Shown one piece after another: positions 1 to 64,000 of a DNA stretch of 64,000 nt. The stretch is from Rhodospirillales bacterium (GTDB taxonomy: Bacteria > Pseudomonadota > Alphaproteobacteria > BOG-932 > Roseiterribacteraceae). The notes under the pieces were generated by a model, which worked only from the letters and a program-made list of their open reading frames with translations, had not been told where the DNA came from and ran no database searches. Location of the stretch: the NCBI GenBank assembly GCA_028291365.1, contig JAQGIE010000045.1, forward strand, positions 31,684-95,683, in the 5' to 3' direction. The position numbers were made by a program, and so were the translations under genes. How positions within the stretch are numbered: position 1 is the stretch's first letter; each line of letters opens with the position of its first letter.

Positions 1-16
1 CCCAGAGGTTCGCCCC

Positions 17-382
17 ATGACCGTCCATGTCTTGTTGCCGTTCCACCTGAATTTCGAGGCCGATCGCGACCTGCAGCAGGCAGCCGGGCCGTCCTCCGCT
101 TCGCGCCAGGCGATGGCATGCCGCTGGCTCCGCCGCGGCATCCAGCTCTATCGCGAACAGGGGTGGGGCGCCTCGGGGGCGGCGGCGCTCGACCCGCCGG
201 TGCGCACCATGCTTCTGCCGCTGACGACCGACGAGACCGCGGTGATCGACGAGATCCGCACCATCGCCGAAGGCGGTGACGAGCTGCAGGCGGTGCTGCA
301 TTCGCTGCTGTGGAACGGCAGCCTGTTCGAGTACGAGCCGGCGATGTCGGACCTCGAGCTGATGGCCTTCGCCGCCGAATAA
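17..382 (+). CDS. Hypothetical protein, 121 aa
   Basis: A 121-residue soluble protein that I do not recognise. It starts at an ATG preceded by a weak AGAGG ribosome site. It has no signal peptide or membrane segment. The C-terminal half is acidic and probably helical, ending in LELMAFAAE. The next gene is convergent and only 27 bases away. Codon usage looks native, with third positions mostly G or C, which supports a real gene. No function can be assigned. Confidence 0.6.
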   Translation: MTVHVLLPFHLNFEADRDLQQAAGPSSASRQAMACRWLRRGIQLYREQGWGASGAAALDPPVRTMLLPLTTDETAVIDEIRTIAEGGDELQAVLHSLLWNGSLFEYEPAMSDLELMAFAAE

Positions 383-409
383 GCGGGCCCGAACTCAGCG
401 GACCGGAAC

Positions 410-718
410 TCAGCCGGCCGGGCTGGACGCTTCGATGAAACCGTCGGGCGTCCACTCGACCTCATTGCCGAGATCCCGACCCTGCGACAGCAGCACGATC
501 AGCGCTGCGGCGCCGTGCGTCTCGATATGTTCGCGGTTGGCCTGCAGGAACGCGATCAGCGCGTCGCCATCGTCGAGCGCGCCGTCATAGCCGAAGCTTC
601 GAAAGGACGGCGCCTTGATGCGCACGCGCCGCGTTGCATGGGCGATGCGGGCATAGGTGTAGACGACCTGTTCGGCAGGATTCCAGCTATCCGGGAGAGG
701 ACCTTCGAGCCGGAACAT
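410..718 (-). CDS. Hypothetical protein, 102 aa
   Basis: A 102-residue protein that I do not recognise, starting MFRLEGPLPDSW. It is soluble, with no signal peptide. The middle is basic (RIAHATRRVRIKAP) and is followed by a helical acidic segment (DDGDALIAFLQANREHIE). It converges with the gene at 17-382. The two stops are separated by a short stretch in which GGAACTCAGC is nearly repeated. The codon bias is consistent with coding. No function is assigned. Confidence 0.55.
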   Translation of the reverse strand: MFRLEGPLPDSWNPAEQVVYTYARIAHATRRVRIKAPSFRSFGYDGALDDGDALIAFLQANREHIETHGAAALIVLLSQGRDLGNEVEWTPDGFIEASSPAG

Positions 719-770
719 GGGCGGACTCAGCGCCGCAAAACCGCACCATGCAAGTGTTCAATGGTCGCGG

Positions 771-1148
771 TCAGTGAATGGCGCGCGTCAACTGCGCCGA
801 CGCCCCGTCCAGCGCGGTCTTGAGGGCGAAGCGAGTCAAAGGCTTGAGGACGAACCCGACGCCGACTTCGCGGGTCAGCATCTGGATTGCGGGGCTGGAC
901 GAGCCGCTGGTGAACAAGGTCGGGATGCCGCTGCGCGATCGTAGGATCCGCGCCAGCGAAATGCCGTCGATGCCGGCACCGAGATTGACGTCGATGAGGG
1001 CCAAGCTGAACCCATCGGCGCGCCCGGTCCGCAGCGCTTCTTCGGTGCTGATGACGGGAACGCAGACATGACCGTCCTCGCGGAGCAGGTCGCATATCGT
1101 CTCAGCCGTCTGGCGATCGTCATCGACGACGAGAATTTTGAGCTTCAC
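771..1148 (-). CDS. Stand-alone response regulator receiver
   Basis: A single receiver domain of about 125 residues with no output domain. It starts at GTG 1148 (VKLKILVVDDD), because the reading frame upstream of that point is not receiver-like. The acidic pocket is D9-D11, the phospho-acceptor is D53 in LIDVNLG, the conserved Thr/Ser is in LFTSG near residues 79-82, and the lysine is K102 in VLKPL. All are present, so it should be phosphorylated by a histidine kinase, but none is encoded nearby. It probably acts by protein-protein interaction, like CheY or DivK. The family call is secure; the partner is unknown. Confidence 0.85.
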   Translation of the reverse strand: MKLKILVVDDDRQTAETICDLLREDGHVCVPVISTEEALRTGRADGFSLALIDVNLGAGIDGISLARILRSRSGIPTLFTSGSSSPAIQMLTREVGVGFVLKPLTRFALKTALDGASAQLTRAIH

Positions 1149-1240
1149 GTCACAGCAACGCTCGGGAAACGGAAGAATTGTTGCGAGTTGTTTTGCGCGC
1201 CGTGGCGTACGGAACGGCGCGAACTTTTTGTTCAAAGATC

Positions 1241-1266
1241 GTCACGCCGGCCTTCGCTGGGGTGAC
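1241..1266. repeat. Short palindromic intergenic repeat
   Basis: The segment reads GTCACGCC...GGGGTGAC, with inverted arms around a CTTCGCT centre. It resembles the short GTCAYCCC-type palindromes scattered between genes of sphingomonads. It lies between the start of the response regulator gene and the end of the molybdenum hydroxylase operon and could act as a terminator for the latter. Confidence 0.4.
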
Positions 1267-1308
1267 GCGAAAACGACTCAGGCGCGCAGAAAAAAGGCAC
1301 GCGACCGG

Positions 1309-3480
1309 TTACATCCGCCGTTCGAGCAGCGCTTCCAGCCGGATCGGCAAGTCGCGCAGGCGCTTGCCCGTCGCGTGCCACACCGCGTTGGCGATGGCAG
1401 GCGCCGCGCCGCACACGGCGATCTCGCCGACGCCCTTCACCCCCAGCGGATTGACGTGCGGATCAGTCTCCTCGACGAACGCCACCGTCAGTTCGCCGAT
1501 ATCGGCCTGGGTCGGGATCAGGTACTCGGCGAGATCGGCGTTGATGACACGGCCGCTGGCGCGGTCCAGCTCGCTCGCTTCGAACAGCGCCATGCCGACA
1601 CCGCCGATCATGCCGCCGGTACACTGGCTGCGCGTCAGCCGGGGATTGACCACGCGTCCCACGCCATAGGCCCCGTGGATGCGTGGAATGCGCACCAGGC
1701 CCAGCTCGCGATCGACGCGCACTTCGACGAAGACGGCGCCGAACGCATGCATCGAGAACCGCTTCGCCGTGTCGCCGGGATTGGAATGGCCGTCGGCTTC
1801 GATCTGCGCCAACCCGGCGCGGCGCAGCTGCTCGACCAGCGAGTCCTCGGGGGCCGGGACAAGCTTCGCGGGGGCATGCTCGGTGCCGGTGATCTGGGCC
1901 AGTTTCTGCTTCACGGCGTTGCACGCCGCGAGCACCGCCGAGCCGACGCTCGCCATCGTCATCGAGCCGCCATGCGGCGGCGTGTTGGGCAGCGCCGAGC
2001 GGCCGATCTCGACCGCGATCGCCTCGACCGGAAGACCCAACGCATCCGCCGCGACCTGGGCGAGGCTGGTGTAGGTGCCCGGTCCCATGTCGCTGGTCGC
2101 GCTTTCGACCGTCGCCGATCCGTTGGCCGACAAGCGTACGCGCGCGCTGGCACGAACATAGTTGGCCGGGTAGGTGGCGACCGCCACGCCGTAGCCGACC
2201 TGCTCGCCGTCCTCGATCCAGCTGCCCGGTTCGAGCCGGCGTTTCGACCAGCCGAAGGTTTCGGCGCCCTGGCGCAGGCATGCGGCGAGCGAGCGAGATG
2301 AAAACGGAAGGTTCGAATGCAAGTCGTGCGTCGGATCGTTGCGCAGCCGCAGCTCGACGGGATCGAGCCTGAGCTGCCAGGCCAGCTCATCCATCGCGGT
2401 TTCGAGCGCGAACAGGCCGCTCGCTTCGCCCGGCGCACGCATATAGGTCGGCGTCGACGTATCGCGCGGCACCACGATGTAGCTCGTCGCGACATCGGCG
2501 CAGCCATACAGCATGCGCGTGGGCCGCAAGAGGCCTTCGGAGAAGCGCTCGTGCCGCGACGTCTCGGCGGCGCCGTCATGCAGGATGGCGGTGAGGAGCC
2601 CGTCTGAATTCGCGCCCAGCCGCACGCGTTGTTCGGTGTAGGGACGATGCCCGACCAAGTTGAACATCTGGCGTCGCGTCAGTTCGATCTTCACCGGCCG
2701 GTCGAGCTCGCGCGCGGCGATGGCGGCGATTTCGGTATGCGGCCAGACGCGCCCGCCCGAACCGAAGGCGCCGCCGACATACGGCGAAATCACCTCGACG
2801 TCGCCGGGCTCGAGGCCGAAATCGCCGGCCAGCACGCGTGCGACGTTGGAGACCCATTGGGACTTGTCCCACAGGCGCAGCTTGCCCTGTTGCCAGTGCG
2901 CGATGGTGACGTGCGATTCGAGCGGGCTGTGCGTCTCGCGCGCGATCACCGTGGAGCAATCGACCTGCGCATCGGACGCGGCAAAGGCTGCGTCGGGGTC
3001 GCCGCGCGCGGTCGTGTCGTCCCGGCGCAAGGTCGCGGCGGCGCTTGCCTCGGTGAAGTCGACCACCGGGTCGCGCTGCTCGGCATAGGTGACGTTGATG
3101 AGGCTCGCCGCAAAATGCGCCTGCTCGATCGTGTCCGCGACCACCACCGCGATCGGCTGGCCGACGAAGCGCACGCGATCGTCGGCGAAGGCGCGCAGCC
3201 GCGCGCCGTCGGGGCGGGTGAATTCCGGACTCACCGGCTCGTTCCACGGCAGGCGCGGCGCGTTGCCGTGCCAGATCACCGCGTGCACACCCGGGCTCGC
3301 CAGCGCCGTGCGCGCGTCGAGCGCGGCGACCCGGCCGGTGGCGACCGTCGCGTCAACGAGAAACCCGTGCAGCATGCCCGGCGGCGCAAATTCGGCGGCA
3401 TAGCGCGCCGCGCCGGTGACCTTGGCGCGTCCGTCGAGGCGCGCCAGTGGCCTGCCAATCATCGACGGCGCATCAGTCAT
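1309..3480 (-). CDS. paoC: Molybdenum hydroxylase large subunit (PaoC/YagR-like)
   Basis: The catalytic molybdopterin-cytosine-dinucleotide subunit of a xanthine-dehydrogenase-family aldehyde oxidoreductase, about 723 residues. It starts MTDAPSMIGRPLARLDG; the ATG overlaps the stop of the FAD subunit gene as ATGA, and an in-frame ATG lies six bases further upstream. The N-terminal a/b hammerhead (DGRAKVTGAARYAAE) and Mo-binding segments such as YVGGAFGSGG and the C-terminal GVKGVGEIAVCGAAPA are visible, including the usual active-site Glu region. It is last in a small-medium-large operon, the same order as paoABC. It should oxidise an aldehyde or N-heterocycle. No PaoD/XdhC-type chaperone gene follows. 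Confidence 0.85.
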   Translation of the reverse strand: MTDAPSMIGRPLARLDGRAKVTGAARYAAEFAPPGMLHGFLVDATVATGRVAALDARTALASPGVHAVIWHGNAPRLPWNEPVSPEFTRPDGARLRAFADDRVRFVGQPIAVVVADTIEQAHFAASLINVTYAEQRDPVVDFTEASAAATLRRDDTTARGDPDAAFAASDAQVDCSTVIARETHSPLESHVTIAHWQQGKLRLWDKSQWVSNVARVLAGDFGLEPGDVEVISPYVGGAFGSGGRVWPHTEIAAIAARELDRPVKIELTRRQMFNLVGHRPYTEQRVRLGANSDGLLTAILHDGAAETSRHERFSEGLLRPTRMLYGCADVATSYIVVPRDTSTPTYMRAPGEASGLFALETAMDELAWQLRLDPVELRLRNDPTHDLHSNLPFSSRSLAACLRQGAETFGWSKRRLEPGSWIEDGEQVGYGVAVATYPANYVRASARVRLSANGSATVESATSDMGPGTYTSLAQVAADALGLPVEAIAVEIGRSALPNTPPHGGSMTMASVGSAVLAACNAVKQKLAQITGTEHAPAKLVPAPEDSLVEQLRRAGLAQIEADGHSNPGDTAKRFSMHAFGAVFVEVRVDRELGLVRIPRIHGAYGVGRVVNPRLTRSQCTGGMIGGVGMALFEASELDRASGRVINADLAEYLIPTQADIGELTVAFVEETDPHVNPLGVKGVGEIAVCGAAPAIANAVWHATGKRLRDLPIRLEALLERRM

Positions 3481-4466
3481 TTCCATGCCGTGTCCTCGGC
3501 GAGCTGCAACAGCACGCGGCGCACGGTGCGGCGCGCCAGTTCGACCTTGAATCCGTTCTGCGTGCCCGCGACGGCGCCGTCGGCGGCGCGCTGCGCTGCC
3601 TGGCTGACGCTCGACTGGGTCGCGGGACGTCCGACCAGCGCGTCTTCGACCGCGTGGGCGCGCCACGGCACGGTGCCGACGCCGCCCAGCGCGACGCGCG
3701 CCTCGCGTACCAGCCCGTCTTCGATCACCAGCCCGACCGCGGCCGAGACCAGCGCGAAGGCGTAGCTCGCGCGGTCGCGCAGCTTGCGATAGGCCGAGCG
3801 TCGCAGCACGTCGCCGAGCGGCAGCTCGACCGCGACGATCAGCTCGTCGGGCGCCAGCGTATGTTCGAGCCACGGCGTGTCGCCCGGCAGGCGCAGCAGA
3901 TCGGCGATCGCGACGCTCCGTTCGCCTGCCGTGCCGCGCAGCCGCACCGTCGCATCGAACGCGGTCAAGGCCACTGCAGCGTCCGACGCATGCGCCGCGA
4001 TGCAATGGTCCGACACGCCGAGAACCGCGTGACCGCGATCGTCACCGTCCAACGCGGCGCAGCCCGATCCCGGCTTGCGCTTGTTGCAACGCTCGAAGCC
4101 GGTGTCGCGAAAATAGGCGCAGCGCGTTCGCTGCAGAAGATTGCCGCCGATCGTGGCGGCGTTGCGCAATTGCGGCGAGGCCGAGGCGAGCACCGCCTGC
4201 GCGAGCGACGGCGCCGCATGCTGTATCAGGGGATTGCCCGCGATGTCGGACAGCGTCGCCAGCGCGCCGATGCGCAGCACGCCCCCGGCCTGCTCGATCG
4301 AACGAAACGGCAGCTTGCCGAGATCGACCAGCGCGGGCGCCTGCTCGACCTGCAGCCGGAGCAGATCGACCAGGCTGGTGCCGCCGGCCAGCGCACGCGC
4401 GCCTTGGCGCAGCGCCGCTCGCGCCGACTCTTCGTCGTCGGCGCGCACAAAGGCGAAAGGCTGCAT
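3477..4466 (-). CDS. paoB: Molybdenum hydroxylase FAD subunit (PaoB/YagS-like)
   Basis: The FAD-binding medium subunit, 329 residues, starting MQPFAFVRADDEESA. The FAD-binding PCMH fold is shown by AGGTSLVDLL and by ATIGGNLLQRTRC. A cysteine-containing insert follows (RCAYFRDTGFERCN, then GSGC) as in PaoB/YagS, where it holds a 4Fe-4S cluster absent from ordinary xanthine dehydrogenases. The C-terminal CO-dehydrogenase flavoprotein domain (YRKLRDRASYAFALVSAA) is intact. It transfers electrons from the 2Fe-2S subunit. Its start lies directly after the stop of the small subunit, so the two are translationally linked. Confidence 0.85.
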   Translation of the reverse strand: MQPFAFVRADDEESARAALRQGARALAGGTSLVDLLRLQVEQAPALVDLGKLPFRSIEQAGGVLRIGALATLSDIAGNPLIQHAAPSLAQAVLASASPQLRNAATIGGNLLQRTRCAYFRDTGFERCNKRKPGSGCAALDGDDRGHAVLGVSDHCIAAHASDAAVALTAFDATVRLRGTAGERSVAIADLLRLPGDTPWLEHTLAPDELIVAVELPLGDVLRRSAYRKLRDRASYAFALVSAAVGLVIEDGLVREARVALGGVGTVPWRAHAVEDALVGRPATQSSVSQAAQRAADGAVAGTQNGFKVELARRTVRRVLLQLAEDTAWK

Positions 4467-4949
<483 letters not shown>

Positions 4950-5024
4950 GGCTGCCTCCGTGGAGTCGACGGCGCAGCAACATGGCGGGCGGGATCGGGC
5001 AGGTCCAGCGCTCGGTTACATGAA

Positions 5025-5055
5025 AAAAGCCGATCCTTCGGCCGGATCGGCTTTT
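5025..5055. terminator. Bidirectional rho-independent terminator
   Basis: A perfect 12-bp stem (AAAAGCCGATCC pairing with GGATCGGCTTTT) closes a seven-base loop. A-rich and T-rich arms on both sides let it work in either direction. It lies directly downstream of the small minus-strand gene at 5101-5295 and upstream of the molybdenum hydroxylase operon. Confidence 0.85.
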
Positions 5056-5100
5056 GTCCACCGGCCCGTTGCGGGCCGACATTCGCAGTCTGCGTGTTGC

Positions 5101-5295
5101 CTAGCTGGCGAGCGCCAGCGCCAGCTGTGCCGTTTGCGCGCGCACAAGCTCGCTTTCGGGGATGTTGGTGCGGACAGTCCCGTCCGCGTAACGCAAATCA
5201 TATTTGAATTCACGGTCGTAGCGGCCGGGCAAGCAGCGACCCACGATTTCAGCGTCGCGGAAGGCGTGCCGGACGCGAGATTTTAGAGCGAGCAT
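5101..5295 (-). CDS. Small hypothetical protein, 64 aa
   Basis: A 64-residue basic protein beginning MLALKSRVRHAFRDAEIVG. The start has a strong GGAGG six bases before ATG, and the gene is followed by the terminator at 5025-5055, so it looks like a genuine single-gene transcript. The sequence contains a YDREFKYDLRYADGTVR segment and a helical C-terminus ending AQLALALAS. It has no cysteine pairs or membrane segment. I do not recognise the family. Confidence 0.7.
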   Translation of the reverse strand: MLALKSRVRHAFRDAEIVGRCLPGRYDREFKYDLRYADGTVRTNIPESELVRAQTAQLALALAS

Positions 5296-5400
5296 CAGTC
5301 GCCTCCGTAAACACTAATGTTCCGTAGAACTGCCCGAAGCGGCCGGTCGTTCCCCGGCCCGACAGATTTCGCGCATCGTCCACCCATCGCGTGGACGACC

Positions 5401-5416
5401 GTTGCAGGACTGCAAC
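5401..5416. repeat. Perfect inverted repeat GTTGCAG-GA-CTGCAAC
   Basis: A 7-bp perfect inverted repeat with a two-base centre in the 197-bp gap between coaA and the small gene at 5101-5295. It lies upstream of that small gene, so it could be a regulator site for it. No regulator gene adjoins it. Confidence 0.35.
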
Positions 5417-5492
5417 AATCGCCCGGGCGTAGGCCGCGTAGCGGGTTGTGATTTTCGCGCGGAAACGCGGGAGGCCCTGCGGGCCTGAAAGC

Positions 5493-6488
5493 CTAGATCG
5501 CGCCGCGCAGCCGAATCTCGCTAATCGAGTGATCGGCTTTCTTGCGCACGATCAGATCGGCGCGGTCGCGCGTCGGCGCGATGTTGTCGCGCAGATTGGG
5601 CAGGTTGATGTCGCGCCACACGTCGCGCGCGAAGGTGATCGACTTGTCGCGATCCATGTCGGCGAAGCGATGAAAATAGGCATCTGGATTCTGGAACGCG
5701 GTCCGTTGCAGCAGCAGGAAGCGTTCGAGGAACCAGTCCTCGATCGAAGCCTCGTCGGCGTCGACATAGATCGAGAAGTCGAAAAAATCGGACGCCATGA
5801 TGCTGACGCCGGGCGCCGTCTGCAGCACGTTGAGACCTTCGAACAACAACATGTCGGGACGTTCGATCGTGTCGACCTTGTCGGGCACGATGTCGTACTC
5901 GACATGGCTGTAGACCGGCACGCTGAGCGTCGCGTCACCGGCCTTGGCGCGCGCCAGGAAGCGCAGCATCGCCTTCTGATCGTAGCTCTCGGGGAAGCCC
6001 TTGCGGTGCATCAGGCTGCGCGCTTCGAGTTCGCGGTTGGGCAGAAGAAAACCATCGGTCGCGACCAGCGCGACGCGCGGATGATCGGGCCAGCGCGCGA
6101 GCAGCGCTGCCAGCACGCGCGCAAAGGTGCTCTTGCCGACCGCGACGCTCCCGGCGATCGCGACGAGGTAGGGGGCGCGTTGGCTGGGCCGGCCGAGAAA
6201 GGCGTCGCGCAGCGTCTGCAGCTGGCGGTGCGCCGCCACCTGCAGGTTCAGCAGCCGGGTCAGCGGCAGATAGACGTCGCGCACCTCGTCGAGCGAGACC
6301 GGGTCGCCGACGCCGCGCAGCCGTTCAAGCTCGGCGTCGGACAAGGTCAGCGGCGTGTGGGCCCGCAAGGCTGCCCAGTCGGCCCGGGTGAAAATGCGGT
6401 AGGGCGAGATCGACTCGCTCGCCGGATTCTCCGGCGTCGAATTGGCGGGCGTCCGATTGCCCGAGGGCAGGCTGGCGGGAGGAATCAT
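5493..6488 (-). CDS. coaA: Type I pantothenate kinase
   Basis: Phosphorylates pantothenate to 4'-phosphopantothenate, the first and regulated step of coenzyme A synthesis. With ATG 6488 as the start (a TTG six codons upstream has its Shine-Dalgarno abutting the codon), the protein has 331 residues. The Walker A loop GSVAVGKS is at about 113-120, followed by LVATDGFLLPN, KGFPESYD and YSHVEYDIVP, all typical of CoaA. The pantothenate-binding C-terminus with FFDFSIYVDA and WFLERFLLLQ is complete. The first 25 or so residues are a Pro/Ser/Asn-rich extension. It is probably transcribed alone. Confidence 0.95.
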   Translation of the reverse strand: MIPPASLPSGNRTPANSTPENPASESISPYRIFTRADWAALRAHTPLTLSDAELERLRGVGDPVSLDEVRDVYLPLTRLLNLQVAAHRQLQTLRDAFLGRPSQRAPYLVAIAGSVAVGKSTFARVLAALLARWPDHPRVALVATDGFLLPNRELEARSLMHRKGFPESYDQKAMLRFLARAKAGDATLSVPVYSHVEYDIVPDKVDTIERPDMLLFEGLNVLQTAPGVSIMASDFFDFSIYVDADEASIEDWFLERFLLLQRTAFQNPDAYFHRFADMDRDKSITFARDVWRDINLPNLRDNIAPTRDRADLIVRKKADHSISEIRLRGAI

Positions 6489-6838
6489 GCGGCGGGACTG
6501 TCGCAACTCCCCGCACCGGGTGGAAGGCCGCCGCCCAGGCCGGAGGGCAGCTTCCAGGCTCGAACCGCGAATCCGGGGTTACGGCTCGTTGCTGCGCAGC
6601 GGACCGTCACCTCGGGCGCCGTCGTGGCGCCAGGCGGGGCGGGGCCGACCGGTTGCAGCTTCGGCTGGGCTTCTGGGCGGCGAGTCCCGCCTGCGGCGGC
6701 CGGTGCCTCCCATGGTAAAGAAGGGTCTCATCCCCGATCTGTCGAATTACGTCACCAGCTTGCGGTCGACGTCGGGCCGGCGCGGCGGGTACATCCGGCC
6801 TTTGGTTTGAGCGCGTTCGGTTTTTGGAGATCCTTGAC
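6489..6838. other. 350-bp intergenic gap, no recognisable gene
   Basis: The gap between divergent coaA and the small exported-protein gene. It must hold both promoters. Open frames cross it on both strands, but their composition is Arg/Pro/Gly-rich and none has a family signature or a good ribosome site, so I treat it as non-coding. No riboswitch or repeat was recognised. Confidence 0.5.
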
Positions 6839-7336
6839 GTGGACTTGGTCGCCGCGAGCGCGGTGCTTCTGCTGGCTGCTGCCCCGGCGACGTCCGAGAC
6901 CCCGCCCCAGCTGGTGCTGCAGGGGGTGACTCTCGACATGACCCGCGCCCAGGCGGCGGATGCCGCGGCTGCGGCGGGTGGACGCTGTGGTCGGGTCGGC
7001 GTTCCCGATTCGCTGGCGCCGCTGCTGTGCGGGTTCGGCGGAGACCGCCTGCGCGTCGCCTTCGTGCCTGGTCCGGCCGGTCACGCCATCGTCCGCAATG
7101 CCACGTTGCTGGCGCGTAGCCAGCCGCCGCAACAAATCGACCTCGACAGACTTCAACCCTATCTGATTGCCACGTACGGAACGCCGGTGGAATTGCGCCA
7201 GAACCGGGTTGGGTTCGAGGCGTGCTGGGTGCAGGACTTCCAGCGCCTGACCGTCGAAGCCAAGCCGCGTTTACTGTCGATGCGCCTCGACGCGCGCGAC
7301 ACCGCAAGAGAGAGTAAAGAGAGCGAATGCCGATGA
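6839..7336 (+). CDS. Small exported hypothetical protein
   Basis: About 165 residues from GTG 6839, nine bases after GGAG; a TTG 15 bases upstream is the alternative start. The N-terminus VDLVAASAVLLLAAAPATSE looks like a Sec signal peptide cleaved after the alanine-rich stretch. The mature protein has conserved-looking paired cysteines (GGRCGRVG and LLCGFGG) that could form a disulfide, and one Cys in FEACWVQDF. Its 3' end overlaps the start of the efflux adaptor gene by ten bases, so it is probably the first gene of that operon. I do not recognise the family. Confidence 0.65.
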   Translation: MDLVAASAVLLLAAAPATSETPPQLVLQGVTLDMTRAQAADAAAAAGGRCGRVGVPDSLAPLLCGFGGDRLRVAFVPGPAGHAIVRNATLLARSQPPQQIDLDRLQPYLIATYGTPVELRQNRVGFEACWVQDFQRLTVEAKPRLLSMRLDARDTARESKESECR

Positions 7337-8862
7337 CGCCGTACGAACAACAAAAAGGCCGCGCGCGCCGGAGCCCGCTCGATCTCGCCAGCATGCGCGC
7401 CCGGGTGCGGCGGCTCACCGGCGACCGGCGTGCCGTCGTGCTGGGGGCCATCATCGTCGCGGTCGCGCTCGTCATTTGGCTGGCGATGGCGCGCTCGGCG
7501 GCGCCGCCGCAGGCCGGCCGTTTTCGTGGGATGGGCCCGACGCCGGTGGCGATCGCGACCGTCGATAATGGCGACGTGCCGGTCGAGCGCAGCGCGCTGG
7601 GCACGGTGACACCGCTCGCGACGGTGACGTTGCGCGCGCAGATCGCCGGCCGTCTGGTGCAGGTCGGGTTCAGCGAAGGTCAGGCGGTCCAGGCCGGCGA
7701 TCTATTGGCGCAGGTCGATCCGCGCCCCTATCAATTCGCGCTCGACCAGTCCAAGGGGCAGCTCGAGCGCGATGCCGCGCAGCTGAGCAATGCCGAGATC
7801 GATCTCCAGCGCTATCAGACTCTCGTCAAGCAGGATTCGATCCAGCGTCAGGTGCTCGACACGCAGGTGGCGCTGGTGCGCCAGCTCAAGGGCACGGTGC
7901 AGTCCGATCAGGCCAATGTCGATACGGCGGCACTCAATCTCAACTACACGCGCATCGTCGCCCCGGTGCCGGGGCGCGTCGGGTTGCGCCAGGTCGATGT
8001 CGGCAACTACGTCACACCGGGCGACGCCAACGGCGTCGTCGTGCTGACCCAGACCAAGCCGATCACGGTCGTGTTCACGCTGCCCGAAGACGACCTGCCG
8101 GTGCTGATGCCGCGACTTCGTTCCGGGGCGCAATTGCCGGTCATCGCCATGGATCGCAGCGGCAAGACCAAGCTGGGCGAGGGCGTCGTCTCGGCGGTCG
8201 ACAGCCAGATCGACCAGACCAGCGGCACCGTCCGGATCAAGGCGCAGTTCGCCAATGATGACGAGACGCTGTTTCCCAACCAGTTCGTCAACGTGAAGGT
8301 GATCGTCGACACGCGCAAAGACGTGCCGGTGATTTCCGCCGCCGCGGTTCAGCGCGGCGCGCCGGGCACGTTCGTGTGGCTGGTCAACGAAGACAAGACG
8401 GTCACCGCGCGTCCGGTGACGCTGGGCGTGACCAGCGGCGACCGTATCGCCGTCGAACAGGGCTTGCAGAAGGGCGACCGGATCGTCATCGACGGCGCCG
8501 ATCGCGTCAAAGAAGGCGCGCCGGTGCTGCTGCCGGGTGAAACCCCGCCCAACTTCGTGCCCGGGCAGGGCAATGGCGCCGGTGGACGCCAGCGTCGCGA
8601 AGGCGGTGCGCCGGGGGCACAGAATCGTGGCGCGCCCGGTTCGCCGCCGCCGCTCCCCGCACCGGGTGCGCAAGGTCCGAACGCGACTGCGCCAGGGGCG
8701 CAAACGCCGACCGCACAACCGGCCGAAAGCGGCGCGCCGCAACAGCCCGGCGCCGAACGCCGCCGCCGCCGCGACGGTACGCCGCCTGCCGACGGTTCGG
8801 CTGCGCCGGCGTCACCTGCGCCGGCGCCTGCCGCGCCATCGGGCAACCGCCCGCAACAGTGA
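7327..8862 (+). CDS. mdtA: RND efflux periplasmic adaptor (MdtA-like)
   Basis: A membrane-fusion protein linking the inner-membrane RND pump to the outer-membrane channel, 511 residues. One membrane anchor (AVVLGAIIVAVALVIWLAMA, about 39-58) is followed by barrel and lipoyl halves (AQIAGRLVQVGFSEGQAV, YTRIVAPVPGRVGLRQVDVG), a coiled-coil hairpin between them, and the beta-barrel and membrane-proximal domains. The last 100 or so residues are an unusual Pro/Ala/Gly/Gln-rich tail containing basic RRRRR patches, not needed for the fold. It heads an mdtABC-oprM-type operon with two RND permeases and an outer-membrane factor. Confidence 0.9.
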   Translation: MPMTPYEQQKGRARRSPLDLASMRARVRRLTGDRRAVVLGAIIVAVALVIWLAMARSAAPPQAGRFRGMGPTPVAIATVDNGDVPVERSALGTVTPLATVTLRAQIAGRLVQVGFSEGQAVQAGDLLAQVDPRPYQFALDQSKGQLERDAAQLSNAEIDLQRYQTLVKQDSIQRQVLDTQVALVRQLKGTVQSDQANVDTAALNLNYTRIVAPVPGRVGLRQVDVGNYVTPGDANGVVVLTQTKPITVVFTLPEDDLPVLMPRLRSGAQLPVIAMDRSGKTKLGEGVVSAVDSQIDQTSGTVRIKAQFANDDETLFPNQFVNVKVIVDTRKDVPVISAAAVQRGAPGTFVWLVNEDKTVTARPVTLGVTSGDRIAVEQGLQKGDRIVIDGADRVKEGAPVLLPGETPPNFVPGQGNGAGGRQRREGGAPGAQNRGAPGSPPPLPAPGAQGPNATAPGAQTPTAQPAESGAPQQPGAERRRRRDGTPPADGSAAPASPAPAPAAPSGNRPQQ

Positions 8863-8884
8863 CGCGCGTCAGCGTGGAGCAAAT

Positions 8885-9004
8885 TTCACCGCCTGGACGC
8901 CAAGCGCGCCAAGGAACGCCAAGAGAAATCCTGATGCGCGCATCGCGCGCATCGCTTGCTGAATCGCTTGGCGCACTTGGCGTCCCTGGCGGCTTGGCGG
9001 TGAA
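8885..9004. repeat. Long imperfect palindrome between mdtA and mdtB
   Basis: The left arm 8885-8914 (TTCACCGCCTGGACGCCAAG...) is nearly the reverse complement of the right arm 8967-9004 (CTTGGCG...CTTGGCGGTGAA), with GCGCGCATCGCGCGC-type bases in the loop. The element fills the whole gap between the adaptor and the first permease and would fold into a long hairpin in the mRNA. The GCCAAGGCGCCAAG-type unit is a recurring intergenic repeat in some proteobacteria. Confidence 0.7.
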
Positions 9005-9016
9005 CGGCACAGATCA

Positions 9017-12000
9017 ATGAGCACAAATCCTTCGCAGCCTTTCATCGTCCGCCCCGTCGCGACGACGTTGCTGATGGCGGCGATCTTGCTGGTCGGCCTG
9101 GTCTCGTTTCGCTTCCTGCCGCTGTCCGCGTTGCCGCAGGTCGATTATCCGACCATCCAGGTCCAGACCTTCTATCCCGGCGCATCGCCCGAGGTGATGA
9201 CGTCGTCGATCACCGCACCGCTCGAACGCCAGTTCGGGCAGATGCCCAACCTGACGCAGATGTCGTCGGTGTCATCGGCAGGTTCGTCGGTAATCACCTT
9301 GCAGTTCGGGCTCGACCTGGCGCTCGACGTCGCCGAACAGCAGGTCCAGGCCGCGATCAACGCGGCCGGCAATCTGCTGCCGGCCGATCTGCCGTCGCCG
9401 CCCATCTACGCCAAAGTCAATCCGGCCGACGCGCCGGTGCTCACCATGTCGCTGTCGTCGAAGACGATGAAGCTGACGCAGGTGCAGGATTTGGCGCAGA
9501 CGCGCCTGGCGCAGAAGATTTCGCAGATCGCGGGCGTCGGCCTGGTCACGATTTCGGGTGGGCAGCGTCCGGCCGTGCGCATCCAGGCCGATCCGCGCGC
9601 GCTCGCCGCCTACGGGCTGGCGATCGACGATCTGCGCACCACCATCGCCAACGCCAACGTGAACTCGCCCAAAGGGAATTTCGACGGGCCGTCGCGTTCC
9701 TACACGATCAACGCGAACGACCAGCTCAAAAGCGCGGCCGAGTACGAGAATCTCGTGGTCGCCTACAAGAATGGCGCGCCGGTGCGGCTGGGGGACGTCG
9801 GCGACGTGGTCGAGGGCGCCGAGAACAGCAAGCTCGCGGCCTGGGTCGATCGTACGCCCGCCGTGGTGCTGAACGTGCAACGCCAGCCGGGCGCCAACGT
9901 GATCGACACGGTCGACCGGATTCGCGCGCTGCTGCCCTCGCTGCAGGCGTCGCTGCCCGCGGCCGTCGAGCTGCGCGTGCTGACCGACCGCACCGTCACC
10001 ATCCGCGCCAGCGTCAACGACGTCGAGATCGAGCTGTGCCTCGCGGTCCTGCTGGTCGTGGCAGTGATCTACGCCTTCCTCGGCAATGCGCGCGCGACGA
10101 TCATTCCGTCGCTGTCGGTGCCGCTATCGCTGATCGGCACGTTCGCGTTCATGTATCTGGCGGGCTACAGCCTGAACAACCTGTCGCTGATGGCGCTCAC
10201 GATTGCCACCGGCTTCGTCGTCGACGACGCGATCGTGATGATCGAGAACATCGCGCGCTACATCGAAGAAGGCGAAGACCCGCTGCACGCGGCGCTGAAA
10301 GGCTCGCGGCAGATCGGCTTCACCATCGTGTCGCTGACCGTCTCGTTGATCGCGGTGCTGATCCCGCTCTTGTTCATGGGCGACGTGGTCGGCCGCCTGT
10401 TCCGCGAATTCGCGGTGACGCTGGCCGTGACGATCCTGATCTCGGCGGTCGTGTCGCTGACCCTGGTGCCGATGCTGTGCGCCAAGCTGCTCAAGCGGCC
10501 GAGCGAATATGAAGAGGGCCGTTTCGCGCGCTGGTCGCGCGAACGGTTCGACGCGCTGATCCACCAGTATGACCGCGCCCTGGTCTGGGTGCTGGCGCGC
10601 CAGAAGGCGACGTTGTGGGTCGCGTTCGGCACCTTGGTGCTGACGGGGCTGCTCTATGTCGTGGTGCCCAAGGGTTTCTTCCCGGTCCAGGATACCGGCC
10701 TGATCCAGGGCGTCAGCGAAGCCGCGCAGTCGATCTCGTTCAAGGCGATGTCCGAGCGGCAGCAGCAGATCGCCGATCTGGTGCTGCAGGATCCCGATGT
10801 CGAAAGCCTGACCTCGTTCATCGGCACCGACGGATCGAACGCGACGCTCAATGCCGGTCGCTTCCTGATCAATCTGAAGCCGCACAATCAGCGTTCCAAC
10901 GACGCGGTGCAGGTGATCCACAACCTGCAGGATCGTGTGTCGCACATCCCCGGCATCTCGCTGCTGATGCAGCCGGTGCAGGATCTGACGATCGACACGA
11001 CGTTCAGCCGCGCGCAGTACCAGTTCGTCCTCGAGACGACCGATCCGGCGCTGCTCGACAGCTGGGTGCCCAAGCTGGTCGACGCGTTGCGCGGCCATCC
11101 CGAACTCACCGACGTCGCCAGCGACCAGCAGCCCAATGGCCTGTCGGCCTATATCCGGATCGACCGCGACACCGCGGCGCGCTTCGGCGTCACGCCGGCG
11201 ACGATCGACCAGGCGCTCTACGACGCCTTCGGCCAGCGCATCATCTCGACCATCTTCACCCAGTCGACCCAGTATCGCGTGATCCTGGAAGCGTCGCCGG
11301 ACCTGCAGGGTTCGCTCGACTCGCTGGCACAGATCCGGATCCCGACCGCGGGCGGCGGGCAGGTTCCGCTGACCGCGATCGCCTCGGTCGAGCAGCGCGC
11401 GGCCCCGCTGCTGATCAATCACCGGGCGCAATTCCCCGCGGCAACGGTGAGCTTCAACGTCGCCCGCGGCGGATCGCTGGGTGCGGCCGTCGAGGCGATC
11501 ACGGCGGCTGAGCAGGAGATCGGTCTGCCGCTGTCGGTGCAGACGCGCTTCCAGGGGTCGGCGCTGGCGTTCCAGTCATCGCTCGGCAGCACGTTGCTGC
11601 TGATCGTGGCGGCGATCGTGACCGTGTATATCGTGCTGGGCGTTCTCTATGAGAGCTACATTCACCCGGTAACGATCCTTTCGACCTTGCCGTCGGCGGG
11701 CATCGGCGCGCTGCTGGCGCTGATCTTGTCGGGCCAGGATCTCGGCATCATCGGCATCATCGGCCTGGTGCTGCTGATCGGCATCGTGAAGAAGAACGCG
11801 ATCATGATGATCGACTTCGCGCTCGCTGCCGAACGCGAAGAGGGAAAATCGCCGTTGGAAGCGATCCATCAGGCCTGTCTGCTGCGCTTCCGTCCCATTC
11901 TGATGACCACGATGGCGGCGCTGCTGGGTGCCTTGCCGCTGATGCTCGGCACCGGCGTCGGTTCGGAACTGCGCCATCCGCTCGGCATCACCATCGTCGG

Positions 12001-12127
12001 CGGGTTGGTCGTGTCGCAGCTGCTGACCTTGTTCACGACGCCCGTCATCTATCTCGCCTTCGACCGGATCGCCCGCCGCGTCGACACGCCCGTCATCGAC
12101 GCAGACGATGAAGGGGTGCCGGCATGA
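9017..12127 (+). CDS. mdtB: RND multidrug permease (MdtB-like)
   Basis: An inner-membrane proton-driven drug exporter of 1036 residues with the standard duplicated six-helix plus large periplasmic-loop plan. The N-terminal [18 protein letters not shown] is TM1. The proton-relay aspartates lie in TM4 ([13 protein letters not shown]), and the TM10 lysine is in [12 protein letters not shown]. Both are present, so the pump should be active. In E. coli MdtB and MdtC form a mixed trimer with MdtA and TolC. The paralogue at 12255 follows, as in that system. The start has no strong ribosome site; the palindrome lies just upstream. Confidence 0.92.
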
Positions 12128-12135
12128 CGATCCAT

Positions 12136-12252
12136 ATTCCCCGCGAAGCTTGTCCCGGCCCCCGAGCCGGGGGCGGGGATCTATTCAACCACCGCCGCGA
12201 TCTGCGTCGGTCCGCCCCGGCGGCCCGATGGATCCCCGCTTTCGCGGGGAAT
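12136..12252. repeat. Palindromic element between mdtB and mdtC, overlapping the mdtC ribosome site
   Basis: ATTCCCCGCGAA at 12136-12147 is the exact reverse complement of TTCGCGGGGAAT at 12241-12252. An inner hairpin CCCCCGAGCCGGGGG lies between. The right arm contains the GGGGA that serves as Shine-Dalgarno for the gene starting at 12255, so folding would hide it. This matches the CCCCGC-GAAAGC-GGGG repeats common in sphingomonads. Confidence 0.75.
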
Positions 12253-12254
12253 AA

Positions 12255-15200
12255 ATGAACATCTCCGAACCCTTCATCCGGCGTCCCGTCGCGACGACGC
12301 TGCTGACGATCGGCATCTTCCTCGCCGGCCTGGTCGCCTATTTCCTGCTGCCGGTTTCGCCGCTGCCGCAGATCGACATTCCGACCATCCAGGTCCAGGC
12401 GGTCATGGCGGGGGCCAGCCCCGAAGACATGGCGATTTCGGTGGCGACGCCGCTCGAACGGCGGCTCGGCCAGATCGCCGACGTCACCGAGATGACGTCG
12501 CAAAGTTCGGTTGGCAGCACGCGCATCGTGCTGCAGTTCGGGCTCAACCGCGACATCGACGGGGCGGCGCGCGACGTGCAGGCGGCGATCAACGCCTCGC
12601 GCGTCGACCTGCCGACGTCGCTGCGGTCGAACCCGACCTATCGCAAATTCAACCCGGCCGACCAGCCCGTCGTCATGTTGACGATGCAGTCGGCGACCAT
12701 GTCGCCGGGTCAGATCTTCGACGCCGCTTCGATCGTGCTGCAGCAGAAGATCAGCCAGCTTCCGGGCGTCGGACAGGTGCAGATCTTCGGCAGTTCGAAC
12801 CCCGCAGTCCGGGTCGAGATCAATCCGAAGGCGCTGTGGAAATATGGCATTGGCCTCGACGACGTGCGCGCCGCCCTGTCGAGCGCCAACGCCAATGCGC
12901 CCAAGGGCCAGATCGAGCAGGGCGAGCTGCGCTTCCAGCTCTACACCAACGACCAGGCGCGCAGCGCCGACGAGTATCGGCCGCTGGTGGTCGCATATCG
13001 CAACGGGGCAGCGGTGCGGCTGGGCGACGTCGCCGAGGTGGTGGATTCGGTCGAGGATCTGCGCAACCAGGGTCTCACCAACGGCAAGCCCGCCATCATC
13101 GTCCAGGTGCAGCGGCAACCCGGCGCCAACATCATCGACATGGTCGATCGCGTCAAAGCGCTGATGCCGGAATTGCAGGCATCGATCCCGCCGCAGATCG
13201 ACCTCAAGCTCGGCGTCGATCGTACCGTATCGATCCGGCGCTCGCTGATCGAGGTCGAGCGCACCCTGGTCATTTCGGTGCTGCTGGTGATCGGCGTCGT
13301 CTTCATCTTCCTGCGCGACGCGCGCGCCACGCTGGTGCCCGCGGTTGCCGTGCCGGTGTCGTTGGTGACCGCCTTCGGGTTCATGTATCTGCTCGGCTAC
13401 AGCCTGAACAACATGTCGCTGATGGCGCTGACGGTCGCGACCGGCTTCGTCGTCGACGACGCCATCGTGGTGCTGGAAAATACCAAGCGCCATATCGAAG
13501 CGGGGATGGGCCGCTATCGCGCGGCACTGCTCGGCGCGCGGGAAGTCGGATTCACCGTGCTGTCGATGAGCATCTCGCTCGTCGCGGTGTTCATGCCGAT
13601 CCTGCTGATGGGCGGCCTGCCGGGGCGGTTCTTCCGCGAATTCGCCGTCGTGCTCACGACGTCGATCCTGGTTTCGATGGTGGTGTCGCTGACCACCACG
13701 CCGATGATGTGCGCGCTGCTGTTGCACGACCACAAGCACAAGCCCAGGGCCGCCCGCCGGTCGCGCCTGCTCGACAAGTTCGAACAGGGCTTCGCGTGGC
13801 TGACGCGCAAATATGAAGGCGGCCTGATGTGGTCGCTGCGCAATGGGCGGCTGGTGCTGCTGATCCTGCTGATCACCATCGTGCTCAACGTCTATCTCTA
13901 CATCATGGTGCCGAAGGGTTTTTTCCCGCAGCAGGATACCGGCCTGCTGTTCGCGGGGCTGCGCGGCGACCAGAGCATCTCGTTCCAGGCGATGCAGAAG
14001 AAGATCGCCGACTTCCAGGACATCCTGCTCAAGGATCCGGCGGTCGAAACGGTGATCGGATTCAGCGGCGGCGGGCGCGGCGGTGCCAATAGCGGCAACA
14101 TGTTCGTGCAGCTGAAGCCGCGGAATGAGCGCGACCCTACCGACGAGGTGATGAACCGGCTGCGGCCGAAATTGTCGTCGGTGCCGGGCGCGCAGGCGTT
14201 CATGGCGCAGGTCGGCGACATTCCCGGCCAGGGCGGACGCCAGGGCAACGGCACCTATCAATATACGCTGCTCGGCGACGATCTGAACGAAGTGCGCAAA
14301 TGGTCGTTGGCCTTGCGCGACGAACTGCAGCAGAACGCGGCTGAATTGACCGACGTCAATTCGGACCAGGAAGACAAGGGCCTCGAAGTCGCGCTGCAGA
14401 TCGATCGCGACACGGCGGCGCGGCTTGGGATCCAGACCAGCCAGATCGACAATGCGCTGTATGACGCGTTCGGCCAGCGCCAGGTCTCGACCATCTTCAA
14501 CGCCGTCAACCAATATAAGGTGGTGATGGAGGTCGAACCGCGTTTCTGGCAGAGCCCCGAGACGCTGAACGAAGTCTATGTTCCGACCTCGGGCGGCGCC
14601 CCAGCCGGCAGCAAGGCGACCAATGCGCTCGCCGGCACCTTCAGCACGCAATCGACCGGCACGGGCGGCGCCGCCAACCAGACGACGGCGGCCAACGCGG
14701 CCAACGCCGCCGCCAGCGTCAGCGTGCGCAACGCGTCGCAGAATCGGATCGGCAGCACGGCGGGCGCGGGCACCAACACCGGGTCGGCGGTGTCGACCTC
14801 GTCGTCGAACATGGTCCCGCTATCGGCCATCGCGAGCTGGGGCCCGGGCACGACGCCGCTCTCGGTCAACCATCAGGGCCCGTACGTCGCCACGACGATT
14901 TCGTTCAACACCGCCAGCGGCGTGTCGTTGAGCCAGGCGACCGAGGCGATCAAGGCGGCCGAGGCGCGCATCAAAATGCCGAGCTCGGTGATCGGCGAAT
15001 TCGCGGGCAGCGCGCGGCAATTCCAGCAGACGACCGGCAGCACGCCGATCCTGCTGCTCGCCACCTTGCTCGCCGTCTATATCGTGCTCGGCATCCTGTA
15101 CGAGAGCTACGTGCATCCGCTGACGGTGCTCTCGACCCTGCCGTCGGCGGGCATCGGGGCGCTCCTGGCGATGTTGCTGTTCAACATCGAGTTCGGCCTG

Positions 15201-15569
15201 ATCTCGTTGATCGGCGTCATCCTGCTGATCGGCATCGTCAAGAAGAACGCGATCATGATGATCGACTTCGCGCTCGACGCCGAACGCACCCGCGGCCTGG
15301 ACAGTCTGTCGGCGATTCGCGAAGCCTGTCTGCTGCGCTTTCGCCCCATCATGATGACGACGGCCGCCGCGATGCTGGGTGCGTTGCCGCTGGCGCTCGG
15401 TTCGGGTGACGGCGCCGAGCTGCGGCAGCCATTGGGTATTTCGATCTTCGGCGGTCTGCTCCTCAGCCAGCTGCTGACACTGTTCACCACGCCGGTGATC
15501 TATCTCGCGCTCGACAAGCGCCGCCGCAAGGATCGGGCGGTGAACGCGGCTTTGGTGCCGGCGGAATGA
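12255..15569 (+). CDS. mdtC: RND multidrug permease (MdtC-like) with low-complexity insertion
   Basis: The second RND permease of the operon, 1104 residues, homologous to the upstream gene. Proton-relay residues are present ([13 protein letters not shown] in TM4, [12 protein letters not shown] in TM10). It is longer than usual because of about 70 residues rich in Ala, Ser, Thr, Gly and Asn at roughly 783-851, just before MVPLSAIASW, in the loop region of the second periplasmic domain that faces the outer-membrane partner. The start ATG follows GGGGA inside the palindrome arm. It should pair with the MdtB-like protein in a heterotrimer. Confidence 0.92.
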   Translation: MNISEPFIRRPVATTLLTIGIFLAGLVAYFLLPVSPLPQIDIPTIQVQAVMAGASPEDMAISVATPLERRLGQIADVTEMTSQSSVGSTRIVLQFGLNRDIDGAARDVQAAINASRVDLPTSLRSNPTYRKFNPADQPVVMLTMQSATMSPGQIFDAASIVLQQKISQLPGVGQVQIFGSSNPAVRVEINPKALWKYGIGLDDVRAALSSANANAPKGQIEQGELRFQLYTNDQARSADEYRPLVVAYRNGAAVRLGDVAEVVDSVEDLRNQGLTNGKPAIIVQVQRQPGANIIDMVDRVKALMPELQASIPPQIDLKLGVDRTVSIRRSLIEVERTLVISVLLVIGVVFIFLRDARATLVPAVAVPVSLVTAFGFMYLLGYSLNNMSLMALTVATGFVVDDAIVVLENTKRHIEAGMGRYRAALLGAREVGFTVLSMSISLVAVFMPILLMGGLPGRFFREFAVVLTTSILVSMVVSLTTTPMMCALLLHDHKHKPRAARRSRLLDKFEQGFAWLTRKYEGGLMWSLRNGRLVLLILLITIVLNVYLYIMVPKGFFPQQDTGLLFAGLRGDQSISFQAMQKKIADFQDILLKDPAVETVIGFSGGGRGGANSGNMFVQLKPRNERDPTDEVMNRLRPKLSSVPGAQAFMAQVGDIPGQGGRQGNGTYQYTLLGDDLNEVRKWSLALRDELQQNAAELTDVNSDQEDKGLEVALQIDRDTAARLGIQTSQIDNALYDAFGQRQVSTIFNAVNQYKVVMEVEPRFWQSPETLNEVYVPTSGGAPAGSKATNALAGTFSTQSTGTGGAANQTTAANAANAAASVSVRNASQNRIGSTAGAGTNTGSAVSTSSSNMVPLSAIASWGPGTTPLSVNHQGPYVATTISFNTASGVSLSQATEAIKAAEARIKMPSSVIGEFAGSARQFQQTTGSTPILLLATLLAVYIVLGILYESYVHPLTVLSTLPSAGIGALLAMLLFNIEFGLISLIGVILLIGIVKKNAIMMIDFALDAERTRGLDSLSAIREACLLRFRPIMMTTAAAMLGALPLALGSGDGAELRQPLGISIFGGLLLSQLLTLFTTPVIYLALDKRRRKDRAVNAALVPAE

Positions 15570-15598
15570 ACGATTTCTCTCTGCTCGGAAGAACAAGA

Positions 15599-17071
15599 AT
15601 GAACCGGATGTCGAAGAAGAGCAGCGCGGCGTTGCTGTCGCTTCTACTCGCCAGCTGCACCGTCGGCCCCGACTATGTGCGTCCGACCACCGACATTCCC
15701 GCCGCCTTCAAGGAGCAGGCGGGATGGAAGCCGGCGAACCCGGCCGACAGCGCGCCGCGCGGCGAGTGGTGGCGCGCCTTCCACGACTCGACGCTCGATA
15801 ACCTGCAGGTGCGGCTGCTCGACGCCAACCAGTCGCTGCGCGTTGCCGAAGCCAATTACCGCCAGGCGACGGCGCTCACCGATCAGGCCCGGGCGCAGCT
15901 CTTCCCGACGCTCGGCGCCAGTTTCGACGCGACGCGCAGCGGCACGTTCGATCGCGGCAACGCGGCGCCGTCGAACCTGCCCGCCGGCACCAATGTTTCG
16001 TCGGGCGGCGGTACGCGCACGAACTATAGCGCCAGCCTGAACGCCAGCTGGGACATCGATCTGTGGGGCCGCATCCGGCGCACGATCGAATCGCAGAATG
16101 AAAGCGCGCTCGCCAGCGCCGCCGATCTCGCCAATGCGCGCTTGTCGCTGCAGGCGCAGCTCGCCAGCGCCTATGTGCAGCTTCGCTTCGAGGACGAGCT
16201 GCAGCGGCTGCTCGACGCCACGGTCGAGGCCTTTACGCGCGCGCTCAAGATCACCCAGAACCAGTACGGCGCCGGTTTCGCCATGCGATCCGACGTTGAC
16301 CAGGCGCAGACCCAGCTCGAACAGACGCGTGCACAGGCGATCGCGGTCCGAAGTTCGCGCCAGCAGTTCGAACATGCGATCGCAGTGCTGGTCGGCACCC
16401 CGCCCGCCAATTTCGATCTGGCCCCGGGGCGCTTGGCCCTGAGTCTGCCGCAAGTTCCGATGGCGCTGCCGTCGACCTTGCTCGAACGCCGGCCCGACGT
16501 GGCGTCGTCCGAACGTCTCGTCGCATCGGCGAATGCCCAGATCGGTGTCGCCATCGCGGCCTGGTTCCCCGACCTGTCGCTGTCGGGCTCGTACGGAGTC
16601 AGCGGGTCGCCGATCGGAAAACTGTTCCGCGCCTCGAACGCGGCCTGGTCGGCGGGCGCCAGCGTGGCCGAAACCATCTTCGATGCCGGCGCGCGCTCGG
16701 CCCGGGTCGAGCAGACACGTGCCGCCTATGATGGGACGGTCGCGCAATATCGCCAGACCGTGCTGACCGCGCTGAGCCAGGTCGAAGACCAGCTCGTCGC
16801 GCTCGACACGCTCGAGCGGCAGGGCAAGGCCCAGGCGGCAGCGCTCAGCGCAGCGCGCAGCGCGGAACAGTCGATCCTCGATCAGTACCGCGCCGGCCGC
16901 GTCGCCTATACCAGCGTCGTGCAGGCGCAGACGGCGGCCCTGTCGGCCGAACAGTCCTCGCTTGCGGTGCATCAGAACCAGCTGCTGGCCGCGGTGACGC
17001 TGATCCAGGCGCTGGGCGGCGGCTGGGACGGCACCGCCGCAGGTGCCGTGGTGCAGCCGGCCGCCAACTAG
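15599..17071 (+). CDS. RND outer-membrane factor lipoprotein (NodT/OprM family)
   Basis: The TolC-type outer-membrane exit duct of the pump. The lipobox LLASC follows a short basic hydrophobic signal (MSKKSSAALLSLLLASC), so the mature protein is N-acylated. VGPDYVRP after the Cys is typical of the NodT family. Two OEP repeats cover the rest, with LNASWDIDLWGRIRR and the C-terminal VYTSVVQAQ-like segment. ATG 15599 puts the lipobox about 20 residues in and has GGAAG upstream. An earlier ATG at 15566 overlaps the mdtC stop and would give 501 residues. It completes the four-gene efflux operon. Confidence 0.9.
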   Translation: MNRMSKKSSAALLSLLLASCTVGPDYVRPTTDIPAAFKEQAGWKPANPADSAPRGEWWRAFHDSTLDNLQVRLLDANQSLRVAEANYRQATALTDQARAQLFPTLGASFDATRSGTFDRGNAAPSNLPAGTNVSSGGGTRTNYSASLNASWDIDLWGRIRRTIESQNESALASAADLANARLSLQAQLASAYVQLRFEDELQRLLDATVEAFTRALKITQNQYGAGFAMRSDVDQAQTQLEQTRAQAIAVRSSRQQFEHAIAVLVGTPPANFDLAPGRLALSLPQVPMALPSTLLERRPDVASSERLVASANAQIGVAIAAWFPDLSLSGSYGVSGSPIGKLFRASNAAWSAGASVAETIFDAGARSARVEQTRAAYDGTVAQYRQTVLTALSQVEDQLVALDTLERQGKAQAAALSAARSAEQSILDQYRAGRVAYTSVVQAQTAALSAEQSSLAVHQNQLLAAVTLIQALGGGWDGTAAGAVVQPAAN

Positions 17072-17159
17072 GGCTGCGAGCGCGGCGCTTGCTGCGCCGG
17101 CTGCAAATCCCTATGCCGGATCGACGCGGCCAAGCGCCGCACGATCTGGAGATCGCAGC

Positions 17160-17546
17160 ATGAACGACCTTTCCGGCCTGCATTTCCGTCTCGCCGTTCT
17201 GTATGCGATCGCCGCGCTCACGCTCGGCAATTTCATGGGAGCGACCCATGATTTCGGCATGCGCACCGTGCATGTTCACCTGAACCTGCTGGGCTGGGTC
17301 TCAGCCTCGATCTATGGCGTCTATCTGCGCCTGCATCCGGCGGTGGCGTCGACGCGCCTCGCGCGCGTGCATTTCGTCGTCGCCCATGTCGGCTTCATCA
17401 TCTTCGTCACCGGCTTGGCGATGTTGATGCAGACCGACGAACAACAGGGCGCGCCATTGACCGGTATCGGCGGGCTGTTGTCGCTGCTGGGCATGATTTT
17501 GTTCGCGGTGCTGGTGTTCCGCACCAAGCGGCCGGTAGCGGTCTAG
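17160..17546 (+). CDS. Small heme-copper-oxidase-subunit-I-like membrane protein
   Basis: A 128-residue membrane protein with four hydrophobic segments. It contains HFRLAVLYAIAALTLGNFMG, VHVHLNLLGWVSASIYGVYL and HFVVAHVGFIIFVTGLAML, with several histidines at membrane edges. This resembles the N-terminal part of cbb3 oxidase subunit I (CcoN/FixN), where such His residues bind heme, but it is far too short to be an oxidase. Similar short proteins are usually left unnamed. The start ATG follows a GGAG/GATCGCAGC leader. A strong hairpin at 17559 ends the transcript. The role is unknown; heme binding is an inference. Confidence 0.7.
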   Translation: MNDLSGLHFRLAVLYAIAALTLGNFMGATHDFGMRTVHVHLNLLGWVSASIYGVYLRLHPAVASTRLARVHFVVAHVGFIIFVTGLAMLMQTDEQQGAPLTGIGGLLSLLGMILFAVLVFRTKRPVAV

Positions 17547-17558
17547 CGACCAGATAAA

Positions 17559-17595
17559 GATCGGGGCCGCTGTCGCTTGGACAGCGGCCCCGATC
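17559..17595. terminator. Strong hairpin terminator between convergent genes
   Basis: A perfect 16-bp GC-rich stem (GATCGGGGCCGCTGTC with GACAGCGGCCCCGATC) closes a five-base loop. It separates the small membrane protein gene from the convergent Spy-like gene. The T tract is poor (GGTTG), so it may work with help or as a bidirectional barrier. Confidence 0.7.
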
Positions 17596-17616
17596 GGTTG
17601 CGCGATCCGGATCGGA

Positions 17617-18150
17617 TCAGCGCGGGCCCATCTCGTGCGGACCGCCGTGAGGCATGCCGCCGTGATGCAGCAGACGGTCAGCCGCCTTCTTCTGGTCGTC
17701 GCTGAGCGACGCGTAGAGCGGCTTGGCCGCGGTCAGCAGCTCGTCGAGCTCCTTGGCGCGCTGGGTCAGGTGCTGCTGCTGGAACTGCAGCATCTCGATT
17801 CCGTTGGGGCCTGCCGGCGGCGTCTTGCCGTCATGCGCGCCTTCGAAGCGGGCGCGCCTCTTCTTGACGTCCTCGTCATGCGCCTTGGCGTGCTTGCGCA
17901 CGACGTCCGCCACCGCGTTCCACTGCGCTTCCTGCTGCGGCGTGATTTTCAGGCTCGCCTTGGCGAAGGCGAGCATCGGCTCGACGCGCTCGCTCGGCAG
18001 CGGCCTCGGCGCGCCGTGGTGATGTTCCATCGCCGCCGGGCCCGGGCCCCCGCCCGGACCCGCCGGCGGAGTCTGCGACCAGGCATGCAGCGCGATCGAC
18101 ATGCCTCCGGCAAACAGGGCGGCGAATCCCGCCAGCACAACGCGTTTCAT
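17617..18150 (-). CDS. Spy/CpxP-like periplasmic chaperone (LTXXQ motif)
   Basis: A periplasmic, mostly helical protein of 177 residues. The Sec signal is MKRVVLAGFAALFAGGMSIALHA. A Pro/Gly/His-rich linker (MEHHHGAPRPLP) follows, then helices containing the two characteristic repeats LKITPQQEAQWN and ASLSDDQKKAAD (LTxxQ type). The C-terminus is His/Gly-rich (LLHHGGMPHGGPHEMGPR) and could bind metal. Spy and CpxP proteins limit envelope protein aggregation. No CpxAR or other two-component pair adjoins it. It diverges from the autotransporter gene. Confidence 0.8.
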   Translation of the reverse strand: MKRVVLAGFAALFAGGMSIALHAWSQTPPAGPGGGPGPAAMEHHHGAPRPLPSERVEPMLAFAKASLKITPQQEAQWNAVADVVRKHAKAHDEDVKKRRARFEGAHDGKTPPAGPNGIEMLQFQQQHLTQRAKELDELLTAAKPLYASLSDDQKKAADRLLHHGGMPHGGPHEMGPR

Positions 18151-18522
18151 TCTTCGTCCTCGTCTGATTCATTGAAATCGGTGGGCGGATCCTAGAGGGA
18201 TGCGCCGCGACAGCGAGCCCGACTTGGTAACGATTTCTACAGGTCCGGCTGCGGGCTCCGGCTGGGCGTGGATGGAAGACCCACACCGGCGGCAAGCCTG
18301 TCGGCGGCTCAGGTAACGGCCTGCATCATCGGCGTGTGGCTGGAATCGGAAGGCCCACCCGAAGGCCATAGGATTTGTTACCGTTTATCATTCTCGTGTG
18401 TCGGCGCGTAGCACCCGTCGCGGCCTCTGCCCGGTCTGCGCCCCGCGTCGCGCGCGACTGTGAAACCTGCCGTTGCGCAACTTCGCTGGCTGATTTCGCG
18501 CGCTGCGCCCACCACACCGAGG
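18151..18522. other. Long divergent leader with possible structured RNA
   Basis: A 372-bp gap between the Spy-like gene and the autotransporter. It carries both promoters. At 18281-18339 CCACACCG...CGGCGTGTGG closes a region with two smaller self-complementary units (AGCC...GGCT and AGG...CCT), which could fold as a multi-branch junction. It does not match any riboswitch consensus I can recall. Two short open frames here look spurious. Confidence 0.35.
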
Positions 18523-21500
18523 ATGATCAAGACCGCGTGTGCCGCGCTGGCACTGCTCTCGCTGGTGTCGGCTGAAGCCGCCGCCGAAACCCAAATCACG
18601 TCGACGCAATCGACTCCGATCGCGACGTCGACCGCCAATAACGGCTTGCCCGACGACATCCGGGTGACCAGTACGGGCGTGCTGCAGACGGGCGGGCCGA
18701 CCACGGCCGCGACGCTCAACAGCAGCAACCTCATCACCAACGAAGGCACGATCAAGATCCTCGACAGCAACGATTCCGTCGGCGTCGCGGTGCGCGGCGG
18801 CAACACCGGCAGCGTCAACAACAACGGCTCGATCGTGATCAGCGAGACGACGCCGGCAACGACGATCCCGCTGACAGTGGAGGGCAACCGCTACGGCATC
18901 CAGGTGACCGGGCCGCAACCCTTCTTCGGCTCGATCGTCCAGGGCACCGGGTCGATCCAGGTGCTGGGCAACAACTCGGCCGGCGTCACGCTCGACACGC
19001 GGCTCGAAGGCTTCATCGCGCTGGGCGGTTCGACCGCCATCACCGGTGACAATTCCGCCGGCCTGCGCACGCGCGGCGTCGTGGTCGGCGACGTCACCAT
19101 CGGCGGCACCGTTACCGCGATCGGCGTCAACACATCGGCGGCGTCGTTCGAACAGTCGATCCTGGGCCGCCTGACGATCCAGAACGCGATGACGGCGACC
19201 GGCTATTTGAACCCGGTGCGCACGACCGATCCCACCGCGTTCGCCGCGCTCGGCCCCAACGACATGCTGCAAGGCGGCCCGGTGGTTCGCGTCGCCGGCG
19301 ATGTCGGCAACGGCGTCATCGTCGACACGGCCGGCACGCTGACCAGCTCGGGCTCGGCGCCGGCGCTGTTGATCGGCGGCACGGCCAACTCGCATCTCGG
19401 CATTGCCGGCACCGATGTCGACAACGCCGCTTTGTTGCTGCGCGGCACGCTCGCCGCCGACGGCGTCTACAACAACATCACCGCGACGACGCTGCAGATC
19501 GGCGGCCAGGGCGGCACCGTCACGCTCGACGGCGGCATCCGCAACACCGGCCAGATCAACGCCAACGCGTTCGCGGCCGGATCGACCGCGGTTCGCGCTG
19601 CTGCCGGTGCGGTCATTCCGACGCTGCGCAACGAAGGCGTCATCCAGGCGACCGCGACCGCGGAATCGCCGATCACCGTAAACGCGGTGCGCATCGAGAA
19701 GGGGGCGACGCTCAATTCGATCGCCAACTCAGGCACGATCAGCGCGACGATCACGGGTTCGAACGGCACGCATACACCGGTCGCCGGCAATGCGACGGTG
19801 ATTCAGGATCTGTCGGGCACGCTGACCTCGATCTCCAACCAGGGCCAGATCCTGGCGACGCTCAATCCGGGCACGGCGGGCGAGGCGACCGCAGGCAGCA
19901 AGATCGCGATCGACGTCCGTGCCAATACCAGCGGCGTCAACTTCACCCAGACCACGATCGCAGGCGGAACGGTGACGCCGAACGTCGTCGGCGACATGCT
20001 GTTCGGTTCGGGCAACGATCAGCTCAACCTGCTGGGCGGCACGCTCAAAGGCGCGGTTGCGTTCGGCGGCGGCAATGACTCGCTGAAACTCGACAATGGC
20101 GCGACATTGACCGGTGCGATCACCGACCCGAACGGTCGCGTCACGGTCGGCATCGCCAACGGCAAGCTGGTGCAGACCGGCTTTGGCCAGTTGAACGTGG
20201 CGGGGCTGAATATCGGTGCCAGCGGCCAGATCGTTCTGCCGTTCGATCCCGCGACCGGCCGCGTCGGCACGATCGCGGCGAGCGGCGGCGTCAATCTGGT
20301 GCAGGGTTCGAAGCTTGGCCTCGACATTCAGTCGAAACTGACGGCGCCGATCGCGCTCACGCTGATCACGGCACCGTCGGCGCAGTTCACCAGCCAGATC
20401 ACGCTGGGCGACGTGCCGTATTTCTACAACGCGACGCTGGTGCAGAGCGCCGCCAACGGTACGATCGGCGTGCAGGTTCGCCAACGCACCGCTGCCGAAG
20501 CCGGCATTACGGTCGGCGCGAACGCCTATAACGCGATCTTCCAGCAGAACGACAAGGACGTGCAGATCGGCCAGGCCTTCTCCCGCGCGGTCGACCAGGC
20601 GAGCTTCAAGCAGCTCTATGAACGCATGCTTCCGTCCTATGCCGGCGGTCAGTTCTATACGCTGAGCCAGGGCGTCGACGCGCTGGTGCGGGCGCAGGGC
20701 GACGACGCGGTGAGTGTGCGCCCGACGACGCGCAACGGTTTCTGGGTCCAGCCGTTCGGCTATGGCGCGTCGCGTGACCGCGATCAGGCGCCGGGTTTCC
20801 TCGGCGGCGGCTACGGTCTCGCGATCGGTTGGGAAAAGCCCAACACATCGGTCGGCACGTACGGCGTCTCGTTGTCGACGCTACGCACCTGGGTCGACGA
20901 CAAGGATACCGATCCCAACGATCGCACCGTGTCGAACTCCTACCTGCTGGGCGCGTACTGGCAGGTAAGCGGCAGCGGCATCAACCTCTCGGCCAGCGTC
21001 AATGGCGGTTACGTGAACTCGGGCAGCACGCGCCAGATCAGCTCGACCGACAGCAACGACGTCGCGTTCACGCGCAACGCGGAAGCGCGCTGGGGCGGCC
21101 TGCTGGGCAGCGCGCACGCCAGCGCGTCGTACCAGGCCGATCTGTTCGGCACCGTCTATGCGCGCCCCAAAGTCACCGCGACGTACCTCATCCTGCAGGA
21201 AAACGCGCACGCCGAAAGCGGCGGCGGCGACGGTTTCGATCTGCAGGTCGGCAGCCGCAACTCGACCCAGGGATCGGTCGAAGGCTCGGTGGCGTTCGGC
21301 GCGGCGCTGGGCAGCGGTGCATTCAAATGGCGTCCGGAAATCGAAGTCGGCTATCGCCAGCTGTTCGGCAACGGGGCGGCTTCGACCACGGCGCAATTCC
21401 TCAGCGGCGGCCCCAGCTTTACGCTCGACCCGCAGAAGCTGCAGGGCGGCGCCCCGCTGGCACGCATCGCGCTGCGTGGCGGCGATCGCGTTGCCGATGT

Positions 21501-21579
21501 CGGATTCGAGCTGGGTGGCGAAGACCGCAGCGGCTACCGCGCCTATGACGGCCGCTTCGTCGCCCGGTTGCGCTTCTGA
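18523..21579 (+). CDS. Autotransporter (type Va secretion) outer-membrane protein
   Basis: About 1018 residues from ATG 18523, whose product begins with a clean signal peptide (MIKTACAALALLSLVSAEAAA). A GTG at 18460 would add 21 residues, as in autotransporters with extended signals. The passenger, about 22-735, is built of short beta-helix turns rich in Gly, Thr, Asn and Ile (NEGTIKILDS, NNGSIVIS, VDTAGTLTSSG). From about 735 comes the 12-strand translocator barrel (FWVQPFGYG, ending FVARLRF with the terminal aromatic). Surface display is expected; adhesion is a guess. The passenger has no catalytic motif that I can see. Confidence 0.88.
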   Translation: MIKTACAALALLSLVSAEAAAETQITSTQSTPIATSTANNGLPDDIRVTSTGVLQTGGPTTAATLNSSNLITNEGTIKILDSNDSVGVAVRGGNTGSVNNNGSIVISETTPATTIPLTVEGNRYGIQVTGPQPFFGSIVQGTGSIQVLGNNSAGVTLDTRLEGFIALGGSTAITGDNSAGLRTRGVVVGDVTIGGTVTAIGVNTSAASFEQSILGRLTIQNAMTATGYLNPVRTTDPTAFAALGPNDMLQGGPVVRVAGDVGNGVIVDTAGTLTSSGSAPALLIGGTANSHLGIAGTDVDNAALLLRGTLAADGVYNNITATTLQIGGQGGTVTLDGGIRNTGQINANAFAAGSTAVRAAAGAVIPTLRNEGVIQATATAESPITVNAVRIEKGATLNSIANSGTISATITGSNGTHTPVAGNATVIQDLSGTLTSISNQGQILATLNPGTAGEATAGSKIAIDVRANTSGVNFTQTTIAGGTVTPNVVGDMLFGSGNDQLNLLGGTLKGAVAFGGGNDSLKLDNGATLTGAITDPNGRVTVGIANGKLVQTGFGQLNVAGLNIGASGQIVLPFDPATGRVGTIAASGGVNLVQGSKLGLDIQSKLTAPIALTLITAPSAQFTSQITLGDVPYFYNATLVQSAANGTIGVQVRQRTAAEAGITVGANAYNAIFQQNDKDVQIGQAFSRAVDQASFKQLYERMLPSYAGGQFYTLSQGVDALVRAQGDDAVSVRPTTRNGFWVQPFGYGASRDRDQAPGFLGGGYGLAIGWEKPNTSVGTYGVSLSTLRTWVDDKDTDPNDRTVSNSYLLGAYWQVSGSGINLSASVNGGYVNSGSTRQISSTDSNDVAFTRNAEARWGGLLGSAHASASYQADLFGTVYARPKVTATYLILQENAHAESGGGDGFDLQVGSRNSTQGSVEGSVAFGAALGSGAFKWRPEIEVGYRQLFGNGAASTTAQFLSGGPSFTLDPQKLQGGAPLARIALRGGDRVADVGFELGGEDRSGYRAYDGRFVARLRF

Positions 21580-21670
21580 AGGGGGCGCGTCCGGAGGCTG
21601 CCGGGCAGGAGACTAGGCAGGCGGGCGATTTTGCGTTCCATTGTTGGAATCCAATCAACAGGGGATCCGC

Positions 21671-21985
21671 ATGTTGAAGCCCAAGCTGCTGCTGCTCGTC
21701 GCTGCTCTGACCGTCCCCGCGCTGTCCGCGACCGCGCAGACCGCCGCGAGCACGACCCCCGTTGCGACGCAATCCGCTGCCGACAAGGCGGGCGCCGGCG
21801 CGACGCCCCCCGCTGCATTTTTGCGCACGGCGGAGAAGCGCGGCTATAGCGACATCAAGCTGACCGCCGACAAGGCACGCGGCGGCTGGACCGGCGCCGC
21901 GACCAAGGGCGGCAAGCAGGTGCGGCTGCACCTCGCGCCCAACGGAAATACGCGCGAATTGCGGGCGCCCAAGAAGACGAGCTGA
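21671..21985 (+). CDS. Small exported protein, PepSY-like
   Basis: About 104 residues from ATG 21671 (GGGGATCC leader). The signal peptide is MLKPKLLLLVAALTVPALSATAQ. A Thr/Ala-rich linker follows, then a compact domain (GYSDIKLTADKARGGWTGAA, TKGGKQVRLHLAPNGN) with the alternating pattern of PepSY-like periplasmic domains. It has no cysteines. It follows the autotransporter by about 90 bases but probably has its own transcript. Function unknown. Confidence 0.65.
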   Translation: MLKPKLLLLVAALTVPALSATAQTAASTTPVATQSAADKAGAGATPPAAFLRTAEKRGYSDIKLTADKARGGWTGAATKGGKQVRLHLAPNGNTRELRAPKKTS

Positions 21986-22048
21986 ACGCGTTCGCCGTTT
22001 GTCGAAGCGAGCGTCAGCTGCGCCGCTTCGACAACGTGCCCGGCGCCG

Positions 22049-22219
22049 TCAGATCGGATCGTCGGTTTTGGATGACGATGGCGGCGGCCCGCGGTGCAGC
22101 GTGCCGCCGTCTTTCTGATAGTCGCGCGCGGTCTTCCCGCGCGGCGGCTCGCGCATGCTGAAATAGGCGACCGCGAAAACCACGACCAATCCCACGACGA
22201 CCCAACCAAACGTACCCAT
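22049..22219 (-). CDS. Small single-pass membrane protein, 56 aa
   Basis: Starts MGTFGWVVVGLVVVFAVAYF, one N-terminal membrane helix, then a basic and Pro/Ser-rich cytoplasmic or periplasmic tail (REPPRGKTARDYQKDGGTLH). An ATG five codons upstream is possible. Such short membrane proteins are often missed. The coding bias and the clean hydrophobic segment support it. Function unknown. Confidence 0.5.
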   Translation of the reverse strand: MGTFGWVVVGLVVVFAVAYFSMREPPRGKTARDYQKDGGTLHRGPPPSSSKTDDPI

Positions 22220-22314
22220 TCGCGCCTCCCGCAAATCACCTCATGCCCGGCTCGTGCCGCAGAGACAAGGTCGCTCGGGACGGGCCGGGTCGCTCCGAAA
22301 AACGATGATGAAGC

Positions 22315-23211
22315 TCACGCCGCCGCGGCGGAGCCGTTCGCGCCGGCGATTTCGGCTTCGAGGAAGGCCCGCAGCGCGACGATAGCGGGCTCGTTGCGGC
22401 GCTCGGGTGCGTGCACGAACCAATACGCCATGTCGCTCTCGATGGTGATGTCGAACGGCCGGATCAACCGCCCGTCCGACAATTCGCAGCGGAACAGAAT
22501 CGGGTTGAGCAGCGCCACGCCCTGGCCCGCCATCGCCGCGGTGGCGAGGTGGGACTGGGTGAAATAGTCGGTCGGCACATAGCGCGGCTCGCAGCCCGCC
22601 ATGCCCGCCGCACGGAACCACGGCACCCAGCATTCTTCGTCGCGGAACAGCTCGTAGTTGAGCAGGTCGGACGGCTCGTTCAACGGGCCGGCGCGCGCCA
22701 GCAGCGCCGGCGACAGCATCGGCGTGTGCAGCGCCGGAATCAGCTTGGTCGCTTCGACGCCGGCCCAGCCGCCGCGGCCGCCGCGCAGCGCCAGGTCGGC
22801 GGCGTCGGCGCCGCGCAGATCGCGCAGCTGCGGCGTCGATTCGAGCGAGATCAACACGGTCGGATGCTGGTTGCGAAAGGCGGGCAGGCGATTCACCAGC
22901 CAGTCGGCCAAGGTTTGCGTCGCGCTGATACGCAGGGTGGTGGCTTCCTGCAGCTCCTGCAGCCCCTCGTAGAGCTGGTCGAAGGCGCGCTGGGTGCGCT
23001 GCGCCAGCCGTGCGCCCGACGCGGTCAAGGCCAGGCGCGATCCGTCGCGGGCAAACAAACGGACGCCAAGCCGCTCCTCCAGCTGCCGGATCTGCCAGCT
23101 CACCGCCGCCTGCGTCATGCCGAGTTCATCGGCGGCGCGGGTGAAATTCATGGCGCGCGAGGCCGCGTCGAACGCGCGAAGCGAGGAGAGAGCCGGGAGT
23201 TTGAGCCGCAT
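22315..23211 (-). CDS. LysR-type regulator, GcvA-like (copy 1)
   Basis: A 298-residue LysR regulator starting MRLKLPALSSLRAF. The N-terminal winged helix (ASRAMNFTRAADELGMTQAA) recognises DNA, and the rest is the two-lobed effector-binding domain (LRISATQTLADWLVNRLPAF). The N-terminus resembles GcvA/AmpR-type regulators. It is about 85% identical to the next LysR at 23595, so the two are recent tandem paralogues. It diverges from a 60-residue ORF at 23378, the likely target by LysR convention. The C-terminus ends in a run of alanines. The effector is unknown. Confidence 0.9.
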   Translation of the reverse strand: MRLKLPALSSLRAFDAASRAMNFTRAADELGMTQAAVSWQIRQLEERLGVRLFARDGSRLALTASGARLAQRTQRAFDQLYEGLQELQEATTLRISATQTLADWLVNRLPAFRNQHPTVLISLESTPQLRDLRGADAADLALRGGRGGWAGVEATKLIPALHTPMLSPALLARAGPLNEPSDLLNYELFRDEECWVPWFRAAGMAGCEPRYVPTDYFTQSHLATAAMAGQGVALLNPILFRCELSDGRLIRPFDITIESDMAYWFVHAPERRNEPAIVALRAFLEAEIAGANGSAAAA

Positions 23212-23377
23212 TGGAACCATTCTAGCGCGCGCCGGAGCGATCGACAGTTCCGCTTGGTGCGCACCCGATGGCACCACCGCCTGCCAACCAAGGTGGGCTT
23301 ATGGGGACCAGCAGGAACTCTCGATTCCGCTTCGCCGTCTGCGGGGCCACTTTCACGGACAGCGAAGGAGATGCGTC

Positions 23378-23560
23378 ATGCGCCAACCCACCGACATCGT
23401 ACCAATCATCCTGCCCGGCCTGTTCAACCGCCCCGAGGCCGAACCCCCCTGCCAGCCGCAGCAGCGCCGGGACGCCATCCCGCACCGCGCGCCGCGCCCG
23501 GGCTGGCGCGCGCTCGAGACGGTCTTCGCCGCCACACGCGTTCGCAGCCACTGGGGCTGA
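23378..23560 (+). CDS. Small hypothetical protein, 60 aa, divergent from LysR copy 1
   Basis: A 60-residue protein, MRQPTDIVPIILPGLFNRPE..., ending TRVRSHWG. AAGGAG lies seven bases before ATG. It is divergently transcribed from LysR copy 1 across a 166-bp promoter region, the usual arrangement for a LysR target. The sequence is Pro/Arg-rich with one Cys and no membrane helix. I do not recognise it. The matching position upstream of LysR copy 2 retains a similar promoter sequence but no equivalent ORF. Confidence 0.6.
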   Translation: MRQPTDIVPIILPGLFNRPEAEPPCQPQQRRDAIPHRAPRPGWRALETVFAATRVRSHWG

Positions 23561-23594
23561 GCGGCATGGAGCCTGGCAGGACGATGGGTGAGGC

Positions 23595-24491
23595 TTACGC
23601 CGCGGCGGCGGAGCGGTTCGCGTCGGCGATCTCGGCTTCGAGGAAGGCGCGCAGCGCCACGATGGCGGGGTCGTTGCGCCGCTCGGGCGCGTGCACGAAC
23701 CAGTAGCCGAGCTCATTTTCGATGGTGAGATCGAACGGCTGGATCAGGCGCCCGTCCAGCAACTCGTAGCGGAACAGGATCGGGTTCAGCAACGCCACGC
23801 CCTGGCCGGCCATCGCCGACGTGGCGAGATGCGACTGGGTCAGATAATCGGTCGGCGCGTAGCGCGGCTTGCAGCCCGCCATGCCGGCATCCCGGAACCA
23901 GTGGACCCAGCATTCCTCGTTGCGGAACAGCTCGTACTTGAGCAGGTCGCGCGGCTCGTTGAGGGGACCGACGCGCGCCAAAAGCGCAGGCGACAGCATC
24001 GGCGTGTGCAGCGCCGGAATCAGTTTGGTTGCTTCGACGCCGGCCCAGCCGCCGCGTCCGCCGCGCAACGCCAGGTCGGCTGCGTCGGCGCCGCGCAGGT
24101 CGCGCAGTTGGGGTGTCGATTCGAGTGAGATGGCGACGCTCGGATGCAGCGCGCGGAAGGCGGGCAGGCGATTGACCAGCCAGTCGGCCAGCGTCTGTGT
24201 CGCCGTGATGCGCAGCGTGGCGCCTTTTTCGAGTTCCTGCAGCCCTTCATAGAGAAGATCGAAGGCGCGCTGCGTGCGCTGCGCCAGCCGTTCGCCCGAC
24301 GCGGTCAGCGCCAGCCGCGATCCGTCACGGGCAAACAGACGAACGCCAAGCCGTTCCTCCAGCTGTCGGATCTGCCAGCTCACGGCCGCCTGCGTCATGC
24401 CCAATTCGTCGGCAGCGCGCGTGAAGTTCATTGCGCGCGACGCCGCCTCGAACGCACGCAGGGAGGACAGCGCCGGGAGTTTGAGCCGCAT
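23595..24491 (-). CDS. LysR-type regulator, GcvA-like (copy 2)
   Basis: A 298-residue LysR regulator aligning end to end with copy 1, with an identical winged-helix segment (FTRAADELGMTQAAVSWQIR) and scattered substitutions in the effector domain (for example ALHPSVAISLES against NQHPTVLISLES). The recognition helix is unchanged, so both copies should bind the same DNA sites. Differences in the ligand-binding domain could let them sense different effectors. Its divergent neighbour is the Ada-AlkA gene, about 300 bases away. Confidence 0.9.
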   Translation of the reverse strand: MRLKLPALSSLRAFEAASRAMNFTRAADELGMTQAAVSWQIRQLEERLGVRLFARDGSRLALTASGERLAQRTQRAFDLLYEGLQELEKGATLRITATQTLADWLVNRLPAFRALHPSVAISLESTPQLRDLRGADAADLALRGGRGGWAGVEATKLIPALHTPMLSPALLARVGPLNEPRDLLKYELFRNEECWVHWFRDAGMAGCKPRYAPTDYLTQSHLATSAMAGQGVALLNPILFRYELLDGRLIQPFDLTIENELGYWFVHAPERRNDPAIVALRAFLEAEIADANRSAAAA

Positions 24492-24796
24492 TTGAACCAG
24501 TCTAACGCGCCCCGGACGGCTCAATAGGACCGCTTTTTTACAGCTCGGAGCACCAGAGGTGCCGAAAGGCCAGCTTATGCGCGGGATCAGGAAGTCTCAA
24601 TTCGGACTCGCTGCCTTCGGTCGCACCCTCTGCGGCGACAGGGAATGACCGGTGTGGTGCGCGGAGGAGTCAGTTTAACCCCCGTCCGCGTGTGCACGGC
24701 ACATCACGCATCAATGTGCATGTCGGGATGCTGCGTCGAGTCCGTACCTGTCCAAGCTTGAATTTTGTCCATGTCCGAAAATCGCGAGCACAACTG
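24492..24796. other. Divergent gap holding a duplicated promoter segment
   Basis: 305 bases between LysR copy 2 and the ada-alkA gene. The stretch from about 24572 (CTTATGCGCGGGATCAGGAA) to 24648 resembles 23296-23372 upstream of LysR copy 1 (CTTATGGGGACCAGCAGGAA), so the duplication included the control region. The small ORF present at the first copy is absent here. Confidence 0.55.
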
Positions 24797-26335
24797 ATGG
24801 AAACATGCGATCTCCCGCCAATGGACCTGCTCGACCGTGAAGCGTGCTACCGCGCGATTCAGACCCGCGACGTGCGGTTCGACGGCCGTCTTTTTGTCGG
24901 CGTGACCACGACCGGGATTTATTGCCGGCCGGTCTGTCCGGCGCGCACGCCAAAATTGGGGAATTGCACCTTCCACGCCTCCGCCGCGTCGGCACAGGCC
25001 GGCGGCTTCCGCCCGTGTCTGCGTTGCCGTCCTGAAACGGCACCCGACCTTGCCTCGTGGCGCGGCACGTCGAACTCGGTGTCGCGTGCGCTGGCCTTGA
25101 TCGCCGACGGCGCGCTCGACGGCGACGATAACGGCGTGGACGCGCTGGCCAGTCGTCTCGGCCTCGGCGAGCGCCAATTGCGCCGCCTGTTCCAGCAGCA
25201 TCTCGGCGCATCGCCGGTCGCGGTGGCGCAGACGCGCCGCGTGCTGTTCGCCAAGCAGCTGATCCAGGAAACGCGGTTGCCGATGGCGGAGGTCGCGCTC
25301 GCTTCGGGCTTCGGCAGCGTGCGTCGCTTCAACGAAACCTTCCAGACGCTGTTCCGACGTCCGCCGAGCGCGCTGCGCCGCAGTCATACGTCAAAACAGC
25401 CGGCTGCCGAGCAACCGTCGAACGATCGCGACGGCGTCACGCTGCGGCTGCGCTATCGTCCGCCGTATGATTGGGAGTCGATGCTCGACTTCCTCGGCCG
25501 TCGCGCCATCGACGGCATCGAGCAGGCGACGCACGAGCGCTATCGCCGCACCGTCCAGCATGACGGCAAGACCGGTACGGTCGATGTCGCGCACGAGCCC
25601 GCGCATGAGAGCCTGCGGGTGAAGATCCGCTTTCCCGACGTGCGCGCGCTGCCGGCGATCGTCGCGCGGGTGAAACGCGTGTTCGACGTCGATGCCGACA
25701 TCGCGACCATCTGCGAGCATCTTGCCCGCGATCCGATGCTCGCCAAGCTGGTGGCGCAGCGCCCCGGCCTGCGCGCGCCGGGGGCGTGGGACGGGTTCGA
25801 ACTCGCCGTGCGCGCGGTGCTGGCGCAGCAGGTCACCGGGCTCGCGGCGCGTCAGCTCGCGGGCAAGCTCGTCGCCGTAGCCGGCCACGCGCTGCCCGAT
25901 GGCGGCCTTGATGGCGGCGACAGGCTGCTACGCGTCTTCCCGACGCCGGCACAGCTTGCGGCGGCCGATCTGTCGGCGCTGGGCCTGCCGGCGGCGCAGC
26001 GCGAGACGCTGAAGTCGCTGGCCGAAACCGCGCTGGCCGATCCGAATCTGTTCCATCGCGTCGGCAGCCTCGAAGAGGCGGTCGAACGGTTGAGCGCGAT
26101 CCCCGGCATGGGCAATGGGACCGCGCAGTACATTGCGCTGCGTGCGCTGGCCGAAACCGACGCGTTCCCTGCCGGCGACGTCGGTCTGCTGCGCAGTGCG
26201 GGCGTCGACACGATCGAACGCCCGACAGCGTCGGACCTGCTGCGACGCGCCGAGCCCTGGCGTCCGTGGCGTGCCTACGCGGCGCAGCATCTTTGGGCGG
26301 CCGATCAAGGATTGAGCCAGGCCACGCATGGCTGA
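24797..26335 (+). CDS. alkA: AdaA-AlkA fusion: methyl-phosphotriester sensor/activator plus 3-methyladenine glycosylase II
   Basis: About 512 residues in three parts. The N-terminal Ada zinc domain (FVGVTTTGIYCRPVCPAR... FRPCLRCRPE) has four cysteines, the first of which accepts methyl groups from DNA phosphotriesters. An AraC-type helix-turn-helix region follows (LASRLGLGERQLRRLFQQHL). The C-terminal AlkA domain has a helix-hairpin-helix (LSAIPGMGNGTAQYIALRAL) and the catalytic Asp in FPAGDVGLLRS. It detects alkylation damage, activates repair genes and excises alkylated bases. A longer frame starts at 24692, but homology begins near MDLLDREACYRAI. The stop overlaps ogt by eight bases, so the two are co-transcribed. 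Confidence 0.92.
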   Translation: METCDLPPMDLLDREACYRAIQTRDVRFDGRLFVGVTTTGIYCRPVCPARTPKLGNCTFHASAASAQAGGFRPCLRCRPETAPDLASWRGTSNSVSRALALIADGALDGDDNGVDALASRLGLGERQLRRLFQQHLGASPVAVAQTRRVLFAKQLIQETRLPMAEVALASGFGSVRRFNETFQTLFRRPPSALRRSHTSKQPAAEQPSNDRDGVTLRLRYRPPYDWESMLDFLGRRAIDGIEQATHERYRRTVQHDGKTGTVDVAHEPAHESLRVKIRFPDVRALPAIVARVKRVFDVDADIATICEHLARDPMLAKLVAQRPGLRAPGAWDGFELAVRAVLAQQVTGLAARQLAGKLVAVAGHALPDGGLDGGDRLLRVFPTPAQLAAADLSALGLPAAQRETLKSLAETALADPNLFHRVGSLEEAVERLSAIPGMGNGTAQYIALRALAETDAFPAGDVGLLRSAGVDTIERPTASDLLRRAEPWRPWRAYAAQHLWAADQGLSQATHG

Positions 26336-26822
26336 GCGCGCCCGCCTTTTCCTCGATCGCATGGCGACGCCCATCGGTGAGCTGCTGTTGGTCGTGGACG
26401 AGGCGGACCAGCTTTGCGCCACCGACTGGGGCGAGAAAGAAATCCGGCTACGGACCCGATATCCGGCGCTGCAGGACCGGCGCAGCAAGGCGGCCGACGC
26501 GCTGCGCGCATATTTCGCCGGTGAGCTGGCGGCGATCGACAAGGTGCCGGTCGCGACCAGCGGCACCGAGTTCCAGGAATGCGTCTGGCACGTTTTGCGC
26601 GGCATTGCCTGCGGCACGGTTACGACCTATGCCGCGCTGGCGCAGCGCATCGGCCGTCCCACCGCGATTCGCGCCGTCGGTCTTGCCAATGGCAGCAACC
26701 CGATCAGCGTCGTCGTTCCGTGCCATCGCGTGATCGGATCGAACGGCACGCTGACCGGCTATGGCGGCGGGCTCGAGCGCAAGCGGTGGCTGCTCGCGCA
26801 CGAGCAAGTGACTCTGGCGTAG
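26328..26822 (+). CDS. ogt: Methylated-DNA--protein-cysteine methyltransferase
   Basis: A suicide enzyme of 164 residues that removes O6-alkyl groups from guanine. The acceptor is C132 in VVPCHRVIG. The DNA-binding wing GTVTTYAALAQRIGRP and the C-terminal GYGGGLERKRWLL are typical of Ogt/AdaB. It overlaps the end of the ada-alkA gene, forming an alkylation-repair operon in which the Ada activator and the O6-methyltransferase activities are separate proteins rather than one Ada polypeptide. Confidence 0.95.
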   Translation: MAERARLFLDRMATPIGELLLVVDEADQLCATDWGEKEIRLRTRYPALQDRRSKAADALRAYFAGELAAIDKVPVATSGTEFQECVWHVLRGIACGTVTTYAALAQRIGRPTAIRAVGLANGSNPISVVVPCHRVIGSNGTLTGYGGGLERKRWLLAHEQVTLA

Positions 26823-26833
26823 AGGGGCAGCCC

Positions 26834-27688
26834 ATGTCACCTGTTCTCAACCATGCCACTCTAAAAGGCCCGTCGATGAGTTCGAAGAACCCGACCTGCG
26901 CGCAGCTCTTCCACCGTCTGCATCACGACGGAATCCTGTTGCTCGCCAATGCCTGGGACGCGGGCAGCGCGCGCGTGATCGAGAGCGTCGGTGCCAAGGC
27001 GCTGGCGACGACCAGCGCCGGTGTCGCCTGGGCCCACGGCTATGCCGACGGGGACAAGCTGCCGCTGCGCCTGCTGGTGCAGACCGTGTCCAGCATCGCG
27101 CGCGTCACGCGCGTGCCGCTGTCGGTCGATTTCGAAGGCGGCTACAGCGACGACGCGAAGGCGGTCGGCGAGGGCGTCGCGTCGCTGATCGACGCGGGCG
27201 CGGTCGGGATCAACATCGAAGACGGCAAGGGCGAGGTCGACCTGCTGTGCCGCAAGATCGAAGCGGCAGGCGAGGCGGGCGCCCGGCTGGGCGTCGACCT
27301 GTTCATCAATGCCCGCACCGACGTCTATCTGAAGCGGCTGGTGGCGGACGACCGGCGCGTCGAGGAAACCATCCGCCGCGCCGGGCGCTATCGCGAAGCG
27401 GGTGCCAGCGGCATCTTTGCCGCCGGCGTGTCGAACCCGGACGAGATCACCAGGCTGGTGGCCGAGATTGAGCTGCCGCTCAACGTATTAGCCTGGGCCG
27501 GCTTGCCGTCGGCTTCGGCGCTGGAGCGGCTCGGCGTCCGCCGCTTGAGCGCGGGTTCATCGATTTCGGAATCCGCCTTCGGTCATGCCGCCCAGCTGGC
27601 ACGCGCTTTCCTCGACAGCGGCGATCCCGGCTCGGTGCTCGGCGGCGCGCTGGATTACGGCGCCCTGCAGGCGCTGGTGGCGCGCTGA
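26834..27688 (+). CDS. Isocitrate lyase/PEP mutase family protein
   Basis: A TIM-barrel enzyme of 284 residues from ATG 26834 (GAGGGG upstream; ATG 26876 is an alternative). Family signatures are LLANAWDAGSARVIE, LSVDFEGGYSDD with metal-binding acidic residues, GINIEDG and INARTDVYL. Members cleave or rearrange C-C or C-P bonds next to a carboxylate (2-methylisocitrate lyase, oxaloacetate decarboxylase, PEP mutase). The substrate cannot be told from sequence. It follows ogt by 11 bases and may be carried on the same transcript. A GGCCGGTTCCGGCC hairpin at 27707 follows. Confidence 0.85.
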   Translation: MSPVLNHATLKGPSMSSKNPTCAQLFHRLHHDGILLLANAWDAGSARVIESVGAKALATTSAGVAWAHGYADGDKLPLRLLVQTVSSIARVTRVPLSVDFEGGYSDDAKAVGEGVASLIDAGAVGINIEDGKGEVDLLCRKIEAAGEAGARLGVDLFINARTDVYLKRLVADDRRVEETIRRAGRYREAGASGIFAAGVSNPDEITRLVAEIELPLNVLAWAGLPSASALERLGVRRLSAGSSISESAFGHAAQLARAFLDSGDPGSVLGGALDYGALQALVAR

Positions 27689-27763
27689 TCTAGAATAATC
27701 AGCATTGGCCGGTTCCGGCCGGGGCATCATGATACCGGCGCTTCAACGCTCGTGGAGGATGCC

Positions 27764-29362
27764 TTGCACGGCCTGATGCAGGACTGGACGCTGACCGTCG
27801 ATCGCATCCTCGATCACGCGGCGAGCTGGCATGGACGGCGCGAGATCGTGACGCGCACGGTCGAAGGACCGGTCGCCCGCATCGGCTACGCGCAATTGCA
27901 GCAGCGCGCGCGACGCCTCTCGGATGCGCTGCTCGAGCTGGGGATTGCGCCGGGCGACCGGGTCGCGACGCTGGCCTGGAATACGCAGCGCCATCTCGAA
28001 GCATGGTACGCGATCATGGGCATCGGCGCGGTGTGCCATACGCTGAATCCGCGCCTGCATCCCGACCAGATCGGCTGGATCGCCAACGATGCCGGCGACC
28101 GCCTGCTGCTCGCCGACATCAGCTTCGCGCCGATGGTGCCGGCCATCCGCGCCTTGTGCCCGTCGATCGAGCGCGTCGTGTTTCTCACCGATCGCGCCAA
28201 CATGCCCGCCATCGACGGCGCGCTCTGTGTCGAAGAGCTGATCGAAGCCGAACAGGGAAGCTGCCGTTGGGGCGGCTTCGACGAGAACAGCGCCTGTGGC
28301 CTTTGCTACACGTCGGGCACCACGGGCCAACCCAAGGGCGTGCTCTACTCGCATCGCTCGAACATGCTGCACACGATGTGCGTGCTGCAGGCCGACGGGC
28401 TGGGCATTTCGGCCAGCGACGTGGTGCTGCCGGTGGTGCCGATGTACCACGCCAATGCCTGGGGCATCGCTTTCGCCGCGCCGATGATGGGCGCGAAGCT
28501 GGTGTTGCCCGGTCCGAGGCTCGACGGCGAGTCGCTGCTCGATCTGATCGAACGCGAACAGGTGACGTTCGCGGCCGGCGTGCCGACCGTTTGGCAAATC
28601 CTGCTCCAGGCCGCTGAGTCGGCGCCGCAACGCCTCGCTTCGCTGCAGCGTGTGCTGGTCGGCGGCGCGGCCTGTTCCGACGCGATCTTCCGCGCCTTCG
28701 ACGCGCACGGCATTCGCGCCATCCATGCCTGGGGCATGACCGAAACCTCGCCCGTCGGCACGGTCTCCGCGCCCACGCTCGACACGCCCAAGACCAGCGA
28801 GGCGCGCCTGCAGCTGCAACGCAAGCAGGGACGGCCGCCATTCGGCGTCGATCTGGCGCTTGCCGATGATGACGGTGCGGCGGTCGCGCGCGACGGCGAG
28901 CGGTCCGGCCATCTCAAAGTGCGCGGCCCGTTCGTGGCACGCCGTTATTTCGGCGGCGGCCACGACGTGATCGACGAGAACGGCTTCTTCGACACCGGCG
29001 ACGTCGCCACGATCGACGCTGACGGCTTCGTGCAGATCACCGACCGCGCCAAGGACCTGATCAAGTCGGGCGGCGAATGGATCAGCTCGCAGGCGCTGGA
29101 AAACATCGCCGCGTCGCATCCGCATGCCGAGCGCGTCGCGGTGATCGCGACCCCGCATCCGCGCTGGGACGAACGACCGCTGCTGCTGGTGCAGTTGCGC
29201 GCCGGCAGCGCGGCGAGCGAGGACGAGTTCCTCGCCCTGTTCGAGGGCCGCGTCGTCAAATGGTGGGTGCCGGACGGGGTGCGTTTCGTCGACGAGATGC
29301 CGCTGGGCGCCACCGGCAAGATCGACAAGCGCGCCTTGCGCGCGATGTGCGCGACGACTTAA
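27764..29362 (+). CDS. Medium/long-chain fatty-acyl-CoA ligase
   Basis: An ATP-dependent acyl-CoA synthetase of 532 residues. TTG 27764 is chosen because GGAGG precedes it by five bases and the product then begins (M)HGLMQDWTLTVDRIL, matching the usual start of this family. The AMP-binding P-loop YTSGTTGQPKGV and the motif WGMTETSPVG are present, and the C-terminal domain carries GEWISS and the catalytic lysine in PLGATGKIDKRAL. It activates fatty or alkanoic acids for beta-oxidation. It converges, with a four-base overlap, on the membrane protein gene at 29359. Confidence 0.9.
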   Translation: MHGLMQDWTLTVDRILDHAASWHGRREIVTRTVEGPVARIGYAQLQQRARRLSDALLELGIAPGDRVATLAWNTQRHLEAWYAIMGIGAVCHTLNPRLHPDQIGWIANDAGDRLLLADISFAPMVPAIRALCPSIERVVFLTDRANMPAIDGALCVEELIEAEQGSCRWGGFDENSACGLCYTSGTTGQPKGVLYSHRSNMLHTMCVLQADGLGISASDVVLPVVPMYHANAWGIAFAAPMMGAKLVLPGPRLDGESLLDLIEREQVTFAAGVPTVWQILLQAAESAPQRLASLQRVLVGGAACSDAIFRAFDAHGIRAIHAWGMTETSPVGTVSAPTLDTPKTSEARLQLQRKQGRPPFGVDLALADDDGAAVARDGERSGHLKVRGPFVARRYFGGGHDVIDENGFFDTGDVATIDADGFVQITDRAKDLIKSGGEWISSQALENIAASHPHAERVAVIATPHPRWDERPLLLVQLRAGSAASEDEFLALFEGRVVKWWVPDGVRFVDEMPLGATGKIDKRALRAMCATT

Positions 29363-29910
29363 CGTTTGGCGCGCAGACAACGCGCCAGCTCTTCGAGGAA
29401 CGGCAGGATGTCGAACAGCAGCGTCGAGCCCAGCGCGATGGTCACGTAAATCAGCGGCAGCTTCTCGGGGCGTAGCACCAGCGACCAGTCCGCCGTCTCC
29501 GGCCCGACGCCGAACAGGGCGCAGAATTGTCCCCAATGCAGCGGCAGGATCAGCAGCAGTCCGGTGAACGGCAGCACTTCGAGCCCGCTGTGCACGTGCT
29601 GCTCGAACGGCGTGATGCGGCGCAGGCGGCTGGCATAACTCACGTCCCACACGAGCGTGATCTCATGCGCGACCACGCCGGCGATCATCACCGCCAGCAC
29701 CAGCGCGTTGACCTCGAAAAACATGGCGAGCAGCAGCGGAATGCCGAGTTCGGCAAGTCCCGCCAGATGCAACAAGGATTCCTTGGCTCCCGCCGTGGTC
29801 TCGATGCTGGTGGCGCGGTGGCACCAATAGTCGGCGAATCCCACCGCCACCCAAAGCGGCAGCACGACATAAAGCAGGAGCAGCAGCAGGGCGTCGGTCG
29901 GGCTGGTCAC
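29359..29910 (-). CDS. Polytopic membrane protein of unknown function
   Basis: About 183 residues from GTG 29910, the frame upstream of which is not membrane-like. Five or so hydrophobic segments are visible, including LLLLLLYVVLPLWVAVGFAD, ELGIPLLLAMFFEVNALVLA and FTGLLLILPLHWGQFCALFG. Charged loop motifs include DYWCHRATSIE and FEQHVHSGLEVLP, with His residues that could bind a metal or heme. I do not recognise the family. It ends in basic residues (RCLRAKR). Convergent with the acyl-CoA ligase. Confidence 0.7.
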   Translation of the reverse strand: MTSPTDALLLLLLYVVLPLWVAVGFADYWCHRATSIETTAGAKESLLHLAGLAELGIPLLLAMFFEVNALVLAVMIAGVVAHEITLVWDVSYASRLRRITPFEQHVHSGLEVLPFTGLLLILPLHWGQFCALFGVGPETADWSLVLRPEKLPLIYVTIALGSTLLFDILPFLEELARCLRAKR

Positions 29911-30020
29911 GTGACGGCAACGCCTCGCCCGCGATTTCGTCCGCCCCGCCGGTCCCGGGCGGCGCCTGGACAAGCTTGGCCCTGGCATCCGCGCGGTTTG
30001 TGAGTCACCAGTCGCGTGGC

Positions 30021-30040
30021 TGCCCGGCACGAGGCCGGGC
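30021..30040. repeat. GCCCGGC palindrome before the serine hydrolase ribosome site
   Basis: GCCCGGC-ACGAG-GCCGGGC forms a seven-base-pair hairpin about 17 bases upstream of the start codon at 30058. A similar unit (GCCCGG-CAGAGA-CCGGGC) precedes the tag gene at 52521. They may be a dispersed repeat family or local translation controls. Confidence 0.4.
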
Positions 30041-30057
30041 ATCAGAGGGAGCAGCGC

Positions 30058-31119
30058 ATGTTCGTCCGCACCGGCCTGTCGATCGTTCTGGCGCTCGGCT
30101 TCGCCTGCGATGCCGCCGCCCAGCGTGCGACGCGGACCGAGATCGATTCGGAACTGCGGCGGATCTTCACTGAAAGCGGCGCGCGCGGCATGGTCGTCAC
30201 CATCGTGCACGGCGATCAGGGCACCGTGCGTGGTTACGGCGAAACCAGGCCCGGCAGCGGGCGCAAGCCCGACGGGCTGTCGCTGCTGCGCGTCAACTCG
30301 ACGTCGAAACTCTTTGCCGCCGATCTGCTCGGTATGTTCGTGCAGGACGGGCGGATCGATCTCGACGAGCCGCTGCAGCGCTACGCGCCGCAAGGGCACC
30401 GCGTGCCGGCGCCGATCACGCTGGGCCAGCTCGCGACTCACACGAGCGGCTTGCCCCGCGATCTCAACGGAATCGCGCAGCCGTACGAAGCCGCGCGCTG
30501 GACCTGGCTGGAACGCCAGACGCAGCTGCCCGTGCCGGGCCGCAGCGCGCTTTATTCCAACGTCGCATTCGACCTGCTGACCGACGCGCTCGCCAACAAG
30601 CTCGGCACGCCTTACCTGCAACTGCTGGCCCAGCGCGTCACCGGACCGCTCAAGCTGGTCGACACGACGACCGCGCCGACCGAGGCGCAATGCGCGCGCC
30701 TGCTCGATGCGGGCGGGCCGGACACGTCGCTGCCATGCCGCGACCAGACACAGTATGCGGGCAGCGGTGGTCTCTATTCGACCGCCAACGATATCGGTCT
30801 GTGGATGAAGAACCAGCTCGCCGCCGATCGCCGCGCGCAATCGGTGCAGGTGCGGCGCAACGACCTGACCAGCGTCGAAGGACTCGACCTTGCCGGCCCG
30901 ATCGACGGCATCGGACTCGCCTGGCTGCATCTTCCCGCCGACGACAATCATCCCGCCTTGATCGAGAAGACCGGCGGCGGCGGCGGTTTCATGAGCTACA
31001 TCGTGCTGGTGCCCGACGCCGGTGTCGGACTCTTCATCGCCATGACCAAGGTCGACGGCGAGGTGATGAAAAAGCTGACCCGCCGCAGCAACGATCTCGT
31101 GGGCTTGCTGGCGCGCTAG
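30058..31119 (+). CDS. Exported serine hydrolase, class C beta-lactamase fold
   Basis: A 353-residue periplasmic protein from ATG 30058 with a good GAGGGAG ribosome site. The signal peptide is MFVRTGLSIVLALGFACDAAAQ. The S-x-x-K nucleophile is S81-T-S-K84, the Tyr-x-Asn motif is in ALYSNVAFDLL, and the KTG-like third motif is EKTGGGGG. These are the three penicillin-binding-protein/AmpC motifs, so it is a D-Ala-D-Ala carboxypeptidase-like, esterase-like or beta-lactamase-like hydrolase; sequence alone does not say which. It stands alone. Confidence 0.85.
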   Translation: MFVRTGLSIVLALGFACDAAAQRATRTEIDSELRRIFTESGARGMVVTIVHGDQGTVRGYGETRPGSGRKPDGLSLLRVNSTSKLFAADLLGMFVQDGRIDLDEPLQRYAPQGHRVPAPITLGQLATHTSGLPRDLNGIAQPYEAARWTWLERQTQLPVPGRSALYSNVAFDLLTDALANKLGTPYLQLLAQRVTGPLKLVDTTTAPTEAQCARLLDAGGPDTSLPCRDQTQYAGSGGLYSTANDIGLWMKNQLAADRRAQSVQVRRNDLTSVEGLDLAGPIDGIGLAWLHLPADDNHPALIEKTGGGGGFMSYIVLVPDAGVGLFIAMTKVDGEVMKKLTRRSNDLVGLLAR

Positions 31120-31185
31120 TCTAGGCTGGCAGGATGTTAAAAATCCTGCCGCAGCCGCGCGGGCGTGGCGACCGTAACGAATTTA

Positions 31186-31265
31186 CACAGAGGACGCAGC
31201 GGAACGCAGAGAACACAGAGGTATCGGTCGTTGGGGCCCTCTGTGTTCTCCGCGTTCTCTGTGAG
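31186..31265. repeat. Palindromic repeat of the ACGCAGAGAACACAGAGG type
   Basis: The left arm ACGCAGAGAACACAGAGG (31204-31221) pairs with the right arm at 31238-31255 with a single mismatch. A second CACAGAG/CTCTGTG pair lies outside it. It is AT-richer than its surroundings and lies between two convergent genes. A minus-strand open frame crossing it is repeat-derived, not a gene. Confidence 0.75.
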
Positions 31266-31364
31266 AAAAATCTTCGATCTCTGACGAAGAAAATTCGCCG
31301 CAGAATCTCACTGCATTTCAACAACGTGCCAGCGCGCGAAGCGTGCCGATCGGCGCCGGCGCCT

Positions 31365-34300
31365 TCACTGTGCCGGTGCCGCTGCCACCGGGCGAATTCC
31401 CTCGCGCCACAGCGCCAGCCGGCGCACCAGGACGTAGAAAATCGGCGTGAAGAACAGGCCGAAGATGGTGACGCCCAGCATGCCGAAGAACACGGCGGTG
31501 CCGATCGCCTGACGCAGCTCGGCGCCGGCGCCGATCGCGGTCAGCAGCGGCACGACGCCGAGGATGAACGCAAAGGAGGTCATCAGAATCGGCCGCAGCC
31601 GCAGGCGGCAGGATTCGATCACCGCTTCGCGCGGAGTCCTGCCGTCGTGTTCGAGCTGGCGCGCGAATTCGACGATCAGGATCGCGTTCTTCGCCGCCAG
31701 CCCGACCAGCACCACCAGTCCGACCTGCGTCAGGATGTTATTGTCCTGGCCGCGCAGCGCGACGCCCGCCATCGCCGAAAGCAGGCACATCGGGACAATC
31801 AAAATCACCGCGAAGGGCAGGGTCCAGCTTTCATACTGCGCCGCCAGTACCAGGAACACGAACACGACCGACAGCAGGAAAATGCCGAGCCCGCCGGCAG
31901 CGAGCTTCTGCTGATAGGAAAGATCGGTCCATTCGAGGCCGAACCCGTCGGGCAAGGTGCGGCCCGCAATTTCTTCCATCAGCTGCAGCGTCGCGCCCGA
32001 GCTGATGCCGGGCTTGGCTTCGCCAATCACTTCCGCCGTCGGATACAGATTGTAGCGCGGCACGCGATCGGGTGCGGTGCGCGTGGTGAAATCGGCGACG
32101 CTGCCGAGCGGCACCATCGACCCGGTGTCGGCGCGGGTGCGCAACCGGGCGATCTGCTCGGGCGCCAGGCGGAATTGCTGATCGGCCTGGGCGCGCACTT
32201 GGAAGGTTCGCCCGACCAGGTTGAAGTCATTGACATAAGCGGTGCCGAGATAGGTCTCCAACGTCGAGAAGATGCGTTCGACCGGAACCTGCAGCATCTG
32301 CGCCTTGGCGCGGTCGACATCGACGAAGATTTCCGGACTGCCGACCTGGAATGGCGACAGCGCGAAGCGCATGCGCGGATCGGCATTGGCGGCGGCAACC
32401 AGATCCTGCACCGCGGCGCTCAGGAGTCGCGGTCCGCGATTCTTGTAATCCTGCACGCGCATCGCGAAGCCGCCGGCCGTGCCGATGCCGCGAATGGTCG
32501 GCGGCGCGAAGACGCCGATCTGCGCTTCTTCGATGCCGGCGAAACGCTTTTGCACCTCGGCCAGAATGGCGTTGGCCGACAGGTTCTTCGCCTTGCGCTG
32601 ATCGAACGGCGTGAGCTGCACGAACACGGTGCCGCCGGCGCTGTTGTTGGTGCCGGTCGAGCCGACGAAGCCGGTGAACATGTGCGCCCACTGCACGCCC
32701 GGCACTTTGAGCGCCTCGTCGGCCATGCGCTTCACCACCGCATCCGAACGTGCCAGCGAGCTTCCCGCCGGCAGCTGCGCCACCGCGATGAGATAGCCCT
32801 GGTCGGCCGACGGAACGAACCCGGTCGGCACGCGGGTAAAGGCGAAAGCGGTCAGCGCGATCAGCAGGACATAGACGCCGAGCATCACCGGCGTGTGCCG
32901 CAGGATGTAATCGACCAGCCGACCGTAGAAATGCGACAGGCGATCGAAGCCGCGATTGAAGCGGTCGATGGCGCCTTGCAGCAGGATGCCCGGCCGCGAC
33001 GTCGGTGCGGCGTGATGGTCATGCGGTTTCAGCAGCAGCGACGCGAGGGCAGGCGAAAGCGTGAGCGAATTGAACGCCGAGATCAGGGTTGCGACCGAGA
33101 TGACGACGGCGAATTGGCGGAAGAACTGGCCTGAAATACCTTCGACGAACATGGTGGGCACGAAGACCGAGGTCAGCACCAGCGCGATCGACACGACCGC
33201 ACCGCCGACCTCGTCCATGGTTCGCCGCGCCGCATCCTTGGCCGACAGGCCTTCGCTCAGATGCCGCTCGACATTCTCGACCACCACGATCGCGTCGTCG
33301 ACGACGATGCCGACCGCAAGCACGAGCGCGAACAGCGTGAGCGTGTTCATGGAATAGCCGAGCGCCAGCATCACCGCGAACGTGCCGATCAGCGACACCG
33401 GAATTGCCAGCAGCGGAATCAGCGTCGTGCGCCAGCCCTGCAGGAAGACGATGACGACCAGCACCACCAGGACGATGGCTTCGTAGATGGTGCGCACCAG
33501 CTCGTCGATCGAGGTGCGCACGAAGAACTCGGTCGGATTGTAGGTCATGCGGTATTCGACGCCGGGCGGAAAATCTCGTCTGAAATCCTCCATCGCCTTC
33601 TGCACCGCGGTCGAGGTGGCGAGCGCGTTGGTACCGGGCCGCTGGAACACCAGCATGGCGATCAGTGGCTGGCCATTGAGATAGGCGTTGGTGTTGTAGT
33701 CGCGGGCGCCGAGTTCGGTGCGTGCGACGTCGGACAGGCGCACGACCCGGCCGCCTTCGCCGCGTTTGACGATGATGCGTTCATATTCTTCGGGCTGCGC
33801 CAGGCGTCCTTGCAAGGTGACGGTGGGCTGGAACGCGGACGGGCTGTCGATCGGCGGCTGGCCCAGAACGCCACCCGCGACCTGCACGTTCTGGGCGCGG
33901 ATCGCGTCGACGATCTCCTGTGCGGTGAGGCCGGACTCGGCGGCGCGATCGGGATCGATCCAGACGCGCATCGCATAGTCGCGTGCGCCGTACATCACCA
34001 CGTCGCCGACGCCTGGGAGGCGCAGCAGCACGTCGCGGATGCGTGTCGAGGCGAAGTTCGACAAATAGAGCTGGTCGCGGCTGTTGTCGGGCGACAGAAG
34101 CTGGATCACCAGCAGAAAGTCGGGCGCGTTCTTGCGCACCGCGACGCCGACGCGACGGACCGTTTCGGGCAGTCGCGGGTCGGCCAGCGCGACGCGGTTC
34201 TGCACCAGCACCTGGGCTTCGTCGAGATTGGTGCCCAGCGCGAAAGTGACGGTGATGCTCAGCCGGCCGTCATTGGTCGACTGGCTGTACATGTAGAGCA

Positions 34301-34529
34301 TGTTGTCGACGCCGTTGATCTCCTGCTCGATCGGCGTCGCGACCGTATCGGCGATGGTCTGCGCGCTGGCGCCGGGATATTGCGCGCTGACCGTCACGGT
34401 CGGCGGCACGATTTCGGGATACTGGCTGACCGGCAACCTGCCGAGGGCGACGGCGCCGACGATCAGAATGACGATCGACAGGACCAGCGCGAGAACCGGC
34501 CGCTCGATCGAGGTGCGGCCGAGGCTCAC
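31365..34529 (-). CDS. RND multidrug permease, AcrB/MexF (HAE1) type
   Basis: A drug/proton antiporter of 1054 residues with the full 12-helix plan. MSLGRTSIERPVLALVLSIV begins TM1. The TM4 aspartate pair is in GIVVDDAIVVVEN, the TM10 lysine in GLAAKNAILIVEFA. Porter-domain signatures such as RLPGVGDVVMYGARDYAMRV match AcrB/MexB/MexF rather than the MdtBC type encoded at 9-15 kb. It follows its adaptor gene with an ATGA overlap. No outer-membrane factor gene follows, so it must borrow one, perhaps the lipoprotein at 15599. Confidence 0.93.
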   Translation of the reverse strand: MSLGRTSIERPVLALVLSIVILIVGAVALGRLPVSQYPEIVPPTVTVSAQYPGASAQTIADTVATPIEQEINGVDNMLYMYSQSTNDGRLSITVTFALGTNLDEAQVLVQNRVALADPRLPETVRRVGVAVRKNAPDFLLVIQLLSPDNSRDQLYLSNFASTRIRDVLLRLPGVGDVVMYGARDYAMRVWIDPDRAAESGLTAQEIVDAIRAQNVQVAGGVLGQPPIDSPSAFQPTVTLQGRLAQPEEYERIIVKRGEGGRVVRLSDVARTELGARDYNTNAYLNGQPLIAMLVFQRPGTNALATSTAVQKAMEDFRRDFPPGVEYRMTYNPTEFFVRTSIDELVRTIYEAIVLVVLVVIVFLQGWRTTLIPLLAIPVSLIGTFAVMLALGYSMNTLTLFALVLAVGIVVDDAIVVVENVERHLSEGLSAKDAARRTMDEVGGAVVSIALVLTSVFVPTMFVEGISGQFFRQFAVVISVATLISAFNSLTLSPALASLLLKPHDHHAAPTSRPGILLQGAIDRFNRGFDRLSHFYGRLVDYILRHTPVMLGVYVLLIALTAFAFTRVPTGFVPSADQGYLIAVAQLPAGSSLARSDAVVKRMADEALKVPGVQWAHMFTGFVGSTGTNNSAGGTVFVQLTPFDQRKAKNLSANAILAEVQKRFAGIEEAQIGVFAPPTIRGIGTAGGFAMRVQDYKNRGPRLLSAAVQDLVAAANADPRMRFALSPFQVGSPEIFVDVDRAKAQMLQVPVERIFSTLETYLGTAYVNDFNLVGRTFQVRAQADQQFRLAPEQIARLRTRADTGSMVPLGSVADFTTRTAPDRVPRYNLYPTAEVIGEAKPGISSGATLQLMEEIAGRTLPDGFGLEWTDLSYQQKLAAGGLGIFLLSVVFVFLVLAAQYESWTLPFAVILIVPMCLLSAMAGVALRGQDNNILTQVGLVVLVGLAAKNAILIVEFARQLEHDGRTPREAVIESCRLRLRPILMTSFAFILGVVPLLTAIGAGAELRQAIGTAVFFGMLGVTIFGLFFTPIFYVLVRRLALWREGIRPVAAAPAQ

Positions 34530-35680
34530 GGGCTTTCCCCGCCGCTGGTGTGGACCTGCAGCGTGGTCTCGTTGGGCGTCACTTTCTGGCCGGTGCGCAC
34601 GCGCTGCAGTCCGGCGATGACGATGCGGTCGTCCTGCGTGATGCCCTGGCGCACGACGCGATAGCCTTCGAAGATCTGCGCCACCGTGACGACGCGCGGC
34701 TGCGGCACGTCGTCGGGACCGAGCACGAAGACGATCTTGTTCGACTGGTCGTTGGTGATGGCTTCATCGGGAATCAGCAGCGCCGCGAACGGCGCGCTGC
34801 CCATCAACCGCACGCGCCCGAACTGGCCGGGTGCGAACAGCAAATTCTCGTTCTTGACCAGCGCGCGTCCGCGCAGCGTGCCGCTGCCGCGATCGAGCCG
34901 GTTGTCGATGAAATCCATGCGGCCGTCATGGGCGAATTCGCGCTCGTCGGCGATCGCGATCTTCACCGGGTTGGCGGTGTCGCGTTCGATCGGACGCAAG
35001 CCGGAAATATGCAGCCGCGTATTCTTGAGGTAGGTGCGCTCGTCGATGTCGAAATAGAAATGGATCGGATCGAGCGACACCAGGGTCGTCAGCAAGCTCG
35101 CGCCGGCATTGTCGCCGCCGACCAGATTTCCTTCCGACACGAATTTGCGGCTGATACGGCCGGTGATCGGCGCGGTGACGCGGGTGAATTCGAGATTGAG
35201 CTTGGCGTTTTGCAGGCTGGCCCGCGCCCCGTCGAGATCGGCCTCGGCATCGCGCCGTTGTTGCGTGCGCTGGTCGCCGATCGAGGCCGACACGTTGCCC
35301 GATTGCAGCAATTGTTGCGCGCGGCCGAGCTCGCGCCCGGCGAGGCCCAGCCGGGCTTCGGACTTGGCGACGTCGGCTTCGGCGCGTCGCGAAGCGGCCT
35401 CGTAGGGGCGCGGATCGATGACGAAAAGCAGGTCGCCCTTCTGCACCACCTGCCCGTCCTTGAAATGGACCGACTGCAGATAACCGCTGACGCGGGCGCG
35501 CAGCTCGACCTCGTCGACCGCTTCGAAACGGCCGGTGAATTCGTCCCAGTCATTGACCACGCGCGACAGCGGCTTGGCGACAGTGACCGTGGGCGGCGGC
35601 GGTTTGACCTGCCCGCTGGGATCGTCGCAACCCGCCAGAAACAGCGATGCGAGCAGGGCCGTGGGGATGACAGGCTTCAT
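34526..35680 (-). CDS. RND efflux adaptor lipoprotein (AcrA/MexE type)
   Basis: A membrane-fusion protein of 384 residues from ATG 35680; the signal MKPVIPTALLASLFLAGC ends in a lipobox, so it is anchored by lipid. The lipoyl halves are ARVSGYLQSVHFKDGQVVQK and FTRVTAPITGRISRKFVSEG, with a coiled coil between them (residues about 90-150), then barrel and membrane-proximal domains. The spacing and sequence resemble MexE. It is the first gene of the two-gene efflux unit. No regulator gene is adjacent. Confidence 0.9.
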   Translation of the reverse strand: MKPVIPTALLASLFLAGCDDPSGQVKPPPPTVTVAKPLSRVVNDWDEFTGRFEAVDEVELRARVSGYLQSVHFKDGQVVQKGDLLFVIDPRPYEAASRRAEADVAKSEARLGLAGRELGRAQQLLQSGNVSASIGDQRTQQRRDAEADLDGARASLQNAKLNLEFTRVTAPITGRISRKFVSEGNLVGGDNAGASLLTTLVSLDPIHFYFDIDERTYLKNTRLHISGLRPIERDTANPVKIAIADEREFAHDGRMDFIDNRLDRGSGTLRGRALVKNENLLFAPGQFGRVRLMGSAPFAALLIPDEAITNDQSNKIVFVLGPDDVPQPRVVTVAQIFEGYRVVRQGITQDDRIVIAGLQRVRTGQKVTPNETTLQVHTSGGESP

Positions 35681-36043
35681 CGGAACCTCCGCCGTCGCGA
35701 ACCCGCCTAGCACGACTCCTGCCAGCTTTTTTGTCGACTGGAGTCTGGTTTGGACGGCCGGTGCACGGCCCTGGAGGCGACGGCACGCCAGCTTCCAGAC
35801 AAGTTGCGTGTGGCCAGGAACGAAGTCCCGGCCGCACCCGTGGGAGGATCGGTGCGCAAGCGACGTGTCGACGACATTCTTGCGCGGACGGATCGGGGCC
35901 GGGCAACTGCCGGCCTTGGTGGGCCGATGCTGATCGGGGCGGATCCGGCGCGCGATGCTGCTATGACCAGCTCCGGCTTGATTCTGGCTTGATCTGGCCC
36001 CGCCGCCCGCTAGGTCGAGCCGGGTATTTCCTCACGAGGCCCC
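35681..36043. other. 363-bp divergent promoter gap
   Basis: Between the efflux adaptor and the old yellow enzyme gene. It holds both promoters. A plus-strand open frame at 35750-35992 has no ribosome site or recognisable domain and is not called. No clear operator palindrome was found; in particular neither the GntR nor the TetR operator motif found elsewhere in the window occurs here. Confidence 0.45.
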
Positions 36044-37156
36044 ATGAGCGTTTTGTTCTCGTCCTACGCCCTGCGCGGCGTCGCCCTGCCCAATCGGATC
36101 GTGGTGTCGCCGATGTGCCAGTACTCGGCCGAGAACGGCCGGGCCACTGCGTGGCACATGCTGCATCTCGGTCATCTCGCGCTGTCGGGCGCGAGCATGC
36201 TGTTCATCGAGGCGACCGGTGTCGAAGCCGCCGGCCGCATCACGCACGGCGATCTCGGCCTCTATGACGATGCGACCGAAGCGGCGCTGGTGCCGGTGCT
36301 CGCGGCGATCCGCAGCTATTCGACCATCAAGGTCGCGATCCAGCTCGCCCATGCCGGCCGCAAGGCGTCGAGTCACCTGCCATGGGATGGCGGTGCGCAG
36401 ATCCCCGCCGCGCAAGGCGGCTGGGTGACATCGGCACCGTCGCCGCTGCCGCACAAGGACGGTGAAGAAGCGCCGCTGGCGCTCGATGCGGCAGGACTCG
36501 CGCGGGTGCGCGACGCGTTCGTCGCGTCGGCCAAGCGCGCAGTGCGGCTCGGCATCGACGCGATCGAGCTGCACGGCGCGCATGGCTATCTGCTGCACGA
36601 GTTCCTGTCGCCGCTCGCCAACCGGCGCAGCGACGAATATGGCGGCTCGCTCGAAAACCGCATGCGCTTCCCGCTCGAGATCTTCGACGCGGTGCGCGCG
36701 GCAGTGCCCGCGAGCATGCCGGTCGGCGTGCGCGTGTCGGCGACCGATTGGGTCGATGGCGGTTGGGATCTCGACCAGACCATCATCTTTGCCAACGAAC
36801 TCAAGCAGCGCGGGGTCGACTGGATCGACGTCTCGTCGGGCGGCGTGTCGCCGCTACAGAAGATTCCGCTGGGGCCCGGCTATCAGGTGCCGCTGGCACA
36901 AGCCGTGAAGCAGGCGACCGGCCTGCCCGCCATGGCGGTCGGGTTGATCACCGACGCGAGCCAGGCCGAAGACATCGTCGCCAGCGGCAAGGCGGACTTC
37001 GTCGCGCTGGCTCGCGGCATGCTCTACGACCCGCGCTGGCCGTGGCACGCAGCGGCGCAGCTCGGTGCCGCGGTGGACGCGCCGCCGCAATATTGGCGCT
37101 CGCAGCCGAGCGATCAGAAACAGCTTTTCGGCAACACGGTATTCGGCGCCCGCTAG
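36044..37156 (+). CDS. Old yellow enzyme family NAD(P)H:flavin oxidoreductase (YqjM/XenA class)
   Basis: An FMN enzyme of 370 residues that reduces activated C=C bonds, nitro groups or nitrate esters. Cys25 in PMCQYS, the residue that tunes FMN in the YqjM/XenA class, is present. The substrate-binding His pair is H177 and H180 in ELHGAHGYLLHEFLSP. AIQLAHAGRKAS, EYGGSLENRMRFP and VALARGMLYDPRWP complete the family signature. It converges, with a four-base overlap, on the MFS gene of the neighbouring catabolic locus and may act on the same compound. Confidence 0.93.
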   Translation: MSVLFSSYALRGVALPNRIVVSPMCQYSAENGRATAWHMLHLGHLALSGASMLFIEATGVEAAGRITHGDLGLYDDATEAALVPVLAAIRSYSTIKVAIQLAHAGRKASSHLPWDGGAQIPAAQGGWVTSAPSPLPHKDGEEAPLALDAAGLARVRDAFVASAKRAVRLGIDAIELHGAHGYLLHEFLSPLANRRSDEYGGSLENRMRFPLEIFDAVRAAVPASMPVGVRVSATDWVDGGWDLDQTIIFANELKQRGVDWIDVSSGGVSPLQKIPLGPGYQVPLAQAVKQATGLPAMAVGLITDASQAEDIVASGKADFVALARGMLYDPRWPWHAAAQLGAAVDAPPQYWRSQPSDQKQLFGNTVFGAR

Positions 37157-38475
37157 CGCACCGCGTCGGCGGTGCGCTGAAACGGGCGGCGGCCGCACAG
37201 CGCGAGGACGATGCCGATCGAGGCGACCAGCAAGGTCGTGCCGACCAGCGCACTTTCGAGTCCGCTGCCGCCGCCGAACAGAAGATCACTCGCGATGCCG
37301 ACGAAGGTCGGGCCCAGCCCGACAGCGATCAACGTCATCACGCACATATAGACCGAAGTGGTGAAGCCGCGCAGCTTCGCCGGCGTCAGCGTCTGCACGC
37401 CCGACAGGCACGACGCTGCCGCGCTTGCCACGACGAACATCAGCAGCGTGAAGGCAGCGACCGCAGCGCTCACGCTGGGCGCCATATAGAGCAGCACGGC
37501 GGTACAGGCCGATGCGGCGAGGCTGATCGCGATGGTGGCGAGCGGCGCACCCGCGACGCCGCGTGCCTGCATGCGATCGGTCATCCAGCCGCCGGTGAAA
37601 TGGCCGGCCGGCCCGGCCAGCAGCGTGGCGCTGCCGATGACGTAACCGGCCTGCTGCACGCTGAAGCCATGCACGCGCACGAACAGGCTCGCCGACCAGT
37701 TGCCGAAGATCTGGATCAGGATGATCGAGCAGACCGCGGCGCCGACATGCAGCGCATAGGCCTTGGCATGGCCGCGCAACCAGGCGACGCCCTCGGCGAG
37801 CGACGGCCTGGCGGCATCCTGCGTGCGTGGCCGTTCGATCTCGCGGACGGTGAGGAGCAGCGGCACCAGCAGAAATCCCGGCAACGATGCGGCGAGGAAC
37901 AGCACCTGCCACGGAGCGAATTCGCCCAGGCCCGGCAGCAGCACGCGGCCCAACGGTACGAGCAGCGCCAGGAGCGCGCCGCCGGCGAGAAAGGCCGTCG
38001 TCTTGCCCAGCGACGCGCCCATGGTGAAGATCGAAACCGCGCGCGCCAGCTGGCTGCGCGGAAAGTAGTTGGCGATCAGCGACATCGAAGCGGGGACCAG
38101 CGCCGCTTCGCCGAATCCGACAATGGCGCGGGCCGCGAACAGGCTGGTGAAATCATCGGCGAAGGCGCAGGCGGCGGTGGCGCAGCTCCAAACCAGAATG
38201 CCGAGCGCAATCAGGTTGCGGCGATGGACGCGGTCGGCGAGCCAGCCCAGCGGCATGCCGACGAGGCTGTAGAGCAGCACGAATCCGAACCCGACCAGCA
38301 GGCCGAGCTGCGTGTCCGACAGGGCCATCGCGCGCCGCACCGGTTCGAGCACCAGGCTCATCACGAAGCGGTCGATGAACGAAACCAGATGCGCGACGCT
38401 GAGCAGCGCCGCGACGTACCATGCGTATCCGCCGGTCCGGCGCACGCTGCCGTCCATCACGCCGACATTGCTCAT
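37153..38475 (-). CDS. MFS transporter of the catabolic locus
   Basis: A 440-residue permease with 12 predicted helices, starting MSNVGVMDGSVRRTGGYAWY. Helix 1 contains VSFIDRFVMSLVLEPVRR, and the loop 2-3 signature GWLADRVHRRNLIALG is typical of major facilitator proteins. Two substitution-prone loops are basic. The start codon overlaps the stop of the serine hydrolase gene (ATGA), and that gene follows the TonB receptor by seven bases, so receptor, hydrolase and permease form one operon for uptake and first processing of the same compound. Confidence 0.88.
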   Translation of the reverse strand: MSNVGVMDGSVRRTGGYAWYVAALLSVAHLVSFIDRFVMSLVLEPVRRAMALSDTQLGLLVGFGFVLLYSLVGMPLGWLADRVHRRNLIALGILVWSCATAACAFADDFTSLFAARAIVGFGEAALVPASMSLIANYFPRSQLARAVSIFTMGASLGKTTAFLAGGALLALLVPLGRVLLPGLGEFAPWQVLFLAASLPGFLLVPLLLTVREIERPRTQDAARPSLAEGVAWLRGHAKAYALHVGAAVCSIILIQIFGNWSASLFVRVHGFSVQQAGYVIGSATLLAGPAGHFTGGWMTDRMQARGVAGAPLATIAISLAASACTAVLLYMAPSVSAAVAAFTLLMFVVASAAASCLSGVQTLTPAKLRGFTTSVYMCVMTLIAVGLGPTFVGIASDLLFGGGSGLESALVGTTLLVASIGIVLALCGRRPFQRTADAVR

Positions 38476-39599
38476 GCCGGAAGCGCTTCGACCAGGGCGA
38501 GACAGCGTTCGCCCGATCCTTCGCCGGCACACATGAAGTTGGGCGCATAGGCGAAGGCGAGGCGGCGTTCGGGGTCGGCGAATCCGATCGAACCGCCGGC
38601 GCCGGGATGGCCGAAGGCGCGCGGGTTGGGGCCCATCGGCACCATCGGCATCTTGTTCAGAAAGAATCCCAGCCCGTAGCGATAGGGACGGTCGGTCATG
38701 GCGCAGTCGCCATTCCATTGCAGCGTGCGCATGCGTTCGACCGCCGCCGGACTCACCAGGCTCACGCCGTCGAGCGTGCCGCCCTCGGCAAGCGCCGCGT
38801 AAATGCGCGCCACCGAGCGTGCATCGCCATGCCCGTTCGACGACGGCAAGACGCCACGCTGGAATTCCTCGGTGTTGTAATACTGGGTGCCGACCGGACG
38901 CATGTGCCAGGCGCGACCGAGGCGCGTCGTGGGGTCGGCAAATGCCTGCACGGTGAGATGACCCGGATTGCCGATGATGGGCGCGACGCGCGCGATCCGC
39001 GCATCGTCGAGTCCCCAACCATAGCTCGCGCCCAGCGGCGCGGCGATTTCCTCTTCGAAATAGCGCGGCAGGGCGCGGCCATCGACGCGGCGCACCAGCT
39101 CGCCCAGCAGGAAACCCGCCGTCATCGAATGATAGCCGCCGCGCGTGCCGGGCTCCCAGAAGGGCGGTTGCTTTTCGATCGCCTCGATCATCACGTCCCA
39201 CTGCATCACCGAATTTTTCGGTGCCGCGTCGGCATAGACGACGCCCGACATGGCGCTGAGGACGTGGTGGACGGTGACGTGTTCCTTGCCGGCCTGCGCG
39301 AAGCCGGGCCAGTAGCGCGCCACGGGCGCGTCGAGCTCGAGCTTGCCCGCTTCGAGCAGCCGGTGGATGCACAAGGCGGCCATGCCTTTGCCGACCGACA
39401 TCATGCAGACCAGCGTGTCGCGCTGCCATTCGCGGCCGGTGGCGGGATCGGCGACGCCGCCCCACAGATCGACGACCTTGCGGCCGTTTTCATAGACCGC
39501 GACCGCGGCGCCGATTTCGCCGCGGTCGCGGAAGTTGCGCGCGAGGGCGTCGGCGACCGGAGAGAAACGTGGATCGCAGGTGCCTTCGAGCATCGTCAT
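38472..39599 (-). CDS. EstB-like serine hydrolase (beta-lactamase fold)
   Basis: A 375-residue protein without a signal peptide, so probably cytoplasmic. The S-x-x-K motif is S68-V-G-K71, the general-base Tyr is Y156 in GGYHSMTAG, and the third motif is GHPGAGGS, in which His-x-Gly replaces the Lys-Thr-Gly of true beta-lactamases, as in EstB-type esterases. It may open an ester or lactone of the imported substrate. It is the middle gene of the receptor-hydrolase-MFS operon. Confidence 0.88.
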   Translation of the reverse strand: MTMLEGTCDPRFSPVADALARNFRDRGEIGAAVAVYENGRKVVDLWGGVADPATGREWQRDTLVCMMSVGKGMAALCIHRLLEAGKLELDAPVARYWPGFAQAGKEHVTVHHVLSAMSGVVYADAAPKNSVMQWDVMIEAIEKQPPFWEPGTRGGYHSMTAGFLLGELVRRVDGRALPRYFEEEIAAPLGASYGWGLDDARIARVAPIIGNPGHLTVQAFADPTTRLGRAWHMRPVGTQYYNTEEFQRGVLPSSNGHGDARSVARIYAALAEGGTLDGVSLVSPAAVERMRTLQWNGDCAMTDRPYRYGLGFFLNKMPMVPMGPNPRAFGHPGAGGSIGFADPERRLAFAYAPNFMCAGEGSGERCLALVEALPA

Positions 39600-39606
39600 G
39601 GGTGTC

Positions 39607-41757
39607 TCACATCTTCCAGGTCAGGCGCGCGCCGAACGTCCGCGGGTCACCCGGGCGACCGGACACGACGGGCGAAATCGTCGCCGTGGCGGTGATGTAT
39701 TGCCGGTCGAACAGGTTCTTGCCCCACAGTGCCACGCGCCAGTGTCCATCTTCGGTCTCGTACGCAACGCTGGCATTGAACAGCCCGTAGGCGCCCTGGC
39801 TCTGCGCCGGATCGTTCGAGGCGACGAAAAACTGCTTGTCCTGCCAGAAATATTCGCCGCGCAGTGACACCAGCGCGCCGCTCGACAACGGAACGTCATA
39901 TTGCGCCGACAGGTTGGCCGAATATTGCGGCGACGCGTTGAGACGCTTGCCGGTGGCGTCGATCACCACCCCACCGGGGCCCGAAGCACCCGGATATTTG
40001 CCATAGGTGGCGTCGAGCGACGCAAGGTTGGCGCCCAGTTCGAGATTCTGCAGCGGGCGCGTGCGCAGTTCCAATTCGACGCCGTTGATGGTGGCGTCGG
40101 CGGCGTTGGTGATGTCGGTGACGCCGGGACGGATGAAGGCCTGCACCTGCAGGTTCGAATAGTCGTAGTGGAACGCCGTCAGGTTGGCGCGCAGGCGGCG
40201 GTTGAACCATTCGCTCTTGAGGCCCGCTTCGTAGCTCCACAGGGATTCGGGCGCGAAGCCTGCGGCCGCTGCGCTCGTGGTCGAGGTCTGGTTGAAGCCG
40301 CCGCTCTTGAACCCGCGCGTCGCCGAGACGAACAGCAGCGCATCGGGCGTGAGCTGGTATTCTATGCCTGCCTTTGGCGTGAAGGCGTGATACCTGCCGT
40401 CGCCCACATACAGCGTCTGCGCACCGCGCAGGGCGCCGGTGGCGGCGGTGTAGGTGCCGACATTGCCGTAGAACAGTTTTTCTTCTTCGGAATAGCGTGC
40501 GCCCGCGGTCACCGACAGTTGATCGGTCAGGTGATACGTACCCTGCGCGTATGCCGCTTTCGATGTCGTGTGGCTGGACGGGAAGACGCCCGTGAAGGTG
40601 CCGGCGGCGCGCTGATTCACCAGCGTCAGCGTGCCGATATGCTCGACGAAATAATAGAGGCCGGTGACGTAGTCGAGCGCGCCGAGCTTGCCCGAGAGAT
40701 TCAGTTCTTCGGAGAACTGCCACTCTTTTTCGCTGGTGAGCGTGACCGTCGTATCGCGGTCGGTCGAGTCGGTGTCGGTCAGCGTCTTGACGACGTTCCG
40801 CCGGTAGGCGGTGACCGAGCGGAGCTTCATGCCGTTGCCGACGTCGGCTGCGACGTCTTCTGCGAAACCATAGCCGCGCACGGTGCCCAGGCCGGGCTGG
40901 TTCAGCGCAACCTTGCTGTAGTCGCCGAGGATCGAATTGGTCGCGGCGTCGAAAGGCTGCAGGATTTTCGCGTAGCCCATCGGATTAAAATACGCCGAGG
41001 CGAAATCGACACGCGTCGTCGCCTCGATCGATGCGGTCGGCTGCACGCGGACCTGGACGCGGACCGAGCCGGTATTCTGGCTGTCGATGTCGTTGCCGCT
41101 TGCGACGATGTTTTCCCGGTACGGGTCGTGGCGGCTGTAGGTTTCAGAGATGCTCGCCTGCACCTTGCCCGGGATCAGTGCGCCGCTCAGATAAGCCTGT
41201 TCCTGCACCGTGCCGTAATTGCCGACGGTCAGGTCGCCCTTGACGCGCAGCTCGTCGGTCGGCGCACGCGAGATCACGTTGATGGTGCCGCCGACCGAGT
41301 TGCGGCCGTACAGCGTGCCTTGTGGGCCGCGCAGCACCTCGACCCGTTCGACGTCGAGGAAGTTGGCGAATTGTGCGTAGGGCCGCGCCTGATAGACGCC
41401 GTCGACATGCACGGTCGAGCTCGGGTCCGAGCCGTTGAATACGTTGTTCGACCCGATGCCGCGAATATAGATCTGCGCGAAGGTGTTGTTCTGCGGCACC
41501 GTCAGGTTCGGCGTGAACTGCACCAGATCCTTCACGTTGTTGATGAGCGAACGCTCGATCTCGGCGCTGGTGAAGGCAGTGACCGCGATCGGCGTCTTCT
41601 GCAGCAAGGTGGCGCCGGTCTTGGTCGCCGTGACCTCGATTTCTTCGAGCTGCGCCATCGCCGGCGAGGCGGCGAGACAGGTGATCGCTACACCGGACAG
41701 AAGCTGCGCCCGCAAAACCCAGCCCGCCGGACGGCGCGCCCTCGAATAACCCGCCAT
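39607..41757 (-). CDS. TonB-dependent outer-membrane receptor of the GntR locus
   Basis: An active-uptake receptor of 716 residues from ATG 41757 (GGGGGA upstream). After a signal ending ASPAMAQ comes the TonB box-like LEEIEVTATK, the plug domain (VERVEVLRGPQGTLYGRNSV) and a 22-strand barrel with ATRGFKSGGFNQTS, typical of sphingomonad receptors for small organic molecules rather than siderophores. It is transcribed leftwards with a serine hydrolase and an MFS permease. An operator for the divergent GntR regulator lies about 80 bases upstream. Confidence 0.92.
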   Translation of the reverse strand: MAGYSRARRPAGWVLRAQLLSGVAITCLAASPAMAQLEEIEVTATKTGATLLQKTPIAVTAFTSAEIERSLINNVKDLVQFTPNLTVPQNNTFAQIYIRGIGSNNVFNGSDPSSTVHVDGVYQARPYAQFANFLDVERVEVLRGPQGTLYGRNSVGGTINVISRAPTDELRVKGDLTVGNYGTVQEQAYLSGALIPGKVQASISETYSRHDPYRENIVASGNDIDSQNTGSVRVQVRVQPTASIEATTRVDFASAYFNPMGYAKILQPFDAATNSILGDYSKVALNQPGLGTVRGYGFAEDVAADVGNGMKLRSVTAYRRNVVKTLTDTDSTDRDTTVTLTSEKEWQFSEELNLSGKLGALDYVTGLYYFVEHIGTLTLVNQRAAGTFTGVFPSSHTTSKAAYAQGTYHLTDQLSVTAGARYSEEEKLFYGNVGTYTAATGALRGAQTLYVGDGRYHAFTPKAGIEYQLTPDALLFVSATRGFKSGGFNQTSTTSAAAAGFAPESLWSYEAGLKSEWFNRRLRANLTAFHYDYSNLQVQAFIRPGVTDITNAADATINGVELELRTRPLQNLELGANLASLDATYGKYPGASGPGGVVIDATGKRLNASPQYSANLSAQYDVPLSSGALVSLRGEYFWQDKQFFVASNDPAQSQGAYGLFNASVAYETEDGHWRVALWGKNLFDRQYITATATISPVVSGRPGDPRTFGARLTWKM

Positions 41758-41837
41758 GCCCAAATCCCCCAGTTCCTGATGCCATTCGACAGGCGCGGCG
41801 TTGGACCGCCGATTTTCGCTGTCTGGCGGAGTATGAT

Positions 41838-41851
41838 ATCTGTTATAACAG
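41838..41851. promoter_or_regulatory. Probable GntR operator in the receptor/gntR promoter region
   Basis: ATCTGTTATAACAG contains the perfect palindrome CTGTTATAACAG. The 13 bases ATCTGTTATAACA recur exactly at 44132-44144. A partial copy, TGTTATAC, is at 41911, just before gntR. On the minus strand the site lies next to TTGCCA and TATCAT, possible -35 and -10 elements of the receptor operon, so binding should block transcription. Confidence 0.7.
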
Positions 41852-41953
41852 TTGGCAAGGACCAGATTTGGCTCAATCCTGCAGAAATCGGGCTGAAACA
41901 CGGGGTAATGTGTTATACCCCAGCTAGCAGAATGGCCGGCCGAGGAGCGGAAG

Positions 41954-42688
41954 ATGGCGACAGACGCGGCGCACACGCCGGCCATCCGGCCGGTCGAGCG
42001 CTATGACACCTTGGCCGATCGTGCCTACGAACAGCTTCGCCATGCGCTGACGACGGGCAGTTTCCATCCCGGCCAAAAGCTCACCATCCGCAAGATCGCG
42101 GCGGTGCTCGGCATCAGCGCCACGCCGGCGCGCGACGCGATCGCACGCCTGCTGTCGGAGCGCGTTCTCGAATCCGGGCCCAACCGCACCGTGTCGGTGC
42201 CGATGCTCGATCGCGACAAGCTGCGGCAGATCTATCTGCTGCGCACCGCGCTCGAAGGCATGGCGGCCGAACTGGCAGCACCAAAATTCGACAGCGCCGG
42301 AATCGAAGCGCTCGAACGCACCCAGATCGCGCTGATCGCCGCGATGGATCGCAACGACTACAAGCGGGTGCTGGCCGAGAACGAGGAATTCCACTTCGGG
42401 ATCTATCGCCGTTCCGAAGTGCCGTTGCTGGTCGAGATGATCGGCGCGCTGTGGCTCAAGCTCGGCCCGTCGCTGAACTTTCTCTACCCGTCCTACAATC
42501 ACACGCGCAAAGGCGTGAACCATCACCTGGCGACGATCCGCGCCTTGCGCGCGGCCGACGCGGCCGGCGTTCGCACCGCCATCGAGGCCGACCTGCGCGA
42601 CGGCGAACAGGAACTCGGCAAGGCGCTCGAAACCGAGGCGGGCAAGGGCGCTGCGACCGGCGCTGCAACGCTCGCGAGAGCCAGCTAG
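41954..42688 (+). CDS. GntR-family (FCD domain) transcriptional regulator
   Basis: A 244-residue regulator from ATG 41954. The winged helix is at about 20-85 (LADRAYEQLRHALTTGSFHP, KIAAVLGISATPARDAIARL), and the helical FCD effector domain (FadR C-terminal) with metal-binding acidic and His residues (NEEFHFGIYRR, NHHLATI) follows. It is divergent from the TonB receptor and flanked by the catabolic genes. The TGTTATAACA palindromes at 41841 and 44135 are its likely sites. FCD regulators usually repress until a pathway intermediate binds. Confidence 0.9.
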   Translation: MATDAAHTPAIRPVERYDTLADRAYEQLRHALTTGSFHPGQKLTIRKIAAVLGISATPARDAIARLLSERVLESGPNRTVSVPMLDRDKLRQIYLLRTALEGMAAELAAPKFDSAGIEALERTQIALIAAMDRNDYKRVLAENEEFHFGIYRRSEVPLLVEMIGALWLKLGPSLNFLYPSYNHTRKGVNHHLATIRALRAADAAGVRTAIEADLRDGEQELGKALETEAGKGAATGAATLARAS

Positions 42689-42711
42689 CAGCGCGCTTTC
42701 CCGCGCAAGCT

Positions 42712-44052
42712 TCAGGCGCGGATCGCGCTTTCGAGTTGCGCCGCGAGCGCCAGCAGCCGTGCGTCCCCGTGCGACGGACCCATCAATGTGAGCCCGACCG
42801 GCGCGTCGCCGCCGCACGGAATCGAAATGGCGCAGCGATCGAGGAGATTGGCGACCGCGGCATTCCGGATCGAAAGGCGGCCGGCTTCGGCATAGGCGCG
42901 ATCGTCGGCCAGATCGGCTTCGCGCGGCGGCAGGATCGCGACGGTCGGAAACATCACGAGATCGCAGCCGGCGGTCGCAGCATTGGCTTTTTCGATCAGG
43001 CTCCGACGCGCATCGCGCATCGCGCCGAGCACCGACGGATTGACGTCACGGGCGGCGAGGAACCGGTTCGCGACCCGCGGATCGAGCCGATCGCGATGGC
43101 GCAGGATACGTTCGGCGTGCGAATGCCAGCCTTCGATCGGTGAAAAGCCGCCCGCCGCGTTGAGCTGCGGAATCTCGTGCAGCATGGCGAGGTCGAGCGC
43201 CACGATGCGTACGCCGGCACGCTCGAGCCGATGCCGCGCCGCCTCGAACGCGGCCAGCACGCGCGGATCGGTCTCATCCCAGACATATGTCTCCGGTACG
43301 CCGATTCGGGTCGGCATCGGGCCGAGCGCCGGCGCGTCATCGGCGTGGTCGGCGAGCGCGCGGTCGAGCAAGCTGCAACAGGCGACGGACTGCGCGATGA
43401 AGCCGATCGAATCGAGCGATACCGACAATGGCGACATGCCGGCCTGGTCGATGCGCGACGCGGTCGGCTTGAATCCGACCAGGTTGCAAAAGGCGGCGGG
43501 AATGCGCACCGAGCCGCCCGTATCGGTCCCGATTGCGCCGAGCGCCATTCCGTCGGTCACCGACACCGCCGCGCCCGATGACGAGCCGCCCGCGATATGG
43601 GCCTCGTCGCGCCGCCACGGCGTGTGCGGCGTACCGTAACGCGGATTGAGGCCGAGACCCGACAGGGCGAACTCGGTCATGTTGGTCTTGCCGACGATCG
43701 CGGCGCCGGCGGCGCGCAACCGCTGCACCAGCACCGCGTCGCGCTCGGCGGGCGCCTCGTCGCGCAGCGCATAAGCGCCGGCCATCGTGGGTTCGCCCGC
43801 AACGTCGAACAGGTCTTTGATCGAAATCGGAATCCCGTCGAGCGGCGAACGCGGCGCGCGCGCGCCGTAGCGCCGGTCGGCCTCGGCCGCTGCGCGCATC
43901 GCCGAGTCGGCGTAGAGGCGCGTGAAGACGCGCGCGCCTTGACCGTCGCGGTCCAGGGCGCGATCGAGCGATGCTCGCACCAGCTCGGCGCTGGTGCTGC
44001 GGCGGGCGTTGAGCGCCTGGCTGGCCTGGTGGATGCTGTCAAAGCGATGCAT
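42712..44052 (-). CDS. Amidase-signature family hydrolase
   Basis: A 446-residue amidase from ATG 44052, five bases after AGGAG. The Ser-cisSer-Lys triad is visible: K79 in IPISIKDLFD, the cis-Ser near S157 in AGGSSSGAA and the nucleophile S181 in GTDTGGSVRIP. The spacing matches the family. It has no signal peptide. It is divergent from the SDR-BKACE-HyuAB operon and shares a promoter region containing the GntR operator. It probably hydrolyses an amide or carbamoyl intermediate. Confidence 0.9.
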   Translation of the reverse strand: MHRFDSIHQASQALNARRSTSAELVRASLDRALDRDGQGARVFTRLYADSAMRAAAEADRRYGARAPRSPLDGIPISIKDLFDVAGEPTMAGAYALRDEAPAERDAVLVQRLRAAGAAIVGKTNMTEFALSGLGLNPRYGTPHTPWRRDEAHIAGGSSSGAAVSVTDGMALGAIGTDTGGSVRIPAAFCNLVGFKPTASRIDQAGMSPLSVSLDSIGFIAQSVACCSLLDRALADHADDAPALGPMPTRIGVPETYVWDETDPRVLAAFEAARHRLERAGVRIVALDLAMLHEIPQLNAAGGFSPIEGWHSHAERILRHRDRLDPRVANRFLAARDVNPSVLGAMRDARRSLIEKANAATAGCDLVMFPTVAILPPREADLADDRAYAEAGRLSIRNAAVANLLDRCAISIPCGGDAPVGLTLMGPSHGDARLLALAAQLESAIRA

Positions 44053-44131
44053 CACTTCTCCTAGCAGCGATCGCGCGCCGCGTCGTCAATAAGGGCCATA
44101 AGCGCCAAATCAGTCTTGCTGGTCCGTCGTC

Positions 44132-44145
44132 ATCTGTTATAACAC
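44132..44145. promoter_or_regulatory. Probable GntR operator overlapping the SDR operon promoter
   Basis: ATCTGTTATAACA is identical to the site at 41838. The TATAAC within it would serve as a -10 box, with TTGCTG at 44116 as -35 (16-base spacer). Transcription would then start at about the A of ATG 44151, giving a leaderless message, consistent with the lack of a Shine-Dalgarno. A repressor bound here would cover the promoter; the divergent amidase is also within reach. Confidence 0.7.
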
Positions 44146-44150
44146 ATAAC

Positions 44151-44930
44151 ATGAGTTCTGAAATATTACCCGCTCGACGGGTGCTGGTGACGGCAGGCGC
44201 GGCGGGCATCGGCCTGGCCATCGCGCGCGCTTTTCTGGCCGACGGCGCCGATGTCCATGTCTGCGACGTCGACGCGGCAGCGCTCGACGCGGCGCGGGCC
44301 GAACTCCCCGGACTGGGTACGTCGAACATCCAGATCGGCGACGCGGCCCAGATGGAGCGGCTTCGAGCCGAACTCGAAGCGCGCTTCGGCGGACTCGACG
44401 TGCTGGTCAACAATGCCGGGATCGGCGGGCCGCGCGGCGCCATCGAAACGGTCAGCGACGACGACTGGGATGCGGTGCTGCGGGTCAATGTCACCGGCAT
44501 GTTCCACGCCGTGCGCGCTTTCGTGCCGGCGATGAAGGCGCAACGTTCGGGCTGCATTCTGAATATCTCGACGACCTCGGTGCGCACCAGCCTGCCCAAC
44601 CGCACGCCCTACGTCGTATCGAAGGCGGCGGTGAACGGGCTGACGCGCAATCTCGCGCGCGAGCTGGGCCCGTTCAACATACGCTGCAACAGCATTTCAC
44701 CCGGCTCGATCGAAAACGAACGCGGCCGTGCGTTGATGACCGATCGCGCGGCGCGGCTGGGCCTCAGCTATGACGAGGCACTGCAGCAGCGGCTCGGATT
44801 CATCTCGATGCGGACCCGCATCGAACCGGAAGAGGTCGGGGCGACCGCCGTGTTTCTCGCGTCGCACGCGGCCCGTCACGTGACCGGCCAGGATGTCAGC
44901 GTCTGCGGCAACGTTGAGTGGGAAGAATAA
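44151..44930 (+). CDS. Short-chain dehydrogenase/reductase (first SDR of operon)
   Basis: A 259-residue NAD(P)-dependent oxidoreductase. The nucleotide-binding motif is TAGAAGIGLAIA, NNAGIGG follows, and the catalytic tetrad includes Ser in ILNISTTS and Y-x-x-x-K in YVVSKAAV. D-rich VHVCDVD after strand 2 suggests NAD preference. It is the first gene of the operon. Together with the downstream BKACE it could oxidise a beta-hydroxy acid to the beta-keto acid that BKACE cleaves. It lacks a ribosome site, in line with leaderless translation. Confidence 0.88.
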   Translation: MSSEILPARRVLVTAGAAGIGLAIARAFLADGADVHVCDVDAAALDAARAELPGLGTSNIQIGDAAQMERLRAELEARFGGLDVLVNNAGIGGPRGAIETVSDDDWDAVLRVNVTGMFHAVRAFVPAMKAQRSGCILNISTTSVRTSLPNRTPYVVSKAAVNGLTRNLARELGPFNIRCNSISPGSIENERGRALMTDRAARLGLSYDEALQQRLGFISMRTRIEPEEVGATAVFLASHAARHVTGQDVSVCGNVEWEE

Positions 44931-44933
44931 TCG

Positions 44934-45827
44934 ATGTCGAGCACCGGACATAAGACGATCGTGACCTGCGCCGTGACCGGATCGGGCGCGCTCGGCCCGC
45001 GGTCGGGCGCCGTGCCGATCACGCCGATTCGCATCGCCGAGGATTGCATCGCTGCCGCACGCGCCGGCGCCGCCGTCGTGCATGTGCATGTGCGCGACCC
45101 CGCGACCGGCGCGCCCAGCATGGATCTCGGCCTTTATCGCGAGACGGTGGGACGAATCCGCGACAGCGGCGTCGACGTCGTGCTCAACCTCACCACCGGC
45201 GTCGGCGCCCGCTATATTCCGAGCGAAGAAGATCCGCTGAAGCCGGCCGAAGGTTCATCGCTGTCCTCGCCCGAGCTGCGCGTCCAGCACGTGCTCGACT
45301 TGAAGCCTGAGATCTGCAGCCTCGACGTCGCGACGATGAATTTCGGCAAGCACGCCATCATCAACACGCCCGATCACATCACCAAAATGGCCGAGCTGGT
45401 GCGCTCGGTCGGCACCAGGCCCGAACTCGAAGTGTTCGATCTCGGCCAGATCGAACTCGCCAGCCGGCTGATCGGCGACGGCGTGATCGATGCGCCGGCG
45501 TTCTTCCAGATCTGTCTCGGCGTTCCCGGCGGCGCGCCCGCGACCTCGGAAACCATGCTGCTGATGCGCCGCTTTCTGCCCGACGGCGCGCATTGGGGCG
45601 GCTTCGGCATTTCCGCCGCGTCGTTTCCGATGGTGGGACAGTGCGCGCTGCTCGGCGGGCATGTGCGCGTCGGTCTCGAAGACAATCTCTATCTCGCCCG
45701 CGGCAAGCTGGCCCCCGACAACGCCTCGCTGGTCGAACGGGCCGTCACGATCGTCGAGTCGCTGGGCGGCACCATCGCAACCGCCGCCGAGGCGCGGACC
45801 ATGCTCGATCTGCGCGCAGCCGCGTAG
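44934..45827 (+). CDS. Beta-keto acid cleavage enzyme (BKACE, DUF849)
   Basis: A 297-residue TIM-barrel zinc enzyme that condenses a beta-keto acid with acetyl-CoA, giving acetoacetate and a new CoA ester. The zinc ligands are H50 and H52 in VVHVHVRDP and E249 in VRVGLEDNL. The FQICLGVPGGAP and EVFDLGQIELA segments match the branch containing the dehydrocarnitine-cleaving enzyme, although the substrate pocket cannot be read reliably. It follows the SDR by three bases. It is the step that should release central metabolites in this locus. Confidence 0.92.
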   Translation: MSSTGHKTIVTCAVTGSGALGPRSGAVPITPIRIAEDCIAAARAGAAVVHVHVRDPATGAPSMDLGLYRETVGRIRDSGVDVVLNLTTGVGARYIPSEEDPLKPAEGSSLSSPELRVQHVLDLKPEICSLDVATMNFGKHAIINTPDHITKMAELVRSVGTRPELEVFDLGQIELASRLIGDGVIDAPAFFQICLGVPGGAPATSETMLLMRRFLPDGAHWGGFGISAASFPMVGQCALLGGHVRVGLEDNLYLARGKLAPDNASLVERAVTIVESLGGTIATAAEARTMLDLRAAA

Positions 45828-47879
45828 ATGCGGTTCGCCTGCGATACCGGCGGCACCTTCACCGACCTCGTCGTCGAAGACGCGGACGGGACGTGGCAGC
45901 TCTTCAAGGCGGCGACCACCGCCGACGATCCCGTTCGCGGCGTGCTCGACGCGTTGCGGCTGGCGGCCGACGCCTACGGGCTGAGCCTGGCCGCGCTGCT
46001 GGCGCGCGGCGACGTTTTCGTTCACGCGACCACCCATGCAATCAACGCGGTCATCACCGCCAGGACGGCGCGCACCGCGCTGCTGACGACGCAGGGCCAT
46101 CCCGATATCCTGTTGTTGCGCGAAGGTGGCCGGCCCGATCCGTTCGATTTCCGCATCGCCTATCCGCCGCCCTACATTCCACGCAGCCTCACCTTCGAGA
46201 TCGACGAGCGCATCGACGCTGACGGCAGCGTGTATCGCGCGCTCGACGAAGCTTCGGTGATCGCGACCTGCCGCGAACTCGCCGCCGTCAAAATCGAGGC
46301 GGTCGCGGTGTGCCTGCTGTGGTCGGTGCTGAATCCGGTGCACGAGCTGCGGGTCGGCGAATTGCTCGCCCGGCACCTGCCCGGTGTGCCGGTGACCCTG
46401 TCGCACCTTCTGTCGCCGACCCCGCGCGAGTTCCGGCGTGCCTCGGCAACCGCGATCGACGCGTCGCTCAAGCCGTTGATGGGCGCCTATCTCGGCTCGC
46501 TCACCGAACGGCTGGGCCAGGCGGGCTTTGCCGGTCGCGTACTGGTCGTGACATCGCAAGGCGGCGTGATGGATGCGGCCGAAGTCGCGGCGGCACCGAT
46601 CCATGTGGTGAATTCGGGGCCGTCGATGGCGCCGGTTGCGGGCCGCGCCTATGTCGAGCTGGAAGGCGGCGGCGACGTGGTCGTGGCCGACACCGGCGGC
46701 ACCACGTTCGATGTCAGCGTGGTGCGCGACGGGCGGATTCCGCTGGCGCGCGAATTGTGGATCGGCGCGCCGATCATCGGTCACCTGACGGGATTTCCGT
46801 CGGTCGACGTGCGCAGCGTCGGGGCCGGCGGCGGCAGCCTGGCGCGGGTCGATGATGGCGGCGTGCTGCATGTCGGTCCCGACAGCGCTGGCGCCAAGCC
46901 GGGTCCGGCCTGTTACGGCCGCGGCGGCACGGTGGCGACCCTGACCGACGCGGCGCTGCTGCTCGGCTATCTCGATCCGGCTTTCTTTCTCGGCGGCACG
47001 ATGAAGCTCGATGTCGAGGCCGCGCAGCGCGCCATGCACGCGATCGCGGCGCCGCTGGGCGTCACGTCCGACGAAGCTGCCGCTGCGATCGTCGAACTCG
47101 CCACCGAAACCATGACCCAGGCGATCGTCGACATCACGGTCAAGCAGGGCATCGACCCGGCCGATGCGATCCTGATCGGCGGCGGCGGCGCGGCCGGGCT
47201 GAACATCGTCTTCATCGCGCGCCGGCTCGGCTGCAAGCGCCTGATCATTCCCGGCACCGGTGCCACGCTCAGCGCCGCCGGGGCGTTGATCTCGGATCTG
47301 TCGGCCGATCGCCGCGCCACGCGGCACATGTCGACGTCGCACTTCGACCGCGACGGCGCCAACGCGGTGCTGGAACGGCTCGAAGACGAATGCCGGGTGT
47401 TCGCCGAAGGGCCAGGCCAGGGCGCGATCGCCACGACCTACAGCTACTCGGTCGAAGCGCGCTACGCGGACCAGGCGTGGGAGATCGAAGTCACGCTGCC
47501 GGGCGCTCGCTTCACCGCGGACGGCGACGTCGCCGCGTTCCGGCGTGCGTTCGACGCCGAGCACGAACGTCTCTACGCGTTCGCCGATCCCGCCAGCGCG
47601 ATCGAGATCGTCGGCTGGCGCGTGGGCGTCGCGTGCCGCCTGCGCGAACCCAAGCCCGGCACCTTGCGCGAACGCGTGCGCGGCGGCGCGCCGCGCGACC
47701 GCACCATCCGCCTCCCCGACAATCGGGTCGTCATGGCCAAGGTCTGCGCCTTCGAATCATTGCCGGTCGGCGTGCTGCAGAACGGTCCGGCGGTGGTCGA
47801 ATCGGCTTTCACCTCGGTCGCGATCGACGAAGCGCGCTTCCGGCGCAGTGAAGCCGGCAGCCTGGTGATCGAGCTGTGA
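45828..47879 (+). CDS. hyuA: Hydantoinase/oxoprolinase family protein, HyuA subunit
   Basis: The ATP-binding subunit of an ATP-dependent amidohydrolase or carboxylase complex, 683 residues. RFACDTGGTFTDLVV at the N-terminus is the phosphate-binding motif of the ASKHA fold; VVADTGGTTFDVSVV is the second, and HATTHAINAV is typical of HyuA. Homologues include N-methylhydantoinase, 5-oxoprolinase, acetone/acetophenone carboxylase and caprolactamase subunits. It starts immediately after the BKACE stop and overlaps hyuB by four bases (GTGA), so the two subunits are translated together. Confidence 0.92.
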   Translation: MRFACDTGGTFTDLVVEDADGTWQLFKAATTADDPVRGVLDALRLAADAYGLSLAALLARGDVFVHATTHAINAVITARTARTALLTTQGHPDILLLREGGRPDPFDFRIAYPPPYIPRSLTFEIDERIDADGSVYRALDEASVIATCRELAAVKIEAVAVCLLWSVLNPVHELRVGELLARHLPGVPVTLSHLLSPTPREFRRASATAIDASLKPLMGAYLGSLTERLGQAGFAGRVLVVTSQGGVMDAAEVAAAPIHVVNSGPSMAPVAGRAYVELEGGGDVVVADTGGTTFDVSVVRDGRIPLARELWIGAPIIGHLTGFPSVDVRSVGAGGGSLARVDDGGVLHVGPDSAGAKPGPACYGRGGTVATLTDAALLLGYLDPAFFLGGTMKLDVEAAQRAMHAIAAPLGVTSDEAAAAIVELATETMTQAIVDITVKQGIDPADAILIGGGGAAGLNIVFIARRLGCKRLIIPGTGATLSAAGALISDLSADRRATRHMSTSHFDRDGANAVLERLEDECRVFAEGPGQGAIATTYSYSVEARYADQAWEIEVTLPGARFTADGDVAAFRRAFDAEHERLYAFADPASAIEIVGWRVGVACRLREPKPGTLRERVRGGAPRDRTIRLPDNRVVMAKVCAFESLPVGVLQNGPAVVESAFTSVAIDEARFRRSEAGSLVIEL

Positions 47880-49639
47880 GCGCGCCCGAAACCCCGCAAC
47901 TCAGTGGCGCGCGGCTGGGCGTGCTGCGCAGCCGGATGGACGGCATCGCCCGCAAAATGTCCAACGCGCTGTTGCGCGCCGGACGGTCGGGCGTGCTCAA
48001 TCGCGCCAAGGATCTTTCCTGCTGCATCGTCACCGCCGATTGCCGGCTGCTGACGGCGGCGGACAGTCTTCCGATCCACGTCCTGTCGGGGCCCGACCTG
48101 ATGGCGCGCGCGATGCACGAATTTCATCCCGTGCTCGCGGCCGGCGACGCCTTCCTGCACAACTCGCCCTATCACGGCTGCAGCCACGCCGCCGACCACA
48201 CCATCCTGGTGCCGGTGATCGACGCCGCGGGTACGCATCACTTCACCGTGCTCGTCAAGGCGCACCAGGCCGACATCGGCAATTCGATTCCGACCACCTA
48301 CATGGCGCAGGCGCGCGACGTGTACGAGGAAGGCGCCTTGATCTTTCCCGCCGTGCGCGTGCAGCAGGATTACCGGACCAACGAAGATTTCGTGCGCATG
48401 TGCAGGTCGCGCATCCGCGTTCCCGACCAGTGGCACGGCGATTTTCTCGCCATGATCGGTGCCGCCCGTACCGGCGAGCGCGAGTTGCTGGCGCTGGGCG
48501 GCGAGCTCGGCTGGTCCACGCTGCACGTCTTTGCCGAGCAATGGTTCGACTATGGCGAGCGGCGCATGCGCGCCGCCGTCGCGCGCCTGCCGGCGGGATC
48601 GGCGCAGGGCAGCAGCACGCACGACCCGATGCCCGGCACGCCGCCCGAGGGCGTCATGGTGCGCGCCGCGGTGCATGTCCGCCCCGGCGAGGGCGTTATC
48701 GAAGTCGATCTCACCGGCAATGTCGACGCCTTGCCTTGCGGCCTGAATGTCAGCGAGTCGTGTGCGCGCACCGCGGCGCTGATCGGCATCTTCAACACGC
48801 TCGATCCCGACGTGCCGAAGAATGCAGGCAGTTTCCGCTGTATCGACGTGAAGCTGCGCGACGGCAGCGCGATCGGCGGTGCGCGGCATCCGGTCAGTTT
48901 TTCGGTATCGACCACCAACCTCGCCGACCGCGTGGTCGCGTCGGTGCAGCTCGCCATGGCGACGTTGGCGCCCGATTCTGCCGTCGCCGAAGTCGGTGCC
49001 GTCAATCCGCCGCACAAGGGCGTTGTGTCGGGGCGCGACCCTCGTGACGGGCGGAGGTTCGTCAATCAGCTTTTTCTGGGCAGCACCGGTGGGCCGGGTT
49101 CCGCGGTGAGCGACGGCTGGTTGACCTATTCGCATGCCGGCAATGGCGGTGTGTGCTTCGTCGACAGTATCGAGATGGTCGAGCTGCATCATCCGCTGCG
49201 CGTGCACCGCCGTGCGCTGGTTGCCGACAGCGAAGGGGCGGGGCTGCATTGCGGCGCACCGAGTCTCGAAGTCGAGCTCGGCCCGACCCAGGGCACGCTC
49301 AACATCGCCTATGTCAGCGACGGCATCGTGCATGCAGCGCAAGGCGTGTGCGGCGGCGGCGAAGGCGGCCGTGCCGCCGGGGCACGCCGCGACGCCGACG
49401 GCGTCCTGCGCAATCTGGCCTCGATGGGACAGATCGAGCTCGCACCCGGCGACAGGGTGCTGTCGACCGGCACCGGCGGCGGCGGCTACGGCGATCCGCG
49501 CCGCCGCGATCCGCAAGCGGTGTTGCATGACGTGCTCGACCGCCGCATCACGCGCGAACGCGCCGAAACGGTTTATGGCGTACGAATTCTGGCAGACGGC
49601 ACGCTCGATGCGGCCGCGACTGCAAGGCTGAGGGAGTAG
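47876..49639 (+). CDS. hyuB: Hydantoinase/oxoprolinase family protein, HyuB subunit
   Basis: The second, catalytic subunit of the same complex, 587 residues from GTG 47876. Signatures are LLTAADSLPIHVLS, FLHNSPYHGCSHAADHTILV with metal-binding His/Asp residues, KAHQADIGNS and the C-terminal GGGGYGDPRRRDP. HyuA plus HyuB opens cyclic amides (hydantoin, oxoproline, lactam) at the cost of ATP, or carboxylates ketones. Given the neighbouring amidase, a lactam or imide ring is a reasonable but unproved substrate. Confidence 0.92.
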   Translation: MSAPETPQLSGARLGVLRSRMDGIARKMSNALLRAGRSGVLNRAKDLSCCIVTADCRLLTAADSLPIHVLSGPDLMARAMHEFHPVLAAGDAFLHNSPYHGCSHAADHTILVPVIDAAGTHHFTVLVKAHQADIGNSIPTTYMAQARDVYEEGALIFPAVRVQQDYRTNEDFVRMCRSRIRVPDQWHGDFLAMIGAARTGERELLALGGELGWSTLHVFAEQWFDYGERRMRAAVARLPAGSAQGSSTHDPMPGTPPEGVMVRAAVHVRPGEGVIEVDLTGNVDALPCGLNVSESCARTAALIGIFNTLDPDVPKNAGSFRCIDVKLRDGSAIGGARHPVSFSVSTTNLADRVVASVQLAMATLAPDSAVAEVGAVNPPHKGVVSGRDPRDGRRFVNQLFLGSTGGPGSAVSDGWLTYSHAGNGGVCFVDSIEMVELHHPLRVHRRALVADSEGAGLHCGAPSLEVELGPTQGTLNIAYVSDGIVHAAQGVCGGGEGGRAAGARRDADGVLRNLASMGQIELAPGDRVLSTGTGGGGYGDPRRRDPQAVLHDVLDRRITRERAETVYGVRILADGTLDAAATARLRE

Positions 49640-49643
49640 GCAC

Positions 49644-50399
49644 GTGAAGCTTCAGGACAAAGTCGCGCTGGTGTTCGGCGGCAGTTCGGGAATCGGCGAA
49701 GCGGTTTCGATCCGCTTTGCCGCCGAGGGCGCCAAGGTCGCGGTCGTGGCGAGCAGCAGCATCGACAAGGCCGAGAAGGTCGCGAGCAAGCTCCCCGGCG
49801 CGCGCGCCTATGCTGCTGACGTGCGCAGTCCGGCGTCGATCCGCGCCGTCGTCGCAGCGGTCGAGCGCGATCTCGGTCCCGTCGACGTGTTGGTGAACTC
49901 GGCCGGCGTCTACTATCCGACGCCGCTCGGCGAAACCAGCGAGGATGATTTCGACCGCATGGTGCAGACCCATCTGAAGGGCACCTTCTTCGCGATCGAC
50001 GCGGTGGCGCCGTCGATGAAGCGGCGCCGGACGGGACGCATCGTCAACGTCGCTTCGGTGGCAGGGTTTCGCGGCTCGTCGCGCTTTCCGGTCTATTCCA
50101 TGGTGAAGGCCGGCATCGTGATGCTGACCAAGGCGCTGGCCGGCGATCTCGCGCCATACGACGTCCACATCAACGCGATCGCGCCGGGCAACACCGCGAC
50201 ACCGCTGAACCAGGGCGAGCGCACCGGCGACAAGGCCGCCGATATACTTGCTGCCAAGGCTGCCGCGACGCCGAGCACGCGCACCTATTCGCCACCCGAA
50301 GAAATGGCCGCCGCCGTGCTGTTTCTGGTCAGCGGCGAAGTCAACGCGATGCACGGTGCGACCATCCTGCTCGACGAAGGCCTGTCAGCCTGCGTGTGA
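49644..50399 (+). CDS. Short-chain dehydrogenase/reductase (second SDR of operon)
   Basis: A 251-residue SDR from GTG 49644, preceded by GGGAG. The glycine motif is FGGSSGIGEAVS, and the catalytic Ser is in IVNVASVAG with Y-x-x-x-K in YSMVKAGI. An Ala-Ser-Ser-Ser sequence after strand 2 suggests NADP rather than NAD. It ends the operon. It is only distantly related to the SDR at 44151, so the two probably act on different intermediates. Confidence 0.88.
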   Translation: MKLQDKVALVFGGSSGIGEAVSIRFAAEGAKVAVVASSSIDKAEKVASKLPGARAYAADVRSPASIRAVVAAVERDLGPVDVLVNSAGVYYPTPLGETSEDDFDRMVQTHLKGTFFAIDAVAPSMKRRRTGRIVNVASVAGFRGSSRFPVYSMVKAGIVMLTKALAGDLAPYDVHINAIAPGNTATPLNQGERTGDKAADILAAKAAATPSTRTYSPPEEMAAAVLFLVSGEVNAMHGATILLDEGLSACV

Positions 50400-50436
50400 T
50401 GCGGCTGGTTCGCGAACAGCATCGCGCAACGCCGGC

Positions 50437-50724
50437 ATGAAGATCCTGTCGCCCAGCACCAGGCGGCTCTATCGCCTGGACCTTCGCCGATTTGAAGCGT
50501 GGTGCAGCGAGACGCAACGCGCTTCGCTGCCCGCTTCCGATGGGACCTTGTCCGAATTCGTGCACGCCGAACGCGAAATCGGCATCGCCGAGGCGACGAT
50601 CGGGCGTCGTGTCGCCGCCATCCGGACCACACATCGGCTGGCAGGCTTTGCGCCGCCGGCGGTTCCGAAGAAAAGCGATCACGCAGCCCGCGATCACGCC
50701 GGCTGCGCCTTCGCTCTGCCCTAG
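50437..50724 (+). CDS. Orphan tyrosine-recombinase core-binding domain, 95 aa
   Basis: A 95-residue protein, [20 protein letters not shown]..., that resembles only the N-terminal SAM-like core-binding domain of phage integrase/XerC proteins ([17 protein letters not shown], then [20 protein letters not shown]). No catalytic domain (R-H-R-Y) follows in any frame before wrbA. It is either a remnant of a decayed integrase or a small stand-alone DNA-binding protein. It lies just after the catabolic operon, which fits insertion of that block by a mobile element, but there is no tRNA or att repeat nearby. Confidence 0.55.
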
Positions 50725-50903
50725 ACCGCCCTGGACGCACCACGGGCAGCTTCCGCCGTCGGCGCCAGCCCGGCGTCGGCGAGCCGCGCCCACCCGACGG
50801 CCGGTCTTCGGCCGAGCGCGTGGCGGTTGCCAATCGCGGCTTTCGTCGCAACTCCATGCCGCCGACGGACGTTCGACCGACGGCCCTCCAGGGAGATCAG
50901 CGA

Positions 50904-51515
50904 ATGCCGAAAATCCTCGTCCTCTACCATTCGACCTACGGCCATATTGAAAAAATGGCCGAAGCGGTCGCCGAAGGCGCGCGGCAGGTGCCGGGCACCG
51001 AGGCGGTGATCAAGCGGGTGCCCGAAACGGTGCCCGAGGAGCTGGCGAAGAAATCGGGCTTCAAGCTCGACCAGAAAGCGCCCATCGCGACCGTCGACGA
51101 GCTCCCCGGCTACGACGCGATCATCATCGGCTGCGGCACGCGCTATGGTCGGCTGGCGTCGCAAATGGCTGCGTTCTGGGACCAGACCGGCGGGCTATGG
51201 GTGAAGGGCGCGCTGGTCGGCAAGGTCGGCGGAGCCTTCACCTCGACCGCGAGCCAGCATGGCGGGCAAGAGACCACCTTGATCGGGATGATCACGATGC
51301 TGCTGCATCAGGGCATGGTGATCGTGGGCCTGCCCTACGCGTTCCCGGGCCAGTTGAGGCTCGACGAAATCACCGGTGGTACGCCCTACGGCGCAACGAC
51401 CATCGCGGCTTCCGACGGTTCGCGCCAGCCGACGGCGAACGAACTCGACGGTGCACGGTGGCAGGGCCAGTGGGTGGCGCACACCGCCGCGAAGATGTCG
51501 CATCACCATCACTGA
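50904..51515 (+). CDS. wrbA: NAD(P)H:quinone oxidoreductase WrbA
   Basis: A flavodoxin-fold tetrameric FMN enzyme of 203 residues that reduces quinones by two electrons. The FMN phosphate loop is [13 protein letters not shown], and [27 protein letters not shown] and GLPYAFPGQ are WrbA signatures. A GGGAG site precedes ATG 50904. The C-terminus ends MSHHHH, a natural His stretch. It is followed by an OsmC gene 25 bases away, so the two may form an oxidative-stress unit. Confidence 0.95.
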
Positions 51516-51540
51516 ACACGAACCAACAAGGAGAGCAGCG

Positions 51541-51969
51541 ATGTCCAAAACCCACGGTAGCGCCGTCTGGCGCGGCGGAATCAAAGACGGGATCGGCGCG
51601 ATCTCGACCAAGAGCGGCGCGCTCAATGAATATCCCTACGGTTTCGCCAGCCGCTTCGAAGGCAAGCCGGGCACCAATCCGGAAGAGCTGATCGGTGCGG
51701 CCCATGCGGGCTGTTTCACCATGGCGCTGTCGCTGATCCTGGGCGAAGCGGGCTTGACCGCCGAACAGATGAACACCAAAGCCGAAGTGACGCTGGAGAA
51801 ACAGGCCGACGGCTTCGCCATCACCGACGTGCATCTGACCTTGGAAGCGAAGATCCCGGGCGCCGATCAGGCCAAGCTCGAAGAACTCGCGGGCAAGGCC
51901 AAGGCCGGCTGCCCGGTGTCCAAGCTCCTCAAGGCGAACATCACGCTCGATGCGAAGCTGCTGAGCTGA
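51541..51969 (+). CDS. OsmC-family peroxiredoxin
   Basis: A 142-residue thiol peroxidase that reduces organic hydroperoxides. The catalytic cysteines are C58 in AAHAGCFTMAL and C124 in KAGCPVSKLL. The N-terminal AVWRGGIKDGIGAIST and LNEYPYGFASRFEG match the OsmC subgroup rather than Ohr. The ribosome site AAGGAG is strong. It is probably co-transcribed with wrbA. Confidence 0.93.
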   Translation: MSKTHGSAVWRGGIKDGIGAISTKSGALNEYPYGFASRFEGKPGTNPEELIGAAHAGCFTMALSLILGEAGLTAEQMNTKAEVTLEKQADGFAITDVHLTLEAKIPGADQAKLEELAGKAKAGCPVSKLLKANITLDAKLLS

Positions 51970-52012
51970 ATCGGACGGCGTGCACGCTGCGACGCCGCGT
52001 GCACGCCGCCGG

Positions 52013-52423
52013 TTACGGCAGCAGGAATGACAGCGCTGCCCAGGCGAGCGCGAGCAGAATGACGGCGCCGATGATGCCGATGATCACGCGCAACGCGGCC
52101 GCGCCGGCCGCGGCGCCGAAGCCGACCGAAAAAGCGGTGCGGGTGGGATCGACGAGACGATGCAAATTCTCCCGCTGATCGTCACCGTCGTCGGCGGCGG
52201 CGCGCCGGCTGAAGCGCGGCGGGAATCGGCGTCGCGCTGCCGGCGGTTCGTCGATGCGCAGATCGACCCGATGCGGCACCGGTGGATCGGCGACATGTTC
52301 GGTCGTTTCGTAGGCATGGGCGGCGGCTTCGAGCGCGGGCCGATCGGCCGCCGGCCGTCTGACGACAAGATCGCGCCGCTCGGCTTTCGCTTCGCCGTCC
52401 TGGTCCTGTTTCCCGTCCGTCAT
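52013..52423 (-). CDS. Small C-tail-anchored membrane protein
   Basis: About 136 residues from ATG 52423. The first 95 residues are polar, acidic and basic by turns (RRDLVVRRPAADRPALEAAA), and the last 25 form one or two membrane helices (ALRVIIGIIGAVILLALAWA) ending SFLLP. A longer open frame upstream lacks sense. I do not recognise the family. It converges on osmC and diverges from tag. Confidence 0.6.
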   Translation of the reverse strand: MTDGKQDQDGEAKAERRDLVVRRPAADRPALEAAAHAYETTEHVADPPVPHRVDLRIDEPPAARRRFPPRFSRRAAADDGDDQRENLHRLVDPTRTAFSVGFGAAAGAAALRVIIGIIGAVILLALAWAALSFLLP

Positions 52424-52520
52424 CCTGCGACGCTGCCCGTTCGTGGCGATCGGTGCAACGCTGCAATCGCATCGCCGGCGGAAGGTGGCTGAAGCCTTTT
52501 CCGCAACAGCTAGATCGTCG

Positions 52521-52538
52521 GCCCGGCAGAGACCGGGC
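52521..52538. repeat. GCCCGG palindrome before tag
   Basis: GCCCGG-CAGAGA-CCGGGC, a six-base-pair hairpin about 20 bases before ATG 52560, similar in sequence and position to the unit before the serine hydrolase gene at 30021. Confidence 0.4.
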
Positions 52539-52559
52539 ATGACGAGCAGAGGGAAACAT

Positions 52560-53111
52560 ATGCCGAACCGTTGCGCCTGGGCGCAGAACGACGCGTTGAT
52601 GGCGGCCTATCACGACGAGGAATGGGGCGTGCCCGAGCGCGACAGTCGCGCGCTCTGGGAAAAGCTCATGCTCGACGGATTCCAGGCCGGCCTGTCGTGG
52701 CGCACCATCCTCTACAAGCGCGACGCGTTCCGGAAAGCCTTCCAAGGGTTCGACCCCAAGAAGGTGGCGCGCTTCACCGATGCCGACATCGAGCGGCTGA
52801 TGCAGGACGCGGGCATCGTCCGTGCGCGGGCCAAGATCGAGGCCACGATCGGCAATGCGCGCGCCTATCTCGCGATGGAAAAAGCCGGCGAGGCGTTTTC
52901 GCCGTTCGTGTGGGGCATGGCGGGCGGCAAGCCGATCCAGGGTGCCGGCACGGTGCCGACCCAGACGCCGCTGTCGGTCGAGATCTCGAAGGCGCTGAAA
53001 AAGCGCGGCTTCAAATTCGTCGGGCCGGTGATCGTCTATGCCTGGATGCAGGCGACCGGAATCGTCAACGATCACGCCGCCGATTGCTTCCGGCGCAAAT
53101 TGAAACCTTGA
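52560..53111 (+). CDS. tag: DNA-3-methyladenine glycosylase I
   Basis: Excises 3-methyladenine from alkylated DNA; 183 residues. Zinc ligands are C5 and H18 at the N-terminus (MPNRCAWAQ, AAYHDEEWG) and the His and Cys of NDHAADCFRRK at the C-terminus. The active-site Glu lies in ALWEKLMLDGFQAGLSW. Complete and typical. It adds to the ada-alkA and ogt genes at 24.8-26.8 kb but is not in the same operon. It is followed by the TetR-controlled cassette. Confidence 0.95.
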   Translation: MPNRCAWAQNDALMAAYHDEEWGVPERDSRALWEKLMLDGFQAGLSWRTILYKRDAFRKAFQGFDPKKVARFTDADIERLMQDAGIVRARAKIEATIGNARAYLAMEKAGEAFSPFVWGMAGGKPIQGAGTVPTQTPLSVEISKALKKRGFKFVGPVIVYAWMQATGIVNDHAADCFRRKLKP

Positions 53112-53202
53112 GCGTTGGCGCTGGGCAAGCGCTCACCGCCGAACAAACTTCGTCGAGGCCGCTTGACTCGCCCGCCCGGCAGGCCGCACCTTGCCGCTTA
53201 TA

Positions 53203-53220
53203 TTGGACGGTCGTCCGAAC
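53203..53220. promoter_or_regulatory. TetR operator 1, before the GST-tetR unit
   Basis: TTGGACGGTCGTCCGAAC, with the palindrome GGACGGTCGTCC at its centre. It matches 16 of 18 positions of the minus-strand sequence at 54846-54863. It ends 18 bases before the GST start codon, so a bound repressor would cover the promoter. Confidence 0.75.
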
Positions 53221-53238
53221 TAGATAGAGAGCGGGCAG

Positions 53239-54027
53239 ATGCCGGCGGGCGAGACGGTTGAGCGCGAAGATGCCTTGGCGGGGTTGCCCGAGCTGGTCCT
53301 GTTCCATGCCGCGCATTCGACCTGCAGCCAGAAAGTGCGGCTGTGCCTGGCCGAAAAGAATCTCGCCTATACCAGCCGCATCCTCGCGATCCGGCGCAAC
53401 GAGCATCTCGATCCGGCCTATCTCGCCATCAATCCCAACGGCGTCATTCCGACCCTGACCGTGAACGGCGAGAGCGTGATCGATTCCTCGGTCATCTGCG
53501 AATATCTCGACGAGGTCTATCCGCTGCCGAACTTGTCGCCGCCCGACGCGATGGGCCGCGCCCGCATGCGCGCCTGGCTGCGCTATCTCGAAGAGGTGCC
53601 CACGGCGGCGATTCGCATCCCGTCGATCAACGCGCTGTTCGTCGGGCTGATGAACGAACTCGGCGAAGGCTGGGAAGACGTCAGGCGGCGCACGCCGCTG
53701 CGCGGCGAACTCTATGCCAAGGTCGGTCCCCAGGGCTTCGGCAGGGCCGAAACCGAGGCCTCGCTGCAACGGCTGCGCGCCACGCTCGATCGCGTCGACG
53801 CAGCGCTGCAGAACGGACCGTGGCTGCTGGGTCCGTCCTTCTCGCTCGCCGACATCGTGCTGGCCCCGACCCTGGTGCGCATGGAAGATCTCGGCCTCGA
53901 CGCGATGTGGAGCGATCTGCCGCGCGTCGCCTCCTGGCTGCGCCGTCTGGCCGAACGCCCGTCTTTTGCGATTGCTTATTTTCCCGGTTCGCGCGTTACC
54001 GTCGCCACCACCGACCAGCTGATTTGA
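53239..54027 (+). CDS. Glutathione S-transferase family protein
   Basis: A 262-residue GST. The thioredoxin-like N-terminal domain has AHSTCSQKVRLCLAEKN, NPNGVIPTL with the cis-Pro, and DSSVICEYLDE, the glutathione gamma-Glu site. The helical domain ends with GPSFSLADIVLAPT. A Ser or Cys in the HSTCS segment is the probable thiol-activating residue. It is the first gene of a TetR-controlled cassette, so it probably conjugates, isomerises or cleaves the imported aromatic or its product. It resembles the ligninolytic beta-etherase/maleylpyruvate isomerase type only in general features. Confidence 0.9.
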   Translation: MPAGETVEREDALAGLPELVLFHAAHSTCSQKVRLCLAEKNLAYTSRILAIRRNEHLDPAYLAINPNGVIPTLTVNGESVIDSSVICEYLDEVYPLPNLSPPDAMGRARMRAWLRYLEEVPTAAIRIPSINALFVGLMNELGEGWEDVRRRTPLRGELYAKVGPQGFGRAETEASLQRLRATLDRVDAALQNGPWLLGPSFSLADIVLAPTLVRMEDLGLDAMWSDLPRVASWLRRLAERPSFAIAYFPGSRVTVATTDQLI

Positions 54028-54037
54028 TTTGAGCCCG

Positions 54038-54790
54038 ATGCGCAAAGAACCGGCCGCCGCTGCCCCCAAATCGTCCAAGACCGCCGCGCGTGCCCCCGTG
54101 GCCCGGCAGCGCCAGCGCGGCGATCGCGCCATCCGCACGCGCGAACGTATCCTCGAAGCGGCGCTGCAGGATTTCTCCGAGCGCGGCCTGCATGGCGCTT
54201 CGCTGCGCAGCATCAGCGAACGTTCCGAGGTGCCGCTGAGCGCGCTGCATTATCATTTCGGCTCGAAGGAGGATCTGTTCGCCGCCGCGGTCGAGCAGAT
54301 CTTCGCGCGCCTGTCGGCCGAGCGTCTGGCGCTGCTGGCCAAGGTCGAAGCGGCGCCGGAAAAGATCACGGTCGAGGCGATTCTCCACGCCCTCATCGCG
54401 CCGGTGCTGACCCTGGCCGGTGGCCCGCTCGGGGTCGCCTACGCGATGCTGCAATCGCGCCTCTATGATGCGCGCGAAGCCAGCGACCGCATGCTGACCG
54501 GCGTGGTGCTGCCGGCCACTGCACCTTTCCGCCGCGCCTTGCACAAGGTGCTGCCCGACGTGCCGAACGATCATCTCGTGCGCGGCTATCGCTCGATCGT
54601 GCGCGACATCTCGAACGTCGCGATCGACCCGGCCTTCGAATTGTTGACGGGCAAGCCGTCGCTGCCGAAACAAGCCAAGGGCGTCGAAGAACTGGCCGAG
54701 TTCCTCGTCCGCTATCACGCCGCCGGGCTGCGCGCATTGCGTCGGCCGGCTTCTGCCAAGCCGGCGCCGACGCGGCGCCGCAAACACTAG
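54038..54790 (+). CDS. TetR/AcrR-family regulator
   Basis: A regulator of about 250 residues from ATG 54038; a TTG three codons upstream is possible. A basic Lys/Arg/Pro/Ala-rich N-terminal extension precedes the helix-turn-helix (RERILEAALQDFSERGLHGA, SALHYHFGSKEDLFA). The C-terminal ligand-binding part is helical. It follows the GST gene by ten bases and is flanked by the two matching operators, so it should repress both its own unit and the downstream receptor operon. Confidence 0.9.
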   Translation: MRKEPAAAAPKSSKTAARAPVARQRQRGDRAIRTRERILEAALQDFSERGLHGASLRSISERSEVPLSALHYHFGSKEDLFAAAVEQIFARLSAERLALLAKVEAAPEKITVEAILHALIAPVLTLAGGPLGVAYAMLQSRLYDAREASDRMLTGVVLPATAPFRRALHKVLPDVPNDHLVRGYRSIVRDISNVAIDPAFELLTGKPSLPKQAKGVEELAEFLVRYHAAGLRALRRPASAKPAPTRRRKH

Positions 54791-54845
54791 ACGAACGCGA
54801 CGGATGACGGCTTCGACGCCGCCGTCTTCGCGCGAATAACAATTA

Positions 54846-54863
54846 GGTCGGACGACCGACCAA
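54846..54863. promoter_or_regulatory. TetR operator 2, before the receptor operon
   Basis: GGTCGGACGACCGACCAA; its reverse complement TTGGTCGGTCGTCCGACC matches operator 1 at 16 of 18 positions. The arms GGTCGG and CCGACC are perfectly inverted. The site ends 21 bases before the receptor start codon, almost the same distance as operator 1 from the GST start. Confidence 0.75.
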
Positions 54864-54884
54864 GATAACAAAGCGGGGCTGGGG

Positions 54885-56975
54885 ATGACACGGATGACGC
54901 GGATTGGGATACGTATGCTGCTGGCGGGTACGGCGTTCTGCGCGATGCAGGAGCCGGCGCTGGCACAGGTCGAAGAAGTGGTGGTGACGGCGACGCGCCG
55001 CGCGACGCGGTTGCAGGACACGCCGGTGGCGGTGTCGACGATCAGCGGCGCGGTGCTCGAAAGCCGCGGCGCGGTGAATCTGTTCGACGCGGCGCCGTAT
55101 CTGCCCGGCCTCACCATCAACGGAACGGCGGGCTACGGCAATTTCCCGCTCGGTATTCGCGGCATCGCCGCCAGCACCTCGCTGCTCGGCTCCGACGATC
55201 CGGTCGCGGTCTATATCGACGGTGTCTATATCGGCAAGCCGGCCGCGATCATGGCCGAGCTGCTCGATCTCGACCGCATCGAAATCGTTCGCGGCCCGCA
55301 AGGTACGCTTTACGGCCGCAACGCCACCGCCGGCGCGGTGCTGCTGACGCGGCGCGAACCGGGCCACGAGCCCGACTATTCGGTCGATGCCAGCTACGGC
55401 AGCTTCGGCCGCTGGCGGGTGCAGGCGCGCGCTTCGACGCCGATCGAGGGCGACCGGCTGCGCGGCAGCATCGCGGTCAGCAGCACCGACATGGACGGCT
55501 GGGGCACCAACAGCGTCACCCATGCCGAGGCGGTGAAGCGCAAGGCGACCGCTGCCGTCGGCACATTGGTGTCGGAAGGCGACGTGGTGAAGTTCACGCT
55601 GCGCGCCGACGGCATGAGCGAGACGGTCCACGACGCGTTCCAGAAGATCAACGCGGTCAACTTTGTCGCCGCGTCGCCGTCGCTCGCCGATTCGCGGCTG
55701 CGCCACGATCCCGACAGCTACGCGCTCGACTATCCGACCTATTTCACGCGTCGCGACGGCGGCCTGTCGCTGAACGTCGAAGCCAAGCTGCGCTTCGCGA
55801 CCCTGCATTCGGTCACCGGCTTCCGCCACGACAAGATCTACGGAACCATCGACACCGACGGCACCGCCGCCAGCCTCAACCGCAACCAGACCGAAGAGAA
55901 ACACGACCAGTATTCGCAGTCGCTGTTCCTGACAGGCACCTACGACCGGCTCGACTGGATCGCCGGCGTCGATCTGTTCAAGAGCATCGGCGACGTCCAG
56001 CAGCGCGTCAGCGCCGTCGCCGCCGCCTCGTCGCTGAACATCATCGCCTCGGCCGACGTCGAAAGCGTCGGCGGCTTCGGCGAGGCGACCTGGCGCGTGA
56101 CCGACCAGTTCAGCGCCACTGCCGGCGCGCGTTACAGCCACGAGCAGAAGCGCTATTCCGACCGCGCCGATGCGGTCGGCGTGTTTCCGCCGACAGCCTT
56201 CGCGTCGCAGGAGAAAAGCTGGGACGCGTTCAGCCCGTCCTTGCGCCTGTCCTACAAGGTCACGCAAGACGCGCTCGTCTACGCGTCGGTGGCGAAAGGC
56301 TTCAAGAGCGGCGGCTTCAGCGCCGGCCAGCGGGTGCCGTTCGAGCCCGAAACCGTGTGGACCTATGAAGCCGGCGCCAAGACGACGTGGCTGGGCGGCA
56401 AGCTGCGCGTCAACGGCGCGATCTTCTACAGCGACTACAAGAACCTGCAGGTGCGGGTGTCGACGGGCCTGGGCACCATCCAGACCTTGAATGCGGGCGC
56501 CTCGACCGTGCAGGGCGCCGAGTTCGAAAGCGAGGTCGAACTCGCACCCGGCTTCCACCTCTCGGGTTTCGCCAACTATGTCGACGCGACCTACGACAAG
56601 TATCTCGGCATCGGCGGCCTCAACAACGCGGGCCAGACCTTGAACCGTGCGCCGAAATGGCAGGTCGGCGCGACCGCCAGATACGAACGGCGCCTGGCGC
56701 AGGCGGGCCGCATCAACGGCGAGCTGGTCTATTCCTATCGCAGCCGGATCTACTTCCAGGCGCCGAACCTGCAGGCGCTCAGCGCCGAGCCCTATCGCAC
56801 GCTCGATGCCAATGTCGGCTACGAAACCGAAGACGGGCATTGGACCGTGGCGGTGCTGGGCAAGAACATCACCGACAACCGCCACATCAACAACGTCGTG
56901 ATCTTCGGCGCCAACCTCATCGCCAGCTACAACGAACCGGCCAGCGTGCGCGTGCAGCTCGGCTATCGCTTCTGA
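54885..56975 (+). CDS. TonB-dependent receptor of the TetR cassette
   Basis: An outer-membrane uptake receptor of 696 residues. A signal peptide ends near MQEPALAQ, the TonB box region is VEEVVVTATRR, the plug domain has DRIEIVRGPQGTLYGRNATA, and the barrel ends VRVQLGYRF with the terminal Phe. SVAKGFKSGGFSAGQ is the usual receptor motif. It is the first gene of a four-gene operon joined by ATGA overlaps (receptor, cupin, FAH hydrolase, MFS). The substrate is probably an aromatic or polyketide-like compound. Confidence 0.92.
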   Translation: MTRMTRIGIRMLLAGTAFCAMQEPALAQVEEVVVTATRRATRLQDTPVAVSTISGAVLESRGAVNLFDAAPYLPGLTINGTAGYGNFPLGIRGIAASTSLLGSDDPVAVYIDGVYIGKPAAIMAELLDLDRIEIVRGPQGTLYGRNATAGAVLLTRREPGHEPDYSVDASYGSFGRWRVQARASTPIEGDRLRGSIAVSSTDMDGWGTNSVTHAEAVKRKATAAVGTLVSEGDVVKFTLRADGMSETVHDAFQKINAVNFVAASPSLADSRLRHDPDSYALDYPTYFTRRDGGLSLNVEAKLRFATLHSVTGFRHDKIYGTIDTDGTAASLNRNQTEEKHDQYSQSLFLTGTYDRLDWIAGVDLFKSIGDVQQRVSAVAAASSLNIIASADVESVGGFGEATWRVTDQFSATAGARYSHEQKRYSDRADAVGVFPPTAFASQEKSWDAFSPSLRLSYKVTQDALVYASVAKGFKSGGFSAGQRVPFEPETVWTYEAGAKTTWLGGKLRVNGAIFYSDYKNLQVRVSTGLGTIQTLNAGASTVQGAEFESEVELAPGFHLSGFANYVDATYDKYLGIGGLNNAGQTLNRAPKWQVGATARYERRLAQAGRINGELVYSYRSRIYFQAPNLQALSAEPYRTLDANVGYETEDGHWTVAVLGKNITDNRHINNVVIFGANLIASYNEPASVRVQLGYRF

Positions 56976-57526
56976 TGAAAACCACCATGCATGTACGCTG
57001 CGTCGTCACCGGTCATCATGACGACGGACGTTCGACCTGCGTCGAGGATCGTTCCGTCGTCGAAGGGCCGGGCTGGATGCACGATCTGTGGACCGTGCCG
57101 AGCCTGCCCGCCGACAACGCGCAGGTCGTGCCGCCGCCTTCGCCCAAGCTGCTGCTGGCGCCGCCGCGCGCCGGCGGCATCTTCCGCTTCTTCAAGATTC
57201 CGCCCGACAGCGTGCGCGAAGCGCTCGACGAGGCGTCGATCGAACGCACGCTGCACGAGATCGGCGCCGAGACCGCGAGCTCGGCGGACCGTTCCCGCAA
57301 CCAGCTCTGGCATCGCACCGCGACGATCGACTTCGTCGTGCTGCTGCAGGGCGAGGCCGTGCTGCATCTCGACGACGGGGACGTGGTGCTGAAACCCTAT
57401 GATTGCGTCGTGCAGCGCGGCACGCGGCACGCCTGGAGCAATCCCGGCGACACCGAGGCGGTCTGTATGTGCGTGCTGCTCGACGCCGATCCGCTCGTCA
57501 CCCCAACCGTACAAGAAAAGGCCTGA
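56975..57526 (+). CDS. Cupin-domain protein
   Basis: A 183-residue protein with one RmlC-like beta-barrel in the C-terminal half (TIDFVVLLQGEAVLHLDDGD, CVVQRGTRHAWSNPG). In the first cupin motif the canonical HxH...E is replaced by H-x-x-x-T-I-D, and only one His is left in the second motif. It therefore probably lacks a full metal site and may be a binding or non-metal isomerase cupin. The first 90 residues contain a PPRAGGIFRFFKIPPD segment. It overlaps the receptor stop as ATGA, so it should act on the imported compound. Confidence 0.8.
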   Translation: MKTTMHVRCVVTGHHDDGRSTCVEDRSVVEGPGWMHDLWTVPSLPADNAQVVPPPSPKLLLAPPRAGGIFRFFKIPPDSVREALDEASIERTLHEIGAETASSADRSRNQLWHRTATIDFVVLLQGEAVLHLDDGDVVLKPYDCVVQRGTRHAWSNPGDTEAVCMCVLLDADPLVTPTVQEKA

Positions 57527-57529
57527 CCG

Positions 57530-58435
57530 ATGCGGCTCGTAACCTTTCGCCGTCGCGACTCGACGGAAGACCGGCTCGGTGCGCTGCTCGGCGGCGGTGC
57601 GCGCGTGCTCGACCTGCACGAAGCGGCCGAGACGATGCGCATGCCCGCCGATTCCTTTCGCGGCATGCAGTCGCTGATCGAGGCCGGCGAGGACGCCTGG
57701 GATCGCGCGCGCGACCTCATCACCGTCGCACCGGCCGGTGCGACGCGCGACGCAGGCGCCATCGTGTTGCGGGCGCCGTTGCCGCGCCCCATCCGCATGC
57801 GCGACTTCACCGTGTTCGAGGCCCACGCTTCGCTGGGGGGCACGCGTCCCTTGCCGCCGGTCTGGTACAAATGGCCGGTCTATTACAAGTGCAACCACCT
57901 CGCCGTCGAAGGACCCGACGCGACGGTGCGCTGGCCGTCCGCCTCGAATGACATCGATTACGAGCTGGAACTTGCCGCCGTGATCGGTCGCGGCGGCACC
58001 GACATCGCGCGCGACGGCGCCGAGGCGCATATTTTCGGCTACACGATCTTCAACGATCTCAGCGCGCGCGACTGGCAGTTCGAAGAAATGACGGTCGGGA
58101 TGGGCCCCGGCCGGTCGAAGGATTTCGACGGCTCGAACGTGCTCGGCCCCTGCATCGTCACCGCTGACGAAATCGGCGATCCCTACGCGCTGACCATGGT
58201 GGCGCGGGTCAATGGTGAGGAATGGTCGCGCGGTTCGAGCGGCGGCATGTATCATCGCTTCGACGCCATGATCGAATTCTCGTCCGAAGCACAAACGCTG
58301 CACCCCGGCGAGATCCTCGGCTCGGGCACGGTCGGCACCGGCTGTGGCTTCGAGCTCGGCAAATATCTCAAGCGCGGCGACGAGGTCGAACTGGAGATCG
58401 AACGGATCGGCGTCCTGCGGACGCGGATCGTGTGA
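57530..58435 (+). CDS. Fumarylacetoacetate hydrolase family protein
   Basis: A 301-residue hydrolase or decarboxylase of the FAH superfamily. The metal ligands are E145 and E147 in DYELELAAVIG and D176 in FNDLSARD. The segments GPCIVTADEI and ILGSGTVGTGCGFELGKYL are characteristic. Members cleave C-C bonds in dicarbonyl acids at the end of aromatic degradation (fumarylpyruvate, acylpyruvate, 2-hydroxy-hepta-dienedioate). The long N-terminal part (1-110) is of the FAHD2 type. It sits three bases after the cupin gene, third in the operon. Confidence 0.9.
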   Translation: MRLVTFRRRDSTEDRLGALLGGGARVLDLHEAAETMRMPADSFRGMQSLIEAGEDAWDRARDLITVAPAGATRDAGAIVLRAPLPRPIRMRDFTVFEAHASLGGTRPLPPVWYKWPVYYKCNHLAVEGPDATVRWPSASNDIDYELELAAVIGRGGTDIARDGAEAHIFGYTIFNDLSARDWQFEEMTVGMGPGRSKDFDGSNVLGPCIVTADEIGDPYALTMVARVNGEEWSRGSSGGMYHRFDAMIEFSSEAQTLHPGEILGSGTVGTGCGFELGKYLKRGDEVELEIERIGVLRTRIV

Positions 58436-59631
58436 TGCAGAAGCTGGCGCCTGGCGAATTCCGGCGCGGCTGGCCGGTGCTGCTGTCGGCGCTGGTCGGA
58501 ACCGGCGTCGGCGTCGTGTCGCTGCCTTATTACACGAGCGGCCTGTTCGTGCGGCCGTTGCAGGAAAGCTTCGGCTGGTCGCGCACCGAAATCGCCGGCG
58601 CGCTGACCTGCGGTTCGCTGGTGCTGACGGCGTCGGGGCCGCTGGTGGGAAAGCTGGTCGACTCGGTCGGCGTGCGGCCGGTGGCGTTGGTGTCGCTGCT
58701 GCTGCTGGCCCTCGGCTTCGTGGTCATGACCCAGGTCGGGCCGTCGCCGGCGAGTTTCATCGCCGCGTTCGGCCTGCTGACCTTGCTCGGCGCCGGCACC
58801 TCGCCGGTCACCTTCACGCGTGCGGTGACGGGCTGGTTCGACCGGCGGCGCGGTCTTGCGCTCGGCATCGTGCTGGTCGGTCCCGGCATCGCGGGCGCGA
58901 TCGCACCGCCGCTCTTGAGTCGCCTGATCGACGCGCAGGGCTGGCAGGCGGGCTATCTGGCGCTGGCGGCGGCGGCGGCGGTGTCGCTGCCCTTGATCGC
59001 CTTCGCGCGCGACGGACGGTCCGGCACCGCGACACGCACCGCGCCGGCGGGCATGGGATTCGGCGCCGCCTTGCGCAGCGCGGTGTTGTGGAAGCTGGCG
59101 CTTGCCGCCTTGTTCGCGGCGTCGGCGATCGTCGCGCTGCTGGCCCATTTCGTCCCGCTGCTGATCGACGGCGGCGTGCCCGCGCAGCGTGCCGCCTCGT
59201 ACGCCTCGGTGATCGGCATATCGGTCGTGGTGAGCCGCATCGTCGTCGGCTTTCTGCTCGATCGCCTGTTCGCGCCGGCGGTGGCGGCGGTGGTTTTCGT
59301 CGCGGCCGCCTCGGCCTTTCTATTGCTGGCGGTGGGCGGTGTCGGTGCGGCCTTGCCCGCGGCCGCAATCCTCGGCGTGGCGCTGGGCGTTGAAGGGGAC
59401 GTGATCGCCTATCTGACGTCGCGCTATTTCGGGCTGCGCGCCTACGGACGGATCTTCGGCCTGGTCTATGGCGCGTTCCTCGTCGGCGGCGCGCTGAGCC
59501 CGCTCGCGGCGGGATGGGTGTTCGACCGGTTGGGCTCGTACCAGCCCGCCCTGTACGGCGGCGCCGTGCTGCTGCTCGCCGCCGCGGCGCTGGTCGGCAC
59601 GCTCGGACGGTATCGGTCGTTCACGCTGTAG
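58435..59631 (+). CDS. MFS transporter of the TetR cassette
   Basis: A 398-residue permease with 12 predicted helices starting MQKLAPGEFRRGWPVLLSAL. It resembles the oxalate/formate and monocarboxylate branch (SLPYYTSGLFVRPLQESFGW, WFDRRRGLALGIVLVGPGIA). The start codon overlaps the FAH stop as ATGA. It probably carries the compound brought to the periplasm by the TonB receptor across the inner membrane. It ends the operon. Confidence 0.88.
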   Translation: MQKLAPGEFRRGWPVLLSALVGTGVGVVSLPYYTSGLFVRPLQESFGWSRTEIAGALTCGSLVLTASGPLVGKLVDSVGVRPVALVSLLLLALGFVVMTQVGPSPASFIAAFGLLTLLGAGTSPVTFTRAVTGWFDRRRGLALGIVLVGPGIAGAIAPPLLSRLIDAQGWQAGYLALAAAAAVSLPLIAFARDGRSGTATRTAPAGMGFGAALRSAVLWKLALAALFAASAIVALLAHFVPLLIDGGVPAQRAASYASVIGISVVVSRIVVGFLLDRLFAPAVAAVVFVAAASAFLLLAVGGVGAALPAAAILGVALGVEGDVIAYLTSRYFGLRAYGRIFGLVYGAFLVGGALSPLAAGWVFDRLGSYQPALYGGAVLLLAAAALVGTLGRYRSFTL

Positions 59632-59724
59632 AACACTGCGACCTACGCGCCGGGTCTTTTCGCGCCCGGCCCGAAGCGCAATCTAGAGCGGCGACGAGGC
59701 CGCCTTCGCGGTCTCCCAGGAGGC

Positions 59725-60633
59725 ATGGCCGTGAACAAGAAGATCCTCGGCATCGAAGCCAGCTCGCGCCCGCATTGGGTCGGCGACGGCTTTCCGGTCC
59801 AGACATTGTTTTCGTATGGCACGCACGGCAACGGCGTCAGCCCGTTCCTGATGCTCGACTATGCGGCACCGACCGAGTTCAAGCCGTCGGCCGCGGCGCG
59901 CGGCGTCGGTGAGCATCCGCACCGGGGTTTCGAGACCGTCACCATCGTCTATCAGGGCGAGCTGGCGCATCGCGACTCGACCGGACAGAGCGGCCGCATC
60001 GGAACGGGCGACGTGCAATGGATGACGGCGGGGGCCGGCATTCTGCACGACGAATTCCATTCGCCCGACTTCACGCGCAGCGGCGGCACGATGGAGATGG
60101 TGCAGCTGTGGGTGAATCTGCCCGCCAAGGACAAGAAGGCGACGCCCGGCTATCAGACGTTGCTCGGCAGCCAGATTCCAATCGTGCAGCTGCCCGGCGA
60201 TGCCGGCTCGCTGCGCGTCATCGCGGGTGAGTTCGACGGCAGCAAAGGCCCCGCACGCACCTTCACGCCGATCGACGTGTGGGACGTCTATCTGAAGCGC
60301 GACAAGCAAGTCACGCTGACGGTACCGGAAGGCCGCACCTTGCTGCTGGTCGTGCTGCGTGGGCCGGTGCTGGTCAACGGCACCGAAATCGCGCGCGACG
60401 CGCAGCTGGTGACGCTCGATCGCGAAGGCACCGGCGTAACGCTCGAAGCGAGCGGCGACGCCGCTTTGCTGCTGCTGAGCGGCGAGCCGATCGACGAGCC
60501 GATCGCGGGCTACGGTCCGTTCGTGATGAACACCGATGCCGAGATCCACGAAGCGATCGACGACTTCAACGCGGGCAAGTTCGGCCGGATGGAGCGGGTC
60601 GAAGTCGGTTCCGTCCAAGCGGCGACGACCTGA
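59725..60633 (+). CDS. Pirin family protein
   Basis: A bicupin protein of 302 residues. The first cupin holds the metal site: H64 and H66 in GEHPHRGFETV, H108 and E110 in GILHDEFHS. SRPHWVGDGFPVQTLF and the C-terminal MNTDAEIHEAIDDFNAG are typical of pirins, some of which are quercetin dioxygenases. It starts at ATG 59725 after a GGAGG. It stands about 90 bases downstream of the MFS gene and is probably a separate transcript; a link to the cassette is possible but not shown. Confidence 0.9.
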   Translation: MAVNKKILGIEASSRPHWVGDGFPVQTLFSYGTHGNGVSPFLMLDYAAPTEFKPSAAARGVGEHPHRGFETVTIVYQGELAHRDSTGQSGRIGTGDVQWMTAGAGILHDEFHSPDFTRSGGTMEMVQLWVNLPAKDKKATPGYQTLLGSQIPIVQLPGDAGSLRVIAGEFDGSKGPARTFTPIDVWDVYLKRDKQVTLTVPEGRTLLLVVLRGPVLVNGTEIARDAQLVTLDREGTGVTLEASGDAALLLLSGEPIDEPIAGYGPFVMNTDAEIHEAIDDFNAGKFGRMERVEVGSVQAATT

Positions 60634-60724
60634 CGGCATGGTCCGGAACGGCGCGGCCCGACGGTCGCGCCGTTCGCAGTTTCTCCCGCGAAGCAAGCCC
60701 GGCCCGCTCGCTTCCTGCATGACA

Positions 60725-60750
60725 CACCAGCTTCCAGGGCAAGGCTGGTG
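60725..60750. promoter_or_regulatory. Hairpin in the bioB leader
   Basis: CACCAGC (60725-60731) and GCTGGTG (60744-60750) form a seven-base-pair stem just upstream of the bioB start. It overlaps a possible GTG start at 60748, which would make that codon inaccessible. It could tune translation. No BirA operator-like sequence is evident. Confidence 0.35.
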
Positions 60751-60786
60751 CTGGACATTCCGCGCTGGCTGCGACCAGAGCATGCC

Positions 60787-61758
60787 ATGCACAGCTTTCG
60801 CCACGACTGGGCGCTCGACGAAGTCGAAGCGTTGTTCGGCCTGCCACTGTCCGAGCTCATGCACCGCGCGCAATGCGTGCATCGCGCGCATTTCGATCCG
60901 ACGCGGATCGAGCTGGCGACGTTGCTCTCGGTCAAGACCGGCGGCTGCGCCGAGGATTGTGGCTACTGCGCGCAAAGCGCCCATCACCGCACCGGCCTGC
61001 AGGCGACCAAGCTGATGGCGGTCGAAGCAATCGTCGACGAGGCGCGGCGCGCGCGGGACGCCGGGGCGACGCGCTTCTGCATGGGCGCGGCCTGGCGCTC
61101 GCCCAAGGATCGCGATCTCGACCAGATGTGCGCGGCGATCGCCGAGGTGAAGCAGCTGGGACTCGAGACCTGCGCCACCTTGGGCATGCTGACCGCCGAC
61201 CAGGCCGGGCAGCTGCGTGCGGCAGGGCTCGACTATTACAACCACAACATCGACACCTCGCCCGAGCATTACGCCAGCGTGATCGGGACGCGTTCGTTCG
61301 GCGAGCGGCTGGCAACGCTCGACCATGTTCGCAACTCCGGCATGGCGGTGTGTTGCGGCGGCATTCTGGGCATGGGCGAGCGGCGTTCGGACCGGGCCTC
61401 GATGCTGCGCGTGCTGGCCAACCTGCCGGCGCATCCCGAGAGCGTTCCGATCAACATGCTGATTCCGATCGAAGGAACGCCGTTGGCCGACGCACCCAAG
61501 CTCGATCCGTTCGAACTGGTGCGCACGATCGCAACGGCCCGCATCGTGATGCCGGCCTCGGTGCTTCGTCTCTCGGCCGGCCGCGAGACGATGTCCGACG
61601 AGCTGCAGGCGCTGTGTTTTCTGGCGGGCGCCAATTCGATTTTCGTCGGCGCCAGATTGCTCACCACGCCCAACCCGACGCGCGACCGCGACGACGATCT
61701 GCTGGCGCGGCTGGGGGTTCAGCCGGCTGCCGACGCGAGCGGATTGAGGCCGGCTTGA
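60787..61758 (+). CDS. bioB: Biotin synthase
   Basis: A radical-SAM enzyme of 323 residues that inserts sulfur into dethiobiotin. The 4Fe-4S/SAM cysteines are C54, C58 and C61 ([13 protein letters not shown]). The 2Fe-2S cluster cysteines occur in [16 protein letters not shown] and [12 protein letters not shown], and the conserved Arg is in [11 protein letters not shown] 60787 ([13 protein letters not shown]) matches the usual start; a GTG at 60748 lies in a hairpin. No other bio gene is in the window, so this is a detached biotin gene. Confidence 0.95.
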
Positions 61759-61798
61759 AGAGCTTCCTGTTCGCGCCTCGAGCGCGCCGGTCGCTTTC

Positions 61799-62131
61799 CT
61801 AGCGGACCTGCCGGCAGATCTTGGCGCGCGCGTTCGTCCAGCAGGAACCGTCCTGTTTGAGTTCGCCGAGCTCTTGGTGCGCGTGGCTGGCTGCAGGCGT
61901 ACCGTTCCAAAATCCGAACGTCGCGTCGTCGAAGATGCTGACAGAGGCGAAGTATTTCGACCGCTTCTTGTCACCGGCGCCGATCGAGAAACCGTCGTCC
62001 GAGATTTCGATGTTGCACGGACCGTCGAGATAGACCTGCCCATCGACCTGCAGAAAACAGGCGCCGGTCTTGGCGGCGGCGCCAAGAGGAACGGCGAGGA
62101 GCAGCAGGGCGAATGCGCTACGCGGAATCAT
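61799..62131 (-). CDS. Small exported cysteine-containing protein
   Basis: About 110 residues from ATG 62131. The signal peptide is MIPRSAFALLLLAVPLGAAA. The mature part has four cysteines in two pairs (KTGACFLQVDGQ, DGPCNIEIS, DGSCWTNARAKICRQVR), which likely form disulfides in the periplasm. I do not recognise the family. It converges on bioB. Confidence 0.65.
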   Translation of the reverse strand: MIPRSAFALLLLAVPLGAAAKTGACFLQVDGQVYLDGPCNIEISDDGFSIGAGDKKRSKYFASVSIFDDATFGFWNGTPAASHAHQELGELKQDGSCWTNARAKICRQVR

Positions 62132-62218
62132 CGACGTAACGTGTAGCAAACCGGCCGCCGGTTGAGGATTTTCTGTGTGGCCCGTCGACACGGCGCTGTA
62201 TCAAAGGCTCTCAACAGA

Positions 62219-62512
62219 TCATGCCTCGACCAGCTCGATCTTGAGCTTCATGCCGAGCGCGCCCGCAGCGCGTTCGAGCGTGTCGAGCGACACCGCGACG
62301 TTGGTCGGGTCAAGCACGCGTTCGACCTGCGTCCGGCTCGTTTTCATCGCGCTGGCGAGATCTTTCTTCGAGAGCCGGATGCGCTTGCGAGCCTGTTCGA
62401 GCTGCCAGGCCAGCACGCGCTTGGTCGCTGTGCTGTCAATGTCAGCGCGCAGGCCCTGCTCGTGCAGGAACGCATCGAACGATTGGCCGCTGGGGTTCTG
62501 CTTCTTCGCCAT
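62219..62512 (-). CDS. XRE-type antitoxin, HigA-like
   Basis: A 97-residue DNA-binding protein starting MAKKQNPSGQSFDAFLHEQG. The helix-turn-helix is at about 48-70 (LSKKDLASAMKTSRTQVERV), followed by the LDPTNVAVSLDTLERAA segment typical of HigA-type antitoxins. It directly follows (ATG after TGA) what remains of a RelE/HigB toxin gene. The antitoxin appears intact and may still repress its own promoter. Whether it neutralises another toxin elsewhere is unknown. Confidence 0.8.
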   Translation of the reverse strand: MAKKQNPSGQSFDAFLHEQGLRADIDSTATKRVLAWQLEQARKRIRLSKKDLASAMKTSRTQVERVLDPTNVAVSLDTLERAAGALGMKLKIELVEA

Positions 62513-62645
62513 TCAAGGCTCCTTGCGCGTCTGGTAATCGGCCCAGCGCGCTTCCGCGATCTGGATGTCGTGCGAGTTCGAGCACCGAGGTCAGCACCGG
62601 CTGGTTTCCTGAAGCTGTTCGGTAGAAGCGAGCCGCCAGTCTTTT
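62513..62645 (-). pseudogene. Remnant of a RelE/HigB-type toxin gene
   Basis: Upstream of the antitoxin, one frame encodes RLAARFYRTASGNQPV, the N-terminal motif of this toxin family, and another encodes HDIQIAEARWADYQTRKEP followed by a stop immediately before the antitoxin ATG, the expected C-terminus. The middle of about 75 residues is missing and the two ends are out of frame, so the toxin is broken by an internal deletion. The family assignment rests on the motifs at both ends and is moderately secure. Confidence 0.55.
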
Positions 62646-62741
62646 CCCGCTTGCGACGCTTATGCCGGGCAAAAAGCTGGATGACCGAATCGGGATCGCT
62701 GAGTCAAACTCCGACATCGTTCCGGAATCCCGGAGTCGCCT

Positions 62742-64000
62742 GTGAACCCGAACGGCCTGACGGATGAGGCCTGGGCGGTGATCGAACCGCTCCTCCCAGT
62801 GCCGAGAAAGACCAATCTTGCGGCCCAGCCGATCTCGTGGCGCGCCGTGCTCGACGCTGCGCTTTGGGTTCAAGCGACTGGCCGGCCCTGGCGCGCGGTG
62901 CCGGCGGAGATTGGTCACTGGAACAGCCTGCACGGTCGCTACCGGACCGGATTGACGGGAGCACTCGAAGGATTGCGTGGCCAGCTCGAAATGCTTGCAA
63001 TCGATGAGGCGACGCGCGGCCTGCTGCGTCAGGCGTTGGCGATCGCACCGGCCACAAACGCATCTGTCGCCGGTGTGACCGGCCACAAGCCGGCGAGGCC
63101 GCCCGCAAATGGCTCGGTTCGATCGGCCACAAACGCGTCGTCGCCGGTGCAGCCGGCCACGGCACCGGCGACAAGTACGCCTACGCGTCAGCGCTTGCGT
63201 GTCGCCCGTGACGCGTTCCGCGGCGGTCTTGTCGCCGGTGTGGCCGGCGAACTTGCCGGCGACAACAAGCGGGCGACCGGCGACGGCGAGGAGGCTCGCC
63301 TTGCCGAAGCTTTCGGCCGCCGCACCGGCAAGGCGGTGACGGGCGCGGTGCTGGATCTGGTCGAGGGCCGGGCCAGCAGACGCGGCGCAGCCAGGAAGCG
63401 CCGCTCTGCCGCCCGGCCGCGGGCGGAGGCGGCGGGCGGCGGCGTCGTCGCCCTGCTGCGGCTGTTGATTCCGTATGTGCCGCGCTGGCTGGTGGCGCTG
63501 TTTGCGTCGCTGGTCCTGTTCGGCGTCGCGGTCGATCGGGGTGGCCAGCAATTCGTCGACTTCCTGCGCTGGGCGCGCGCGCAATGGATCGAATGGACCG
63601 CCATCCCGCCCTACTGGGCGCTCGGCGCAGCGGTGCTGCTCGTCTGCGCGTTCTTCTCGATCCGCCATGTCCAGCGGCGCGCGCCATTCCGCGTGCGGGC
63701 TGAACTCGCCGAATTCGCGCGACTGTCGGCTGACGCGATCAGCCACGGTGATGTGGACGACTGGCTCGATTGCTTCTGCTTCCCTGCGATGCTGGTCGAG
63801 ACCGAAGGCAATCACGTGTTCGCCGATCGCGCGTCGCTGGAAGACCTGTTGGCGACGCGGCTGGACTTCTATCAGGCACAGGGTGTTGCCGCGTGTGTGC
63901 GGCGCGTGCGTGACGCGCGCCTGTTCGCGCCCGATCTGGCGCAACTTCGCGTGCACGACACGTTGCGACAGGCCGATGGCGACGCGATCGTCGCGTGGGA
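62742..64000 (+). CDS. Chimeric membrane protein: IS5-type transposase N-domain plus NTF2-like domain (partial)
   Basis: An uninterrupted frame of about 420 codons from GTG 62742 to the window edge, with no stop. Residues 1-75 (LTDEAWAVIEPLLPVP, ATGRPWRAVPAEIGHW) match the DUF4096 N-terminal DNA-binding domain of IS5-family transposases. A linker rich in Ala, Pro, Thr, Ser and Arg spans about 100-235 (ATNASSPVQPATAPATSTPT). Two membrane helices follow (WLVALFASLVLFGVAV, YWALGAAVLLVCAFFSI), then a cytoplasmic or periplasmic domain (AISHGDVDDWLDCFCFPAML) that looks like a SnoaL/NTF2 fold. No DDE catalytic residues are present. The 3' end is beyond the window. Confidence 0.7.
   Translation, partial: MNPNGLTDEAWAVIEPLLPVPRKTNLAAQPISWRAVLDAALWVQATGRPWRAVPAEIGHWNSLHGRYRTGLTGALEGLRGQLEMLAIDEATRGLLRQALAIAPATNASVAGVTGHKPARPPANGSVRSATNASSPVQPATAPATSTPTRQRLRVARDAFRGGLVAGVAGELAGDNKRATGDGEEARLAEAFGRRTGKAVTGAVLDLVEGRASRRGAARKRRSAARPRAEAAGGGVVALLRLLIPYVPRWLVALFASLVLFGVAVDRGGQQFVDFLRWARAQWIEWTAIPPYWALGAAVLLVCAFFSIRHVQRRAPFRVRAELAEFARLSADAISHGDVDDWLDCFCFPAMLVETEGNHVFADRASLEDLLATRLDFYQAQGVAACVRRVRDARLFAPDLAQLRVHDTLRQADGDAIVAW

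Follow-up and report, generated by a model that had tools for sequence, protein, structure and literature searches.

The catabolic systems closest to the locus analysed here share several of its parts. In the fde and ifc clusters for A-ring fission of flavonoids and isoflavones in Herbaspirillum and Variovorax (PMC11069340), and in look-alikes on plasmids of Burkholderia anthina, Croceicoccus and Sphingomonas, a single-domain cupin lies near an FAH-superfamily protein and an MFS transporter, sometimes with a TonB receptor. The ifc cluster for isoflavones encodes two cupins whose substrate is a 2-hydroxy-4-pyranone (PMC11069340). The lower pathways of gentisate and homogentisate breakdown follow the logic of a GST-type isomerase paired with an FAH-type hydrolase. 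YisK, for which oxaloacetate tautomerase activity has been reported (PMC10825186), and 2,4-diketo-3-deoxyrhamnonate hydrolase represent the FAH fold and metal site in other settings. TetR-TRAP-MBL-GST-FAH(-cupin) islands are found on the Pseudosulfitobacter plasmid pDSM107133_a, in a Rhodobacteraceae MAG and in genome G096. A literature search returned no relevant published cluster combining MBL, GST and FAH with TRAP or cupin genes, or cupin, GST and FAH with TonB and TetR genes.

The locus lies in a 64,000-nucleotide stretch of the genome of a Rhodospirillales bacterium (the window). Its cupin is of the same family as the cupins of the plasmid look-alikes and probably of the fde/ifc clusters, but unlike fde/ifc the window cassette has no VOC dioxygenase, FAD monooxygenase or alpha/beta hydrolase, and its FAH protein is only 26-28% identical to the FAH of this group of clusters. 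It resembles the gentisate/homogentisate pair in joining GST to FAH, whereas the curated models of that pair do not recognize its enzymes and the cassette contains no matching ring dioxygenase. Identity of the window FAH to YisK (27-28%) and to 2,4-diketo-3-deoxyrhamnonate hydrolase (26%) is similarly low, and the gene context is different. The TRAP islands have the same MBL, GST and FAH subfamilies, a TetR and an acid-uptake transporter, and in the MAG also a cupin; they differ in using TRAP rather than TonB plus MFS transport, in occupying one locus rather than two, and in the letters of the operator. Taken alone, the window cassette is an ordinary kind of catabolic cassette, and its interest is raised by a second, unlinked locus that shares its operator and encodes the missing partner enzymes.

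The six-gene cassette and its cupin

All six genes lie on the plus strand, and Pfam confirms the identities originally assigned to them. A GST (53239..54027) with the zeta-like N-terminal motif STCSQKVR is followed by a TetR-family regulator (54029..54790; helix-turn-helix PF00440 at 6.7e-13, PF17939 at 5.5e-7), the translation of which more likely begins with the ATG at 54038 than with the TTG at 54029. Downstream lie a TonB-dependent receptor (54885..56975; plug and barrel domains), a single-domain cupin (56975..57526), an FAH-superfamily hydrolase (57530..58435; FAA_hydrolase) and an MFS transporter (58435..59631; MFS_1). The last of these is closest to the monocarboxylate and oxalate-formate carriers and therefore fits organic-acid uptake. 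The gene arrangement supports a co-transcribed uptake and enzyme unit. The 4-base ATGA overlaps originally described were misread: the receptor/cupin and FAH/MFS junctions are TGATG with a 1-base overlap, the receptor stop TGA occupying 56973-56975 and the cupin ATG beginning at 56975, and the FAH stop occupying 58433-58435 and the MFS ATG beginning at 58435.

The cupin, of 183 amino acids, matches Cupin_2 only, with no NCBIfam match, and is not a two-domain gentisate or homogentisate dioxygenase. Residues H113, D119, Q147 and H152 are invariant in 32 sequences, the second histidine of the usual HxH being replaced by T115, and H113-D119-H152 form a candidate metal site. The nearest structures and family members are Novosphingobium 3es1 and fungal StrC; a literature search found no open paper on StrC function. 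The window cupin is 37-38% identical to the cupins of the plasmid look-alikes of flavonoid-type ring-fission clusters. These plasmid clusters also carry an extradiol-type VOC protein and a 2,6-dihydroxypseudooxynicotine-hydrolase-like protein, component types that are those of the isoflavone ifc cluster (PMC11069340). Searching the bacterium's own genome with the VOC protein of locus L120 (E<=1e-10) returned no extradiol dioxygenase of that type, an empty answer that carries little weight. The original prediction that the cassette encodes no ring dioxygenase thus stands for the two-domain gentisate/homogentisate type but is otherwise uncertain, because the cupin keeps the candidate metal site and is akin to flavonoid-type ring-fission cupins.

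Operator sites in the window and on a second contig

Two 18-base sites had been predicted, and they are present exactly as claimed. S1 (TTGGACGGTCGTCCGAAC, 53203-53220, plus strand) is a quasi-palindrome 18 bp ahead of the GST ATG at 53239, and S2 (TTGGTCGGTCGTCCGACC, 54846-54863, minus strand) is 21 bp ahead of the receptor ATG at 54885, so the near-equal spacing before the two transcription units also holds. The sites are identical at 16/18 positions. With up to 3 mismatches to the 18-base site, the window contains 3 matches against 0.37 expected, a number reached in 1 of 100 shuffles; the third match is S2 in reverse reading. In the 4.37-Mb genome, S1 and S2 are the only two places that match the 14-base core GGWCGGTCGTCCGA exactly; a first-order model predicts about 0.3 such matches by chance genome-wide. 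The 13-base core GGNCGRTCGTCCG occurs at 9 places, namely S1, S2, two promoter sites on contig C32 and five others, all five within coding sequences. All the one-mismatch operator places examined, a subset of those listed, are likewise within coding sequences. These genome-wide checks comprised genome searches and individual sequence stretches, and the coding or promoter placement follows a simple codon-usage gene caller, independent of annotation. A sigma-70-like promoter was not detected close to either site, and the papers listed in a literature search did not contain the exact string GGACGGTCGTCC. Inverted repeats that match at a regulator's own promoter and at a target promoter, and that are rare elsewhere, are what is expected of a TetR autorepressor. 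Position and genome-wide rarity thus support paired promoter-proximal TetR-type sites; judged from their sequence, S1 and S2 are real, well-placed regulatory sites at which TetR binding is predicted.

Contig C32 was reached in two ways: it encodes FAH2, the only other match in the genome to the window FAH at E<=1e-40, and an independent one-mismatch search with the window operator found a match about 1.1 kb upstream of FAH2. Codon-usage gene calls place an MFS transporter and a SnoaL-like protein on its minus strand and, on its plus strand, in order, an MBL-fold hydrolase, FAH2, a TonB receptor, an AMP-binding ligase, a thiolase and molybdenum-hydroxylase subunits. Between these divergent halves lies a pair of operator-core copies, CGGACGGTCGTCCG and CGGACGATCGTCCG, 26 bp apart. 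The string CGGACGNTCGTCCG has exact matches in the genome only at positions 2474 and 2500 of C32, both within the promoter of the MBL-FAH2-TonB genes, and in a genome search the S1 13-mer GGACGGTCGTCCG recurred only in this promoter. The probability of one exact core match by chance in this 237-bp promoter is about 1e-4. No MBL gene adjoins FAH in the window cassette; on C32 one adjoins FAH2, behind the same operator core. The cassette is therefore not the complete, self-contained unit it had been taken for, since its operator core also marks a locus with an MBL hydrolase, FAH2 and an acyl-CoA ligase. As the operator lies, among the places examined, at just one further promoter, before the missing pathway parts, the window cassette is, on this sequence evidence, probably one half of a two-part system with C32.

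Co-location of the parts in relatives

The window TetR was compared with 384 other genomes of the class, and of its four best matches there, two are encoded together with MBL-FAH genes. In genome G226 (locus L150), FAH, MBL, cupin, TetR and AMP ligase genes form one gene run, preceded by two TTGAACGTTCGNNCAA sites that are alike in layout to the window sites and different in letters; in genome G324 (L151), the TetR gene is divergent from MBL-FAH. No close orthologue of the window TetR was found in these 384 genomes, the best being 31-34% identical, and the operator consequently cannot be footprinted across species. The palindromes of the TRAP-type relatives differ from the window operator, and for a paralogous TetR of the same genome (31% identical, on contig C9 beside TonB/MFS genes of its own) no GGNCGNNCGNCC motif was present in the two intergenic stretches checked.

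In three TRAP-type loci (L059, L010 and L113, the last on the Pseudosulfitobacter plasmid), a TetR gene and then TRAP transporter genes precede adjacent GST and FAH genes with an MBL gene beside them, placed first in L059 and L010 and on the opposite strand in L113. L010 has in addition an acetoacetate-decarboxylase-like gene and a cupin. The window GST belongs to the family of these FAH-adjoining GSTs (E 8e-73 and 1e-71 against those of L059 and L010), and the adjacency of the two genes in all three loci bears out the idea that GST and FAH are functional partners. A cupin gene adjoins an FAH-superfamily gene in L058, L011, L116, L117 and L188; in L010, L120 and L150 the two are no more than one or two genes apart. 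Because the parts are co-located in relatives, the genes that are split over two loci here represent a recurrent functional set.

A proposed split regulon and its alternatives

We propose, with somewhat more belief than doubt, that one TetR-type operator governs a split regulon for importing an acid or aromatic fragment and cleaving a 1,3-diketo intermediate derived from it. The TetR protein would repress two units in the window: GST-tetR, which includes its own gene, by way of S1, and receptor-cupin-FAH-MFS by way of S2. Most likely it would also repress an unlinked operon, MBL-FAH2-TonB(-AMP ligase-thiolase) on C32, through the two operator-core copies there. The fragment would enter via the TonB receptor and MFS carrier, the cupin, MBL hydrolase and GST would open or rearrange it, and the FAH enzymes would cut the resulting 1,3-diketo (acylpyruvate-like) acid. 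A pathway intermediate would release TetR and so cause derepression.

The strongest rival, which we regard as rather unlikely, is a separate TetR for C32: the window TetR would control its own cassette only, and a second TetR encoded off the left end of C32 would control MBL-FAH2-TonB and happen to read a related operator. An open-frame tail at C32:2-172 resembles a TetR C-terminus by eye, and for that reason C32 may have its own regulator. The C32 sites have the core GGACGRTCGTCCG in common with S1 and S2 but different flanks, and one of them (C32b) is nearer a perfect palindrome, which also fits two regulons. However, the tail has no significant match among the TetRs compared, the PDB or plasmids, and among the 19 TetR_N places in the genome the sole TetR cut by a contig end (on C22) is of another type by eye. 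The shared 13-mer, moreover, predicts cross-talk even if a second TetR exists. An attempt to join C32 to a TetR-bearing contig found no overlap. That S1 and S2 are palindromes arisen by chance in GC-rich DNA, or the stems of terminators there, is highly improbable; S2 on the minus strand does score as a weak terminator-like stem, but the sites are unique genome-wide and lie in promoter position. A terminator role for S2 was rejected, no minus-strand gene ending there and the plus strand having no T-run after the stem.

The enzymes permit other readings of the chemistry. In the original prediction they were likened to the end of gentisate-type ring cleavage, and a gentisate or homogentisate lower pathway would make the GST a maleylpyruvate or maleylacetoacetate isomerase and the FAH a fumarylpyruvate or fumarylacetoacetate hydrolase. 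The GST carries an STC variant of the zeta SSC motif, and its PDB matches include maleylpyruvate isomerase. Bacillus relatives of the window FAH flank genes for 4-hydroxyphenylpyruvate dioxygenase (HPPD) and homogentisate dioxygenase, identified by eye from the sequences, and fumarylpyruvate and maleylpyruvate hydrolases are among the fold matches of the FAH. We nevertheless find this pathway improbable. The GST scores 77.8 bits against the TIGR01262 maiA cut-off of 171.05, over its N-terminal part only, and the FAH 44.3 bits against the TIGR01266 fumarylacetoacetase cut-off of 375.3. The cassette also lacks a two-domain gentisate or homogentisate dioxygenase, and those hydrolases stand further down the fold list than YisK and 2,4-diketo-3-deoxyrhamnonate hydrolase. 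The enzymes may plausibly work like the gentisate pair, but membership in its families fails on both models. The FAH (PF01557 at 9.3e-56) keeps an intact ExE...D...K signature, its metal-site residues E145, E147 and D176 and its lysine K197 being invariant, and its predicted model (pLDDT 93) has YisK as best fold match (TM 0.90). Given the activity reported for YisK, the FAH might instead be a house-keeping oxaloacetate tautomerase or decarboxylase and the GST a detoxification enzyme, in a mixed stress and uptake unit. We rate this as quite improbable, as the subfamily is kept beside MBL, GST, cupin, cyclase and organic-acid transporter genes in many lineages, and such neighbourhoods under TetR or other regulators are typical of catabolic islands.

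If the split regulon under the window TetR is correct, a testable four-site regulon will have been obtained from sequence alone, and a widespread, uncharacterised MBL-GST-FAH-cupin module, seen here in Rhodobacterales and several other lineages, would come under a defined repressor. More tentatively, the two unlinked loci under one TetR may constitute an undescribed route for the catabolism of a diketo or pyranone acid derived from plants or lignin, consisting of TonB and MFS uptake, an AMP ligase, MBL, GST, cupin and two FAH enzymes, which in other lineages forms one operon under related TetRs. Under the split regulon, the operator would give access to the inducer, whose identity would in turn tell what substrate the module acts on.

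Surroundings of the cassette in the window

The methyladenine glycosylase gene is separated from S1, the operator at 53203-53220, by a terminator-like stem (window 53177-53196) that would insulate the cassette formed by the GST-tetR unit and the receptor-cupin-FAH-MFS operon. The neighbouring cassette (window 38472-49639) comprises genes for a serine hydrolase, a TonB receptor, a GntR-FCD regulator, an amidase, an SDR, BKACE and hydantoinase A and B. At the right end of the window, a small helix-turn-helix protein resembles a HigA-type antitoxin (62219-62512), and an open frame at the contig end resembles an insertion-sequence transposase (62742-63998).

Related and possible regulators in the same genome

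The nearest in-genome paralogue of the cassette TetR (31%) belongs to a further cassette, TonB receptor-TetR-MFS, on contig C9 (L126 1569-5893, minus strand), where the GGACGNTCGTCC motif was absent from the intergenic stretches examined. At the left end of contig C32, which carries the MBL-FAH2-TonB locus, an open frame truncated by the contig end (L053 2-172, plus strand) encodes a C-terminal tail that, judged from its sequence, looks like a TetR C-terminus; none of the searches confirmed this identity.

Related loci in other genomes

On a Bradyrhizobium plasmid, FAH, cupin and BKACE genes occur together with a TetR-like gene opposite (L188 6065-9421); a BKACE gene is likewise present in the window, 8 kb upstream of the cassette. 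In the relative genome G226, FAH, MBL, cupin, TetR and AMP ligase genes form a single run (L150 1-5913) preceded by two TTGAACGTTCGNNCAA sites, and this locus is the split system in compact form.
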